Assembly (NCBI RefSeq): GCF_004210375.1 | Contig: NW_027467782.1 | Span: 37,561,771 to 37,625,770, forward strand | Source of the DNA: Tachypleus tridentatus | Lineage: Eukaryota; Arthropoda; Merostomata; Xiphosura; Limulidae | Direction of reading: 5' to 3' | Length of the DNA: 64,000 nt | Shown: positions 1-64,000 of the stretch, piece by piece | How the letters are laid out: the number at the start of each line of letters is the position of its first letter | Numbering within the stretch: position 1 is the stretch's first letter | The notes under the pieces: generated by a model | What the model was told of the DNA's origin: nothing | What the model saw: only the letters and a program-made list of their open reading frames with translations | Database searches by the model: none | Position numbers and translations under genes: made by a program

Positions 1-170
1 TCAAACAGAATTTCTACCAAGTCCAGCAATATGAAAAGAGGCAGAAACTCATAGAAATATTAAACAATTCAGGTATTACGAAATGCTTGTTATTACTCAA
101 ATTGCTTTGAATTATTTTTTTAATATTGGAAATTATTGCAGTTTGCTACAAATGCAACAAAGAGGGACAT
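1..170. other. AT-rich sequence outside the left inverted-repeat arm
   Basis: No gene, SINE or tandem repeat is visible. Homology with the right arm starts at position 171, so this is the flank just outside the arm. Confidence 0.5.
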
Positions 171-198
171 GACTGGTGAAAGTAATGTTAGGTTCAAT

Positions 199-478
199 TG
201 TTTTTTTGTTGTTTTTGAATTTCGCACAGAGCTACTCGAGGGCTATCTGCGCTAGCCGTCCCTAATTTAGCAGTGTAAGACTAGAGGGAAGGCAGCTAGT
301 AATCACCACCCACCTCCAACTCTCAGGATACTCTTTTACCAACGAATAGTGGTATTGACCGTAACATTATAACGACCCCACGGCTGAAAGGGCGAGCACG
401 TTTGATGCGATCGGGATTCGAGCCCGCGACCCTCGGACTACGAGTCGAACGCTTTAACACGTTTGGCCATGCCGGGCC
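199..478 (-). mobile_element. SINE-A copy inside the left arm
   Basis: tRNA-derived SINE in reverse orientation: tRNA-like head with a B box (GGTTCGANTCC type) at the right end, long conserved body, and a CAAA-type tail at the left. It is flanked by a 12-bp target duplication GTTAGGTTCAAT at 187-198 and 479-490. The same insertion with the same duplication is present in the right arm at 59043-59321, so it predates the arm duplication. Confidence 0.9.
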
Positions 479-490
479 GTTAGGTTCAAT

Positions 491-2264
491 AAATCACGTT
501 GTTTGAAGAAGTTTATTTACGTTAACATAATATCTGATAAAACAGATATTAAAAATATGTTATACTGTGTTACTTACTAAATTTTTTTCTGAAAACTTAA
601 AACAAAGATGTTCCAGAATTGTATGTTTGATGTTAAAAAAAAACCTAATTTTAGGGACAAAGAAAAATAACTTTTTTGTTTTATTTTTATATACGTATTA
701 CGTATTGTTAGATTTAGTTCGACTGACTTTATGTGTCAGTTAAACAAAGTTCAGCTATTAAAACATCTCAACATTTCCGATAAAAATAGACGTAAAACAC
801 TGTAAACATTTTATGTTTTTGGGGTTTTTACAGTAGAAATACAATATATACATAGATTTTATCTAAAATTGTAAACTAAAATAGAATGACTAGAGCTGAC
901 AGGAACATTTCATATGTTACGTTGTTTAATTACACATTTTGTTTTATCTAAAATTGTAAACTAAAATAGAATGACTAGAGCTGACAGGAACATTCCATAT
1001 GTTACGTTGTTTAATTACATATTTTGTTCGACTTGCAAAGCAGAAATTCGCCGAGTAATTTCATTACTAACTGAACTATATAAACAAGAATTATTTAAAC
1101 ACACACAACAGAGAAATATTATGACAGGGGATTCATGGTTTCATAATAGGGTGAATTCGGTTTGTCGGTTGATGGTATTAGCTTCTGCTGGTACATTTGG
1201 ATTGTGAGTAGCTTCAGTTCGTATTCCGAGCCAGCTGGCTGCTTTCCGGTTTATGATCTAGGCTCGCCAGACGAAAAATCGCAGGCTATTGCATATAGAT
1301 CTCGTTTTTGATGTCCATTTTCGTTATTTTCCAGAGGGATGAAACACGAAAGAACGACAACATAAAAGTGAAGTCCGGCCTCATTTGTGACAATAATAGT
1401 TTTGTGCTTTTGACACTAACAGTGTCTGCCACTTATAATATCGTAAGCTGGTGTTTTCCGTATCCAGAATTGTGCAAGTTCACACATATCTTCTCAATAA
1501 CACGGACCAATTAAAGCTAGAATTTTTATGTTACGATAGCATGAATTCAGTAAATTAATTTAGAGTATTTGTCTTTCCGTTATGTCACCAAATATTAACA
1601 CAGTTAACAGACCTTCACACCGTACATGTTGTGATCGTCCGTAAGTTAAAAGTATCTCAACCCTTTTACTCAAACTCTATTATACTGATATATGATGGAT
1701 TAACTAACACATTGATGGTTAAATGTGGTAAGTACATGTGTCTATATAAAATATGTGTTATTTTTAGAATAATTCATTTATAATAACTTGAGGAAGTACA
1801 CAAAGAAACAAAACAAAACATGAACAATATGTGAAGTAAACAAGTGTAATAACATAACAACTAAGGCTGACGGTCGGAAACATACCAGAATCTATTAAAT
1901 GTTTTACATACATATATACTATTGATAAATTATAAATAAAGTTGAACCTCAATGAAAAACAAAATCATTGTTTATTACAACCCTTGTCTTTTCAGAAAGT
2001 TCATTTCGCTCAGAACATTAAAGAACATTAAAAAGGCAGTAAGCTAACAGAACTCGTCGTCAACTCTTTGGCTACTCTTGAGTGATCTGTTGATGTATAT
2101 GACTGTCACACTTAGTGTAGCCACGGCTACAAGAAGAAGTTATGAACATATTTTTTTAAAGTAACGGATGAAAATAATTAGTTTTTGAAACTGATAAAAT
2201 GGAGGCAGAATACAAAAGAACAAATTACAATAAAGTCAAGACTAAGTAATAATGTGAAGTTAAA
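491..2264. other. Non-coding arm sequence with a small tandem duplication
   Basis: AT-rich sequence shared with the right arm. An approximately 85-bp block containing GAATGACTAGAGCTGACAGG occurs twice at about 858-1030, and three times in the right arm (about 58375-58620). Short open frames here (for example 1764-1952 on the minus strand) recur in the other arm only because the DNA is duplicated. They show no recognisable protein features. Confidence 0.6.
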
Positions 2265-2936
2265 GTGTGTGTGTTTTGTTTTAACAAAGTCACATCGGGA
2301 TATCTGTTTTGTTTTAACAAAGTCACATTGGGATATCTGTTTTGTTTTAACAAAGCCACATTGGGATATCTGTTTTGTTTTAACAAAGTCACATCAGGAT
2401 ATCTGTTTTGTTTTAACAAAGCCACATCGGGATATCTATTTTTTTTTAACAAAGCCACATCAGGATATCTATTTTCTTTTACCAAAGCCACATCGGGATA
2501 TCTGTTTTGTTTTAACAAAGTCACATCAGGATATCTGTTTTGTTTTAACAAAGACACATCGGGATACCTGTTTTGTTTTAACAAAGTCACATCGGGATAT
2601 CTGTTTTGTTTTAACAAAGCCACATCAGGATATCTGTTTTCTTTTAACAAAGTCACATTGGGATATCTGTTTTGTTTTAACAAAGCCACATCGGGATATC
2701 TGTTTTGTTTTAACAAAGCCACATCGGGATATCTGTTTTCTTTTAACAGAGTCACATCAGGATACCTGTTTTCTTTTAACAAAGCCACATCGGGATATCT
2801 GTTTTCTTTTAACAAAGCCACATCGGAATATCTGTTTTCTTTTAACAAAGCCACATCGGGATATCTGTTTTCTTTTAACAGAGTCACATCAGGATACCTG
2901 TTTTGTTTTAACAAAGCCACATCGGGATATCTATTA
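2265..2936. repeat. 33-bp minisatellite, about 20 copies
   Basis: The unit is CACATCGGGATATCTG plus TTTTGTTTTAACAAAGC. Because 33 is a multiple of 3, several frames on both strands stay open (an 11-residue peptide repeat), which is a side effect and not a gene. The unit closely matches the 3' body of the adjoining SINE-B unit (2937-3015), so the array looks like an amplified SINE tail. The right arm has only about 6 copies (56938-57125). Confidence 0.9.
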
Positions 2937-3015
2937 AGCCATCTGAGAGGAATTGAACTCCTGATTTAAGCGTTGTAAATCTAGACTTACCGCTGTACCA
3001 GCGAGTGAGGGGCTG
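2937..3015 (-). mobile_element. SINE-B head (tRNA-like) joined to the minisatellite
   Basis: Reverse complement of a tRNA-like unit with an A-box-like stretch (TGGTACAGCGG) and a B-box-like stretch (GTTCAATTCC). It is the family with an anticodon-loop-like TTTACAA seen also at 4481, 24665, 47415 and 63372. Its 3' body runs straight into the 33-bp array. Confidence 0.8.
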
Positions 3016-3480
3016 AAGTTAAAGTCTCTACTATGTAACTAGATTCTTATATGAAATAAGTTTGGGCACGTTCATGTATTTTATTCAACTGGAATTCAGA
3101 AATGATTTTTTGTCTTTTCAAAAGATCAGTAAAGCATAGTATTATATTAACTTTAAAAGTGAACCAGTACCTTGTCGCTATATTTAGACATGTTTACAGC
3201 TAAAGCAAAACAAGAACTGTTATTTCTATCTGTAGAAAACCAACAAGAATTTTAAGCAATGTTCACCTATTGTTATACTACTACGAAAGGACAGAAAGTT
3301 TAATGTATTTAAGAGAAAATGTCCTACATGGTCGCTGATGAAAAGCAGAATTTTGTTTTGAAATGTTACGATATGTTATAAGATTTATCAAAAAAAATGG
3401 CCATCTGAGGATTTTTTGGTTTGTTTGGAATTTCGAGCAATGCTACACGATGCTGGTATGGATGTAAGTCTAAAATAATA
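3016..3480. other. AT-rich spacer within the left arm
   Basis: Shared with the right arm (about 56405-56845). I see no coding potential or repeat in it. Confidence 0.5.
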
Positions 3481-3485
3481 TAAAT

Positions 3486-4235
3486 AAATAGCCCTAGTGA
3501 ACATATTGGATGTTAGTGTAAAATATTATATATAAATAGCCTTAGTGAACTCGTTGGATGTAAGTCCAAAATATTATACATAAATAACGTAGTGAATACA
3601 TTGGATGTAAGTTTAAAATAACATAAATAAATAGCCTTAGTGAACACATTGGATGTAAGTCTAAAATAATATAAATAAATAGCCTTAGTGAACACATTGG
3701 ATGTAAGTCTAAAATAATATAAATAAATAGCCCTAGTGAACATATTCGATATTAGTGTAAAATATTATATATAAATAGCATTAGTGAACTCATTGGATGT
3801 AAGTCCAAAATAATATAAATAAACAGCCTTAGTGAACACATTGGACGTAAAGCTAAAATATTATATATAAATAGCCTCAGTGAACTCGTTGGATGTAAGT
3901 CCAAAATATTATATATAAATAACGTAGTGAATACATTGGATGTAAGTTTAAAATATTGTATATAAATAACGTAGTGAATACATTGGATGTAAGTTTAAAA
4001 TATTGTATATAAATAACGTAGTGAATACATTGGATGTAAGTTTAAAATATTATAAATAAATAACGTAGTGAACACATTGGAAGTAAGTTTAAAATATGAT
4101 ATATAAATAACGTAGTGAATACATTGAATGTATGTTTAAAATATTATAAATAAATAACGTAGTAAATACATTGGATGTAAATTTAAAATCACATATATAA
4201 ATAATGAAGTCAACATATTGGATGTAAGTGAAAGA
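3486..4235. repeat. 48-bp satellite, about 15 copies
   Basis: Unit of about 48 bp with the core GAACACATTGGATGTAAGT followed by AT-rich TATTATATATAAATA. The period is a multiple of 3, which leaves spurious repetitive open frames (16-residue repeat) on the minus strand. The right arm has about 8 units (56013-56402). Confidence 0.85.
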
Positions 4236-4261
4236 CGCATAATGGGTGAAAAATTAAGCTT

Positions 4262-4375
4262 TCTTTCTTTCTTTGTTTGAGATAAAGCTTTCTGCAACCT
4301 GTTCACCACGGGTATCAAAATCCGGTTTCTAGCGCTATAAGTCCGTAGACATTCCGCAGTTCCACTGAGGGGTGA
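4262..4375 (-). mobile_element. SINE-C copy in the left arm
   Basis: tRNA-like SINE in reverse orientation. Read on the minus strand it begins CCCCTCAGTGGAACTGCGGA, with an anticodon-loop-like CTTATAA and a B-box-like region TTTCGATACCCG. The partner copy lies at 55868-55985 in the right arm. Confidence 0.75.
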
Positions 4376-4480
4376 AATTCTACGAATATAGCTTTAAAAA
4401 TAAGAGAACATTACAAACAATCATATAGCATTACAAACCATCATATAACATTACAAACAATTATATAACAATACAAACCA

Positions 4481-4590
4481 TCCCGTTAGTACAGCGGCAA
4501 GTCTCCGGATTTATAACGCTAAAGTCAGGGGTTCGATTCCCCTCGGTGGGCTCAGCAGACAGCCTCATGTGGCTTTGTTATAAGAAAACA
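4481..4590 (+). mobile_element. SINE-B copy just inside the left arm
   Basis: tRNA-like head with A box (TAGTACAGCGG) and B box (GGTTCGATTCC), then GCTCAGCAGACAGCC and a body ending in TTATAAGAAAA. It is not shared with the right arm, so it sits at or just beyond the inner arm boundary. Confidence 0.8.
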
Positions 4591-4681
4591 CCCTAAATGT
4601 TTGATCTTTTTTAGCTAGAAATTAAAACATTTCAAACTTAAGTTACTTTTAGAGTATAAGTTTATACAAACCTTTCATAAA

Positions 4682-5600
4682 CGAACCAGTTTGTTTATTA
4701 CCTGTCCTTCTATGACTAGTGGGAAGCTTCATGGTTTATAACCTGCCCTTCTATGACTAGTGGAAAGCTTCATGGTTTATTACCTGTCCTTCTATGACTA
4801 GTGGAAAGCTTCATGGTTTATAACCTGCCCTTCTATGACTAGTGGAAAGCTTCATGGTTTATTACCTGTCCTTCTATGACTAGTGGAAAGCTTCATGGTT
4901 TATTACCTGTCCTTCTATAACTAGTGGAAAGCTTCATGGTTTATTACCTGTCCTTCTATGACTAGTGGAAAGCTTCATGGTTTATAACCTGCCCTTCTAT
5001 GACTAGTGGAAAGCTTCATGGTTTATTACCTGTCCTTCTATGACTTGTGGAAAGCTTCATGGTTTATAACCTGTCCTTCTATGACTAGTGGAAAGCTTCA
5101 TGGTTTATAACCTGTCCTTCTATGACTAGTGGAAAGCTTCATGGTTTATTACCTGTCCTTCTATGACTTGTGGAAAGCTTCATGGTTTATAACCTGTCCT
5201 TCTATGACTAGTGGAAAGCTTCATGGTTTATTACCTGTCCTTCTATGACTAGTGGAAAGCTTCATGGTTTATTACCTGTCCTTCTATAACTAGTGGAAAG
5301 CTTCATGGTTTATTACCTGTCCTTCTATGACTAGTGGAAAGCTTCATGGTTTATAACCTGCCCTTCTATGACTAGTGGAAAGCTTCATGGTTTATTACCT
5401 GTCCTTCTATGACTTGTGGAAAGCTTCATGGTTTATAACCTGTCCTTCTATGACTAGTGGAAAGCTTCATGGTTTATAACCTGTCCTTCTATGACTAGTG
5501 GAAAGCTTCATGGTTTATTACCTGTCCTTCTATGACTTGTGGAAAGCTTCATGGTTTATAACCTGTCCTTCTATGACTAGTGGAAAGCTTCATGGTTTAC
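4682..5600. repeat. 41-bp satellite with a 9-unit higher-order repeat
   Basis: About 22 copies of a 41-bp unit containing CTATGACTAGTGGAAAGC. Variant units recur exactly 369 bp (9 x 41) apart: CTATAACTAG near 4914 and 5283, and TGACTTGTGG at 5041/5410 and 5164/5533. A 9-unit block has therefore been duplicated as a whole. Confidence 0.9.
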
Positions 5601-5714
5601 GAAGTTAAATTCGTCGACTGAGCCTTCAGCAGATACTTCAAAAATAATCCGTTGTTTGTCTCTGTGCTAAGTGAAACAAACCTCCAATGTTTATGTAGCC
5701 AATGTGTTTTAAAA

Positions 5715-6060
5715 TTGAGACAGTATTTGTTGTTGTTGTTTATCTAGTTGTCTGACAGGATTTGTTGTTGTTGTTTATCTACTTGTCTGGCAGTATTTGT
5801 TGTTGTTGTTTATCTAGTTGTCTGACAGGATTTGTTGTTTCTCTAGTTGTTTGACAGTATATATTTCTTGTTGTTGTTTCTCTTGTTCTCTGACAGTATT
5901 TGTTGTTATTATTTATCTTGTTGTATATATTTGTTGTTGTTTATCTAGTTGTATATATTTGTTGTTATTATTTATCTCGTTGTGTATATTTGTTGTTATT
6001 TATCTAGTTCTATGTATTTGTTGTTGTTTAGCTAGTTGTATATATCTATTGTTGTTGTGC
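5715..6060. repeat. TTG-rich degenerate tandem repeat
   Basis: Irregular repeats built from TTGTTGTTGTTTATCTAGTTG with occasional TCTGACAG. Any open frame across it is low-complexity (Cys/Leu/Val/Tyr runs) and not a convincing gene. Confidence 0.8.
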
Positions 6061-7675
6061 TGAAACCTACAAAGTGAGTTACCTGCTTTCTGTCCAGTGC
6101 GGGAAGTTGAAAACTGGATATTGATGTTGCATAGTAATTTTTCAAACTTACCATTGACACACTGAGGGAAAAACTCACTGGTTTCAACGTAAATGATAAA
6201 AAATATGTTTCTCTAATGTATTTGTATTTTGATGTAAGATATTGTTCTTTGAATGTATATTTACAACATTCTTGTATATTGACAGCACATCGTAGTTATA
6301 AATATTGCTGTTTGTTTTGTAATGTCTGTTTAGACACAGAAAAGTTATACTAAAAACAACACTATAAATGTCCACCAGGGGCGATCCATTTTTTTATCAT
6401 TCAATTTTGACACTCTACGTTCTCAAATTGGTGAAAACTACCAAAATTCACAGGTGTTACATTTAAGGGTTAGTATAAATTTAAAAAACAACAACAACGT
6501 AATTTTACTTGTATAATTATATGCCTTATCAGTTTTCTAAACTCTTTTTCTTCCAACTTAAACGTTTCAAAACGTTTAAGACAAGAAATATTAACTCTGG
6601 AGAAAACAAAACCAAAGAATGCAACATAAAGATTTCAACTTTGCAATACAATAATTATTACTTTATTCTATTGAATGCATAACAATCAAATTTGAGCATT
6701 TCGTATTACTTTAGTGGCACATCGGATCGTCCATAATTAGGCAACAGTGGAGAAGTAATAGAATCATATAAATAACAACGTGTTGAGCATTTGAGTCACG
6801 AGAGATCAGACCAGAAGAACCGAAACTGTGGACGTAGCTTAGTTTGTCTAGCAAGCCAGAATGTTAATACACCGGCTTAATATTCGAATCCCTTCATCAT
6901 AAAACTACGTCATGACTTTGAAGTGATGACAGTAAGACCGACAATCGAACCCTACTATTCCTTTAAAGTAACCTAAGAGTTGGAGATGTGTGTTGTTGAT
7001 CAGCTGTCTTCACTCCAGTGTATCTGTTGAGTATTATGGATAACGCAGATAACTCTCGATTTTAATACCTTAAACAAGTAAAAAAATTAAATACAGGCAA
7101 AGTTTCAAGTACAGTTAAATAATCTCTCACGTGAGGGGACGCAGACGAACCACAACATTTCTCAGTGAGGGTGGGAATTCTCAAAACTTCCTCTTTATAA
7201 ACTAAACTCCCGCAAGTTCGTTTACGTTTGCGTTTAACTCTCGATTAACTTCATGCTAATATTTAAACATATAAGAAAGATAATTTTGAAAAATGTAAAA
7301 TACAAAATTTATGGATGTTAAAAAATAAAGTTCAATGTGTTAATCCTCCATCTTTTCTTTATGACCAGCATCTTTTGGAATTACAAGAGAAAGCTTGTGA
7401 ATAATAATAATTTCAAGTCGTACCTTGTGATATATGTATAACAGCGTGATATCTCCCTCATGAGCGTATATTTATAATATTGTTTTACCTTTTGCTGTTT
7501 CTTCTTCAAACTTTGCTTTGCTCACACTTGTTTCACTTAAGTGGACTGCAAAACGTAAAATACTGAAATCATTTTAATGTAAACTGTAAGTAGAACTCTT
7601 AATACTAGAAATATTTATGGATTTTAAAATAAATCTTGATAAAGAATTCTTTAATCCTTAATCCTACCGATCCAG
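6061..7675. other. AT-rich intergenic DNA with a possible worn SINE
   Basis: No coding exon recognised. Positions about 6830-7010 contain faint SINE-A-like pieces (a TTCGAATCCC-like box, then AACCTAAGAGTTGGAGATG). It may be an old copy, but I could not delimit it. Confidence 0.35.
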
Positions 7676-7677
7676 TT

Positions 7678-7833
7678 GTTATTTTTTGCTCTTTGCACAA
7701 TAAGAAACGTCCGAAAATAAGCATTTCTTGAACATCAAGAAAATATGTAGAAATTATTGCTCTTTGCACAATGAGAAACGTCCGAAAATGAGCATTTCTT
7801 GAACAGCAAGATAAATATGTAGAAATTAGTACA
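7678..7833. repeat. Two-copy tandem duplication of about 77 bp
   Basis: The block containing GAAACGTCCGAAAATGAGC and ATTTCTTGAACAGCAAGA occurs twice back to back with a few substitutions. Confidence 0.7.
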
Positions 7834-7904
7834 AGATGTGCATAACAGATGGCAGCACGCATGAAAGATAAGCACGTTAAACGTTTGTTGATTAATTTGG
7901 AATT

Positions 7905-8030
7905 AAGCACAAGCTACCAAATGGGTAAGCTGTGCTCTGCCTACCACGGGAATCGAAGCCCAGTTTCTAGCGGTGTGAATCCACAGACATACCGCTATGC
8001 TGTTGGGGCACGTTGGTTAATTGTCAAGCC
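7905..8030 (-). mobile_element. SINE-C-like copy, reverse orientation
   Basis: Minus-strand reading shows CAGCATAGCGGTATGTC (A-box region) and a B-box-like region near CGATTCCCGTGG. The short open frame running across it (7849-8106) is therefore SINE-derived and not a gene. Confidence 0.65.
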
Positions 8031-8991
8031 CAAAGCAATGAAGTGGACGAACCGTTTGCAGTTTTTCCTACTCAGGGATTCAGAAACCCAAATTTTACCA
8101 TTATAAATTGTCAACCCATCGAAGAGTGAAACTCATTTGTTGTATGAAGTCTATAAAAGTTAAGGTATGAACAACACGAGTGTCAAAAAAATTAAATAAG
8201 AGAGTAATCGATTTAATAAAAGTTGTATTTTTTTGTCTTAATAAAATGTATTTATTTATTTGTCAAACCTAATACATCCATATAATTCATTAATACTATG
8301 ATGTACAATAACTTAACGTCTAAATATAATTTGTTTGATAACTATTTTTGACATCTCCGAGATTTGAATTTGTGTCTTACAACAAAGGTGAATAAGAAGA
8401 CATTCGAGTAGAGCCCGTTCATAAGTTAGTGTTTTAACCTCTGTGAGACTGTAAGAATACAACAACCTTACTTAAACAAATATTCATATCACTAATGAAA
8501 TAAATAAACCAACATAAGAAATACACGTTTCAGTTGTTTTTTCTGAAACAATGAGAGAAAAATATGTCTAGAAATAATGTATTTTCTGTTGCTAATTGTA
8601 CACTTATTGTGTTGTGGCTTGTACAACGTGCTTCCAATTTATCTGCTTCTTTAATTTTGTCTATTTAATACTGAGTTAATAGCATCCTTCAAATTGAAGC
8701 TCATAAACGGATAATTTATTACGACTTCCATGCACTCATGAAGAATAGAATCTTTATGGAGAAATAAAATAATGTTTCAAGAAACTGTTTGACCTCTAAA
8801 ACCGGATTATGATCCTATTACGATCAGTATCAAAATCAGTAAAAAAGCTTCATTAAAATAACTTAGTATCTAACAACTAATCTTAGATTCAGTCAAGAAA
8901 GGTTTCACTTTGTTCTGTATTCACAACAGAGTGAAACTATCGAGAAATTCACATTTCTGCAACTTGTTGTTGTTGTCATACCAGTTCTAAC
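8031..8991. other. AT-rich non-coding sequence up to the gap
   Basis: I see no exon, repeat array or transposon signature. Confidence 0.45.
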
Positions 8992-9491
8992 NNNNNNNNN
9001 NNNNNNNNNNNNNNNNNNNNNNNNNNNNNNNNNNNNNNNNNNNNNNNNNNNNNNNNNNNNNNNNNNNNNNNNNNNNNNNNNNNNNNNNNNNNNNNNNNNN
9101 NNNNNNNNNNNNNNNNNNNNNNNNNNNNNNNNNNNNNNNNNNNNNNNNNNNNNNNNNNNNNNNNNNNNNNNNNNNNNNNNNNNNNNNNNNNNNNNNNNNN
9201 NNNNNNNNNNNNNNNNNNNNNNNNNNNNNNNNNNNNNNNNNNNNNNNNNNNNNNNNNNNNNNNNNNNNNNNNNNNNNNNNNNNNNNNNNNNNNNNNNNNN
9301 NNNNNNNNNNNNNNNNNNNNNNNNNNNNNNNNNNNNNNNNNNNNNNNNNNNNNNNNNNNNNNNNNNNNNNNNNNNNNNNNNNNNNNNNNNNNNNNNNNNN
9401 NNNNNNNNNNNNNNNNNNNNNNNNNNNNNNNNNNNNNNNNNNNNNNNNNNNNNNNNNNNNNNNNNNNNNNNNNNNNNNNNNNNNNNNNNNN
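8992..9491. other. Assembly gap (500 N)
   Basis: Exactly 500 undetermined bases, a conventional placeholder length, so the true distance is unknown. Continuity across this point rests on scaffolding only. Confidence 1.
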
Positions 9492-11665
9492 CAAATTACC
9501 AGAGCAGTTCCTAAAAATTAAAGATATAAGTACCTATCAATTAATATACATACAAACATGTACACACTTGTTTAGGCACACTTTCCCAGTTTGAATGATT
9601 TAATATTTCTTAACTCTTTTCTGTCTTCAATCTAATAAAACCTTATTTCTTCATCTTCTAACCACACTACAACATTGAAAACTCATTCTCATCTGTGAAA
9701 TATGTATTTGAAAATATCAATACACTAGTTAATTCCATCCAGAACACAAACAAAATCAATTTAACTTGAGAAATACCAACTAAAATATTATTCAAAACAT
9801 TGCCAAAAGCAATTTACTACTGTCTTACTAATATTAAAGTATATAACTACAACTACATGAAAGTGTAATTCTGAGAATGAAACAAATTATCAATCACTTT
9901 CAACTATAAAACCTGAGTTTGAATACAATATAAAATTCTTATAATATATTTAAACTGCTATAAGTTGCACTAACATTACAGTTAAAAAAAACTATTACTA
10001 ATATAAATTTCTAAATGTTAAAATGAGACACATCTTAATACAACAAATAGAAATACAATTAGCCACATTGCACAGATGTTTAACTTGCATTTATTTCCAC
10101 ATAAAACAAATATTCTAACAAAATGTATTAAGTAACATTAAATTATCTTATAATAATACTGTTCTGAAACTTTATGTGCACTTCATTTTAAAAGATATAA
10201 ACAAAAGGCAGGTGGAAATATACTTCAGTCAACATTTTGAAGTAATACATATTAAAAGCTTATCAAAGTGTTAAAAAGGTCTAACATTAATAAGTCATAC
10301 AACATGGTAAGTTTATTTATTGTTTTGAGTATGGTAAAGTTCAGCCCTAACTCAATTAAACCAAAAAATATACATAAATTACAGTGATAATTTATTTCTT
10401 TATAGCAGAAAGGATGTATGCAAAATAAATGATTAACAAATGTCAGGCCTAAGACAAATGGACTTAGAATTTTGGTGTGTGTGATAGGAGTTCTTTTGTA
10501 TTACTCTAGTATTTAAAGAAGTACTGTTACAATAATTATATTAATTTTATTGCAAATGTTTTGTGGGGCTCTTTTAGCTAAAATTAATGAACACCAATTA
10601 ACCAGTCATATTTCCTAAGTAACACTCTCTTATATTTTTGTTCTCAGAAGAATAACAAACCTGATTATTCTTTCTGATTCTAAACATGTTTCAATATGTT
10701 TCTTGTTGAAAGTTGTAAAGCTGTTTGATATATTTCTGCTCATAAAGGACAATGTAACTCAATATGGGTTTTAGATAAATTTACTAAGTAATGGAACTGT
10801 TGCTTCATTATGGGTCTGTATTATATCTGTATCTTAAATATTTCTTGGGAAAGAAAGTAGTTTTTCTAACCTGATCTGGTACAGATTTAATAAAACTTCA
10901 TTACTCTAACTCAAGTAGGATATAGTAATAACACTGAGGTACAATACAAAGTATACAAAAGGCCAACACTAAAATAAGTATTTAACTTTGAATGAAATAC
11001 CTGTATTCTTTGAACTTTCTGGGTGAATTATTTTAACATATTTAATTCATTTTATTATCATACTGTACCATTAAAAAATCTATCACAATACTCATTTTGA
11101 AACTGGTTGATATTTAAAAATGAATTTAACAGTTTGATAGAAATATAGAGAATAACTTGTAACATGGTATTCTAAGTTAGTTCAGCTTGTGAAATAGATT
11201 CTAAAATAATTTAATCAGCCTAAGTGGACTTTTAACATGAAGAGAACTGTCACATTTAATATACCACTGTAGACATCATAGTCTAGAGAATTCTTGTAGG
11301 TACATTTAACTTGTTTTAAATATATAATTTTAAAATAACTGGATTGCTTGCTGCATGTTATTTTCAAATTTATCACTAACAAATCACAGACATCTACTGT
11401 AGAAGAATCCTAAAACTTTGACGTATGTAGTTTCTGACTATGAGTTGAATGTTAAAATCTTCACAAGTATGCAGTGAAGTTAAAATGGTGATAGAAGCCA
11501 CATGTTTATTTGCTCTTTGGTTACTCTGTTTCAAAATCTGGAAAGTCTCACCTAAATACTAAAATTCATTAAATTCATATTTATTGTTACTCGTGACATA
11601 CACAACATGACTAGATAGTGGTGAGGCCCACGATAAACTAATGAAAAAAAATAAATAAGAGGCAG
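9492..11665. other. Strongly AT-rich non-coding sequence
   Basis: About 2.2 kb with stop codons dense in every frame and few repeats. Base composition differs from the SINE-rich parts, and it could be intron or UTR of a gene lying in or beyond the gap. No support beyond composition. Confidence 0.4.
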
Positions 11666-11669
11666 AGAA

Positions 11670-12770
11670 AAGTTTAGTTGAGGAAATTAGTATAGAAGTA
11701 ATTAGAAGGGTAGACTTATTTCTTACAATCATAATAACAGAAAAAAAAAAAGATATAAAATAAATAACTTTAGAGCATTAGTAGGAATGAAAGATTTTGA
11801 TATTATGGTAATAACTGAAATATGGTTAAACAAAGATGATGTGTGACAAAAATTTCCTTCAAATATAGTGTTAAAGACTTTTTAATAATTAAAGTACAAA
11901 AGAGATGGAGGAGTTGTCATATGAGGAGTGGCTGAAAACTCTTGTACTGCTTTCTCTTGGAAAAGAATTGGAGGAGGGGTGTGATATGATTGAGGTGTTA
12001 AAGATTGTAAAGGGAATTGATAATGTTGATGCATCATCTTTATTCATACTTAACAGTGAGAAAAGTAGGGCAAAAGGAGTTTAGTATAAACACTGGCAGG
12101 TTGGTTGATTGGTTGATTTAATGTTTTATGGCACAAAGCAGCCAGGTTATCTGTGCCAAACATCCAGTAAAAAGGTAAAAGTAAATTTAGTAAAATTCAT
12201 TAAAGGAAATCAAGGTAAAACAAAACAAAGTTAAAAAAACAACAACAAATAGCATTAGACCAATGTTTACATCTAGTCTACAATGTCAAAACTGCAGTGA
12301 TTCAAAGTTGTAAAGGACTTTCTGTAGCATGACTGTAATAATCATAACTCACTAGGAAGACTAACAGATAAGTACAAAAACCACCATCAGTAAACTGGAG
12401 TTAGCCTTTCCAATCCTGGTTTCAAGTTACTTAGTGGATACTGGCAGAGTAGAAGTCACCTTCAGCTAAGATAACTTAAATTTTCTTACAAGATAGTTGG
12501 CCTTTGAAGTGGGTTTTCTTTGGATGTTATAGAGCAGAAAATTTAAACAAGTTTAACAGAAAGCTTGATAAGTATATGAATAAGTGTTGGCTTTAAGACT
12601 TCTAAAAATTTATTCATTAACATTTATAGTTTAAATTAGAGGATGTAAGAGCCAGGATGGACCAAGAGATCCCACACTCTTCCAAAACGTCATGTATTGT
12701 GTCTAGTGCTTCAGACTGCAGTCTAATTCCAGAAGATTTAACATGTTTCTAATGCAACAATAAAACTTGT
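11670..12770 (+). mobile_element. Degenerate CR1-like LINE, internally deleted
   Basis: Plus-strand translation, with frame changes, gives an endonuclease-type fragment (LVGMKDFDIMVITEIWLN, about 11785-11838). It jumps directly to the C-terminal region typical of these elements (FSLEKRIGGG and IVKGIDNVDASSLFI, about 11950-12050), then to NLNKFNRKLDKYMNKCWL-like sequence (about 12540-12592), and a tail resembling DGPRDPTL. The reverse transcriptase core is missing and stops are frequent, so the copy is dead. The stretch about 12105-12480 is a foreign insert. Assignment is from remembered family motifs. Confidence 0.75.
12105..12480. mobile_element. Unclassified insert within the LINE
   Basis: It separates two parts of the LINE C-terminal coding region and starts with TTGGTTGATTGGTTGATTTA followed by ATGGCACAAAGCAGCCAGG. 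A similar piece (ACGCAAAACAACTAGACTATC) occurs near 15450. It is probably another short interspersed element; I could not find clear target duplications. Confidence 0.5.
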
Positions 12771-13460
12771 CGATAATATGGCTTCTTACTCAGCTTTAAT
12801 GTTAGTATTACATGGTTCACTATGGTACTGAGAGAGACAGTAAGACCATACAACATAGAAGAATATGGTATTGGGAAAACTAACTTCTAAAAAGTTCTAT
12901 TCTGACATCTAACTTCGTTTTTGTTTTGTTGGTCCCCTTATGATTCTATTTCGGATCAACTGTCCATTTGATTACAAACGTATCTTTATGCTGATGTTTA
13001 TGCTTTAATGGTCGAGGTTATGTTTATTTCTACATGCATCACACTAGGGCCAACAAAGTACAGCAAAAATATAAATTCTCTTTCTAAGAGTATGAGTAAC
13101 CTGGTCCTGAATTACATTGTTGAGTTGGCTACATCACTCGGCATATTAAATTTTGTCTTTTGCAAAAAAAAAAAAAAAAAGACATTCTAAACGACCAAGA
13201 AAGTTTGGCAACCAGAAAATAAAACATTTAAACTCACCATTTGCACTAAAGGTATCTAAATTGTGATACCCGAAAGCTGTATATTTCCTATTGAAAATCC
13301 TTATTTTTCGGTATTAATCAATGAACTATGGTCTATAAAAGACCTTTGCGTTACATAGTGGTTAGATTTTGTATGACGTTATATTTACATATTTTTTAAT
13401 TATAAATTTATAAATAAGCATTAAATATACATTATGAAAAATAAAATAAATCTTCATTGT
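12771..13460. other. AT-rich non-coding sequence
   Basis: Includes a poly-A run at 13164-13180. The 60-codon frame at 13008-13190 runs into this poly-A and has no recognisable features. Confidence 0.4.
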
Positions 13461-13464
13461 TTGG

Positions 13465-13585
13465 TTGGTTGGTTGGTAGGTACAAAACAACACAACAGGC
13501 TATCTGCGTTCTACCTACCACGAGTATCAAAATCCGATTTTGAAAGTTATGAGCCCTCATACTTTCCACTTAGCCACTGAGAAAA
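13465..13585 (-). mobile_element. SINE-C-like copy, worn, reverse orientation
   Basis: Contains GGCTATCTGCGTTCTACC and CACGAGTATCAAAATCCG, matching the reverse complement of the SINE-C body and head. No target duplication found. Confidence 0.55.
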
Positions 13586-13975
13586 TAACATTTGAACATC
13601 GATTGTGTATTCATATCTAGCAATGTACCATAAATACACTCTTTTGGGAAGAAATGAGTCTTAATGAAGGTTTCTGAAATAAATTAGAGCCATGTTTGTG
13701 ATTTCAGAAAAATACTAACAAGCAAATGAATAAATTAAAATTTGATATCTTTTGACAAAAAACTGTTTTAAATAACCACGAAATAGATTAGAAGGGAAGT
13801 TAGTTTTCAAAAGCTGTAATTTTATTTATGTACAGTTTTATAAATTATTATGGAAAAGTGAGCGAAACATTCATCATCGTCATCTGCCACTCAATTCCTT
13901 AAGGAACATAGGGCCGTAATCACTGCGGTTTCCGAAACAAATTTTTTTTTTTTAAGTGAGTAGGTTGTTAGCCCA
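13586..13975. other. AT-rich spacer
   Basis: No gene or repeat recognised. Confidence 0.4.
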
Positions 13976-13979
13976 CTGC

Positions 13980-14092
13980 ACCTAGCCGTCCCTAATTTAG
14001 GAGTGTAAGACTAGAGGGAAGGCAGCTAGTCATCACCACCCACCGCCAACTATTGGGCTACTCTTGAACCAACGAATAAAGTGGTTGTCAAT
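13980..14092 (-). mobile_element. SINE-A fragment (body only), reverse orientation
   Basis: Contains CCTAATTTAGGAGTGTAAGA and TCATCACCACCCACCGCC, then stops abruptly after ACCAACGAATAAAGTGG. The tRNA head is absent. Confidence 0.8.
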
Positions 14093-14335
14093 ATTGTCAA
14101 TCGCTAGCATTACATACACACCTTTTACTTTGTTGATTCTTTCAATCGAGAATCTTCTATTAATTTCGAGAACAGGCAGAACTTGTGAATTAAACAGCCC
14201 ACAGTAAACGTCATAAGAAAATATAAAATTACACTGGAAGAAGCGAAGGTACAACACTAAATGTGCAATAGTAAATCTGTTACAAAATAAAAACCGATAA
14301 CTCAAGTGAGATTGAAGGCCTTTTGACGAAGAACA

Positions 14336-14605
14336 GTCCGGCGTGTTAAGGCGTGCGACTCGTAATCTGAGGGTCGCGGGTTCGCATCCACGTCGCGCCA
14401 AACATGCTCGCCCTTTCAGCCGTGGGAGCGTTATAAGTTACGCTCAATCCCACTATTCGTTGGTAAAAGAGTAGCCCAAGAGTTGACTGTGGGTGGTGAT
14501 GACTAGCTGCCTTCCCTCTAGTCTTACACTGCTAAATTAGGGACGGCTAGCACAGATAGCCCTCGAATAGCTTTGTGCGAAATTCAAAAACAAAAACAAA
14601 AACTG
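14336..14605 (+). mobile_element. SINE-A copy
   Basis: Nearly full-length plus-strand copy: head with CTCGTAAT (anticodon-loop-like, CGT) and GGTTCGCATCC (B box), body with GTGGGTGGTGATGACTAGC, and a tail of CAAAAA repeats. Confidence 0.85.
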
Positions 14606-14920
14606 AGGAGGAACCGATAAATAAACAGAAACCTCAGAGTCAGAGGATGTTAGTGTTGTGTTAGTTGATGAAGTAATAATAACATGGGGCATCTCAGTTA
14701 AAAACACTAGAAGTGAAGATAAGGGCCCCAGTAACAAATAATATGTCAAATACTTTCCCAATGAAATGTGAGTAGAACCTTATATCATGCAGATGCTCAA
14801 GTAGTTGCATACAAATCCAAGAATGATGTGAATGAAAGTGGGTAATATTGCCTCTAATAACATAACAAACACTGGATAATATGATACTCTATTTATGAAG
14901 TTGTAATTACGTTAAGTAGA
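14606..14920. other. Non-coding spacer between SINEs
   Basis: No exon or repeat recognised. Confidence 0.4.
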
Positions 14921-14924
14921 TTTG

Positions 14925-15166
14925 TTTCTTTGTTTTGCATTTTGCTCAAAGCTATACGAAAACGATCTACGCTTGCTGTCCCTAATTTAGCAGGGTAAGA
15001 CAAGAGGAAAAGCAACTCCTGGGATACTCTTTCAAACGAATAGTGGGATTGACCATAATGACACCCTATGAATGAAAGAGTGAACACGTTTAGTTTAACG
15101 TGGATTCGCACCCGTGACTGTCAGATTACGAGTCGAGTGCCCTAACCACCTGACAATGCCGGGGCA
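14925..15166 (-). mobile_element. SINE-A copy, diverged
   Basis: Reverse-oriented copy from GCTCAAAGCTATACG at the left to CCTAACCACCTGACAATGCC at the right, with a body deletion and more substitutions than neighbouring copies. Confidence 0.8.
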
Positions 15167-15800
15167 CGTAACGTGGGATAAGTTATATATGTATATAATT
15201 ACGTAAGATTATATGTTTATCAAATAAATTATACAATTTATTTTAAGAATAAATACTTAATGATTGTTTAGCTTTATTTGTAACATGAGAGTCACAATAA
15301 ATTAATTTAAAGTAAACATTATGACAAATTTAATTACGAAACTCGATGCAGAGATTATCGAGTGTCGCGTGAAATTTTTTGATGTGTAGAATAGAGAAAA
15401 CAGACGATTAGGTGTGACAAAGATAAATAGTTTGGTTTTCTGTTTCATGACGCAAAACAACTAGACTATCTGCGCTAAAGATAAATAAATAGTTTTATTG
15501 GAATGGTCAAAGTAGAGAAACAGACAAAAATTAGCAGATGAGATGTTACGAAACGGAAATAGGCCAAAGAAAAGTAAAAAGGGAAGTTAATCGTCGTGGA
15601 AGGCCTTACGATTAATATAGGCCTAATAATTGATATATTATTGTGAGTATTGTGAAAGGTAGCGAAAATAATTTATTTCGCCAAAGAGAGTACTGGGTAT
15701 ATATTTATATCTAATCTTTTAAAATAAAAATTACAGCATAACTTCCGTTTGACGTATCTTAAAAAAACAAAACAAAGAAACAGCTAAGCCTAAAGTTACC
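15167..15800. other. AT-rich spacer with a short repeat piece
   Basis: About 15427-15478 resembles the insert found in the LINE at 12105. Otherwise nothing recognised. Confidence 0.4.
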
Positions 15801-15808
15801 ACTAACCT

Positions 15809-16068
15809 TGTTTGTTTGTTTGGAATTTCGCACAAAGCTACTCGAGGGCTATCTGTGCTAGCCGTCCCTAATTTAGCAGTGTAAGACTAGAGGGAAGGCA
15901 GCTAGTCATCACCACCCACCGCCAACTCTTGGGCTACTCTTTTACCAACGAAAAGTGGGATTGACTGTCACATTATACGCCCCCACGGCTGGGAGGGCGA
16001 GCATGTTTAGTGCGACGCGGGCGCGAACCCGCGAATTACGAGTCGCACGCCTTACGCGCTTGGCCATA
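15809..16068 (-). mobile_element. SINE-A copy with target duplication
   Basis: Reverse-oriented, well preserved. A short direct repeat ACCACTAACC flanks it on both sides, as expected for LINE-mediated insertion. Confidence 0.9.
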
Positions 16069-16246
16069 CCACTAACCAACGTAAGCTTTATCGAAAGAAT
16101 CTGATTCTGTTATGGCGAAATAGAAAATAAGAAATTTATTTAATTACAAAAAAATATGATGCGAAATTTAACGTTTACAAAACTTGCAGATTAGAAAAAT
16201 TGACACCAACCTTCCTAAAAATAAAAGTATACTTCCAGACCAAAAA

Positions 16247-16365
16247 GCCCCCCAGTGGCTCAGCGGTATGTCTGCGGAATTATAACACTAAAAACTTGGT
16301 TTCGTGATGAGCAGAGCATAGCCCATTGTGTAGCTTTGTCCTTAATACAAAACAACCAGACCAAA
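16247..16365 (+). mobile_element. SINE-C copy
   Basis: Head CCCCAGTGGCTCAGCGGTAT with A box, anticodon-loop-like ATTATAA, then GCAGAGCATAGCCCATTGTG and a CAAAACAACC tail. A good reference copy for this third family. Confidence 0.8.
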
Positions 16366-17880
16366 AATTCAAATATATCACAGAAGAACTTCAAATCAAA
16401 AGTTTAAAACAAAGTATAAAGGAAATTCTCTGCAAAAATGAACTGAATCCCTGCAACAAACTTGCAAGTTTAACTTCCTCTAAAGATTAGTATTATCATC
16501 ATTCATACGTAAAATCACATGCTATAAAGGCTTAACAATCAACTAAAGCAGCCCTGGATTAACCATTACGCAAAATACGCACATGATTAGGGCAACAATG
16601 GAAGGGATAACCACAGAGATTTCCCCTTAGTTATAATGCCCTTATCTCTTTCACTACCACACTCAACTTTTGTTGATTTTTTTTTGTAATTGCTCTTATC
16701 TACCGTGCTTGATTTTACTCTGCATTGTTAAAAAAGTTTTCATTGGCTCGGTTAGTGACTAAAGTTTCGAGAATCTACCAAACTATGTATCTGAAGTAAG
16801 AAGTAATTGATTTGCGAAAGATTACTGTAAAGAGCGGTACAAAATGTTGATAAAACTTCAGGTAAAAGATGATCACATGTTATGATGTCTATCTAACTTT
16901 GCAGATGAAATATTTTTCTCAATCATTTCTTCTGCTGTGGCTATTTATAAGAAATTATAGGCAGTGGAACTGTTTTGTTTTATCTTTTACTGCTTTATTC
17001 AGTCACATCTACAGAAACAAAAGAGAATAATACCACAGAAATATAAGTCAAACGAAATGGTAACAGATGTGTTCAGAGACGTGGCTAGTTTAATGTTTTT
17101 TTTCGGTTTTGTTTTCGTGCCTTATATTGTCTTGTTTGTTTTGGTTTTATTTGCCTTAGAATTGCTTTATAAGTGTGTTTTTCACTGAAGTTTTCTGAGC
17201 CGGAAGTTTTTTGGCTTCAAATAGCTTGCTGTTAAAAACCTTTGTTTGTGAGTACATGTTTTGTAATTTATCATACCAAGAAAAATTTTAGAAAGGAATG
17301 CTACTGTAGCAATGCTACCGTTCATATATTACATGTAACCTGTAAGAGCATTTGGGCATGTATGTATACCCTTGTAATTATGTAATAATATAAGCAAATC
17401 TGAAGCTGAGATTTACTAAGGAGATAAGTACAAGGGTGCCTTCTGGTGATATTTTTTTTATGAGACGAACGAACAATCCGAGACAGAAACACAAATACGA
17501 CGAAGACAAACTTTCAGGTGTAATTCAACTATTTTGTGACTATAAATTCAGATCACTATGTGTTGTATTACATTTCTGAAAAGCTGGGAAAACAATTGAA
17601 AGATCGGAGCAGTCTAAAGGCGATAATTTGATCTTTTAGGTTAAATTACGTAAGACTTCGTTCGACTTGTTCGATAACAAGGTTCTTAACATTGCTATGT
17701 TTATACCATACTACTACTAAGTAGTACAGTAATGTGTCATCGTGGTCATACGAAGGTAATGTAAAGAACTGAAAAATCAAGAAAATCAATTTAGGATTGA
17801 AAATAGTGCATAAACTGAACAAGTTCATGTGAGCAAGGTTAGTACTAAGTACTAGGCTTAACGTTAGTGGCCTCATTTGC
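16366..17880. other. Non-coding AT-rich sequence
   Basis: I see no coding exon. The short frame 16964-17188 is hydrophobic low-complexity and lacks splice or domain support. Confidence 0.4.
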
Positions 17881-17886
17881 AATGTA

Positions 17887-18115
17887 CAGGGTGACCCGTA
17901 AGTCTCTACCCATCCATATATCTGATGTATCTGTGTACTGTCCCTCATTCTCGCTGCATAATATTATGCGACGCCATGTTCTGTGAGACATTTTCAAGTA
18001 TAAATGGGCTTACATCGGCCATATTTCTCTGAAAAAAGAAACGAATACATAATACATGCGTAATTGAATATAACATAATAACATATGGATGGGTAGGAAC
18101 TTACGGGCCACCCTG
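17887..18115. mobile_element. 229-bp MITE with mariner-like ends
   Basis: Terminal inverted repeats of about 32 bp (CAGGGTGACCCGTAAGTCTC at the left, its counterpart ending GGGCCACCCTG at the right), flanked on each side by TA (17885-17886 and 18116-18117). The interior has no open frame. TA target duplication plus CAGGG-type ends fit a non-autonomous Tc1/mariner derivative. Confidence 0.85.
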
Positions 18116-18117
18116 TA

Positions 18118-18790
18118 TCAGCATTAGGCCTAACGTTAATGTTATCTGAGAACTGAGTGACAATAACGTTAGGCCTAAATACTGTAACTAGTTTAGTGTA
18201 AGTACACTGGAAACGCTACTGTAGCATGGAATAATGAAGTGGACTATTCCCAGTGTAAGGCTGTCGTTTTGAATTTGCCTTCGCATCCAGGCATGTAAGT
18301 AAAGTTTCAGACATATGCCTATTTTGTTGATGCATGGTTTGTTGGCTCATCTAATAGTCCCAGGTCAAATCTGAGCTCAAAAGAAAAGTTGAGGTTACAA
18401 CTCATTCTTCAGATATTAGGATTAAAGTACTCTAGCCTTTGACATTGCTTCTTGCAATCAGCTACCATAACAACAACCGAAATGAAACTTTTGCAATGAC
18501 TGAAAATTAATTTTTCTAAAATAGATTGAGGCCAGTCATGAATGGTTTTCAACATATCATAATACAGCAAGTCAATAAATGTATTTATGAATTCATGTTT
18601 ATGTGCTGATGGACCTGGACCTTAGGATAACTTTCTGACAGTCTTTGTCTAAATGTAGACCTAGAGTTTAGTATGTTTGACTGTCTTACGAATGTTTTTC
18701 TTTATAAATTTCAGTGTTTTTCTTATCATTATAATTATATATGATCCGTATTATTTTGTGTTTTTTTTTCTGTATTTTTCAGACTGCAAG
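18118..18790. other. Spacer with a small palindromic motif
   Basis: TTAGGCCTAACGTTA near 18125 and TAACGTTAGGCCTAA near 18163-18177 form an inverted pair with a loop of about 25 bases. Otherwise non-coding. Confidence 0.45.
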
Positions 18791-20870
18791 ATGAAACATG
18801 TTCATTTAAGTGGTGCACAAAAGAAAAAACTGGCAAAAGAGAACCAACAAAAGGCTTTGGATTTAGTGGCCAAGACTAGATAGCAGATTAATTTTTCACT
18901 GAACTTACACAACAAGATCTTCCACATCAAAACCATGAGAAGTCACTTGTACTGTATCTGACTCTGACATGATTAAATTTGAACCAAGCTTCACACCTAC
19001 AAGTACCACTTTGTCCACTTGAAGATCAGAACATCATGGTGACGTTGAGGTGTCACAGGCTTGCTCAACTGGAACAGCTTTCACAACTGATCTTACTATG
19101 CTTGTAAATTCTCCAGAAATCTCTCGTGTTAATGTTGATGCAAGTTGCTCTATAAGACAGTTTAAAGTTGAAATAATTTCTGAAAATGAAAATTGCTGAA
19201 CTATGGTAAAATGCTTCAGTCTACAAAAGATGAAGAAACTAAAGCAAAAGATCCAGGGTTGTGGCTCGATTTCTCTGCTGCTGATGTGGCTTATTGGATT
19301 GCTTGTGGACCCACTGACTGTTAACACCACAATGGGTCATTTGTTAAATCTTGCTGGATTTTTAGTAGTAGCAAACCAATGAAATACTGTTTGCAAAAAC
19401 TTTTCTTTGGGGTAAAAACCAATGGTGAGTAACACAAGAGAGAGTGGCTATTGTATTTACTATCGACTCTTTGTCCCTAAATTTTCCTCGTGTTTTGTTG
19501 AAATAGAAGGGTTCAGTGACTGGCGAAATACTATTGTAATTGATCATCATGAAAGAAGCACTACTCACCGAGACTCTAGCTAACATACTTAACTTACAGA
19601 CAAGGTTTAGGCTTGCAACAAGAGTTGGAAAAACAAATTAAAAGAAGAGTGCGATTACTGGGAACATGTCTTGGAGCACGCAATAGTTGTTATTTGTACG
19701 TTAGCTGAACGTAGCCTGGCTTTTCACTGAACAGATAAAATTTGGTTCACTGCAGAATGGGAATTTTTTAGAGCTACTTGAGCTCAAAAGTCAGTTTGAT
19801 CCATTTTTAGCAGGACACATTTATAAATATGGAAATTCTGGAAAAGGAAATCCTTCATACTTGTCCAAAACCGCCTGTGAAGAACACATTGAACCAATGG
19901 TTCAGAAGGTCCACACATTCGTTGTTGATAAAGTAACTTCTTCTGGTTATTTTAGCTTGTCAGTTGACTCGACGCCAGATCTATCACATATAGATCAGTT
20001 AAGAGTTGTACTCGATACTTAAAAAATGGGCAGCCTATTGAATGCTTTTTAACCTTTCTGGAACTAAAAAGTCATATGACTGATGAAATGGCAAACCCGG
20101 TATTGCAGTAATTACGTGAAGTTTGCAAACTTAATTTTACAAAATATAGGGGTCAGTCTTATGACAATGCTGCTAACATGTCTGGGGGTTATAAGGATAT
20201 GCAGCAAAAGATTTTAGAAGAAAATAAGTTTGCCATATATGTGCCTTGTACAGCCCATTCATTAAATCTAGTAGACCGAAGTTCTTTCTACTGCTGTCAA
20301 GTGGCAATTAACTTTTCTCTACAATATATTTGTTCTATACATTTTTTTCAGCCTCAGTTTTTTTGTTTGTTTTGAGTAGCACAAAGCTACTTGAGGGCTA
20401 TCTGTGCTAGCCGTCCGTAATTTAGCAGTGTAAGACTAGAGGGAAGGCAGCTAGTCATCACCACCCACCGCCAACTCTTGGGCTACTCTTTTACCAACGA
20501 AAAGTGGGATTGACCGTCACATTATAACGCCCCCACGGCTGAGAGGGCGAGCATATTTGGCGCGACGCGGGCGCGAACCCGCGATCCTCGGATTACGAGT
20601 CGTCGCCTTAACGCGCTAGGCCATGCCGGGCCTTTTCAGCCTCAACCAGCCAGTGGAAAATTTTTAAAGCTTGTACAATCAGGCAGAACGTGCTTCCATA
20701 TTGATCTCATGTTACTCTCGCTTCGTTGATATTCTCGATAGCACTTCTGATGATGTAATCTTTCCAGAATTTAGTCGAAGATAGTGCAGCTTCTGTAGTT
20801 GTAGCCTTTATTGCTTGAGAAAAGTTCGCTTCAAATAATAAGCTTTAAACGTCGCAATGACACCTTAATT
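18791..20870 (+). pseudogene. hAT-like (DUF4371, ZMYM1-type) transposase pseudogene
   Basis: The plus-strand frames begin with MKHVHLSGAQKKKLAKEN (18791), a start typical of the zinc-finger MYM-type-1-like transposon family. They continue with DPGLWLDFSAADVAYW (about 19250), CDYWEHVLERAIVVI-type sequence (about 19650), then GKGNPSYLSKTACEEHIEPM (about 19840), GYFSLSVDSTPDLSHIDQLR (about 19950), and QSYDNAANMSGGYKDMQQK (about 20155). Several frameshifts and in-frame stops break it, and a SINE-A splits it at 20357-20632. Coding resumes after the SINE with STSQWKIFKA-like sequence. No terminal inverted repeats were identified. Family placement is from memory of the domain. Confidence 0.85.
20357..20632 (-). 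mobile_element. SINE-A inserted in the hAT pseudogene
   Basis: Reverse-oriented full copy with a clean 12-bp target duplication TTTTCAGCCTCA at 20345-20356 and 20633-20644. The transposase reading is continuous across the duplication, so the SINE came later. Confidence 0.92.
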
Positions 20871-20879
20871 CATTAATTG

Positions 20880-21760
20880 CAGTAGAGATGTTGTATTGGG
20901 TGGAAGAAAATGAATTTTGACATTTTCATTAAAGTCACAAAGTCCCGTTGGATGGCTTTAAAGTTCAAGTTGTTTTCTTGTGCAGTAATGTTCAACTGCA
21001 GGACAAAATAACTTTTTTAACCAGTCTTCAAACAAAGGTTTTGTGACCCATGCTTTTTTTATTTCATCGCCAAACAACTGAGAGAGTCTTCTTTGCACAG
21101 CTGATTAGTGTTCGGGGGATTTCCGCACGATACACAAGCACACAGGTTTTAATTTAAAATCGCCAGATCCATTTCCGCCTAACAAGTGTTAAACGATCTT
21201 TCAACGCTTGTAACATGGCCAAGTTTTTTCATTTTCTGATAGGAAAGTTATAGAAGGCATATTTTCCCCAAAATAAACCCGTTTCATATTTGGTTATCTT
21301 TGTACCGAACTTTTTAATAATTTCTATAAATTCATTTGGAAATTTTTCAGCAGCATCTTTGTCTACACTTGAACTTTCGCCTGCAATACGAACATTATGG
21401 AAACCAGTGTTTGCTTAAAACAAAAGAACCAATCACGGCTTGCCGAAAATATTTCATTAGTTCCCCATTCTCCATCGTTCTCTTTTAAGGCGTTTAAAAG
21501 GCTCGTAGCTTTCGTTTGAATTTCCATTTGACTTAAAGGAATTCGTTTCTGATTACAATCTTCTAATCATATTGATAGCAGACGTTCCATATTCACCATT
21601 AGAGAGCTCCTTTTCTTTACGATTGTTTTCGAGGCAAAACAGTTGGTAGCCATTCAATACTGTTTTTACTGGTTCTTTCATTGAACAGTCTTACAGATGG
21701 TTCATTTATTCCTTTGTTTCGTGCTAGTTAGGTTTCTTTGGCTCGGTATCATCACACATT
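20880..21760 (-). pseudogene. Tigger/pogo-like transposase pseudogene
   Basis: Minus-strand translation, with frameshifts, shows a CENP-B-type N-terminal part (EWGTNEIFSASRDWFFCFKQ, about 21470), then KYETGLFWGK (about 21270, equivalent to the first catalytic-Asp motif DETGLFW), ALKDRLTLLLGGNGSGDFK (about 21190), and NKKAWVTKPLFEDWLKKLF (about 21050). It abuts the 3' end of the hAT relic on the opposite strand. The last catalytic region (LLLDNAPGH type) is not seen, so the element is truncated at its 3' end. Terminal repeats are not certain. Confidence 0.8.
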
Positions 21761-22055
21761 CTTTTCTCACGCATAATAAAAGGATCTCTGTAAAAAGTGT
21801 ACACACGTTCTTAACATGAAAAACTGAACTGCCGCTGACAGCAAGTGATGCTCAGATTTATACTGTGCAGTATATAATGTGCATGCGCATTGTATAGGCT
21901 TGCAGAAAGACCTAGAATAAGCGAATGACACAAATTCGTAGACATCTTTTCAGAAATATTAATTAAAATGTCAGCCATAAAAAGGGCCCAAAGACTTATA
22001 CGTATATAAATAAAGCCCCATTATAGTGAACCCCATACTGTTAAGCTGCACTGTG
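21761..22055. other. Spacer upstream of the receptor locus
   Basis: Possibly includes the 5' end of the Tigger-like element. No coding sequence seen. Confidence 0.35.
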
Positions 22056-22059
22056 GACC

Positions 22060-22312
22060 TCCTTTAATATCCAAGAACACACTTCAAAGACGAAGAGAAA
22101 TACGTAACAAGATATTTATGAAATTGAAGATTTATAGAAATATAAGTCTACGTTTCCAAAACCGAAGTGTCACAGTAACAAAATTACATTTAACAAAGGA
22201 TTTCATTCATGTACTATCTTGTAATTGAGTTATACGTTAGTTTTGCATGCTATTCTTCTCAGTTTTGGTTGTTTAACTGAGAAATGAACAAGTTAAAAAT
22301 CTAGAAGCATGG
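22060..22312 (+). repeat. Segmental duplication, block 1 (5' flank of receptor gene)
   Basis: Direct-orientation similarity to 45452-45715: shared GAAGAGAA, GATATTTAT, ATTTATAGAAATAT, ACAGTAACAAAA and TTTAACTGAGAAATG in order with moderate divergence. A worn SINE-A follows at the same place in both. Confidence 0.75.
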
Positions 22313-22326
22313 TTTGGTTTGGGTTT

Positions 22327-22605
22327 TTGGAATTTCGCACAAAGCTACTCGAGGGCTATCTGGCGTTCGACTCGTAATCCGAGGGTCGCGCGTTGGAATC
22401 CCGGTCGCACCAAACATGCTCGCCTTTCAGCCGTGGTGGCGTTATAATGTGATGATCAATCCCACTATTCGTTGGTAAAAGAGTAGCCCAAGAGTTGGCT
22501 GTGGGAGGTGATGACCAGCTGCCTTCCATCTTGTCTTACACTGCTAAATTAGGGACGACTACCACAAATAGCCTTCGAGTAGCTTTGTGCGAAATTCAAA
22601 AAACA
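22327..22605 (+). mobile_element. SINE-A with an inverted 5' piece
   Basis: It starts with about 40 bases of reversed SINE tail (GAATTTCGCACAAAGC to GGGCTATCTG), then switches at about 22366 to a plus-strand copy from GCGTTCGACTCGTAATCC to GCGAAATTCAAAAAAC. A worn plus-strand SINE-A occupies the matching place in the downstream duplicate (45745-45985). Confidence 0.8.
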
Positions 22606-23208
22606 AACTATTGAAATCTTATTAGTTTTGAAGAACAAAATATTAATACAGCTAATTGTAGTCATTAATCCCTATATAACACCATGGAATGCAGTATTTG
22701 TCACATAAGTTATATATGTGAATATTCTTTAACTGATTTTTTAATTTAAATATTGTTACAATGTTTGTAGGTTTATAACTACTCAATTATAATTTATATG
22801 TATCATAAGGCATCTGTTAGCAGTCTTATTATGGTTTATATCATAAATGCCGACTAAGATTTGTATTGTCAGAAGAAATTGCATAGAAAAATTTCGTATA
22901 AATTTTATTTGCTTTTACCTAAATTTCAAGTTGAACTCTTAGGCAAGTGTTGTTATTGTTTATTAAATCTAAATTATGCATAACATAAACATGAATATAA
23001 TTTCTCTGTTCAAGCGTCTTTCACACTACAGAAAACAATAAACTTTGCAATCATTATTGTTAGTAAAACGTTTTTCTACCTCACAATGTTACTTCAGTTC
23101 ATGACGTCATTCAAACAAGAATACTATTATGCGCATAGTAACACTGATATTTCACTTAGAAACAATACAGAAAGTGACTTACAAAGAGTACAGTGCAGAG
23201 AGATTTCA
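22606..23208 (+). promoter_or_regulatory. Probable 5' flank and 5' UTR of the Ig receptor gene
   Basis: About 600 AT-rich bases before the chosen start codon. The frame is open upstream from 23086 (another ATG), but the start at 23209 places a hydrophobic signal peptide at the N terminus and is preferred. I could not pinpoint a TATA box or initiator. Confidence 0.35.
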
Positions 23209-23497
23209 ATGGCTAATTACACTCAATTATTTTATATTTTCGCTAGTTTCCTGCTTGTTTCAGGTTTTACATTCGTCTACGAAATTGAACGTGGTTCTAC
23301 TCTTACATTAATATGTTCAAACCAAGCGAGAGAAGAACCAGTTATTTGGTACTCAAATCTCAAAGAAAAAGTTATTAATAGTGAGAGAACGCAAATAAAA
23401 TACGGTGGCAAATTAGTGCTAACCCACATCCAATTTGAAGACGCGGGAATTTACACATGCAAAAATCGTGAAGGTGATTACAAACATGATGTCAGAG
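23209..23497 (+). CDS. Exon 1: signal peptide and Ig domain
   Basis: Starts MANYTQLFYIFASFLLVSG, a good signal peptide. The Ig fold marks follow: STLTLICS (first Cys), VIWYS (core Trp), GGKLVLTHI, FEDAGIYTCKN (D-x-G-x-Y-x-C of strand F). The donor is CAGAG/GTAAAT at 23498, leaving phase 1. If the intron is retained the frame stays open to 23616 and would add a hydrophobic tail (HLLNCTNL, SSILLLNFFQP). One complete Ig domain in one exon, with phase 1 at its end, is typical of this superfamily. Confidence 0.8.
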
Positions 23498-26400
23498 GTA
23501 AATTCATGGTGTTTTTTTTTAGACCATATTTTCATTTATTAAACTGTACTAATTTAACAGAAATAGCATCTAAATTGATATCGTCCATCTTGCTTTTAAA
23601 TTTCTTTCAGCCATAACCTTTTCGTTTGATATTTCACACACCATGTGTATTGATTTAAAAATTAATTGCCTGCGTATACGTAAGATTACACTATGTAAGA
23701 AAATTTTTTACCTTTTCATGTTCCTGGGCAAAAAATGTTATTTTCTGATTGCTTATGCCTAAAGTAAATGGAAAAGGCCTATTGTCTTCAAACTTTGCTC
23801 TTGTGACTTGGGAGCGTGTATAACGAAAACATGATGGTAGAATATATTTGAGGGCTGATACGTGAAAGGGATTTATATTACAGTCGCAAATCTCGAAAAA
23901 GTATTTCTAAATATTTTTGTATAAATTTAGTATAAATACATGTAAATATTGATTCAGATGCTGTCAGGATCCGGCATGGCCAAGCGTGTTATGGCGTGCG
24001 ACTCGTAATTTCAGCGTCGCGGGTTCGCATCTCCGTCGCGCCAAACATGCTCACACTTTCAGCCTGGGGGTGTTATAATGTGACGGTCAATCCCACTTTT
24101 CGTTGGTAAAAGAGTAGCCCAAGAGTTTGCGGTGGGTGGTGATGACTAGCTGCCTTCCCTCTAGTCTTACACTGCTAAATTAGGGACGGCTAGCGCAGAT
24201 AGCCCTCGTGTAGTTTTGAGCGTAATTCAAAAACAAACAAACCATCGTAATTTAAAAAAATATAACAAATCTTTGGTTAAAAGGAATTTTAATTAAAACT
24301 TCATTTATTAAAACTGGTGTTTTCTTTTAAATTGATTCTATTATTCTTGTGGTTCAGTATTTTCAAATGACTCGCAAATACGTTGTTTTTTCACATTCTT
24401 TATGAATAAATTTAAATCCAAGTCGTATAAGTATGTCTTTAGTTTAAGTAGAGTGCATATTTACAGAGAAAAATAGAAACAAAAACTCACAGCTTAAAAC
24501 GTGTAATATAATCTATTGTACCATTTAATCATTAATTAAAAACTTTACGATTATAGTCTTATAATCGAACTGATAAGCAACCAGTTTTGGACTGACAACA
24601 GATAAAATCAGTTAACACTTAACATTAAATAACTATGTTCATGGAGTTATTGTTTTAATGAAATAGTCTCCCGATGGGACAGCGGTAAGTCTATGGATTT
24701 ACAACGCTAAGATCAGGAGTTCGATTGCCCTCGGTGGACACAGTAAATAGCCCGATGTGGTTTTGTTATAAGAAAAACTATGTGTGCTTGATCATTCGAA
24801 AAGCTTTTCATTCTCTACAGTTAATTAGAAAGTTAAGTTCTTGCTTTCTACTCCAAGTAAGCTATCAAATATATTAGACAAAAGTGAAAGAAGATTACCT
24901 CATACTTACAGTTTGTGGTCCCTACATATAGTTGTCAGATTTTCATGTATTACACGTGGACTGATATTATTACAGCTATAATAAGTGTATTTCTTTTCAA
25001 TTTATTCAAACATTTTCAAGGTACCTCTAATTGTAGCTGTAGTAATGTCAGTCCACGTGTAATAAATGAAAATCTGATAACTATGTGTAGGGGCCACAAA
25101 CTATAAGTGTGAGGTAATCTTTTGCTTAATAGATTTGATAGCTTACTTAGAGTAGAAAGCAAGAACTTAACTTTCTATTTGCGGTCACATACAGCGCTTG
25201 TACTAACATAGCTAACTCCGATCTACTGTTTTCCACTGTAAAAGCTAACTACTGTCAATTATTCTGAATTTTGTCTTTGAAAACTAACATCTCAGCTCTT
25301 GTTTTGTATATTTTATTTTGTTTTTCTCTATGAATTGATATATTAGTGATACTTACCAATGATCTGAAGACTTTTCTAATCATGGTTTTCAGTTGGTTGA
25401 TTCAAATAATTCATATTATTCGTTTGTTCACCTTCAATTTGTTTGTTTGTTTTTGAATTTCGCACAAAGCTACTCGAGGGCTATCTGTGCTAGCCGTCCG
25501 TAATTTAGCAGTGTAAGACTAGAGGGAAGGCAGCTAGTCATCACCACCCACCGCAAACTCTTGGGCTACTCTTTTACCAACGAAAAGTGGGATTGACCGT
25601 CACATTATAACACCCCCAGGCTGAAAGTGTGAGCATGTTTGGCGCGACGCGGGCGCGAACTCGGACCCTCGGATTACGATTCGCGCGCCTTACGCGCTTG
25701 GCCATGCCGGGCCCTTTTTTCACCTACAAAGTAAATAATTTCTTTATAGAATTGTCTCTGTTGATCAAACTGTTGTTACTGCACCAGATAGGAATTTTAA
25801 AATACTCCCATCTACGTTAATTAAATTGTGTTTTTATCGATTTCGTTCATAAAACGATACGTTATCTTTTATATCATTTAATTGTAATGAAAATTGAACT
25901 GTCTTATTTTCATATTATAGTTTTAACAACCTTCGTGTAATTTCCTATTAATACTATCTGCATTACTCTTAGTATTCTCAGAATATTTTGTAAATTATAA
26001 AATCTTGAAAATTAAAAGTATCATCTTCAAACTATAATACATCGAACAAGATTTATTAAATTGTATTAATATAGATATAAAAGTGTTTCTTTATATTGGT
26101 TTAATGTGTGTTTGCTCTTGTATTACAAGGAATTATTTGGTTTATCGTCTAATGATGTTGGATTCTCTGTTTGGAATTTAAATGTTACCTGTAGTATATT
26201 TATTTGAGTTGCAGTGTTAAATTTAAAAACGTGAAATTCTATTTTTTTTGTGTTACATGAATGTTGTTTTGAGTTTCGGGCTTGTTTCTCTGACGTAAAA
26301 TACGTGGAAGTTGCCATAAAGTATTTTATAAATGACATTAGTATTGTATTTGCTTTATTTTTTTACAAGAATTTAAGTATTTTGTTTATTGTATTTGGGG

Positions 26401-29400
26401 TTATTGACAGGGTGGGTATCGTGTTGTTGACTGAGGTTTCTCTATATCACCGTTATCTCAAATCTCCTTCCTAGTCGCTTTATAACCTAGAAACATCGAA
26501 CTATATATGAATTCTGTAATAAAAAGTTTTAAATTACCCATTGTAGAACGTCTGCAAAATTTATTAGCTTCAAGTGGGTTCCTCAGAAATATAAATGCAT
26601 GAAATAGATTATTACAATAATGTTAAAAGTACTTACAAGGAATTATTACTTTAGAGATAACATGAAATCAGTTTTTCTTAATTTTAATGATAGGAAATGT
26701 CGATGTTGGAGTGTGGTATGAATAAGTATTGGTAAACATATCCACATATAATTACTTTAAATGTTACCATCAATACTACACTCTTTGTTCGTCCATATAC
26801 TGATCCATCTAATCAGGACTCCAGTAATGGGTGATATTGTCCAACTCCAAGGTGCAGATGTTGATATTGACAGCCATAATATACTCTTGGAAGATGTATC
26901 ACATTCCATTAGTTGATGCTAAAGATGCCCTGAAAAGAGTTATTTCAGGGCAGTGATGAAGACGAATGCGTAATCTTATCGGTACTCCTGTAATAAACAT
27001 ACAGTATTAGTCAGAGGCTGCCACTGATGTTCATAGCAATAATAGTTTATAGGGATTAGTAAGCCATATCAAAACAGTTTTGAATATGCAACCTGTCATA
27101 TAATGTGACTCAATCTGATATAACATTTCTTAAATGGTGTGATGTAACCGAAAATTGGTAGCTTTTGGGAAAGGTATGTAACAGACCTTTCCAATGTAAA
27201 TTTTTATATGCCCATATCATGAAAATATATTCAAATGAGAATTTAAATTTTTCGAAACAAAGATATTTATTGTACGTAAGAGCATCGAAGAAATAATTTT
27301 GGTTTGCCAGAATAATTCGGAAAAAGACCTACAACAAGTCGTACGAACACAAATGTCAGAGATAAAAACCGCTGAAGTGTCCCAGGCGATGGTACGTAAA
27401 AAAATATCTCAGTCTTCTAACCGCTGAGTAATTAGATAGATATGCATGTTATTGTACACACAGACACACCAGTCACCTCACTGATGTAAGAATTATAGAT
27501 TTCTATGTGATCAGAGACTAGATGGATTATGGTAAACCTGTAGAGAGAAGTGATGAGGCTCCAAAGTTATTTTGATATAATGAACTCAACTTGTGAATGT
27601 TGAAGCAAAATCTTTTGTACTCTAAAGATACAAATCATATCTACGAAGTTTTTTGAGAACGTATTTTGAATAAACAATACTATAAATTTACAGTGAAAGG
27701 TGTTAGATCGCTATATTATTTATCTTGATAAATCCGCAAAAAATTAAGGATTTGGTTTTATATTAAATTTAAATGAAAAATTTTCTCGGAATGCATTTCA
27801 TCCAATTTCTGCATTATAAGGATATTATTTGATATTTTGTTGTTTGCAAGACACAATCATACACTGATACATTTTACGAACGTAATATTCCCAAAATAAC
27901 CTGTATTTTCATAACTGATATTAACATAAACAATAACAACAGTTCAACGTTTAACTGTGACAAATAAGAATTTTGCAAGGGAAACACCAACGGAAATCAA
28001 ATGTACCTATAGAAAACATAAAAAAAAGATCGTGTGTAATTTCATAAACTTCCAAGTTTGTGTGATTAGTTTCATTAGTTAACTCCATTAGGAAGTACAT
28101 AAAGAAACAAAAGTCTACTGTTAAGAAACTGTTTTGACACGTTTTATTTTTCTCACGAAAAGTAACATTAATGTTGTTATTTTACAACATTATTTATTTT
28201 TAATATTATTGTGAAAAACCTTAAAATTCCAACGGTGACACAAAACGTGCTAATAAAAATATTAACTCTCTGTTGTTTTCTCCAGTGTATGTTCCAGCCG
28301 AGAATCTCAACTGTACTCGTGGATACCAAAGAGATGTTAACAGGTGTTGTAAGTATATATGATACTCAATTACTTTAAACTGTTCACATTAAACACAAAT
28401 AGATGAAAGACTTTTAAAAATATGGAATTTTAGTTCAACACATATGTTTTTTGATACTAAAGACGTTGTTAGAACAATAAAATTAACACTGGGTAAATAA
28501 ATGTTTAGTTTTGTACTTTTAACGCTTTTAGATCCATGTCCTCCTGGTCACTATGACAATGGATTCCAAACTCACTGCCTGCCGTGTCCAGGAGGGACTT
28601 ACATGGCATCTTTTGCTGGTGACGCCTGTATACCTTGTCCTGATGACGAAATTACTGATGAAGAAGGAGCTGATAATAAAGATCTTTGTAGAAGTAATGG
28701 AACAAAAGGGTTTTAAAGTTTTCTTTTATTGTTTCCTTAACATTTTAAAAATGTTTATTTTTGTTCATGCAGATTGTTATAATACGATACTTCTTCATAA
28801 CTTTCATGGTTTTTAATGCATTAAAAAACTTTGCTTTTACTTGGAAATCCTACTACTCGTTTTTAAAGATGAGCTCAAACATTTACGACAAATAGTATTG
28901 AATAGCTGTCTTACCTCCAGTATATCATTTCAAAATTATGAACGGCTAACGCTGAAAGTCCTCGTTCAGCTATCCGCGAAATTGAAAAACAAACAAATAT
29001 AACGGTGTCTCAATATCACATCTGTGTGCGTCACATTATTACTAAAAAGACGTAAAGATATTTAACTAAAACAGTGTATGTCCCAAATCTATGTTTAATA
29101 TGTTTATTTTGTGTGCATAATGTCGTTTTGTAATAAAATACAGTAATTTGTCCAAATACAAAACAAATGTTTTAAAATACGATTATAACAACATTGGATT
29201 ATCAAAACGTTAGCAGTGTCTCATGAGTACTCAATAAAACTATTAGAAAGAATTGTTACCAAGTAAACGAAAAACTTCATGAGCAGTGACGTACGACGTT
29301 CAGTGTTTGTAGTCAAAATGGTATCGTTATTTATCTGGGAAATTTAGAGTAAAGAGAAATTTGTAAAATTACTGTTTTAATAGTGTTGTAAAGACGCAGA

Positions 29401-32352
29401 AACTACCATTCAGTGGATACGATTCTATAGTAAAATATAATTATGCACCATAATAAGTGAAGCTGTTAATTATAAAACTTAACACAGTAAGTGAATACCC
29501 ATTAAACAAACTGACTTTATTAAGTAGTCAATGGAAAGACAGTTTGTTTAATTTGTGTTATACATCTTTACAGTTTTAATGAATCTAAGTTGATTTAACT
29601 CACTGTGTTATACTGAGTTGTATAATATGTACATTATCGTAAAGAAAATGTCTAGATTTTTCTTGTATAGTGTGATCACGTGTGTTTGGCAGGGAAAGTC
29701 AGTAGGTTTCTTGTTGTATTGTCTATTAATGTAAATATGTTGGAAAACCTGACTGATTTTATGTTATATAACTATATAGTTATTGTTATTACATAACTGT
29801 ACTACTTGTCTACTAGTAAGGAGCTCAAATAATATAACAGGCGTCATTTTTCTTTGCTAATTATCTGTTTAACGTGTAAAGAAAAAATGTATATTTACAG
29901 TTGGCAAATTGTAAAGGTTGTTATCAATGTTTAATATGAAAATATATTATAAGTGTAAGAAATTTCATATTTATTTAATTGAAATTTTAATATGTTAATG
30001 AAGATTATTGTTGAACTTAAAGAATTATACACATTACTATTATTGTTAACTTACATTTGAAGTTTTATTTTTCTGTTTTACGTGACCGGTGGAGTACGTA
30101 AACTGATTTTAAATACGACTCTCTGTCTTAAGATCGAATTGAAGTGGTTTCGAAGGCTACGCTTCACTTGACTTCAAAATCTACAGTTCCAAGATGTGCT
30201 TGGCGAACAGCACTCATTTTGATGTGTCTTACTGCTTTGTGGTAAGTTACGACTGTAAGTTTTAACTGTGACGCATTATCCATAGCTTATTTAATTACAA
30301 TATGTATTTTAATGGACTTGAAACACGTGATTCTTATTTATTTATTTTCTGTAATGATCATGCAGCGTACTTTGTTTTTCTACACCTGGAAATATAAACC
30401 TCGGGAAGAACGGAATGTTTTGAAAAACCGTGTCGAACACAAACAGCTTGGTGATGAAAAGATAACCACTGATGAATTGGATATTTTGGAGGCTATGCCA
30501 CTGATCCCTGAATGTGAGAAGAAGGTCTCTGAAAAGAATGTTAAGAAGACAAAACTAATATACTAAGAAAGAAAAGAGTGACCAAACGAACAACCCTGGA
30601 GACGATATATGAAAACGACCTTGAAGAAAGGAATACTTTGGTTCGAAATTCAATTAAGTTCTTATTCATCTTACGTAATAATTAATATTTGATGCAAGTA
30701 AATTCACATTTTTACAGTTAAAAAAAAAAGATGCGTTCAGAGAATCTTTAATGTTCAGAGTCGTTTGAATGCGTGCAATTTTTTTTCTCCAAAATAGACT
30801 TATACATGTTCGATACCATTGAGGTCTAATAAGTCTATATGCTAGTTAAATTGATGAATCACCTCTTCTTCAATCTTAGTACATGTTGGAAGACAATTAC
30901 CATCCATTAAACTGAACACAGAGCCAATCATAACAATATATGATTGTGTAAGAAGTTCGCATTACCTTTACTGATGTCCATAGCATTAATAACATATGGA
31001 AAACATAAAGATCAGAATGCCCTTTCGTAATTTTTTATTCACATACATACTACCATTACTGATAATAAAAGCGAATTATTTTGTACGTTAGTGGCACCAT
31101 AATATATCATTTCCGCTCATATTGCTCACTTTATTTCGTTTTTTAACTGTATGTACAATGAAATGACGTCATGTTGGAGCTTTGAACATCTGATTCAGAT
31201 ATTATCAGGTTACACATAATCGGTATATAACGGCAACCTGCTTTAAAGGTGGATTGGGACCTTCTTAGCCAAGTACCAGTGTATTTGTGCCATTTTGTTG
31301 CAAGTGGTTCTACTATATCTTGTCAATGACGCTTTGAGACATTTTACAACAGTTTTTTTTCTTATTTTGACTGTCAGCCAACTTTCATTGGTCTGAAAGA
31401 CATTTAGTGAAATATCCAGTTCTCTTCTTTTGGACTTTACTAAGTTTATTGATTGTTTTAAAATGCTATAAGGTGCGTGATTTATTCCAAAGTTGCAAAA
31501 AAATAAGACAGTTTGAAAACTGTTTCTCTCTGTAACATAAGGTAAATAACCAGTCGTTTGAACTTCAGATCACATAACTTTTCATGTTTAATTTATATAA
31601 CAACAAATTGAGTAGAACACTTAACATTTAATTATAAACGTACTTTCATCTTGTCTAGTTATATAACAATAAATTGAGTAGAACACTTGACATTTAATTA
31701 TAACCGCACTTTCATCTTGTCTAGTTATATAACAATAAATTGAGTAGAACACTTGACGTTTAATTATAACCGCACTTTCATTTTGTCTAGTTATATAACA
31801 ATAAATTGAGTGGAACACTTGACATTTAATTGTTACCGTACTTTCATCTTGTCTAGACAATAATATAAACAATCTAGTTATCCTTTGTGAACGTGTAAAA
31901 TATAAATGGAAAACAGTATTTAAGCTATTGTCTGCTGTATATCATTCTTTATTCACTGCGTGAAACAATGTTTGAAATAGTTTTTCTAGTTTCCAGAAAA
32001 CATTTATGAGATAACTGAAACCAATTTCATAATTTATAATTTTTATAGAAACATTTATTTGGTTTTATGCATGTTATAGTAAAATTATTGCTCAAATTTT
32101 GAGTGTTGCACCACTAAACATAACTATATTCTACATCTTCAGAGAGAAACACCAGCGTCAAAACAAGGAAAAGCTATTAAAGAATATATCCAGCGACCTC
32201 TGTTTCCTAGAAATGTGAACAATTACGATGAACTTATTATCGTTAAACCAAATAGTAAACAAGGACATCGAAAAAAAAAGGTTGTTATTCTCATTGAAAA
32301 TTCTGACAGCCAAGATACGTTTATCATTGGAAAAGTTCGGAAACAAACCTGA
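23209..32352 (+). CDS. Candidate single-pass receptor: Ig domain + ephrin-receptor-like Cys module + TM (6-exon model)
   Basis: Predicted type I cell-surface protein; no gene name recognised. Proposed exons: 23209-23497, 28286-28348, 28532-28693, 30133-30241, 30366-30539 (end uncertain), 32143-32352. Order: signal peptide (residues about 1-22), one Ig domain (Cys36, Trp47, DAGIYTC with Cys84), a linker with two Cys (106 and 117), an ephrin-receptor-like/GCC2-GCC3 module (about 120-170, pattern CPPGHY, CPGGTY, CPDDEIT), a hydrophobic segment from about 198, then a basic cytoplasmic tail. Junctions 1-2, 2-3 and 3-4 are all phase 1, as usual for shuffled extracellular modules. The junction between exons 4 and 5 does not keep the long tail frame (phase 2 against phase 0), so either a microexon is missing, the tail is very short, or the locus is damaged. 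Such a protein would bind an extracellular ligand; its function is unknown. A secreted or pseudogene form is possible. Confidence 0.65.
23972..24240 (+). mobile_element. SINE-A copy in intron 1
   Basis: Plus-strand, almost full-length: CCGGCATGGCCAAGCG head, GGTTCGCATC B box, body with GATGACTAGCTGCC, tail of CAAAAACAAAC. Same strand as the host gene. Confidence 0.9.
24665..24775 (+). mobile_element. SINE-B copy in intron 1
   Basis: TGGGACAGCGGTAAGTC head, GAGTTCGATTGCC B box, then AATAGCCCGATGTGGTTTTG and a TTATAAGAAAAAC tail. Its tail matches the 33-bp minisatellite unit of the arms. Confidence 0.85.
24827..25176. repeat. Foldback element in intron 1 (about 150-bp arms, about 52-bp loop)
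   Basis: 24827-24981 is the reverse complement of 25034-25176 with roughly 90 percent agreement by eye. Shared blocks include AGTCCACGTGTAATA, CACAAACT, GATAGCTTACTT and TAGAAAGCAAGAACTTAAC. As RNA this would form a long imperfect hairpin within the receptor pre-mRNA. It may be a foldback transposon, a MITE or an endogenous hairpin RNA source. Confidence 0.88.
25439..25713 (-). mobile_element. SINE-A copy in intron 1, reverse orientation
   Basis: Tail at left (GTTTGTTTTTGAATTTCGC), head at right (TTGGCCATGCCGGGCC). It is absent from the matching interval of the downstream duplicate, so the insertion came after that duplication. Confidence 0.88.
26005..27405 (+). repeat. Segmental duplication, block 2 (intron 1)
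   Basis: Direct-orientation similarity to about 47660-49100: shared order of TATAAAAGTGTTT, CTCTTGTATTA, GGAATTATT, TTGTTGACTGAGGTTTCTC, CTTCAAGTG, GGTAAACATATC, GATGAAGA and GCAATGTAAA-like pieces. The repeat is non-coding intron 1 sequence of the receptor gene. Confidence 0.75.
28286..28348 (+). CDS. Exon 2: short Cys-containing linker
   Basis: A 63-base exon after TTTTCTCCAG, ending at TGTT/GTAAGT (a near-perfect donor). It joins exon 1 in phase 1 and reads VYVPAENLNCTRGYQRDVNR, then Cys. Both ends are phase 1. It includes an NCT sequon for possible N-glycosylation. Confidence 0.7.
28532..28693 (+). CDS. Exon 3: ephrin-receptor-like (GCC2/GCC3) cysteine module
   Basis: Acceptor AACGCTTTTAG; donor AGAA/GTAATG; 162 bases, phase 1 at both ends. 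It reads YPCPPGHYDNGFQTHC, then LPCPGGTYMASFAGDACIPC, then PDDEITDEEGADNKDLCR. The spacing CPPGHY-x7-C-x2-CPxGTY-x8-C-x2-CP-x4-T-x3-GA-x5-C is the signature of the ephrin-receptor-like/GCC2-GCC3 disulfide module, complete with six cysteines. This is the clearest coding stretch of the window. Confidence 0.88.
28694..30132. other. Intron 3 of the receptor model
   Basis: AT-rich. About 28920-29000 contains a worn SINE-A tail (CTAACGCTGAAAGTCC, then CGCGAAATTGAAAAACAAAC). The last about 180 bases before exon 4 are also similar to 42490-42663. Confidence 0.55.
30133..30241 (+). CDS. Exon 4: juxtamembrane stalk and start of transmembrane segment
   Basis: Acceptor CTCTGTCTTAAG; donor TGTG/GTAAGT. 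Only the phase-1 frame is open: RIEVVSKATLHLTSKSTVPR, CAWR, then TALILMCLTAL, a hydrophobic run that should continue in the next exon. A damaged relative of this exon exists at 42664-42778, which supports its being a real ancestral exon. Confidence 0.65.
30366..30539 (+). CDS. Exon 5: cytoplasmic tail, part 1 (frame unresolved)
   Basis: Acceptor GATCATGCAG. The long open frame (phase 0) reads RTLFFYTWKYKPREERNVLK and continues strongly charged, with DELDILEAMPLIPECEKK, up to a stop at 30564-30566. A donor AAT/GTTAAG at 30540 would link in frame to exon 6; AAG/GTCTCT at 30525 also would. However, exon 4 ends in phase 2. In that phase this exon reads VLCFSTPGNINLGKNGMF and stops, which makes an uninterrupted membrane segment with a very short tail. 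Confidence 0.45.
30567..31570. other. Non-coding, within intron 5 of the model
   Basis: No repeat or exon recognised. AT-rich. Confidence 0.4.
31580..31860. repeat. 65-bp tandem repeat, about 4 copies
   Basis: Unit containing AATTGAGTAGAACACTTGAC and TTTCATCTTGTCTAG, repeated with few changes just upstream of exon 6. The repetitive minus-strand open frame across it is a by-product. Confidence 0.85.
32143..32352 (+). CDS. Exon 6: cytoplasmic tail, part 2, with stop
   Basis: Acceptor CTACATCTTCAG. In phase 0 it encodes 69 residues and a stop: RETPASKQGKAIKEYIQR, PLFPRNVNNYDELIIVK, a basic patch GHRKKKVVILIE, and SQDTFIIGKVRKQT. YDEL is a YxxL-type motif usable for endocytosis or as half of an ITAM. 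A possible AATAAA lies about 1 kb downstream (33373-33378). Confidence 0.5.
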   Translation, partial: RETPASKQGKAIKEYIQRPLFPRNVNNYDELIIVKPNSKQGHRKKKVVILIENSDSQDTFIIGKVRKQT

Positions 32353-34284
32353 TTTTTCTTCAAAACTGAGAAATAGAATTAATAAACGAATTTATAAAAC
32401 AGCCATTGTTAATATGTTCACTCTAGAGTTAAGAGAAATCAAGATGGATTTTACCTCCACACTATACAGTTACACGAATGGGATTGATACTTACAAAATT
32501 GCACAAACTTTTTAAATTCAGTATCATTGATATTATTGGGTTATCAGAAACTTACATGGTAATTTAACTATTTACGTTTATGTTCAAGTAAATTAAATAT
32601 AAACTCTAAAAACTTAGTCTTAACATTTTATCGGAACATTCATAACTATTATTGAAATTTAAGAGACTGTGGCTTTAGTTCAACAATTCACAAGCGTTTT
32701 TTCATGTTTTTATCATTTCCTTTTTTGCAGCATTTACTTATTACAATATATAATGTTAAAACTTGTTTATAATATTAAATCAAAAGTAACGAAATGTTTG
32801 TATACATATTTTTCGCCCATTTAAATGTAACAGCTATTATACATTAAATGCTCATTTCGGTAATAATTGTGTGTTTGTTTATATTGTTTGTAATATAGCT
32901 CTAAGTAAATTTACTGTCATAATATAGTCCAGCAATTCACAGTTGTTACACTGAGATTTACATGCAACATTTTTTTTTACTGAAATGTATGATCTACATG
33001 AACTTCTTCAATTTCTACGTTTAATGTGTTTGACATAGTTGATTACTTCGCTTAAGCCACGTATTGGTTCTTCAATTATTACACATTGATAATTTTCTTG
33101 TGCTTTGTCTACATGTTGGATTACGTATTAATTATACAACATTTTCAGTAGAATTGTTGTGATATGCCTATGACATATTCTGTTCTTATCTTACAGTTTA
33201 TATTTATCGTTTTCAAATGGTACTCAGTGATTAACGTGTAACACTGTTAAGATATAATTTACATGCACCATTTTCGGTTATTAAAGTATTATTGACATGT
33301 GTCATCTTTCAGAGTGACGTGTAGCTGTTAGAGGTTGCGTCACACTGATTGTTACAGTTTATGCCTGAAATCAATAAACTAAAAGTTGAAATACATTTTA
33401 CTTTGTGTCTATCAGATGTGCTGGAACTCTAAATAAAGATAGCTTAACTGACTCTCGACCATAGTTAACTAGTTCACGTGTTTCACGTGCATGTATAGCG
33501 TGTCCTCTGCATAAGGAACAAGACTCTTTCCATCATCTGATAATGAATGAATGAATGTCGTCGGTGTTTGGGTACATACCCTGGAGGGTCAGGTTCTCTA
33601 AGACTTCTTCCTCCAACATCTGATAACATGGAGACATGTTTTGTTTTTTTGAAAAGGACGCCAGTCTTCCATAGGAAGGTCGTGTAAGTTAATAATCAAC
33701 TAGAATTTTCTTATCATCAAATTCAATACACGTGCTCTGCCTGTAACTTTGTTGTTGCTCTAGTGGCTGGAGTCGAAGATATTTTAATTTCGTGGTTGTT
33801 TGATCTTAATTAATTCGTCCTGACAGAAAATGTCGGACAAAAACTTAATACAATTCATCACACGATAAAACGAATATTTTATTAGTTTAAGAAAGAAATG
33901 TTAAAACTAAACCGTCCTTTTAAATCCGATGCAGAATATCCACAATCACGAAAACTTCAGATTTCTATTCTCTCATGAACTATATTTTTCTGGAAAACAA
34001 TTTTCAACTAATAGCAGTACTGATACATAGTGCAGAATAATTCTAATATTTTAACTACCAAAGACTGCCATCATGCTATTAAACATAGGAGGATAGATTC
34101 AGAAAATCAGATGCTTCATTATAAAGTGGTTATTTCTAATAATTTTCATATTTGATTAAATATTAATTTCATTATTTTTAAGAGAATTGTCAGGAATAGT
34201 GGACAAATCTAATAACTGCAAAAGAGGGAGCTTCTATTTTATTGATCAACTGCCTGATCAGAAAATGTCAGTTGATAAATAATT
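32353..34284. other. Downstream of the receptor gene
   Basis: Possible 3' UTR, with AATAAA at 33373-33378 and again near 33433. A short ATGAATGAATGAATG run lies near 33544. No exon recognised. Confidence 0.35.
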
Positions 34285-34520
34285 TTGTTTGAATTTCGCG
34301 CTAAGCTATACGAGGGCTATTTCCGCTAGTCGTCCTTAATATAGCAGTTAAAGACCCACCGACGATTGTAGGACTACTATTTTAAAAATAAATAGTGGTA
34401 TTTAACATGACTTTATAACTTCCCTACCGACGAAAGGGCGAGTATGTGTGACGTCGATTCGACCATGTGACCCTCAGATCATGGAACGAGCGTCCGAACC
34501 ACCTAGCCAATTAATAAATT
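34285..34520 (-). mobile_element. SINE-A copy, heavily diverged
   Basis: Starts GTTTGAATTTCGCGCTAAGC and ends with a CGTCCGAACCACCTAGCCAA head. The middle shows deletions. Confidence 0.7.
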
Positions 34521-35265
34521 ATGAAAATTTTGAAAAATGTCGTCCAATTTGATAATACAAAAAATATATTATTATATTTACAATAAAATTAAGTAATCCA
34601 CTTTCGTAGAAACGTTTATCATTTATACTTAAATAATTAGGTTGCTCCCTTACCATCAGTCAAAACATAATCATATTCAAATAATGACGTATTCCACTTA
34701 CCTTGAACAAAATTATCTTCCTATTATGCTTCAAAATTTGAATTGTATTTTATTTATTGTATTTTTGACTTGTACAGTTATCAAAATTAAATTCAATAAA
34801 GCTTCTTTGTTTTGTATTTCATATGATTATTTTTCTTTTATATTTTATTTTGCACGTCTAGTTATATCAAAGACTATTGACGAAGAATAACGTTAATAAG
34901 TTTCAGATATTTCAAGTACTAATTTATTCTAATACTCGAGTTATCATTCAAAAGTATCATCTAAACTATTAAGTACAGGCTATAAATACATCTAGGTATT
35001 TATGTACACTATACAATATATTGTAGAAAAATATCATTTTTCATAATGAAAATAACAAATCAAACAAAAAAATCTTAGAAATGAAGTATTCTCCCATTTT
35101 ATTTTTCTTTACCTTAGGTACATTTTCTCATTTCTCCACAAATGTATAATTCACAGTAGACAAACAAATCAAGGTTCTCGCGCTTTCGTAAAGTACATTT
35201 TTTTAGTTGATTAACACAAAATCGGAGTTCGATTATTTAATTTATCGTTTCTTTATTCACTGAGA
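34521..35265. other. AT-rich non-coding sequence
   Basis: The 82-codon frame at 34642-34890 is hydrophobic low-complexity without domain or splice support. Confidence 0.4.
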
Positions 35266-35269
35266 GAGC

Positions 35270-35512
35270 ACGTCCTGGTGTTAGCGTACCTGGAGGGTTT
35301 ATTATTCGCATCCCGCTGTTAAAAAATTTCTCTCACACTTTAGGAAAATGGATTCGCTACAAGAGGGACAGTAAAATTCCAATATTTGTAAAACAGTTGA
35401 CAATGAATACCTTTTTGTAGCTGTCTTTTCTCTAGTTCAAAATACAAAACTGCTGAGCTCACAAAGTACTTGCTCAGCTTTACGCTAAAATTATGAAACA
35501 AACAAAAATACC
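35270..35512 (+). mobile_element. Worn SINE-A-like copy
   Basis: Head-like GTGTTAGCGTACCTGGAGGG and ATTCGCATCCC, tail-like GCTAAAATTATGAAACAAAC. The body is poorly matched, so this is an old copy at best. Confidence 0.4.
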
Positions 35513-35950
35513 TTCACTTCGTTTTTATGAGCCTAAAAACACACACCTAAGATTATTTATTATACTTTTCGTGATGACACCTTTGTATTTTATGTTTCAT
35601 CAATCACTTCAAAAAGAAACATTCGAGGTTATTTCACCTGATTTATAAGAGAGCTTCTCTTTTCATTAAGGACATTTTTCATAAACTAAATTATGACGGC
35701 GACATAATTTAGGAGTGTCTTTGAGATCTTATGAACATGATAATCCATGTTAAAAACTGTGTCTAACAATCGATTCTGAACATTAAGCTCTAATCTAACT
35801 GTAATTAATATACTCACAAACGTAAATAACAATAAATATCTATTTTCCTTAACTTCTTCAGCACCTTTATTTTGTACATTGTGTAAGCAAAGTTAATCGT
35901 TTTTTTATCATCTTAATGACGAGAAAAACCACATGTAGATAAAATATATA

Positions 35951-37385
35951 CGCTGCTAGCCAAAATCTTAAGGCCAATGAACATAAATAAAAAATATGCA
36001 TTTTGCGTTGTTAGACTCAACCACTTATTTGAGTAGAGCTTCGAAAGATGGAAATAAGAAAAGGAAAAAAACACAACATTTTTAGCATTTAATAGGGAAA
36101 ATGTGAACACTATGAAATAAGCCTAAATACTAGCTGGTCAAATGTTTAAGACCATACCAAAAAGAAGTCCTAAACAGGATAGAAAATGCCCAACAAGAGG
36201 TCTCAGTAGTGAATTGCACGGCTGTCATTGCGAATAACTTCAAACATTCGCTTTGGCATGATTGACAGAAACGTTTGCAGAAGGCTGACTGGAATGTTAT
36301 TCCAAGTGGTGAAGATGACTTTACGAAAATCATGCACTTTTGAAATTGACGTTCATTTCTATAGACTTCCTTTGCCATCCACCCCAAACATTTTCATTGG
36401 GGTTCAGTTTGGACGAACACGCTGAATGGTCCAAAAGAAACGCGTTATTCGCCATGAAAAAATCCTTTGTCCTGCGGGTATTGTGGATTTCAACGTTGTC
36501 CTGCTGAAAGATCCAGTCATTTTTACACAAGCGAGGGTATTCAGTCAATAATGGTGACTGCCAATATCGCCACCTGCTGTTTGACGCCCTTGTATAACCT
36601 GAAGCTCCATTGTTTCATGGAAGAAGAAAGAACCCCAGATCATGATGGAAGCTCCTTCACTGTGTCGTGTAGAAAATGTCTTCGGTGAGATATCCTTGTC
36701 GTGCCAATAACGTTTGAAGCCATCTGGACCACCCAGGTTAAATTTTTTCTCATTAGAGAACAAAACATTTGTCCACTTTTCTACGTCCCATGTTTGGTGC
36801 TTCTCAGCAAAGTTTAAAAGAGCTGTTTTGTGGTGTGGAAGGAGGCGTGGCCTTTGAACACGTTTACGTTTTCTAAAGCCTTTCTCTTGTAAATGCCGTC
36901 TTATTGTTTTTGAGCTGCATTCTGCGTCCGATAGGGCCTTAATCTGGTTCTACGATTGGCTGGTGTTGTCTTGCTGGATAAACCGTCGAATCCCAGTGCT
37001 CAACGTAAGCGAAATTTTTTTGGTCGACCACTTGAAATTCTCGTTCCGGTCAAGGTCTTTTAAGATATTTGCAACAGTAGTTTTACTACGTTCAATCACA
37101 CCAGCAATGGCACGTTGAGAGAGACCTTGCTTTAGCAGCTTGACAGTTCTGCCACTTTCACACTATGTCAAGTTTTCAGCCTTTGCCATATATTTTCCTC
37201 AATCTAACACAGGAGATGTCAGTGGGAGATGTTGAGAACGCTAATGCTTGAACACAAATGATTAAATTTCGTTACGTATTTACCTATTAACGCTTCGTTT
37301 GAGTATGGTAATAAAGTTGTGTTTTTTATTTTCACTTTTATTATTTTCATCTTTGGAAGCTCTTCTCAAATGAGTGGTTGAGTCT
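35951..37385 (-). mobile_element. Tc1-like DNA transposon, one end lost
   Basis: The left end at 35951 (CGCTGCTAGCCAAAATCTTA) follows a TA. A further inner repeat (GCTGGTCAAATGTTTAAGACC) lies near 36133, as in IR/DR-type Tc1 elements. Subterminal inverted repeats match between about 36010-36057 and 37336-37384 (GACTCAACCACTTATTTGAG and its complement). The outermost about 60 bases of the right end are missing, so the element cannot be mobilised as it stands. Confidence 0.85.
36135..37189 (-). pseudogene. Tc1-like transposase pseudogene
   Basis: Minus-strand reading begins MAKAENLT and meets a stop at once, then continues as KLLKQGLSQRAIAGVIERSK (helix-turn-helix), GFRKRKRVQRPRLLPHH, VLFSNEKKFNLGGPDGFKRY, ASIMIWGSFF, GSFSRTTLK or, in another frame, IFQQDNVEIHNTR, and LNPNENVW. 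The DDE positions can be seen: the first is changed (SNEKKF where the family has SDEKKF), the second is FQQDN, and the third lies in LNPNEN. Several frameshifts and stops are present. Confidence 0.85.
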
Positions 37386-37389
37386 AAAA

Positions 37390-39590
37390 ACAGAACACAA
37401 AAAATCACCTTCACACGTTTTCGAACACTTCAAATCAAATAAAAACAATATAACCATAAAAAACACCCAATTACTAAATAAAGAAACCAACATAAACAAA
37501 CTCAAAATCAAAGCATTACTTATACAGCAACTCAAGCCCAAAATAAACATCAAACATCTAAGCACGCCCTCTACATTCCTTCTCTCAATTACACAACTCT
37601 CTTCACACATGTGGTCAGCTATCAGTCACTTACCTCTTCCTTTCTTTGTGAGCTTGACGACGATCGAAGAAGGTCGAAAAGTTGTTCGCTTCTCTTCTTA
37701 TAAGTTTTCTTAACACATTCAAGCAGTTTTTAAATATATACATTTGTGTATCAGATCTCTGGATTCTATCAGAACATGACGTGTATAAAATTCAACTTGG
37801 TACGTATTATTCTTTATCCTTGACGAGTCTCCTCTTTATTACGTTACTTACTTTACGTATTACTGATTCAAATCAGTACAAATATGAATTTGAAAATAGA
37901 AGATAAATAAATGTTAATACGTATTAAATTTATGATATTTTGTAACAAGTTTGAAAGAAACAATGTTCTTTTTTAAGATAAATATATTTTAATACAAAAA
38001 TTATAATTTATGAAAACCGTTATCACTAAAGAGTTATTACAAATGATGGATTATATACAACAGTTTTATAAACTTGTAGACGTTAATAGTGCTACTTCTC
38101 GTTTAAGCTATTTAGTTTGATAGGCTGCACATCCTTACAAGCTGAATTTTTCCGCCGAATATATTTAACATTTTCGAAGTAATAATAATGTAAAGTTGAT
38201 TAACTGAAGTTAAACTGCTTGTAATGTTAAAAATCTATAAATGCTGCTAGCCAAATTGTGTAGTTTTCCGAATAGTTAGGGCTAATCACAGTTCTAATAT
38301 TGCATTCTGATGGTTAGTGACTAACAACATTCTTCACGTAATACTGTCTCTCGGTTTTTATATGAATCAAGCGCGTCGTTCGAAGTTTCAAGAATGTTCT
38401 AGTGCGATTTCGTAAAAGAAATTTTGTGTATTACTCTCAAGAAATTTCTACAAATTTCTGGGAAAGGCTGGTTTAAAGAAAATACAAATACCAATCAAAT
38501 TAAAGTATTTTTGCTTTTAAATTTCTTCTTTCCCACTATTTTATGATTGGTTATGTTAAAATAGTTTTAAAATATAGATGAAGTTTCTATTTTTGCTACA
38601 ATTACGACCAAAATAAATAAGATTATAGATGTTTTTTTTAAGAATGACTCCACTAACACAGTTTTATGAACATATAATTTTATGTGTATCTTTTTGTTCC
38701 ATCTAATACAAAGTTAGTTTTCAGCTACAAGTGAAATGTGGGTGTACTGTTAGAATTCCATTACCATTTGACTTTCCTTCAAGCCTTCTTTTGTTAATCA
38801 TTTCATCTGTGATTATTAAAAACTTTAGTAACAATTATTTGGTGCTTGTTAAAAACAAAACAGACCTGATTATCCGTTACACAGATATTTGTGTGTTCAA
38901 CGTGTTTTATATGTTTTTACAGCAGTTTCTTAACTTTATATTTGTGATTAAGATTAGAAAAAAAAGATTGGTACAGTTTTCCATGATGATAATCGCTTCC
39001 TGTAGGCGAACTGTTGGTGTGACGTTTAAACTTAACAACATTTACGAGTTTAAAAACACCTGATAGCAACAAATATTTTTAAATCTTCCATATTAAAAAA
39101 AGTTGTATCCATCTTAATACAAAAAAACTGTTTTCCTTCCTTGTTATAACCACGGCAGCCTGAGTCACCTAGCAGGAAACATACAGAGCAATGGACTAAT
39201 AAAATGGACAATTTTGTCAAACAGTTGACATTGATGGTGTCTGTTTGCAATATAACACATTCACACGGCTGAACAGGGCAGATATCAATTGGCATCTAAT
39301 GGGTTTATCTTTACTCTTTTCGAAAGAGCTGATATCCTACAAAGCTATGTATAGCAAGAGATGTAAGACCTGTGGGCATCAAATAATATTACTGTTTCCG
39401 GAGGTGTTCAGATTCGTAGGCTGGAGTCATGTATATATTTGTATGGCTCCTATAATTGTGGTAAACTTTATATCCACAACTCATAAAACCCCCACAGATA
39501 AAGTATTTATACATCTTTGAAAAACAGATACGATCCGTCAGACACCTAGAGACTTTTGGAAGAAAACAGTAGCGTATTTTGGAAAGCACT
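37390..39590. other. AT-rich intergenic sequence
   Basis: Open frames of up to 111 codons (37378-37713, 38731-39063) have biased AT-driven composition and no domain. No repeat array seen. Confidence 0.4.
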
Positions 39591-39604
39591 AAATTTTCTA
39601 TTGA

Positions 39605-39905
39605 ATTTTTTTTAATTTCGCTCAAAACTACTTAATTGTTATCTGCGATAGATGTCCCTAATTTTGCAGTGTAAGACTAGAAGGAAGGCAGCTAGTCATC
39701 ACCACTCGCCGCCAACTCTTGGGTTACTCTTTTACCAACATTTTACCAAGATTGACCGTCATATTATAACGGTGGTACGGCTGAAAGGTTGAGCATGTTT
39801 GGTGTAACCGGGATTCGAACCTCAGATTACAAGTCGAACACCTTATCCCACCTGGCCATGCTGAACCTTGAGTCGAACACCTTAACCCACCTGGCCATGC
39901 CGGAC
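39605..39905 (-). mobile_element. SINE-A with a duplicated head
   Basis: Reverse-oriented. The terminal segment GAGTCGAACACCTTAACCCA (with small changes) occurs twice in a row, near 39832 and 39869, so the tRNA head is partly duplicated. Target duplication ATTTTCTATTGAA-like at about 39592-39604 and about 39906-39918. Confidence 0.85.
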
Positions 39906-39918
39906 CTTTTCTATTGAA

Positions 39919-41610
39919 AAGACTAATGACTACTTTAAAAATTTAGTGGAGCTGTTACGTTACTTTGTGTTTTCAGCCTTTTACAGGTTTTCTTTCATTT
40001 TCTTCAATAGTGTGATTAAGTTTTCTCTTACATATATCGTCTAGTTAAATTTAAATCATTTTTTATCGTTACTGACTTTAATTGTCCTGTGGTCTTTATT
40101 TTTATAACTTTAATCACCAAAGTATAAATTTCTATAATTATATCTCTTCTTGCTGTAGTGTACATTCGAATTTTGTCTCTATAATCTCACTGGCAAGGAC
40201 TCGAATCCACTCTTATCTTTTCACCAAAAAACACTAACATCTGTACAGTTTATCAAAGTACATGTTTTGTCTTTATTGATGGTAAAAACATTGCATATAT
40301 TCACTTCTTTATTGATGAATTTACTGTTGCTTACTTCTCATCCGACTTGTATTCCTGATGATAAAAAAATAATGGTAATTTAAATTACGATGATTTTCAA
40401 AACCAAGTGTAGATGTTTCTCAAGACCGTTAATAGTGTAGTGTCACATATTTTACTGTACACATTATTAACAACACATTGACTATATATAGTTTGATTCG
40501 AGTTTTAGCATAAAAGGCAACTGTATTTTTTATCTGCACATTTTGTTTTTCATATTTTAACTGTCTGAAAGAAGGAACGTGCCAGTAGTTACATCGTAAA
40601 ACTGAGCTTTGTTTGCGTGGAATTTTACCCGTTTAGGTTGTGGTGACCTTCGATTTTGGTTTTTAAACGTTGTAGTTGTTACTGTGTGTTTTCTTTGTTA
40701 AGTGGATTATTTTCATTTTTCTATAATCGACATCACGGGAAACAGATGCAGTTTCGGTTTGTTTTGTGTTACACAGTTGCCATGGCAACTGTAGACGAAA
40801 CGTTAAAATTCTGATGTCTGTCATGCTCCATCTTCTCGCATGCTGTATACCGCAGTATATTTAGAATCTGAGAACGTAGAGAATCAAAGTAATTTTATTT
40901 ATTAAATAAGTTATTTACACGCGTGCAGAATTAAACATTGAACAGCTCTGTATATATTATGCTTTAATTAAGATAATTTTGAATCTGTGAAGGATTGTTG
41001 CGTGTAAGTACAGTGGGATGCCTTGATCCAGAGACCAAAACACTCTTAACTTAAATACCGTTGGTTGATTTTTGTGTAGACTAAGAATAAGGACAAGTTT
41101 CATGTGAAGTTGATTTCCCAATAATATCTACAAATAAGGAAAACATAATTTAGATTTTATCATGAGAAAACTGTCTGGATTAGCTTAAAATTAACCGAGA
41201 ACTTGGAAAAAAATATAATTTGTATTTTGTAAAAGACAGTATTATAAATAATGTACATTCATTTGTTAGTAAGACGATGGTGACTGTTAACTTTATTAAT
41301 TAATTTAATTAAGATCGAAATATTGGAACAATCAACAGATGTTCATGAAAACACATAACTATGATTAATGTGTTAAATATATTACAAGTAGAAATAAGTA
41401 ATTCGTCTTAGAGCGAGAATATGAAGTTTATTAATCATACCGACTAATTTGTTTTATATTTATTGTTTTTATAACGTCAAACCTTGGATATTTTTAGAAA
41501 TAATGAAACCAATTTAGAAGAGGACTTTATTGACTGTGAAGAATTTTGTAGAGTTTGTGTTGTTGTTTTTTTTTTAACATTGTCTGGAGAAGTACTCTGA
41601 TCTATATATT
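39919..41610. other. AT-rich intergenic sequence
   Basis: No coding exon, array or transposon signature recognised. Confidence 0.4.
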
Positions 41611-41614
41611 ATGT

Positions 41615-41740
41615 TTGTAATTAATCGCAAAGCTACAAAATGCGGTATTTGTTCTCAGCACACCATGGATATCAAACCCTGCTCACTATAGTTGTAAATC
41701 CCGAATGCATACCGCTGTGTCACAGAGGGGTCTACTCGAG
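41615..41740 (-). mobile_element. SINE-C-like copy, reverse orientation
   Basis: Contains CACACCATGGATATCAAACC and GCATACCGCTGTGTCACAGA, the reversed B-box and A-box regions of this family. The short frame 41640-41843 is SINE-derived. Confidence 0.65.
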
Positions 41741-42489
41741 CTACCCAATTTGTATCACTTATTTATTTCATCTTCAACTTAAGTTAAACTTTAAAAAAAT
41801 TCAAAACCACAAGTGCAGTGGCATGTTGTCAACTGCACATTAGTTCTTTAAGTCATGTGTTGTTTGAATTTCAATTTTTAAAAGAATATTTTAAATTATT
41901 AAACATATAAATTTATAAATTACTAAGTAATATTAGCGTGGCAATATGTATTTATAACAACTCACATTTTCCCTCAGTCTGCAATATTAAAAGTAAATAC
42001 TAAATTGAAATACTGTTTTGATCTTCTGCAATAGTGGTGACGAAAGCCCTTTTAATTGTGAAAACTACTTTCGAATAATAAAACCAGTTATATTATTGTA
42101 ATGTAGTCTAGTAAGGTGTATCCTTAGGAAAACCGAGCTGAAACCCTTTTACATACTATATAGCTATAGTTATTACATAGCAAAATACTTATGTTATATA
42201 ACTGAGAGAGATCTTGTGAAACTAACTGTGTCTAGGTGATTAATTTAATTAGTAGAGTGTGTTGTAAAAGCTAGTAAATAGAAGTTAAAGATACCAGCTG
42301 GTTTACTTCTGTATTGTTTATAAAGATTTGTATAGGTTGAATTAACTAGTTTCATTCTTGTTTTATACTTTCAAAAGGTGAGTAACGATCTTTTAAAGTA
42401 AGTTACTCTGGGATTAAATAAAACTTAATTTACTTAAGTGGAATAAGTCAGATTTTATACTTTATTATCAATATCTAATATAAAAATGC

Positions 42490-42663
42490 AAGAAATGTCG
42501 TACTTATTTAATTAACATTTTTACGATGTTAAATCAAGATATCGTCAGGTTTAAAGAATTACACATTTTTCTGTTATTAATAACTGATATTTTCATTTTC
42601 TCTCGGTTTCATGTAATCGATACAGTACGTAAATCGGTTTTAAATACGACTCTCTCTCTTAAG
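42490..42663 (+). repeat. Duplicate of receptor intron 3 end
   Basis: Matches about 29950-30132 in the same orientation (TTTAAAGAATTACACATT, CAGTACGTAAATCGG, TTTTAAATACGACTCTC, ending in a pyrimidine-rich acceptor and AAG). Confidence 0.75.
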
Positions 42664-42778
42664 GTTCAACTGAAGTGGTTCTTAAGCGCCATTCCTCTGG
42701 GCTTCAAAACCTGAAGCTGTGAGATATCCTTGGTGGATGGTAAAGCTAGCTCTTATTTCGATGTTTTATTGCTCTGTG
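42664..42778 (+). pseudogene. Broken copy of receptor exon 4
   Basis: Aligns with 30133-30241 over its whole length (CAACTGAAGTGGTT, GGGCTTCAAAACCT, TTATTGCTCTGTGG). Read in the parental phase it gives TEVVLKRHSSGLQNLKL and then a stop. The donor GTAAGT of the parent is GAAAGA here. So it is a decayed membrane exon from a lost paralogue. Confidence 0.75.
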
Positions 42779-43840
42779 GAAAGATACATGTTATGTTCCA
42801 GTTCTTGATATTTAAAGTATGTGGAACAGGAATTAATCATTTTATCATACAGTTGTGGGAGAGTATCTGACCTCAATACCGACTATCTTTTAATTGAATA
42901 GCAGGGTTAGGTGTTCAATTGTATCTCTCCCACATTTCAAAATGTCAAGTATGCTCAATGCTTTTTTTGGGAAGTTCAAATGTCAGTACGTTTAATTAAC
43001 CTTACGAATGAAACCAAACAAGATTTTCAGTTATAGCTAGCACTACCTACCGACATTCTATATAATGATTAAACATGTTTTTCCTCACAGTAACTATTAT
43101 TTACTAAATTTTTGTGTGAAGATTTATCAAGTATTTATCGTAAGTGAATAAAATGATAAAAAAATACATTGTTTTAGATTTAATATACAAGAAACTGAAA
43201 GAAAAAAACACTTTTTTGTTTCTCATTTTATTGAACAGCAGTGTTATTTATATTACTTACCTTAGTGCTTCAGTAAAGTTTGGCTTGTGTGCCCAAACTG
43301 CTGTTAGAAATATCTTCCTTCATGTGAGATACTATAGCCATGTATCTTCTTTCATACGAGATATTATGTTGATACATCTGATTTCAGGCTAAGTATTAAT
43401 TTAAGACCTTCGACTGTTTATGAGGTACTATTTTGATACATCCGCCTTCATGTGAGATACTATATTTGATGGTGTGAAATAATGAAATATTATGACTGAA
43501 TACACTTAGCTAAGGAATAGTGGCAATTATTTATTGCTTAAGCATGAGAGTACTGTTAAACTTATATCTGTAGGTAGATTCAGTTTAAATAAATAAAGGC
43601 GCAACCCAATATCTCTAACTTATGTAATAACGTGAGAGAAAGACCTCGACAGAGAATAAAGAGAGAAACTTATTTCCTGTTAAAGGAAAAATGTTAGGCT
43701 CGGTGTGATTTAATGATTAGGATGTTATATTTTGTATCAGAGGGTCTATGTTGGGATCTGATGACAAACAAGCAAACAATTTATTACACATCACATTTAA
43801 GAGCTACGAGTGTATTATTGTGTGTGATTCTTTTTCCTTT
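42779..43840. other. AT-rich spacer
   Basis: Contains short diverged direct repeats around CATGTGAGATACTATA (about 43320-43470). No gene recognised. Confidence 0.4.
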
Positions 43841-43844
43841 TTTT

Positions 43845-44096
43845 TTAATTTCCCGTAAAAGTACATGGGGACTATCTGTGCTAGTCGTCCCAAATTTAGT
43901 AGTATACGACTACAGGGAAGGCAGCTACTCATCACCTCCCACCGCCAACACTTGTGCCAACGAATAGTTGGTCACATATTATAACGCTTCAAGATTGAAA
44001 GGGTAAGCGTGTTTGGTGGGACGGGGATTCGAACCCGCGATACTTAGATTACGAGTCGATCGCCTTAACCACCTAGTCAGGCCAGGACCACTTGGG
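43845..44096 (-). mobile_element. SINE-A copy, reverse orientation
   Basis: Body GTCCCAAATTTAGTAGTATA, then TCATCACCTCCCACCGCC; head at right with CGGGGATTCGAACCCGCG and CCTTAACCACCTAGTCAGGC. Confidence 0.85.
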
Positions 44097-44710
44097 ATAC
44101 CACAATTGATAGTGGAGGAAGCTATATACTGACTGTCTGCCTTCCCTCGTGGAAAGTTTCAGTTTTAAGATAACGTAAATTAAACACTAATTCCTGCAAT
44201 CTAATCTTTATTGATATATATATTTGACTCTTGAACTACTCTTGTTTGACTGTCACTCTTATAGCATGCCAACACAGCACCAAAGTGCAGGGCATTATTT
44301 CGTTTAGTAGTAACTGGACTTAACCAAGAACCCTCAGTCCCATAGTCTGGATTACTGGTAGTTCGCTTAAAGAAGTGAGCAATAGGCCGCAAATGCTTTT
44401 ACTGTTTAAGCCCGTATTCCTCGCATTCGTGGGTTAAGTTTGTTGTTTTTCTGCATGATTCTCACTGTTTTCGTATGAATGACACACAGGTTGGTTCTTC
44501 GAAGAGTCCTACCAAAATGGCCTCACTATCCTGTTGAAAGCTATGACGTGGAGCTCTGGAATCGCAGGTCAGTCTTGAAGTCCTGAGCTATGGGTACTTC
44601 ACTCCCTAGGTTTTCTTGCATTTTGTTTTATACAGTATTACATCTTCGGTATGAAGGGTCTGTAAGGAAGCGATATAATCCATATCGGGTAGTAAGACCT
44701 CACAGATTGA
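44097..44710. other. Non-coding spacer
   Basis: Nothing recognised. Confidence 0.35.
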
Positions 44711-44713
44711 TTG

Positions 44714-45015
44714 GTTTTTAATTTAGCGATGACTATCTGTGTCATCAGTCCCTGACTTTGAAGTGATAGATTAGAGGGAAAACAACTTATCAACACCAAA
44801 CATCACCAACATTTGGGCTATTCGTAACGAACAAAATGTTAGATTCTCACGTTCTTATGATCATGTTATTATTTAATTTGGGTCTTGTGTTTGAGAAGTG
44901 GTACTACTGACCATGCTTCGTTCTTTCAGCTGTATGTGCGTCATAATAGTAACAGTCAATCCCACTTTTCTTTAAGAAAAACTCTTCAGACGGTAAATGG
45001 TGTGGACTGATTACC
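44714..45015. mobile_element. Two SINE-A pieces in opposite orientation
   Basis: 44714-44850 is a reversed, worn body (TAGAGGGAAAACAACTTATC). About 44910-45015 is a plus-strand piece (TTCTTTCAGCTGTATGTGCG, then AACAGTCAATCCCACTTTTC). About 60 unrelated bases lie between. Confidence 0.65.
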
Positions 45016-45451
45016 TTACCAATGTTTTTTGGTTCAAAATTACGGTCTGTTAAGCCTAAATCACTGGGTATCTCCGACATGGCAACTTATCGCATTATGC
45101 GCATAATATATCAATTAATTGTACAAAGAAATTTATTCAAACTAAGAAGTTTGAAGCTTTGTTGTCTTCTTTATTTTAATAAAAGTTTTAATACCCACAC
45201 TAGCAGTATTGAAATACATTGTTACATCAAGTAGATTTCTCGTGATCACGAAGTACATTATGTTGAAGACTCGAAAGAAAAAACTTAAATTTACATAACA
45301 GTCTGATGGCAGTAGTAGTAGCTTGGCCAAATTGTTGCTTTATGAAGTTTGTAGTGATTAGAGGAGTTGGATATCTAACAACCAAACTCTCATTCGAAAT
45401 GATGCTTCTTTACTCAAACAGATAATTAAAGTAAAACAATATATAAGTTAT

Positions 45452-45715
45452 GTGGATGTCACTCTACGAACCCAAAACACATTTCAAAGATGAAGAGAAG
45501 TATCTATGAGGATATTTATTAAATTAAACATTTATAGAAATATGAAAGAACGTTTCAAAAACTGAAATGTTACAGTAACAAAAAGTACATTAACGAAAGC
45601 TGACATTACTTATATTACTAGTTTGTTAAATGATTTATGCTTAAGTTTTGGATGCTTTTGTTCTCGGTTCATTGGTAATTTAACTGAGAAATGGACATGT
45701 TAAGATGCTGGGTGC
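45452..45715 (+). repeat. Segmental duplication, block 1 partner
   Basis: Partner of 22060-22312, the 5' flank of the receptor gene. Confidence 0.75.
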
Positions 45716-45744
45716 AAAAGTACCTTAACTTCAAATAAAGAGAT

Positions 45745-45985
45745 AGACATGCGTAAAGTCGGAACATGTAGTCGGTTTAGGTTTGAATTTCCGTCACACC
45801 AAACATGCTAGCCCTTTCAGAGATGGTGGAGTTATAATGTGACGTGCAATATAACTATTCGTTAGCAAGTTGGTGCTGGGAGGTGATGACGAACTACCTT
45901 CCCTCCACTCTTATATTGTTGAAGAAAGGACGGCTATCGCAGGTAGCCCTTGTGTAACTTTACGAAAAACTGAAAACAAAACAAA
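45745..45985 (+). mobile_element. SINE-A, worn, in the duplicated flank
   Basis: Plus orientation, CACACCAAACATGCTAGCCC to GCCCTTGTGTAACTTTACG. Its position relative to block 1 matches the SINE at 22327-22605. Confidence 0.75.
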
Positions 45986-47021
45986 CACATCACGATATAC
46001 TTATCCAGTGTAACTTTTTTATATAATTTTTTATACTTTTTTATATAATTGTTTAATTATGCTGATGGTATGAGTATCCTAGCCCTCAAAGTATGAGGTG
46101 CTAAAGTCTTGGATAAAAAGATTTCTCAATGTTCTATATTGATATTAAGGTTCACACTCATGTAATAACTACAGAGTAAATGTTGAAAATGTAACAATGC
46201 AGCGTATGACCGAACAAACAGAATTAGGAAACTAAAATTACTACACGTCTTTTTTATACAGATGTGTATTTTTTTTGTAATAAGGATTTAAAAACGTGAA
46301 TGACTATGATAACTAATTAATTTTAACCATTATTTTTTATTTTGTAACATAGATTTCTGAGATAAGTACAATTCGATACAGTGGGCATTCAGCGCTCTGC
46401 CCTTGGCGAGAATACAGTTGAGAACAGCTCTTTAGGTAATGAAATCCAGCTATTATTACATACTAACATATTAACACTAAATAGTATCAGTAAGATTAAA
46501 ACACTAATGTGATTAACAGCAATAACAACTTTTTTTATATTAACAAATCGCATCAACTGCTATATACCAATAATAATGAGAGACAAAATATTTCCCAAAA
46601 CGCCATTTGCATGTCCAGCCTGATACTATATGCAGTTTACGTGATTTTATCATAAAATATATATAGCATGGGTATTAATGCAGAGGTTAGTGAAGCAAAG
46701 AAGGTTTTCCGATAATAAAAGAGTTGAAGAACCACTTCAAACGAAGATATCCTTTGCCCTTATTCCTCTCTAAATGATTTTACACTTCTTATGATTTAGT
46801 GTCTGAATTGGACTAAATACGACAAAAAAACCGGTAGTTAAAAGGTATTTGAATTAAAACTTTTAATTATAATCTCATTTATAAAACAACACGTGATCGA
46901 CCATATCATTACAGACGAGGCCTATCGTTATCACTAGAGATCGTAAAGACAACAAGATTCGTAATGTTGTTTATGAATACAGATAACAGTACATAAAGCT
47001 ATATATATATATATACGAGAA
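45986..47021. other. Duplicate interval lacking the Ig exon
   Basis: About 46800-46880 still resembles intron 1 (about 24255-24315: GTTAAAAGG, TTTGAATTAAAACT, TCATTTATAAAA). Between the SINE and this point I find no counterpart of the Ig exon: no IWY and no YTC motif in any frame. An exon-like stretch 46359-46434 contains a stop. Confidence 0.5.
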
Positions 47022-47342
47022 ATGGCCCGGCATGGCCAGGTGGGTTAAGGCGTTCGATTCATAATCCGAGGGTCGCGGGTTTGAATCCCCGTCGCACTAA
47101 ACATGTTTGCCCTTTCAGCCGTGGGGTCGTTATAATATGACGGTCAATTCCACTATTCGTTGGTAAAAGAGTAGCCCAAAAGTTGGCGGTGGGTGGTGAT
47201 GACTAGCTTCCTTCCCTCTAGTCTTACACTGCTAAATTAGGAACTGCTACCGAGCTGAAAGGGTTAGTATGTTTGGTGCTACATGGATTCGAACCCGCGA
47301 ATTGCGGGTCGAACGTCTTAACCCACCTGGCCATTCCGGGCC
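47022..47342. mobile_element. Composite SINE-A: plus copy joined to a reversed head
   Basis: 47022-47254 is a plus-strand copy up to AGGAACTGCTACC. From there to 47342 it is a reversed SINE head (GAGCTGAAAGGGTTAGTATG to CTGGCCATTCCGGGCC). The two heads face outwards, giving about 85-bp inverted ends. Confidence 0.85.
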
Positions 47343-47414
47343 TACTAGCTTCTAATATTCATGATTTGGGATATATATTGTATACAAATTATACAGAGTA
47401 TTGCATACTTTCGC

Positions 47415-47530
47415 TGAATACAGTGGTAAGTCTACGGATTTACAACTCAAAAATCAGGGGCTCGATTCCTCTCCGTGTATTCAGCATATAACCCGACGCA
47501 GCTTTCCTATAAGAAAAACACACACACACA
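47415..47530 (+). mobile_element. SINE-B copy
   Basis: ACAGTGGTAAGTCTACGG head, GGGGCTCGATTCCTC B-box region, tail TATAAGAAAAACACACACAC. Confidence 0.8.
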
Positions 47531-47659
47531 TGAGGTACAGTGAAGAAGTGGTCGACTTATTTGTTTAGAATTAAGCAGAAAGCCACACAATGTGATATCT
47601 GTGTTATCCCTACCATGAGTATTGAAACGCGATTAATGATTTACATGTTATAATTTAAG

Positions 47660-49100
47660 AGTCCCATCTTCAAGTTGTAATACACACAACAATATTTAAT
47701 AAAAGTTTTAAGTATAGGTATAAAAGTGTTTTACTTTGCATAGGTTTAGAGTGGTTTTACTCTTGTATTAGAAGGAATTATTAGGTTTATTGTTTTATGA
47801 TGTTGAATTTCCTCTTTGGTAAGTAAATGTTACGAATGATATACTTACCTGAGGTGCAATTTTTTTAAAAAAAGATTTTTCAGAGTTATGGTGTTACTTC
47901 CCCGACTTAAAATACATGAGACTTACTATCATGTAATTTATATACGACATTAGTATTGTGTTTGCTTTCTATTTTTTTACCAGAATGAAAGTATTTTGTT
48001 GTTAATTCTTTTTTTGGATTAGGGTTATTCACAGGGTGATTATCGCGTTGTTGACTGAGGTTTCTCCCTTTACTAGTTACTTCAAATATCCTTCCCAGTC
48101 GCTCTATAACCTAAAAATGTTGAATATTATTTGAATCTCGTAATAAAAAGTTTTAAGTAACTCATTTCAGAATGTTTCCTAAACTAATTATCTTCAAGTG
48201 CGTTTCTCAACAAAATAAATGCACGAAATAGACTGCTTACAATTGTGTTAAAAATACTCACAATATAAATCCACGTGAGCAGTATCATTTTTATATAACA
48301 TTGAGGCTTCATTTCCAAATAATCTAAAGTGAACAATTTATTACTTTCGAAAGAACATGAAATCAGATTCTCATAATTTTTATGGGAGGACTTGTCCATG
48401 TGGAAATATGATTGGTAAACATATCTACCTCTAATTCCTATGAATATTACCATAAATCCCACGCATTCTAAAGACAAACCATTGGAACATTTGTACGTCT
48501 ATACACTGATCCAATTAATCACGACTCCAGTCTTATAAGTGATATCGCCAAATTCAACATGCTAAGTAGATCGATACAATCTTTGAATATGTTTATAGTA
48601 ACACCAATAGGATACTCTTGGAACATTAATCTTATTTTATTAATTGATACTAAAGATGAGCTGCAAGGGATATTTCAGGGAAATGATGAAGAAGAACTCG
48701 TGATATTATTGGTATTGTATCAGTGCCAGGCTGCCTTTGAAATTTAGAGTTATCATACTCTTCAGTTTATAGGAATGAATAAACCACACCAAAACCGTTT
48801 TGAATATGCAAACTGGCAACTAATGTGACAATCAATGAGATATGAAGTCGAAGTACAACAGAATTTATCAGAACTTCTTTATGACAGAGCTTAGCATTTC
48901 GTAGATATCTTGATGTAACCAAAGATTGCTCGCTTTTGGAAAAGGTATATAATAGGCCTTTGCAATGTAAATGTTTATATGTTCAAATATTAATTTAAAT
49001 TTTCTAAACAAACTTGGTTCGCTAGAACAATTCGGAAAAAGTTCTGCAACATATCGAAGAAACACAAATGTCAGAGACGCTGAAGCAACGAAAAATATCT
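47660..49100 (+). repeat. Segmental duplication, block 2 partner
   Basis: Partner of 26005-27405 (receptor intron 1). After about 49100 similarity stops, so no coding exon of this copy is kept. Confidence 0.75.
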
Positions 49101-49129
49101 GGAAACTAGGTCAACCGGGTATGGATTAC

Positions 49130-49735
49130 TTATTTATTATTTATTTCTGACTTAGTAGTAGTTTAGGTTTTAAAGTCCTTAAAGGAGACCCTTAAGGCAA
49201 ACCTGGGGCGCTCAGAAACTTTTGTTTCTCTTCAGCCCCACACGCGTATAAGGTAAGATGTGTCGTGAGGAGAAAGGTAGAAAAAACGAATTGAATGATG
49301 TATTACAGAAAATAACGATAATATTGGAAAGTTGAGGAGCGGGAGAGCTGGACTGGTACACTTTGGACGGAAATCATCATGACCACGAGCAGGGAGACCA
49401 AGCTGCAGCAGGTCACAAATTCTTAAAGGAACCAGTGACATAAGGAGGGACAGAGAAAGGGAGAGAGAGAGAGAGAAAGAAAGAGAATAAAATATGGAGA
49501 GAGAGATAGGAAAGAGGATAGTGTGGAGAGTGAGAGGAAGAGAGACAGAAGGTCCTTTCAGAGCTAGGGTGCGGGGATCTATAAATCAAATGGCGAGAAA
49601 TGTGGGGAAACCGAGTACCCGGAGAAAACCACTTTCACTGGGTGGGCGCGGAAAAACAATACCAACCCAGTGCCCAACCTGGAATGTAAAAACATTAATG
49701 ACATATAAATGGGTAACACAGCATTGTCTGTTTTA
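49130..49735. other. GC-richer insert with a GA-rich tract
   Basis: Clearly less AT-rich than its surroundings. It contains a GAGAGAGA/GAAAGAAAG tract (49455-49515) and, about 49599-49685, a frame reading CGETEYPEKTTFTGWARK. I recall similar peptide strings from repetitive elements in other invertebrates, but cannot name the family. It may belong to the LINE fragment that follows. Confidence 0.4.
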
Positions 49736-49777
49736 TCGGTAATGGTTAGTACTGGTCCCTGTGGTTAGTAGTCCAGT

Positions 49778-50388
49778 TTAATGGTGAAGTATACTTTGAG
49801 GTGTGTCTGCCAGTCGGAATAATTGGCGAGTTTGGGAGTTTCTGTCAGTAGCTTTAGTGTAGTATCGTTTGGTAAGTTTGATGAATCGATCCTGAATTGG
49901 TAATAGTTGAGTTAGGAAGTTGAGGTATGTTGCGGTAGTATAGTTGGGGAGGCGGTAAGCGGTTTTAATGGTGCGGTTTTGCAGGTTTTGTAACACTGAG
50001 TATTGTCCTTCAGTCATGTTACATGTGGCTGCACTACCATATTCGAAAAGGGGTCTAATGAATGCTTTGTATATTGCGAGAATAATTTTGGGACAACAGC
50101 CTTTGTTGGGGCCACTAATACGTTTAAGAGAGAAAATTTTATTACTTGCTCGGGTAGCGATTTTCTGAAAGTGTGGGGTCCAAGATAGGTTGTGAGTCAT
50201 GGTAAGGCCTAGAAAAGTGATAGACTTTGTGAAGATGATGTTAGTTTTATTGAGGTTAAGTTTAATGTTTTTGAACTTTTTTTCTGAAAAGTTACGTCAT
50301 TAATATATATATTATAAAGTACTGGGCTGAGTACAGACCCTTGGGGCACGCCTGCATTTAAACTGAATGGGTGTGTGACCGAGGTATT
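49778..50388 (-). pseudogene. Non-LTR retrotransposon reverse transcriptase, 3' part, catalytic segment deleted
   Basis: Minus-strand reading gives THPFSLNAGVPQGSVLSPVL and YNIYINDV (fingers/palm motif before the catalytic box), then at about 50290 jumps to KNIKLNLNKTNIIFTKSITF, LGLTMTHNLSWTPHFQKI (thumb start), and a 140-codon open frame that includes AIYKAFIRPLFEYGSAA and NRTIKTAYRLP. The YADD-type catalytic box between INDV and the thumb is gone. Jockey-like by these motifs. The 140-codon frame itself is intact, which suggests a fairly young copy. Confidence 0.85.
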
Positions 50389-52045
50389 TATCTTAACACT
50401 TGCCTTACGAATGGTAAGTGTATGGATGAAACAATATCAGACTTTCATTTGTATCTTATACTCAGCAAGCAACTGATAAATTCCATGTAATTTTGAAAGA
50501 CTAGACTGTTGCCTGCAGTTGTTTTTAAATATATGCTCTTGATAACTTTAATTAGTTTGTGATTTTTCGAGAAAATCAATTCTATAATTGTAAATTTTTA
50601 ACCCATTTTCATGCCAAACCACTTTGTAAGTTTATACAGTATGTATTTCATTTGAACTATCAGTTTCTCTTTGAAAGGAAACGTGAATTTGTAAAGACCA
50701 CTTTTATACATTTTTGTTAATTCTTCAATTTCTAACTTTTATTGTAGGAAGTATTAATTTAATTACATGGGATTTGGAAATCGTCAAAAAAACCAGGGTA
50801 ATAAATGAATGAGACTTTCTGTTGGCTCATCAAACCGTAACTTTCTTGAATCAATACAAATAGGCTATGGAGGAATTATGGAGTTTATTGGTTAATGATA
50901 ATAAGAAATATGACACTCACAGTCTGCCTGAAGATGGCGCTGGTTTATTCAAAAATGGCTCCTGTTTAGTAGATTTGATCGATTGTGATCAACGCATGCG
51001 TGATAAATAATAACTACCTGAGAAAATGAATTAGTCGCCTATTTAGCTAATGTTTCACTTAGATAAAAAAAGTCTATACTGAACATTTTTAGCAGATAAC
51101 AACGAAAAAGGTTTAGAAGTTAGTGTTAACCATTGTGAGCTGTAAAGTGCAATGGTAGAGTCATCGTGGATCATTATGAAGTGTAAATACTAGCAATGTA
51201 TTTCTCAGAGATGAAGTTATTGTTGACTAAGTTGAGGTGTGAATGTCAGTTGATGAAACTGTTACAGATTGTTTGTTTCTTTTTCTTATTCTTACCTTAT
51301 ATTTATTTTTCAATTCATTATTTTCTTCTTTACTTTGGAAATCAGTCACCTTCCCATAACTCCCTGCAGGCAGTGAAGGGTGATATGGATGTGGGACGTT
51401 GTGGGCTTCAGCACCCACATCTTGCTCTCCCAATTTCTCTTTTCTATTTCTATATCTATTGCTATTCCTTTATTTTCTTTCTTTATGTGAGACTGGTGGA
51501 GGTTAAGACGGTGTATCCCCACCATAGTGTGGGGCCTACTTCTTCAGTTACCTCCAAAATCTAGGGTACATTTTATATCCCACATTATAGCTTGTATCCT
51601 GGGATCTTTTCATTTAGTGCAGCGTTTTTTATTTTGTTTGTTATTTTTATAATTTATTTTTGTTTTCGGCTTGTTTTTAGGCTAAAACAAACTAATATAA
51701 TTAGTCAAAGATTTGGATTTGCTGTTTTCAACGCAATCATTCCTTGTAAGTTTGTTTACTTAACTTTATCAATATTAATTTTCTCCACATTGCACCAAAC
51801 TAGGGTTACTAGCAAATGATGGGAATCATGCAAAATAAATTGTTAAGGCATTTACAATGCTTTTCATAAAGAAGATATGATTACTAAAATGTTCACATAA
51901 TTAGGATAAAATATCGTTAACTTTACAAACATAAACATATATTAATAAATTAAAGTGTTTTAACTCATATATGTATTGCCTTTTTTCTGTTTTTCGAGGT
52001 GATAAAACTGTCCATAATTCTTTGCTATATTTTCTTTTATTATTT
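50389..52045. other. Non-coding; one unusual mid-GC patch
   Basis: 51350-51590 holds a less AT-rich patch (GTGAAGGGTGATATGGATGT, GGCTTCAGCACCCACATC) within the 122-codon frame 51196-51564. The frame is hydrophobic and lacks recognisable domains, so I do not call it a gene; it may be an unnamed repeat. Confidence 0.35.
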
Positions 52046-52049
52046 TGTC

Positions 52050-52160
52050 CCTCTGGTGGGACGGCTTCAATATCACTGACTTTCAACACTAAAATCCAAG
52101 GTTCGATTCCCGGTGGTAGATACAACAGATAGCCTAAATTGGCTTTGCTCTAAACATTAC
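52050..52160 (+). mobile_element. SINE-B copy
   Basis: TCTGGTGGGACGGCTTCAAT head, AGGTTCGATTCCCGG B box, then AACAGATAGCCTAAATTGGC. Diverged from the other copies. Confidence 0.75.
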
Positions 52161-52700
52161 CAAGCAAACAAAACTTCCACACAAAGGTAAAAGGTTATTT
52201 CTGTCAGAATACCGTAAATAATTTGATGATTTAACGTACACGTCACACTGTCAGTCAAGATCGCCTAAGTAATTTGATTATATAATGTTGAATATCATAT
52301 CATTCTATTATATTACTGCTACCATGGGCATATTATTCTGAAATAAAGTTATATCTTCTTTTATCTTAGCAATCACATGAGACAGTTCAGGTCTCATAAT
52401 GCTTTCGATTACATTTCTCTAATATAATTTAGAAATACGAGTAAAACCTTCTTATATTATTTCTTTCATTCGCACCTTGGGAATCTCTTACTAGAATTAA
52501 TTTGTTCTAAGACGATTTTTAATATAATACACCTATTTCATTGCAATGATAACTTGTGAAACTGCACGGTGAATTTCGAATTGGATAGAAATTAACAAGT
52601 AAACCTTTAACATTATGGATTCGTGCCTACTGGTAGTGTGGAAATCTTAAAGGATAACATCTTAAGCCTCATAAATCTGTTCATAATCCAGTGTTGTAAC
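52161..52700. other. AT-rich spacer
   Basis: Nothing recognised. Confidence 0.35.
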
Positions 52701-52734
52701 CACATTCTACACTCCATCACCTAACACTATGTAT

Positions 52735-53250
52735 TAACTTTATTCTACGCTCTCTTACCTAGTATTGTGTATTAACTTCATTCTGCACTCTCTTATCTAG
52801 TATTGTGTACTGAGTTCATTCTACACCCCCTTACCATACTTCGTTCTATACATCCCTTTACCTAGTATTGTGTATTAACTTCGTTCTATACATCTCTTTA
52901 CCTAGTACTGTGTATTAACTTTGTTCTATACATCTCTTTACCTAGTACTGCGTATTAACTTTGTTCTATACATCTCTTTACCTAGTACTGCGTATTAACT
53001 TCGTTCTATACATCTTTTTACCTAGCATTGTGTATTAACTTCGTTCTATACATCTCTTTACCTAGTATTGTGTATTAACTTCGTTCTTTACATCCCTTTG
53101 CCTAGCATTGTGTATTAACTTGTTCTATACATCACTTCGTTCTATACATCACTTCACCTAGTATTGTGTATTAACTTCGTTCTATACATCCCTTTACCTA
53201 GTATTGTGTATTAACTTCGTTCTATACATCTTTTTACCTGGTATTGTGCA
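52735..53250. repeat. 40-bp satellite, about 12-13 copies
   Basis: Unit TAGTATTGTGTATTAACTTC plus GTTCTATACATCTCTTTACC with point variants and a few partial units (for example near 53120-53160). Confidence 0.88.
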
Positions 53251-54130
53251 TTTGCTTGCTTGAAACAATACGTTGTAGATATTGGCCAAGAATAATGAAG
53301 TCATGATGTGCACATGGTTTTCAAACAATACGTTTTAAAGGTCCTGTTACTTAGGACTTTCATGCTATGTTTTAAACAATATCACAAAGAATCGTGTATT
53401 TGTACTACTGAACAGTTCCCGGATGATAACGCGTGAATATGTATAGGTAACATAGCTGAATCACAACATAACTCCCTATACTGTAACTACATTTAACAGA
53501 ATATTTACAATTCACATTAGATTTCACAACACTTGAACTATAGATATATGGCTATAATTTAGAATAAAATGAAATATATTTTGTGATTGTAATTCTTCCA
53601 AATGATGAATCGTCTCTACAAACAAACATCAATGATTTACTGTAACCAATGTAAATATTCAGTTAAGGTCTGCGAACATTTTATCATTTTGTTTCTCTTG
53701 CGTGTTACGAGAGGATGTAAACTCAAGGAATATTGTACACTCTGTTTAAACAGTTTCTGTCTACTTATTAGAGATCAATCGATCGATTTAGAGGTTACAC
53801 GTGGAACAGCGAAATGTCTAAACTGATATACGAGGTTCGATTCTCCTCATACAGCCCAACGTAGTTTTCTCTGAAAAAACAACAACATGAGTTACGGTTG
53901 AATGGGTTTTATAACTCTAACTGTAATGAAACATTTTAAATCGAATATTCCACAACTGAAATAAAACGTATATAAAATATATATTCACTAAATCTTGTTT
54001 ATTGTTATATTTTATCTGTTTCAGAGACATTTCAGAAAGTGTCTTTAACAATTAGTGTTAAATTTCAGAACTAAATCGATTGAGAACGTTGACGAATTAA
54101 ACTTTACGAGATGTTCAAGATTTGTGCACT
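53251..54130. other. Spacer with a worn SINE-B-like piece
   Basis: About 53785-53890 has ACGTGGAACAGCGAAATGTC and GAGGTTCGATTCTCC, similar to a SINE-B head. Otherwise non-coding. Confidence 0.45.
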
Positions 54131-54139
54131 CGTACTACT

Positions 54140-55290
54140 GACTTTTACACCAGTTTTACCATCATGTATTTCATTTCTTCATCATGTGTCACTATACCTG
54201 TCTCAAACTTTAAACAATATATTTTATACCAGTTTTATCATCATGTATTTCATTTCTTCATCATGTGCCACTATACCTGTCTCAAACTTTAAACAGTATA
54301 TTTTATACCAGTTTTATCATCATCAATTTCATTTCTTCATCATGTGCCACAAAATCTGTCTCAAACATTAAACAGTATATTTTATACCAGTTTTATCATC
54401 ATGTATTTCATTTCTTCATCATGTGCCACTATACCTGTCTCAAACTTTAAACAGTATATTTTATACCAGTTTTATCATCATCAATTTCATTTCTTCATCA
54501 TGTGCCACAAAATCTGTCTCAAACATTAAACAGTATATTTTATACCAGTTTTATCATCATGTATTTCATTTCTTCATCATGTGTCACTATACCTGTCTCA
54601 AACTTTAAACAGTATATTTTTTACCAGTTTTATCATCATGTATTTCATTTCTTCATCATATGCCACTATACCTGTCTCAAACTTTAAACAATATATTTTA
54701 TACCAGTTTTATCATCATGTATTTCATTTCTTCATCATGTCACTATATCTGTCTCAAACTTTAAACAATATATTTTATACAGTTTTATCATCATGTATTT
54801 CATTTCTTCATCATGTGTCACTATATCTGTTCAAACTTTAAACAGTATATTTTTACCAGTTTTATCATCATGTATTTCATTTCTTCATCATGTGTCACTA
54901 TTCTGTCTCAAACTTTAAACAATATATTTTATCATCATGTATTTCATTTCTTCATCATGTGTCACTATATCTGTCTCAAACTTTAAACAATATATTTTAT
55001 ACCAGTTTTATCATCATGTATTTCATTTCTTCATCATGTGTCACTATATCTGTCTCAAACTTTAAACAATATATTTTATACCAGTTTTATCATCATGTAT
55101 TTCATTTCTTCATCATGTGTCACTATATCTGTCTCAAACTTTAAACAATATATTTTATACCAGTTTTATCATCATGTATTTCATTTCTTCATCATGTGTC
55201 ACTATATCTGTCTCAAACTTTAAACAATATATTTTATACCAGTTTTATCATCATGTATTTCATTTCTTCATCATGTGTCACTATATCTTA
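54140..55290. repeat. 79-bp satellite, about 14-15 copies
   Basis: Unit contains CATCATGTATTTCATTTCTT, CATCATGTGTCACTATA and CTGTCTCAAACTTTAAAC. Between about 54240 and 54560 two unit types alternate (GTATTTC/ACTATACC against CAATTTC/CAAAATC), a 158-bp dimer. Because 79 = 3 x 26 + 1, each frame runs through shifted copies, producing many overlapping spurious open frames. Confidence 0.92.
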
Positions 55291-55511
55291 ATGATTATCT
55301 TTCCATCCAAACATCTTATATCTGTCAAGGTTTACTGTATCTACTCTTTCTCTGTGTATCGTCTTCAATATTTTTCCGTTAATTTCCATATTCTGTATTT
55401 TGAAAAACAGTTTGTTTTTCTGCCTGTAATATCAAATGGTGGCTAACAGTAACAACTTGTTTTTCTAGGCATTAGAAACAAACATATTATTCCTTGTTTC
55501 ATATATAATCT

Positions 55512-55838
55512 ACATGATTGTCTGTAATGTTATATGATTGTCTGTAATGTTATGTGATTGTCTGTAATGTTACATGATTGTCTGTAATGTTATATGATTG
55601 TCTATACTGTTGTATCATTGTCTCTAATGTTATGTTATTGTGTGTAATGTTATATGATTGTCTGTAATGTTATATGGTTGTCTAATGTTATATGATTGTA
55701 ATGTTATATAATTGTCTGTAATGTTATATGATTGTCTGTAATGTTATATGATTGTCTAATGTTATATGATTGTTTGTAATGGTATATGATTGTCTGTAAT
55801 GTTATATGATTGTTCGTGATGTTATATGATTGTCTGTA
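55512..55838. repeat. 20-bp repeat array at the inner edge of the right arm, about 16 copies
   Basis: Unit TGATTGTCTGTAATGTTATA. The left arm has only about 3-4 diverged units here (about 4405-4480). Confidence 0.88.
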
Positions 55839-55867
55839 ATGTTCTCTTATTTTTAAAGCTATATTCG

Positions 55868-55985
55868 TAGAATTTCACCCCTCAGTGGAACTGCGGAATG
55901 TCTACGGACTTATAGCGCTAGAAACCGGATTTCGATACCCGTGGTGAACAGGTTGCAGAAAGCTTTATCTCAAACAAAGAAAGAA
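55868..55985 (+). mobile_element. SINE-C copy in the right arm
   Basis: Partner of 4262-4375, near identical. Confidence 0.75.
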
Positions 55986-56012
55986 AGCTTAATTTTCCAC
56001 CCATTATACGTC

Positions 56013-56402
56013 TTTAACTTACATCCAATATGTTCACAACGTTATTTATATATAATATTTTAAACTTACATCCATATGTTATGTTATTTATTTATATTAT
56101 CTTAAACTTACATCAATGTATTCACTACGTTATTTATTTATATTATTTTAAACTTACATCCAATGTATTCACTACGTTATTTATTTATAATATTTTAAAC
56201 TTACATCCAATATGTTCACTAGGGCTATTTATTTATATTATTTTAGACTTACATCCAATGCGTTCACTAAGTCTATTTATTTATATTATTTTAGACTAAC
56301 ATCCAATGTGTTCACTAGGGCTATTTATTGAAATTATTTTAGATTTACATCCAATGTGTTCACTAAGTCTATTTACATATATTACTTTAGACTTACATCC
56401 AT
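56013..56402. repeat. 48-bp satellite in the right arm, about 8 copies
   Basis: Same unit as 3486-4235 in reverse orientation, with about half as many copies. Confidence 0.85.
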
Positions 56403-56849
56403 ACCAGTATCGTGTAGCATTGCACGAAATTCCAAACAAACCAAATATCCTTAGATGGCCATTTTTTGATAAAGCCTATAATATATCCTAACATTTCAAA
56501 ACAAAATTCTGCTTTTCATCAGCGACCATGTTGGACATTTTCTCTTAAATACATTAAACTTTCTATCCTTTCGTAGTAGTATAACAATAGGTGAACATTG
56601 CTTAAAATTCTTGTTGGTTTTCTATAGATATAAATAACAGTTCTTGTTTTGCTTTAGCTGTAAACATGTCTAAATATAGCGACAAGGTACTGGTTCACTT
56701 TTAAAGTTAATATAATACTATGCTTTACTGATCTTTTGAAAAGACATAAAAATCATTTCTGAATTCCAGTTGAATAAAATACATGAACGTGTCCAAACTT
56801 ATTTCATATAAACATCAAGTTACATAGTAGAGACTTTAACTTCAGCCCC

Positions 56850-56937
56850 TCACTCGCTGGTACAGCGGTAAGTCTACGGATTTACAACGCTTAAATCAGG
56901 AGTTCAATTCCTCTCAGATGGCTTAATAGATATCCCG
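56850..56937 (+). mobile_element. SINE-B head in the right arm
   Basis: TGGTACAGCGGTAAGTC head, GGAGTTCAATTCC B-box region, then directly the 33-bp array. Partner of 2937-3015. Confidence 0.82.
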
Positions 56938-57125
56938 ATGTGGCTTTGTTAAAAGAAAACAGATATCCTGATGTGGCTTTGTTAAAACAATACAGATATC
57001 CTGATGTGACTTTGTTAAAACAAAACAGATATCCTGATGTGACTTTGTTTAAACAAAACAGATATTCCAATGTGACTTTGTTAAAACAAAACAGATATCC
57101 CGATGTGACTTTGTTAAAACAAAAC
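56938..57125. repeat. 33-bp minisatellite in the right arm, about 6 copies
   Basis: Unit CAGATATCCTGATGTGACTT plus TGTTAAAACAAAA; compare the SINE-B tail CAGATAGCCCAATGGGGCTT plus TGCTATAAGAAAA at 63450-63482. Confidence 0.9.
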
Positions 57126-58374
57126 ACACACACTTTAACTTCACATTATTACTTAGTCTTGACTTTATTGTAATTTGTTCTTTTTGTATTCTGCCTCCAT
57201 TTTATCAGTTTCAAAAACTAATTATTTTCATACGTTACTTTTTAAAAAAATATGTTCATAACTTCTTCTTGTAGCCGTGGCTACACTAAGTGTGACAGTC
57301 ATATACATCAACAGATCACTCAAGAGTAGCCAAAGAGTTGACGACGAGTTCTGTTAGCTTACTGCCTTTTTAATGTTCTTTAATGTTCTGAGCGAAATGA
57401 ACTTTCTGAAAAGACAAGGGTTGTAATAAACAATGATTTTGTTTTTCATTGAGGTTCAACTTTATTTATAATTTATCAATAGTATATATGTATGTAAAAC
57501 ATTTAATAGATTCTGATATGTTTCCCACCGTCAGCCTTAGTTGTTATGTTATTACACTTGTTTACTTCACATATTGTTCATGTTTTGTATTGTTTCTTTG
57601 TGTACTTCCTCAAGTTATTATGAATGAATTATTCTAAAAACAACACATATTTTGTATAGACACATGTACTTACCACATTTAACCATCAATGTTAGTTAAT
57701 CCATCATATATCAGTATAATAGAGTTTGAGTAAAATGGTTGAGATACTTTTTAACTTACGGACGATCACAACATGTACGGTGTGAAGGTCTGTTAACTGT
57801 GTTAATATTTGGTGACATAACGGAAAGACAAATACTCTAAATTAATTTACTGAATTCATGCTATCGTAACTTAAAAATTCTAGCTTTTATCGGTCCGTGT
57901 TATTGGAGAAGATATGTGTGAACTTGCACAATTCTGGATACGGAAAACACCAGCTTACGATATTATAAGTGGCAGACACTGTTAGGGTGTCAAAAGCACA
58001 AAAACTATTATTGTCACAAATGAGGCCGGACTTCCCTTTTATGTTGTCGTTCTTTCGTGTTTCATCCCTCTGGAAAATGACCAAAATGGACATCAAAAAC
58101 GAGATCTATATGCAATAGCCTGCGATTTTATCGTCTGGCGAGCCTAGATCATAAACCCGGAAAGCAGCTAGTTGGCTCGGAACACGAACTGAAGCTACTC
58201 ACAATCCAAATGTACCAGCAGAAGCTAATACCATCAACCGACAAACCGAATTCACCCTACTATGAAACCATGAATCCCGTGTCATAATATTTCTCTGTTA
58301 TGTGTGTTTAAATAATTCTTGTTTATATTGTTCAGTTGGTGATGAAATTACTGCTTTGCAAGTCGAACAAAATG
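57126..58374. other. Non-coding right-arm sequence
   Basis: Mirrors about 1040-2264 of the left arm with scattered substitutions. Confidence 0.6.
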
Positions 58375-58620
58375 TGTAATTAAACAACGTAACATATGAA
58401 ATGTTCCTGTCAGCTTTTTCTATTTTAGTTTACAAGTAAAACAAAATGTGTAATTAAACAACGTAACATATGAAATGTTCCTGTCAGCTCTAGTCATTCT
58501 ATTTTAGTTTACAATTTTAGATAAAACAAAATGTGTAATTAAACAACGTAACATATGAAATGTTCCTGTCAGCTCTAGTCATTCTATTTTAGTTCACAAT
58601 TTTAGATAAAATCTATGTAT
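58375..58620. repeat. Three-copy tandem block of about 85 bp
   Basis: ATGTGTAATTAAACAACGTA and ATGTTCCTGTCAGCTCTAGT occur three times; the left arm has two copies (about 858-1030). Confidence 0.85.
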
Positions 58621-58789
58621 ATATTGTATTTCTACTGTAAAAACCCCAAAAACATAAAATGCTTACAGTGTTTTACGTCTATTTTTATCGGAAATGTTGA
58701 GTTGTTTTAATAGCTGAACTTAGTTTAACTGACACATAAGGTCAGTCGAACTAAATCTAAGAATACGTGATACGTATATAAAAATAAAA

Positions 58790-58848
58790 CAGCTAGTCAT
58801 CACCAAAAAGTTGGGATTGACCGTCACATTATAATGCTCCCACGGCTT
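58790..58848 (-). mobile_element. Private insert of SINE-A body fragments
   Basis: Present only in the right arm: AGCTAGTCATCACC, then AAAAAGTTGGGATTGACCGT and CACATTATAATGCTCCCACG, without a SINE head or tail. The left arm has plain AT sequence here (about 660-690). Confidence 0.8.
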
Positions 58849-59042
58849 TTCTTTGTCCCTAAAATTAGGTTTTTTTCAACATCAAACATACAATTCTGGA
58901 ACATCTTTTCTTTGTTTTAAGTTTTCAGTTTTAAAAAACTTAGTGAGTAACACAGTATAACATATTTTTAATATCTGTTTTATCAGATATTATGTTAACG
59001 TAAATAAAATTCTTCAAACAACCGTGATTTATTGAACCTAAC

Positions 59043-59321
59043 GGCCCGGCATGGCCAAACGTGTTAAAGCGTTCGACTCGTAATCCGAGTGTCGCGGGCT
59101 CGAATCCCGGTCGCACCAAACGTGCTCGTCTTTCAGCCGTGGGGTCGTTATACTGTTATGGTCAATACCACTATTCGTTGGTAAAAGAGTAGCCTAAAAG
59201 TTGGAGGTGGGTGGTGATTACTAGCTGCCTTCCCTCTAGTCTTACACTGGTAAATTAGGGACGGCTGGCGCAGATAGCCCTCGAGTAGCTTTTTGCGAAA
59301 TTTAAAAACAACAAAAAAACA
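59043..59321 (+). mobile_element. SINE-A copy in the right arm
   Basis: Partner of 199-478. Target duplication ATTGAACCTAAC at 59031-59042 and 59322-59333. Confidence 0.92.
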
Positions 59322-59349
59322 ATTGAACCTAACATTACCTTCACCAGTC

Positions 59350-60514
59350 TTTAGAAGAATTCTGTAACTTCTGAGTCATTAAACTTGAAAGCAAGTCGAA
59401 AAACTGTTGATCAAACAACAACTTGAAGCATTGTTTACTTTAGAATTAAATCTGGTCTCATAACATTTTGAAAAGTCGATAATGTTGTATAGTTACTGTG
59501 AGATAGCAGATTGTAGTTTTATTTTGTGACGTTTCGGTTACCATTAAGTTTGTACATGAATTTTTAAATATGTTAAAGTGCTAACTCACTTTCTCGATAC
59601 AGCACGTTAATTTTGAGTTTTCATGTATTATGAAACCGAGAGAAGTTTCTCCTAGCGGTGACGTACAGATATTAATGTTGTGAAATATTATGTAGATTTA
59701 TTATAATAACTAATCACATGAGATGTAATCTCGTGGTCTAATCAGCAAATAAAGATGGCTAAACGAGTTAGTTAAAAATAATTATTGCTAAATATTGTTA
59801 CTGACATAAGAAATGGTTCATTTTTGAAGCATTATGTTATTCTCTGGTTCTTTCTTTTTTTGTTTGATATTTGTTGATATTCATCTAAGTGACATTTATT
59901 TTGTATTATTTATTAATATATATATATACCTAGTCCTAACCAGATAATGGCTTACTAACTGTTGTTTTGTACACAATAAAACTCGGATGCTAGTTGTTTT
60001 GGTTATCTGTTGTTATTTTACACTTCTTGAGCGGCGTTTTGATTAATTACACTTTGAATTGATTCTATGGCTAAATTGTTACGAGAAAGATGGGTTTTAA
60101 CAGAAGATGGTAAATAATTAAACTCACACACCCAATGAATAGATAGGAACTAGAGCACGTGACTGAGTCTACCAATGATAGGTAAGAACTAGAGCACGTG
60201 AGTGAGTCTACCAATGATAGATTGGAATCGCACAACAAAATGAAAGTGCTTAAAGCTAGTTCTTTACTATCACACCTGGACAACATAGACTTCACCTGAC
60301 ATATCGATGAATGAACCAACATTTATAAAAGTAATCAATTTAAAAAAAACAACAACATTTTACTGTTTAAACTTGTGTTGAATCTGTCTTTGTTTCACGT
60401 GGCTTGACGTCATTGACGCGTGAACTGCTCTACAACCTTCAATAACGAGGAAATAGACGGTGAAACTTCGACATTCCAAATCTTATTATGTCGTGACTGA
60501 CTTTAACATCTTGT
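59350..60514. other. Sequence outside the right arm
   Basis: Contains a short tandem duplication of about 42 bp (GAACTAGAGCACGTGACTGA, 60147-60230). No exon recognised until about 60515. Confidence 0.4.
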
Positions 60515-60563
60515 ATGTATGACTGGATATTTTTGTCCTTCTTGGTAACCCTGCAGGTTCCAC
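60515..60563 (+). CDS. Possible first exon with signal peptide
   Basis: ATG followed by YDWIFLSFLVTLQVP, a short, strongly hydrophobic signal-peptide-like stretch, ending at a canonical donor CCAC/GTAAGT in phase 1, the same phase used by the Ig receptor exons. The preceding 150 bases are less AT-rich and could be a 5' UTR. No downstream partner exon was found before the window end, so this rests on a short stretch only. Confidence 0.3.
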
Positions 60564-61527
60564 GTAAGTAAACTTTTTTTACTCTTTTTACGAATTACTT
60601 AAATCTTAAGTAATTACATGCTTATTAACACTATTAATTTTTTTCATTTTATGCTTTCGGAATAACACTTGGCGGTAATTTAAATATCAACACTTAACAA
60701 TAAGTTTTTAATTGGGTTAAAGCAAATTAAGCGATGACGTCATTCGCTAAAATAAAGGTGCATATTAAAACGTAAATATTTTTAATAAATATAAAGTTAT
60801 TTTGTACTTCTGGTACAAAAGGTAACTTCGGTCATTAGGTTCATAAAACCAACATAACATGTAAACAATCAGGCATGTGTCTAAGCTTCTGAGAAATGTA
60901 CAGTCAAAGGGAATCTTTGTGGCTAACGTTTGTACTTGTGAAACAGAAAAGCATGGAAGCTGTAAGTTCTGTATGTTTGTGCATAGCACGTGTAATTGTT
61001 TAAATGTCTGTTAAAATTAACTTACTTTCCTTCCAACACTGATAGCATTAAAATATTAATATTCTTAGGTTTTCATATTTAGATAAAAATACATATCTAA
61101 CTGAACTTTTGTATTATGCATTTATTCGGATTTTTTTCACTTTATGATATTCTGTATCCTGACACGATAAAAAAGATTATTTTTTTTCAAACTAGATAGG
61201 TTGGAAACTTTTAATGTAATTATGAATGATGTAGCATTTGTAACAACAAATAAAAACTAGTTTATCATTTATTGTAAGAAAAAAGAACGATTTTTAGTGT
61301 TAATTATTAACAGTAACAAACGAAAGGAAAAGAAATCCGTTCCCTTTGAGTCCTTCATATTTTGTTCCTGTAATCTGCCTTCAATAACCCTATCGTATAA
61401 AAGGGATAAGGCTTTTATCCATTCCCTTTTTGTGTCTCACTCTTTGCTTTTCCAGTCTGTCTTCAGTAGTCCTATATGTCTGTGGACTCAAACTGATAAT
61501 AAAACGGTTTCGTAATGACAAGAAACC
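60564..61527. other. AT-rich, possibly intronic
   Basis: No exon or repeat recognised. Confidence 0.35.
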
Positions 61528-61539
61528 CACTTGTAGTTA

Positions 61540-61822
61540 TTATTTTGTTTGTTTTTGGAATTTCGCACAAAGCTACTCGAGGGCTATCTGTGCTAGCCGT
61601 CCCTAATTTAGCAGTGTAAGACTAGAGGGAAGGCAGCTAGTCATCACTACCCACCGCCAACTCTTGGTCTACTCTTTTACCAACGAATAATAGCATTGAC
61701 CGTCACATTATAACGCCCCCCACGGCTGAAAGGGCGAGCGTGTTTGGCGCGATGGGGATGCGAACCCGCGACCCTCAGATTACGAGTCGCACGCCTTAAC
61801 ACGCTTGGCCATGCCGGGCCAA
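61540..61822 (-). mobile_element. SINE-A copy with target duplication
   Basis: One of the best-preserved copies, reverse orientation. Target duplication CACTTGTAGTTA at 61528-61539 and 61823-61834. Confidence 0.93.
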
Positions 61823-62820
61823 CACTTGTAGTTAAAATGTAAGAAAGTCGAAACGTTGTTCACCGCCTTATTTTGGTAAAAGTGTTAATACCATACCAGC
61901 CGTTCTGAATCCGGTTTTCGATACCCGTGATGGGCAGATCATAAGCAAACAGTAGTCTTATCGTGTAAAAGTAATATGTTGTGAAACATTTTCAGTACAC
62001 ATCCTAAAGAAAATGACGTTAGATAGGTAAATATTTGTTTTTCTTGCTGAATACATTCAAAGTAAACTTTTGGATTTTCTTTTATCCTTCCTTGAGGTTA
62101 ATTAAGCAGAAATCACAAACTCAGAGTTAAAAGTTTTTAGAATCTAAATGTAAATAATAATACATGATATTGTTTATTCTCTAAGTGTTAGGATGTAAGT
62201 GTCTTTTCTAATCTAGCAATGTGTGAATTCAATTAAACACACTCTTCATAAAAGATGTAATATTAAAAGTACGTTAGGCCTAACACAACCGTCTTACGAC
62301 CAATATATTTAATTAAACTCATGTTTTGCTGGATTAGAAAAAGCGTTCAAAATTAAACTGTCCTGTATAGATAATATAATAAATATAAAAGTAGATAATT
62401 ATGCTGTCCTTATAACTGACTTAGAATTAAATAATTAAAATCTCCAAAGTTGTAGAGATTCAACGAGGTTAGTTAATCATATTTCTTGATTAAATTATCT
62501 ACAACGTTGTTTTAAAACATTTATATTAATTAGTCCACGAATAAATAATCTTTTCAAAGTGTATCTTTATTCAAAGGTATTAAGTAATTCGTGTTTACTT
62601 TAAAATCTAATAAAAAACACCTTAAGAGGGAAAAAAGGTGTGGCTAAAAATGGATTGAGCGTGCGAATTGGAATGGTTACTGCAGATAGCCATCGTGTAG
62701 TTTTGTTCGAAATTCAAACAAACTAACTGTCAAATCAACAATGGTAATGTTGTGATGGACTTGATCTTGTGTATTCAATGGAATCTCACTCTTCTTATGG
62801 AATAAAACACTTTAATTGTT
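61823..62820. other. Spacer with SINE scraps
   Basis: About 61890-61950 has a SINE-C-like piece (TCCGGTTTTCGATACCCGTG). About 62670-62725 has a SINE-A tail (CAGATAGCCATCGTGTAG, then CGAAATTCAAACAAAC). Nothing else recognised. Confidence 0.5.
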
Positions 62821-63720
62821 TTCACAACTACTTTCACCACCCACACTATTACATCACCTCCAGAAACTTTCGCCATTAAAGTAACTCAACACATAGAGGC
62901 CAATCGTCTCGAGTGATTTTCACTCTCACTTGAATTCGAATTTTTGTCAATAGAGAAAAGAGTGAAATACTATCCATCAAACCATAATTTAGAGTCGGGT
63001 TCTTTCTGTCCAATAAGAAAAATGATAAAACACATCCCACTAAATGGCAACTTCCAATCATTCATTGTACAATAATGAAAGGGGTGTAACACTACACATC
63101 AAAGCGCAATAATCAGTTATTGAGTGTCTAATATTGAAATGGGTGTAACACCACACATCAAACCACAGCATCCAGTTATTTACCAGTAGTGAAAATGGTG
63201 TAACACTATACATTAAACTACAACCACCAATCATTTATTGTCCAAGTGTAAAAAATATAAAAAGCTAAACATATAAACTACAACTACCAATCATTCACAG
63301 TACAATAGTGAAAAAAGGTGCAATACTAAACATCCAACCACAACATCCAATCACTTATTGTACAATAAATAAAGCCCCCGCTAGAACAGCGGTAAGTCTA
63401 CAGATTTACAACGCTAAAATCAGGGGTTCGATACCCCTCGATGGGCTCAGCAGATAGCCCAATGGGGCTTTGCTATAAGAAAAAATACACACACAAACAC
63501 ATCCAATAAATCAAAGGATGAAACCCCACACATCAAACTACAATCTCCAATCTATCACTGTACAATAAACAAAATGGTGTAACACTAAAACACCCAACCA
63601 CAACTTCCAATCATTTATTGTCCAATAAATAAAAGGATGAACTGCTGTATATCAAACCACAACCTCCAGTCACTTACTGTCCAACGAATAAAAAAGGTGA
63701 ACTACTATACATCAAACCAG
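62820..63720. repeat. Degenerate tandem repeat of about 60 bp
   Basis: Recurring pieces GGTGTAACACTACACATCAA, ACCACAACATCCAATCA and TTTATTGTCCAATAA at about 60-bp intervals, strongly diverged and interrupted by a SINE-B. Confidence 0.75.
63372..63500 (+). mobile_element. SINE-B copy, best preserved
   Basis: CCCCCGCTAGAACAGCGGTA head with A box, GGGGTTCGATACCCC B box, CTCAGCAGATAGCCCAATGG, tail TATAAGAAAAAATACACACA. Inserted within the approximately 60-bp repeat. Confidence 0.88.
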
Positions 63721-63805
63721 ACCAAGTTATTCATTGCCCTCAGTTTGAGTTGCTCTCTTCTATGCTAACGAACATTTTCTTATTTGGATCTACTATAAAT
63801 GCATT

Positions 63806-64000
63806 TCAAGCTGCCTTGATGTTGTCAACTTCTATTTTGTTTTCATTGTTTAAAACATTTGACTTAATGAAGTTGGACTTAAGCTGACGTCTCATACGCT
63901 GCAGAGATCTCTTTAGTAGTTTTCCATTGTCCAACCACAGGTAAACATATTTTTTACTGGAGTCATTCATATGTCCTTTTTTAGTCATCTTGTAAGTCAG
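63806..64000 (-). CDS. Partial open frame running off the window end (possible last exon)
   Basis: The minus-strand frame is open from the window edge to a stop at 63806-63808, reading LTYKMTKKGHMNDSSKKYVY, LWLDNGKLLKRSLQRMRRQL, KSNFIKSNVL and ENKIEVDNIKAA. The composition (basic, few AT-driven residues) looks like real protein, more so than other frames here. An acceptor-like TTACAAG precedes ATG at 63988. I do not recognise the family. The rest would lie beyond the window. Confidence 0.4.
   Translation of the reverse strand: MTYKMTKKGHMNDSSKKYVYLWLDNGKLLKRSLQRMRRQLKSNFIKSNVLNNENKIEVDNIKAA

Follow-up and report, generated by a model that had tools for sequence, protein, structure and literature searches.

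The fish novel immune-type receptors (NITRs) and the TREM-type receptors are single-Ig type-I receptors, the former being lineage-expanded, and we know of no stalk of the GCC2 kind in either group. The sDscam proteins carry FNIII repeats. In chelicerates they are described as having three Ig domains and, in two of the three types, tandem 5′ cassettes, with Limulus among the species examined (PMC5775551). Proteins with an Ephrin_rec_like or GCC2_GCC3 domain, such as the Eph receptors, ELAPOR and ApLRRTK (PMC4200351), place a cysteine-rich module ahead of a transmembrane segment.

The gene analysed here, in a stretch of 64,000 nucleotides of Tachypleus tridentatus DNA (the window), has such a module in the same place. 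Unlike the Eph receptors and ApLRRTK, its family gives no Pfam match, in the 368-residue joined protein of a paralogue, to an ephrin-binding domain, an LRR or a kinase, and hence to neither the ephrin-binding domain nor the tyrosine kinase looked for in assessing membership of the Eph receptor tyrosine kinases. The family resembles sDscam in being an expanded chelicerate set of IgSF surface proteins whose Ig parts vary while the rest is constant, but it differs in its single Ig domain, its GCC2 stalk, the lack of an FNIII match in Pfam and its whole-gene copies. With the NITR and TREM-type receptors it shares the single-Ig type-I layout, which we use as a works-like comparison only. No published description of a single-Ig/EphR-stalk family was found in the open PMC literature, searched for the domain combination, for horseshoe crab Ig or receptor families and for genome papers. 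Our analyses make it quite probable that the locus belongs to a germline multigene family of type-I Ig/EphR-like putative receptors, which has been block-duplicated and has many decayed copies, the window gene being one frame-broken copy.

Exon structure and domains of the window gene

Table 1. Features of the window gene and its surroundings (window coordinates).
Feature	Position	Strand	Description
Exon 1	23209..23497	+	Signal peptide and Ig domain (Cys36, Trp47, Cys84); ends in phase 1
Exon 2	28286..28348	+	Linker of 63 nt containing two cysteines; both ends in phase 1
Exon 3	28532..28693	+	Cysteine module of the Ephrin_rec_like (GCC2/GCC3) type; both ends in phase 1
Exon 4	30133..30241	+	Juxtamembrane segment, then the first half of the membrane-spanning helix; phase 2 at its 3′ end
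Exon 5 (3′ end approximate)	30366..30640	+	Rest of the membrane-spanning helix, then a basic cytoplasmic stretch; frame broken in the window copy
Exon 6	32143..32352	+	Last cytoplasmic exon, with stop codon
Duplicated surrounding sequence	10100..62811	.	Copied together with the gene, in pieces differing in extent

The exons at 23209–30241 are real, and they bear out the signal peptide, single Ig domain, GCC2/GCC3 module and membrane segment of the preliminary description. As it had also stated, the junctions across the extracellular part (e1/e2, e2/e3 and e3/e4) are all in phase 1; e4/e5 is in phase 2. The ATG of the Ig exon and its GT donor, at 23498 in the window, are conserved in all 29 aligned copies, the window included, with a gap after the GT in one (L054). 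The AG/GT borders of exon 2 are common to five of five aligned copies, again counting the window, and those of exon 4 to the aligned paralogues. In the open paralogue L034, the transmembrane helix spans the e4/e5 border with a mean hydropathy of 2.17 over 19 residues.

The proposed domain search placed both extracellular modules. Against Pfam, the window Ig exon scored 37.2 bits for Ig_3 (cut-off 30), 32.9 for I-set (23.7) and 27.8 for ig (21.8), while the joined protein of the paralogue, on contig C5, fell slightly under the cut-off for Ig_3 (29.5) and I-set (22.9) and equalled it for ig (21.8). Ephrin_rec_like (PF07699; cut-off 23.1) was matched at 42.4 bits by the joined window exons 1–3 and at 45.3 bits by the paralogue. 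The Ig core residues C36, W47 and C84 are unvarying in 12 of 12 aligned members from three subfamilies. Judged by profile match and by this Cys/Trp/Cys core, the window gene is a member of the immunoglobulin superfamily. Length changes in the Ig exon (0, 3 or 4 residues) are located between Cys36 and Trp47, in the loop where CDR1 lies in V domains.

A first AlphaFold model (mean pLDDT 47.8) was set aside, and the fold comparisons rest on a second, of mean pLDDT 71.4, for which the Foldseek matches were weak throughout: the top row was the first Ig domain of NCAM2 (E 8e-3), and NITR and TREM-type receptors followed at E of about 0.05–0.2. By sequence, the closest PDB matches of the Ig part are the adhesion and guidance proteins contactin-1, NCAM2 and Robo2. 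These matches would suit a non-immune cell-surface family of the same architecture, which might for instance recognise gametes, self or neuronal contacts, and the pairing of a variable tip with a conserved tail fits such roles as well. However, matches to contactin-1, NCAM2 and Robo2 are generic for I-set domains. This alternative, which shares the family reading and differs in the role alone, is a genuine possibility, albeit one that we lean against.

A dispersed family within duplicated blocks

Three protein searches were made of the animal's own 2.17 Gb genome; its hemocyanin indicates an Asian horseshoe crab. Scoring the best 150 candidates of 342 (Ig), 691 (linker/stalk) and 699 (transmembrane/tail) gave 150, 150 and 159 matches, respectively. 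These chain to at least 254 loci on at least 14 contigs, with a floor of 150 distinct stalk exons, and the copy number stands as a lower bound. The new receptor family once proposed therefore stands as a multigene family; its recognition role we infer. The relatives lie elsewhere in the genome, and not, as had been thought, decayed within the same window: with a full-length paralogue protein as query, and with two Ig sequences of divergent type, tblastn against the window found the window gene alone, all other rows having E values of 0.84 or worse.

Among the matches listed, 84 of the 150 Ig matches are followed within 10 kb downstream by a stalk match on the same strand, none has one on the opposite strand and 5 have one upstream. 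This order extends to divergent members, since eight of the 32 divergent Ig exons, these eight being 47–51% identical, lie upstream of stalks that are 76–89% identical, seven of the eight stalks falling at 83–89%; the remaining 24 have no stalk match among those listed. The preliminary description had allowed that the Ig exon might come from a different gene. The co-linearity argues against this and makes it appear unlikely, although the Ig–stalk order is partly inherited through block duplication. The broader proposal of an artefact, either chance exon-like ORFs unrelated to each other or an Ig exon from another gene, could draw on the repeat-rich window, the frame-broken copy that it holds and the 66 of 150 Ig matches without a downstream stalk match among those listed. 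Nevertheless, the Pfam domains above cut-off, the conserved splice borders and the genome-wide same-strand order, eight divergent members included, make it very improbable.

The duplicated unit extends far outside the gene, and contains transposase-like debris, SINE-like repeats and a Tc1/mariner-like insert. A copy on contig C19 (23.72–23.77 Mb) matches the window in ordered pieces between roughly 10.1 and 62.8 kb. Such large units raise the alternative that most copies are passengers, dead or neutral, of mobile or ampliconic DNA, whether one very large composite element or repeated segmental duplication. Only a few source genes would then work, and copy number would reflect the carrier and not selection for receptor diversity. 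Long inverted arms in the window (171–4482 and 55768–59349) are in keeping with a carrier of this sort. On the other hand, the outer arm ends (171/59349) show no matching target-site duplication, the C19 copy runs past the end of the right arm at 99.5% identity, the shared extent varies between copies, unlike that of a fixed element, and loci are clustered in tandem, for example 12 of them inside 254 kb on C5.

A giant TIR transposon, suggested by the arms, was tentatively rejected. At the expected distances in other copies, the left arm was matched at 0 of 10 left edges and the right arm at 2 of 10 right edges (L010 and L020, the latter continuing beyond the right arm's outer end); these counts use matches of at least 300 bp, the six longest per locus, and absence is weak evidence since collinearity was assumed. 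An endogenous virus was also rejected, with no viral fold match to the Ig model at E ≤ 0.001 and no viral core gene seen by eye among the ORFs listed; the Pfam search of the window covered seven pieces, the Ig exon included. Tail matches reach further than tip matches, as a 3′-end retroelement might produce, but this was set aside because the introns are duplicated too.

Open frames, decay and divergence

Exon 5 of the window copy shows two single-base length differences from the open paralogues; the reading frame ends after about 18 codons of this exon, and tblastn requires two frames to cross it. The same exon is open in three of the six paralogues read (L029, L032 and L034) and broken in the others (L030, L031 and L033), and that of L034 diverges from the other copies only past a shared ENDL. 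The window copy looks like a decayed member of the family. Decay is frequent in the family: 9 of 29 aligned Ig exons are broken in frame or contain stops and, in a hand tally of the 150 Ig matches from the best 150 of 342 candidates, 26 contain stops and 22 are truncated.

These numerous frame-broken copies favour a passenger origin of the copy number, as do the 22 of the best 40 Ig-exon DNA matches, the window included, that are 98–100% identical. Substitutions at the three codon positions (6/5/7 in exon 3, 6/5/4 in exon 4 and 12/8/6 in exon 5; five to seven copies, broken ones included) show no third-position excess, and exon 4 varies more than the sequence flanking it (0.138 vs 0.074, broken copies included), so that recent copies look close to neutral, which again suits passengers. 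However, open frames are retained in the divergent subfamilies. Among divergent Ig matches (44–52% identical), 27 of 32 are open over nearly full length and 5 have stops, against 5.5% open in a crude simulation of neutral decay at 50% identity that ignores shared ancestry; 146 of 150 stalk matches lack a stop, against a simulated 58–87% at 76–96% identity under the same simplification. Frame retention therefore exceeds the crude neutral expectation. Taking both sides together, we regard a family made up mostly of passengers as rather unlikely.

The supposed fast evolution is borne out in part. Ig Ka/Ks between subfamilies A and B, with frames open, is 0.64–0.92, yet the values are 0.44–0.54 to subfamily C (one sequence) and 0.37–0.65 within B, and recent open copies give a pooled pN/pS of 0.53. 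The variants observed form discrete subfamilies and are not hypervariable.

The cytoplasmic tail and a putative recognition role

The tail is short, basic and without a recognised domain. Exon 6 has the lowest variability of the exons compared (8 variable sites in 211 over seven copies; flanks, 14 in 201). Its best 40 listed DNA matches are 96–100% identical, and of 40 typed last-exon protein matches, 34 are 93–99% and 6 are 79–85% identical to the query. Scanning the tail with a set of motif patterns (ITIM, TRAF, PDZ and similar) gave no signalling motif beyond one YxxL/I, one YxN, one [DE]xxxL[LI] and two PxxP. In comparison with the NITR and TREM-type receptors, the tail has no ITIM and a single YxxL/I.

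In the block-duplicated family that we favour, each intact member would run from a signal peptide through a single I-set/V-like Ig domain and a GCC2/EphR-like cysteine stalk to one membrane-spanning helix and the basic tail. The family would have reached its 14 or more contigs through the copying of blocks tens of kilobases long, partly in tandem. The Ig tip may bind an extracellular ligand, microbial or of self/cell-contact type, and the stalk may keep it away from the membrane. The conserved tail would couple to a shared intracellular partner, and many tips would thereby feed one response. The role is probably innate recognition by hemocytes, or other surface recognition.

A bolder proposal, which we find doubtful, is that the germline of horseshoe crabs encodes several hundred receptors of this single-Ig, EphR-stalk kind, whose tips are diversified while they share one conserved signalling tail. 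Block duplication would be ongoing, with one 70-Mb contig as the stronghold, and the animals would use the set for recognition at the cell surface, as an arthropod counterpart of the expanded vertebrate Ig receptor families. At least 150 stalk exons would be large for an arthropod Ig receptor family, and a family of that size with an Ig tip and a conserved tail offers a concrete candidate set. If instead most of the copies are passengers, this locus would lend itself well to studying the genome-wide spread of a gene by duplicated blocks.

Architecture and state of the receptor gene

The preliminary description of a gene at 23209-32352 was borne out by sequence reading and translation: its exons encode a signal peptide, a single Ig domain, a cysteine module of the GCC2 type (the stalk) and a membrane segment. 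The encoded domains follow one another in this order. The junctions of the extracellular part (junctions 1-3) are in phase 1, as had been proposed, and the fourth, between exons 4 and 5, is in phase 2. The domain search likewise upheld the assignments, since the Ig exon exceeds the Pfam cut-offs of both Ig_3 and I-set, and the stalk module exceeds that of Ephrin_rec_like; no Pfam domain matched the tail, the cytoplasmic part encoded by exons 5 and 6.

When the joined protein of the paralogue locus L034 was searched against PDB sequences, its Ig part retrieved contactin-1 (E 3.5e-7), NCAM2 and Robo2. Its stalk matched a mastigoneme-like protein that contains an ephrin-receptor-like domain (E 6.6e-5), as well as thyroglobulin and EphA2. 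Structure prediction had been suggested as a check. For another paralogue, L060, AlphaFold modelled the mature Ig part (15-row alignment; mean pLDDT 71.4, pTM 0.57) as strands and one short helix. Foldseek returned nothing from the PDB at E <= 0.001. The top row was NCAM2 Ig1 (E 8e-3), with TREM-1, FcmR and NITR10 lower, and no viral fold matched the model at E 0.001. The whole exon 1 of the window gene was modeled with a mean pLDDT of 47.8. The Ig assignment is based on Pfam, not on the AlphaFold model.

The window copy is broken. Compared with six paralogue loci (L029-L034), its exon 5 carries two single-base length differences, and the frame stops about 18 codons in, directly after the membrane helix; the window gene is therefore a copy that has decayed or whose tail is truncated. 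Exon 5 is open in L029, L032 and L034, the last diverging from the others downstream of a common ENDL, and is disrupted in L030, L031 and L033. The decayed relatives proposed to lie in the same window were not found, as tblastn recovered this gene only, whether the query was a paralogue protein or either of two divergent Ig types.

Features of the window
Feature	Position	Strand	Remark
Exon 1	23209-23497	plus	
Exon 2	28286-28348	plus	
Exon 3	28532-28693	plus	
Exon 4	30133-30241	plus	
Exon 5	from 30366	plus	
Exon 6	32143-32352	plus	with stop codon
66-bp tandem repeat	31527-31856		4 registered copies; intron preceding last exon; several registers matched by paralogue loci
Inverted arms	171-4482 and 55768-59349		bound the window; ~88-96% identical in pieces; left arm holds 33- and 48-bp minisatellites
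41-bp array	4570-5730		directly inside arm
79-bp array	53996-55384		directly inside arm
Transposase-like debris	18600-21600		duplicated together with gene
Tc5-type HTH match	21366-21566	minus	Pfam 22.6 bits, cut-off 22.2
Tc1/mariner-like element	35948-37308	minus	HTH_Tnp_Tc3_2 38.2 bits, piece 36548-36949

A multicopy family in the genome

The family was sought in the T. tridentatus genome itself (2.17 Gb, 205 contigs). DNA searches each gave 40 matches from the best 40 candidates, window included, at 92-100% identity for the Ig exon, 95-100% for the stalk region and 96-100% for the last exon. Protein searches, in which the best 150 first-look candidates were scored and one candidate may yield more than one match, gave at least 150 matches for the Ig (of 342 candidates), at least 150 for the linker and stalk (of 691) and at least 159 for the membrane segment and tail (of 699). 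The minimum stalk identity among the protein matches listed was 74%.

Among these listed matches, a stalk lies within 10 kb downstream on the same strand for 84 of 150 Ig matches, upstream for 5 and on the opposite strand for none; 66 Ig matches are without a downstream stalk, and 67 of 150 stalk matches without an Ig partner. Exon 5 follows within 6 kb of 58 of 150 stalk matches, versus one upstream, and 39 of 110 exon 5 matches have exon 6 within 4 kb. The Ig-stalk order is partly inherited because whole blocks were duplicated, and more weight therefore falls on the 8 of the 32 divergent Ig matches listed that are paired with a stalk; in these eight the Ig is 47-51% and the stalk 76-89% identical.

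Chaining 450 of the listed matches (150 of the 159 tail matches taken in; gap <= 12 kb) yielded 254 loci spread over 14 contigs. All three parts (Ig, stalk and tail) occur in 42 of them; 41 combine Ig with stalk, 17 stalk with tail and 14 Ig with tail, while 52, 50 and 38 have a single one of the three parts. Lone parts may reflect match lists that are not exhaustive, real loss, or gaps above 12 kb by which one gene is counted twice, so we take the 150 distinct stalk exons as the floor of family size. Among the matches listed, 12 loci stand in tandem within 254 kb on contig C5, and 132 are singletons at 100 kb spacing. The window's contig, C19 (69.8 Mb), holds 73 of the 254 loci, including many with 98-100% identical Ig exons.

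The genome also contains the hemocyanin family, with 25 matches. An exon of Limulus hemocyanin II has its best match there at 88% identity over 133 residues and its next at 62%, as would suit an Asian horseshoe crab better than Limulus. At one hemocyanin site, C2:90606358-90606795, the open frame was 478 residues long in one search and 150 in another, possibly an intron-poor copy or a difference in how the searches read it.

Constraint, decay and spread

Of the 29 Ig exons aligned, one of them the window's, 20 have an open frame. The 16 distinct open ones have a pooled pN/pS of 0.53 (pS 0.0515, pN 0.0273; flanks 0.0735); across the 29, variable sites per codon position number 12/18/22, and variability is below that of the flanks (0.180 versus 0.304). 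Lengths between the Ig cysteine and tryptophan differ by 0, 3 or 4 residues. Nei-Gojobori Ka/Ks values, given without a significance test, are 0.64-0.92 between the Ig of subfamilies A and B (four sequences each), 0.44-0.54 to subfamily C (one sequence) and 0.37-0.65 within B; within A, two of six pairs exceed 1, based on few changes. Among the Ig matches listed at 44-52% identity, 27 of 32 are open across nearly their full length and 5 have stops; a crude neutral simulation leaves 5.5% open at 50% identity. Stops are absent from 146 of 150 stalk matches listed, versus 58-87% simulated. Exons 3-5 (5 to 7 copies compared) point the other way: a third-position excess is absent, and exon 4 is more variable than its flanks. 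Our reading of these sequence comparisons is that the family has probably been under long-term constraint, and that many recent copies are constrained weakly or not at all.

The duplicated blocks contain transposase-like debris together with SINE-like repeats. They also contain a Tc1/mariner-like insert, which has ~82% relatives at loci L009, L013 and L015. Three pieces of the debris, at 18665-20372, look hAT/ZMYM-like; none of them scored above a Pfam cut-off. A copy at C19:23.72-23.77 Mb matches the window piecewise and in order from ~10.1 to 62.8 kb; it continues beyond the right inverted arm, and the piece beyond its left end (L019) is without a match to the window. Because the extent of the block differs from copy to copy, this copy runs past the arm, and the outer ends of the window's arms lack a matching target-site duplication, we prefer block duplication over a single giant element as the probable mode of spread. 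A further copy on C19 has edges (L017 on the left, L018 on the right) that form an inverted repeat with each other over 7.4 kb at 98%.

A putative receptor family

In searches of the open-access PMC literature, no report of this receptor family came up. For the mangrove horseshoe crab, the genome paper counts 230 tandem gene clusters, and the immune genes that it names include lectin genes (PMC7210998); the word "immunoglobulin" is absent from its main text and from that of a second horseshoe crab genome paper (PMC7815833). The family's genes may already stand in public annotations as uncharacterised loci.

We infer roles in binding, signalling and immunity. Most likely, the product is a type-I receptor whose Ig tip would bind an extracellular partner, with the stalk acting as its spacer, and the conserved tail would couple many tips to one partner.
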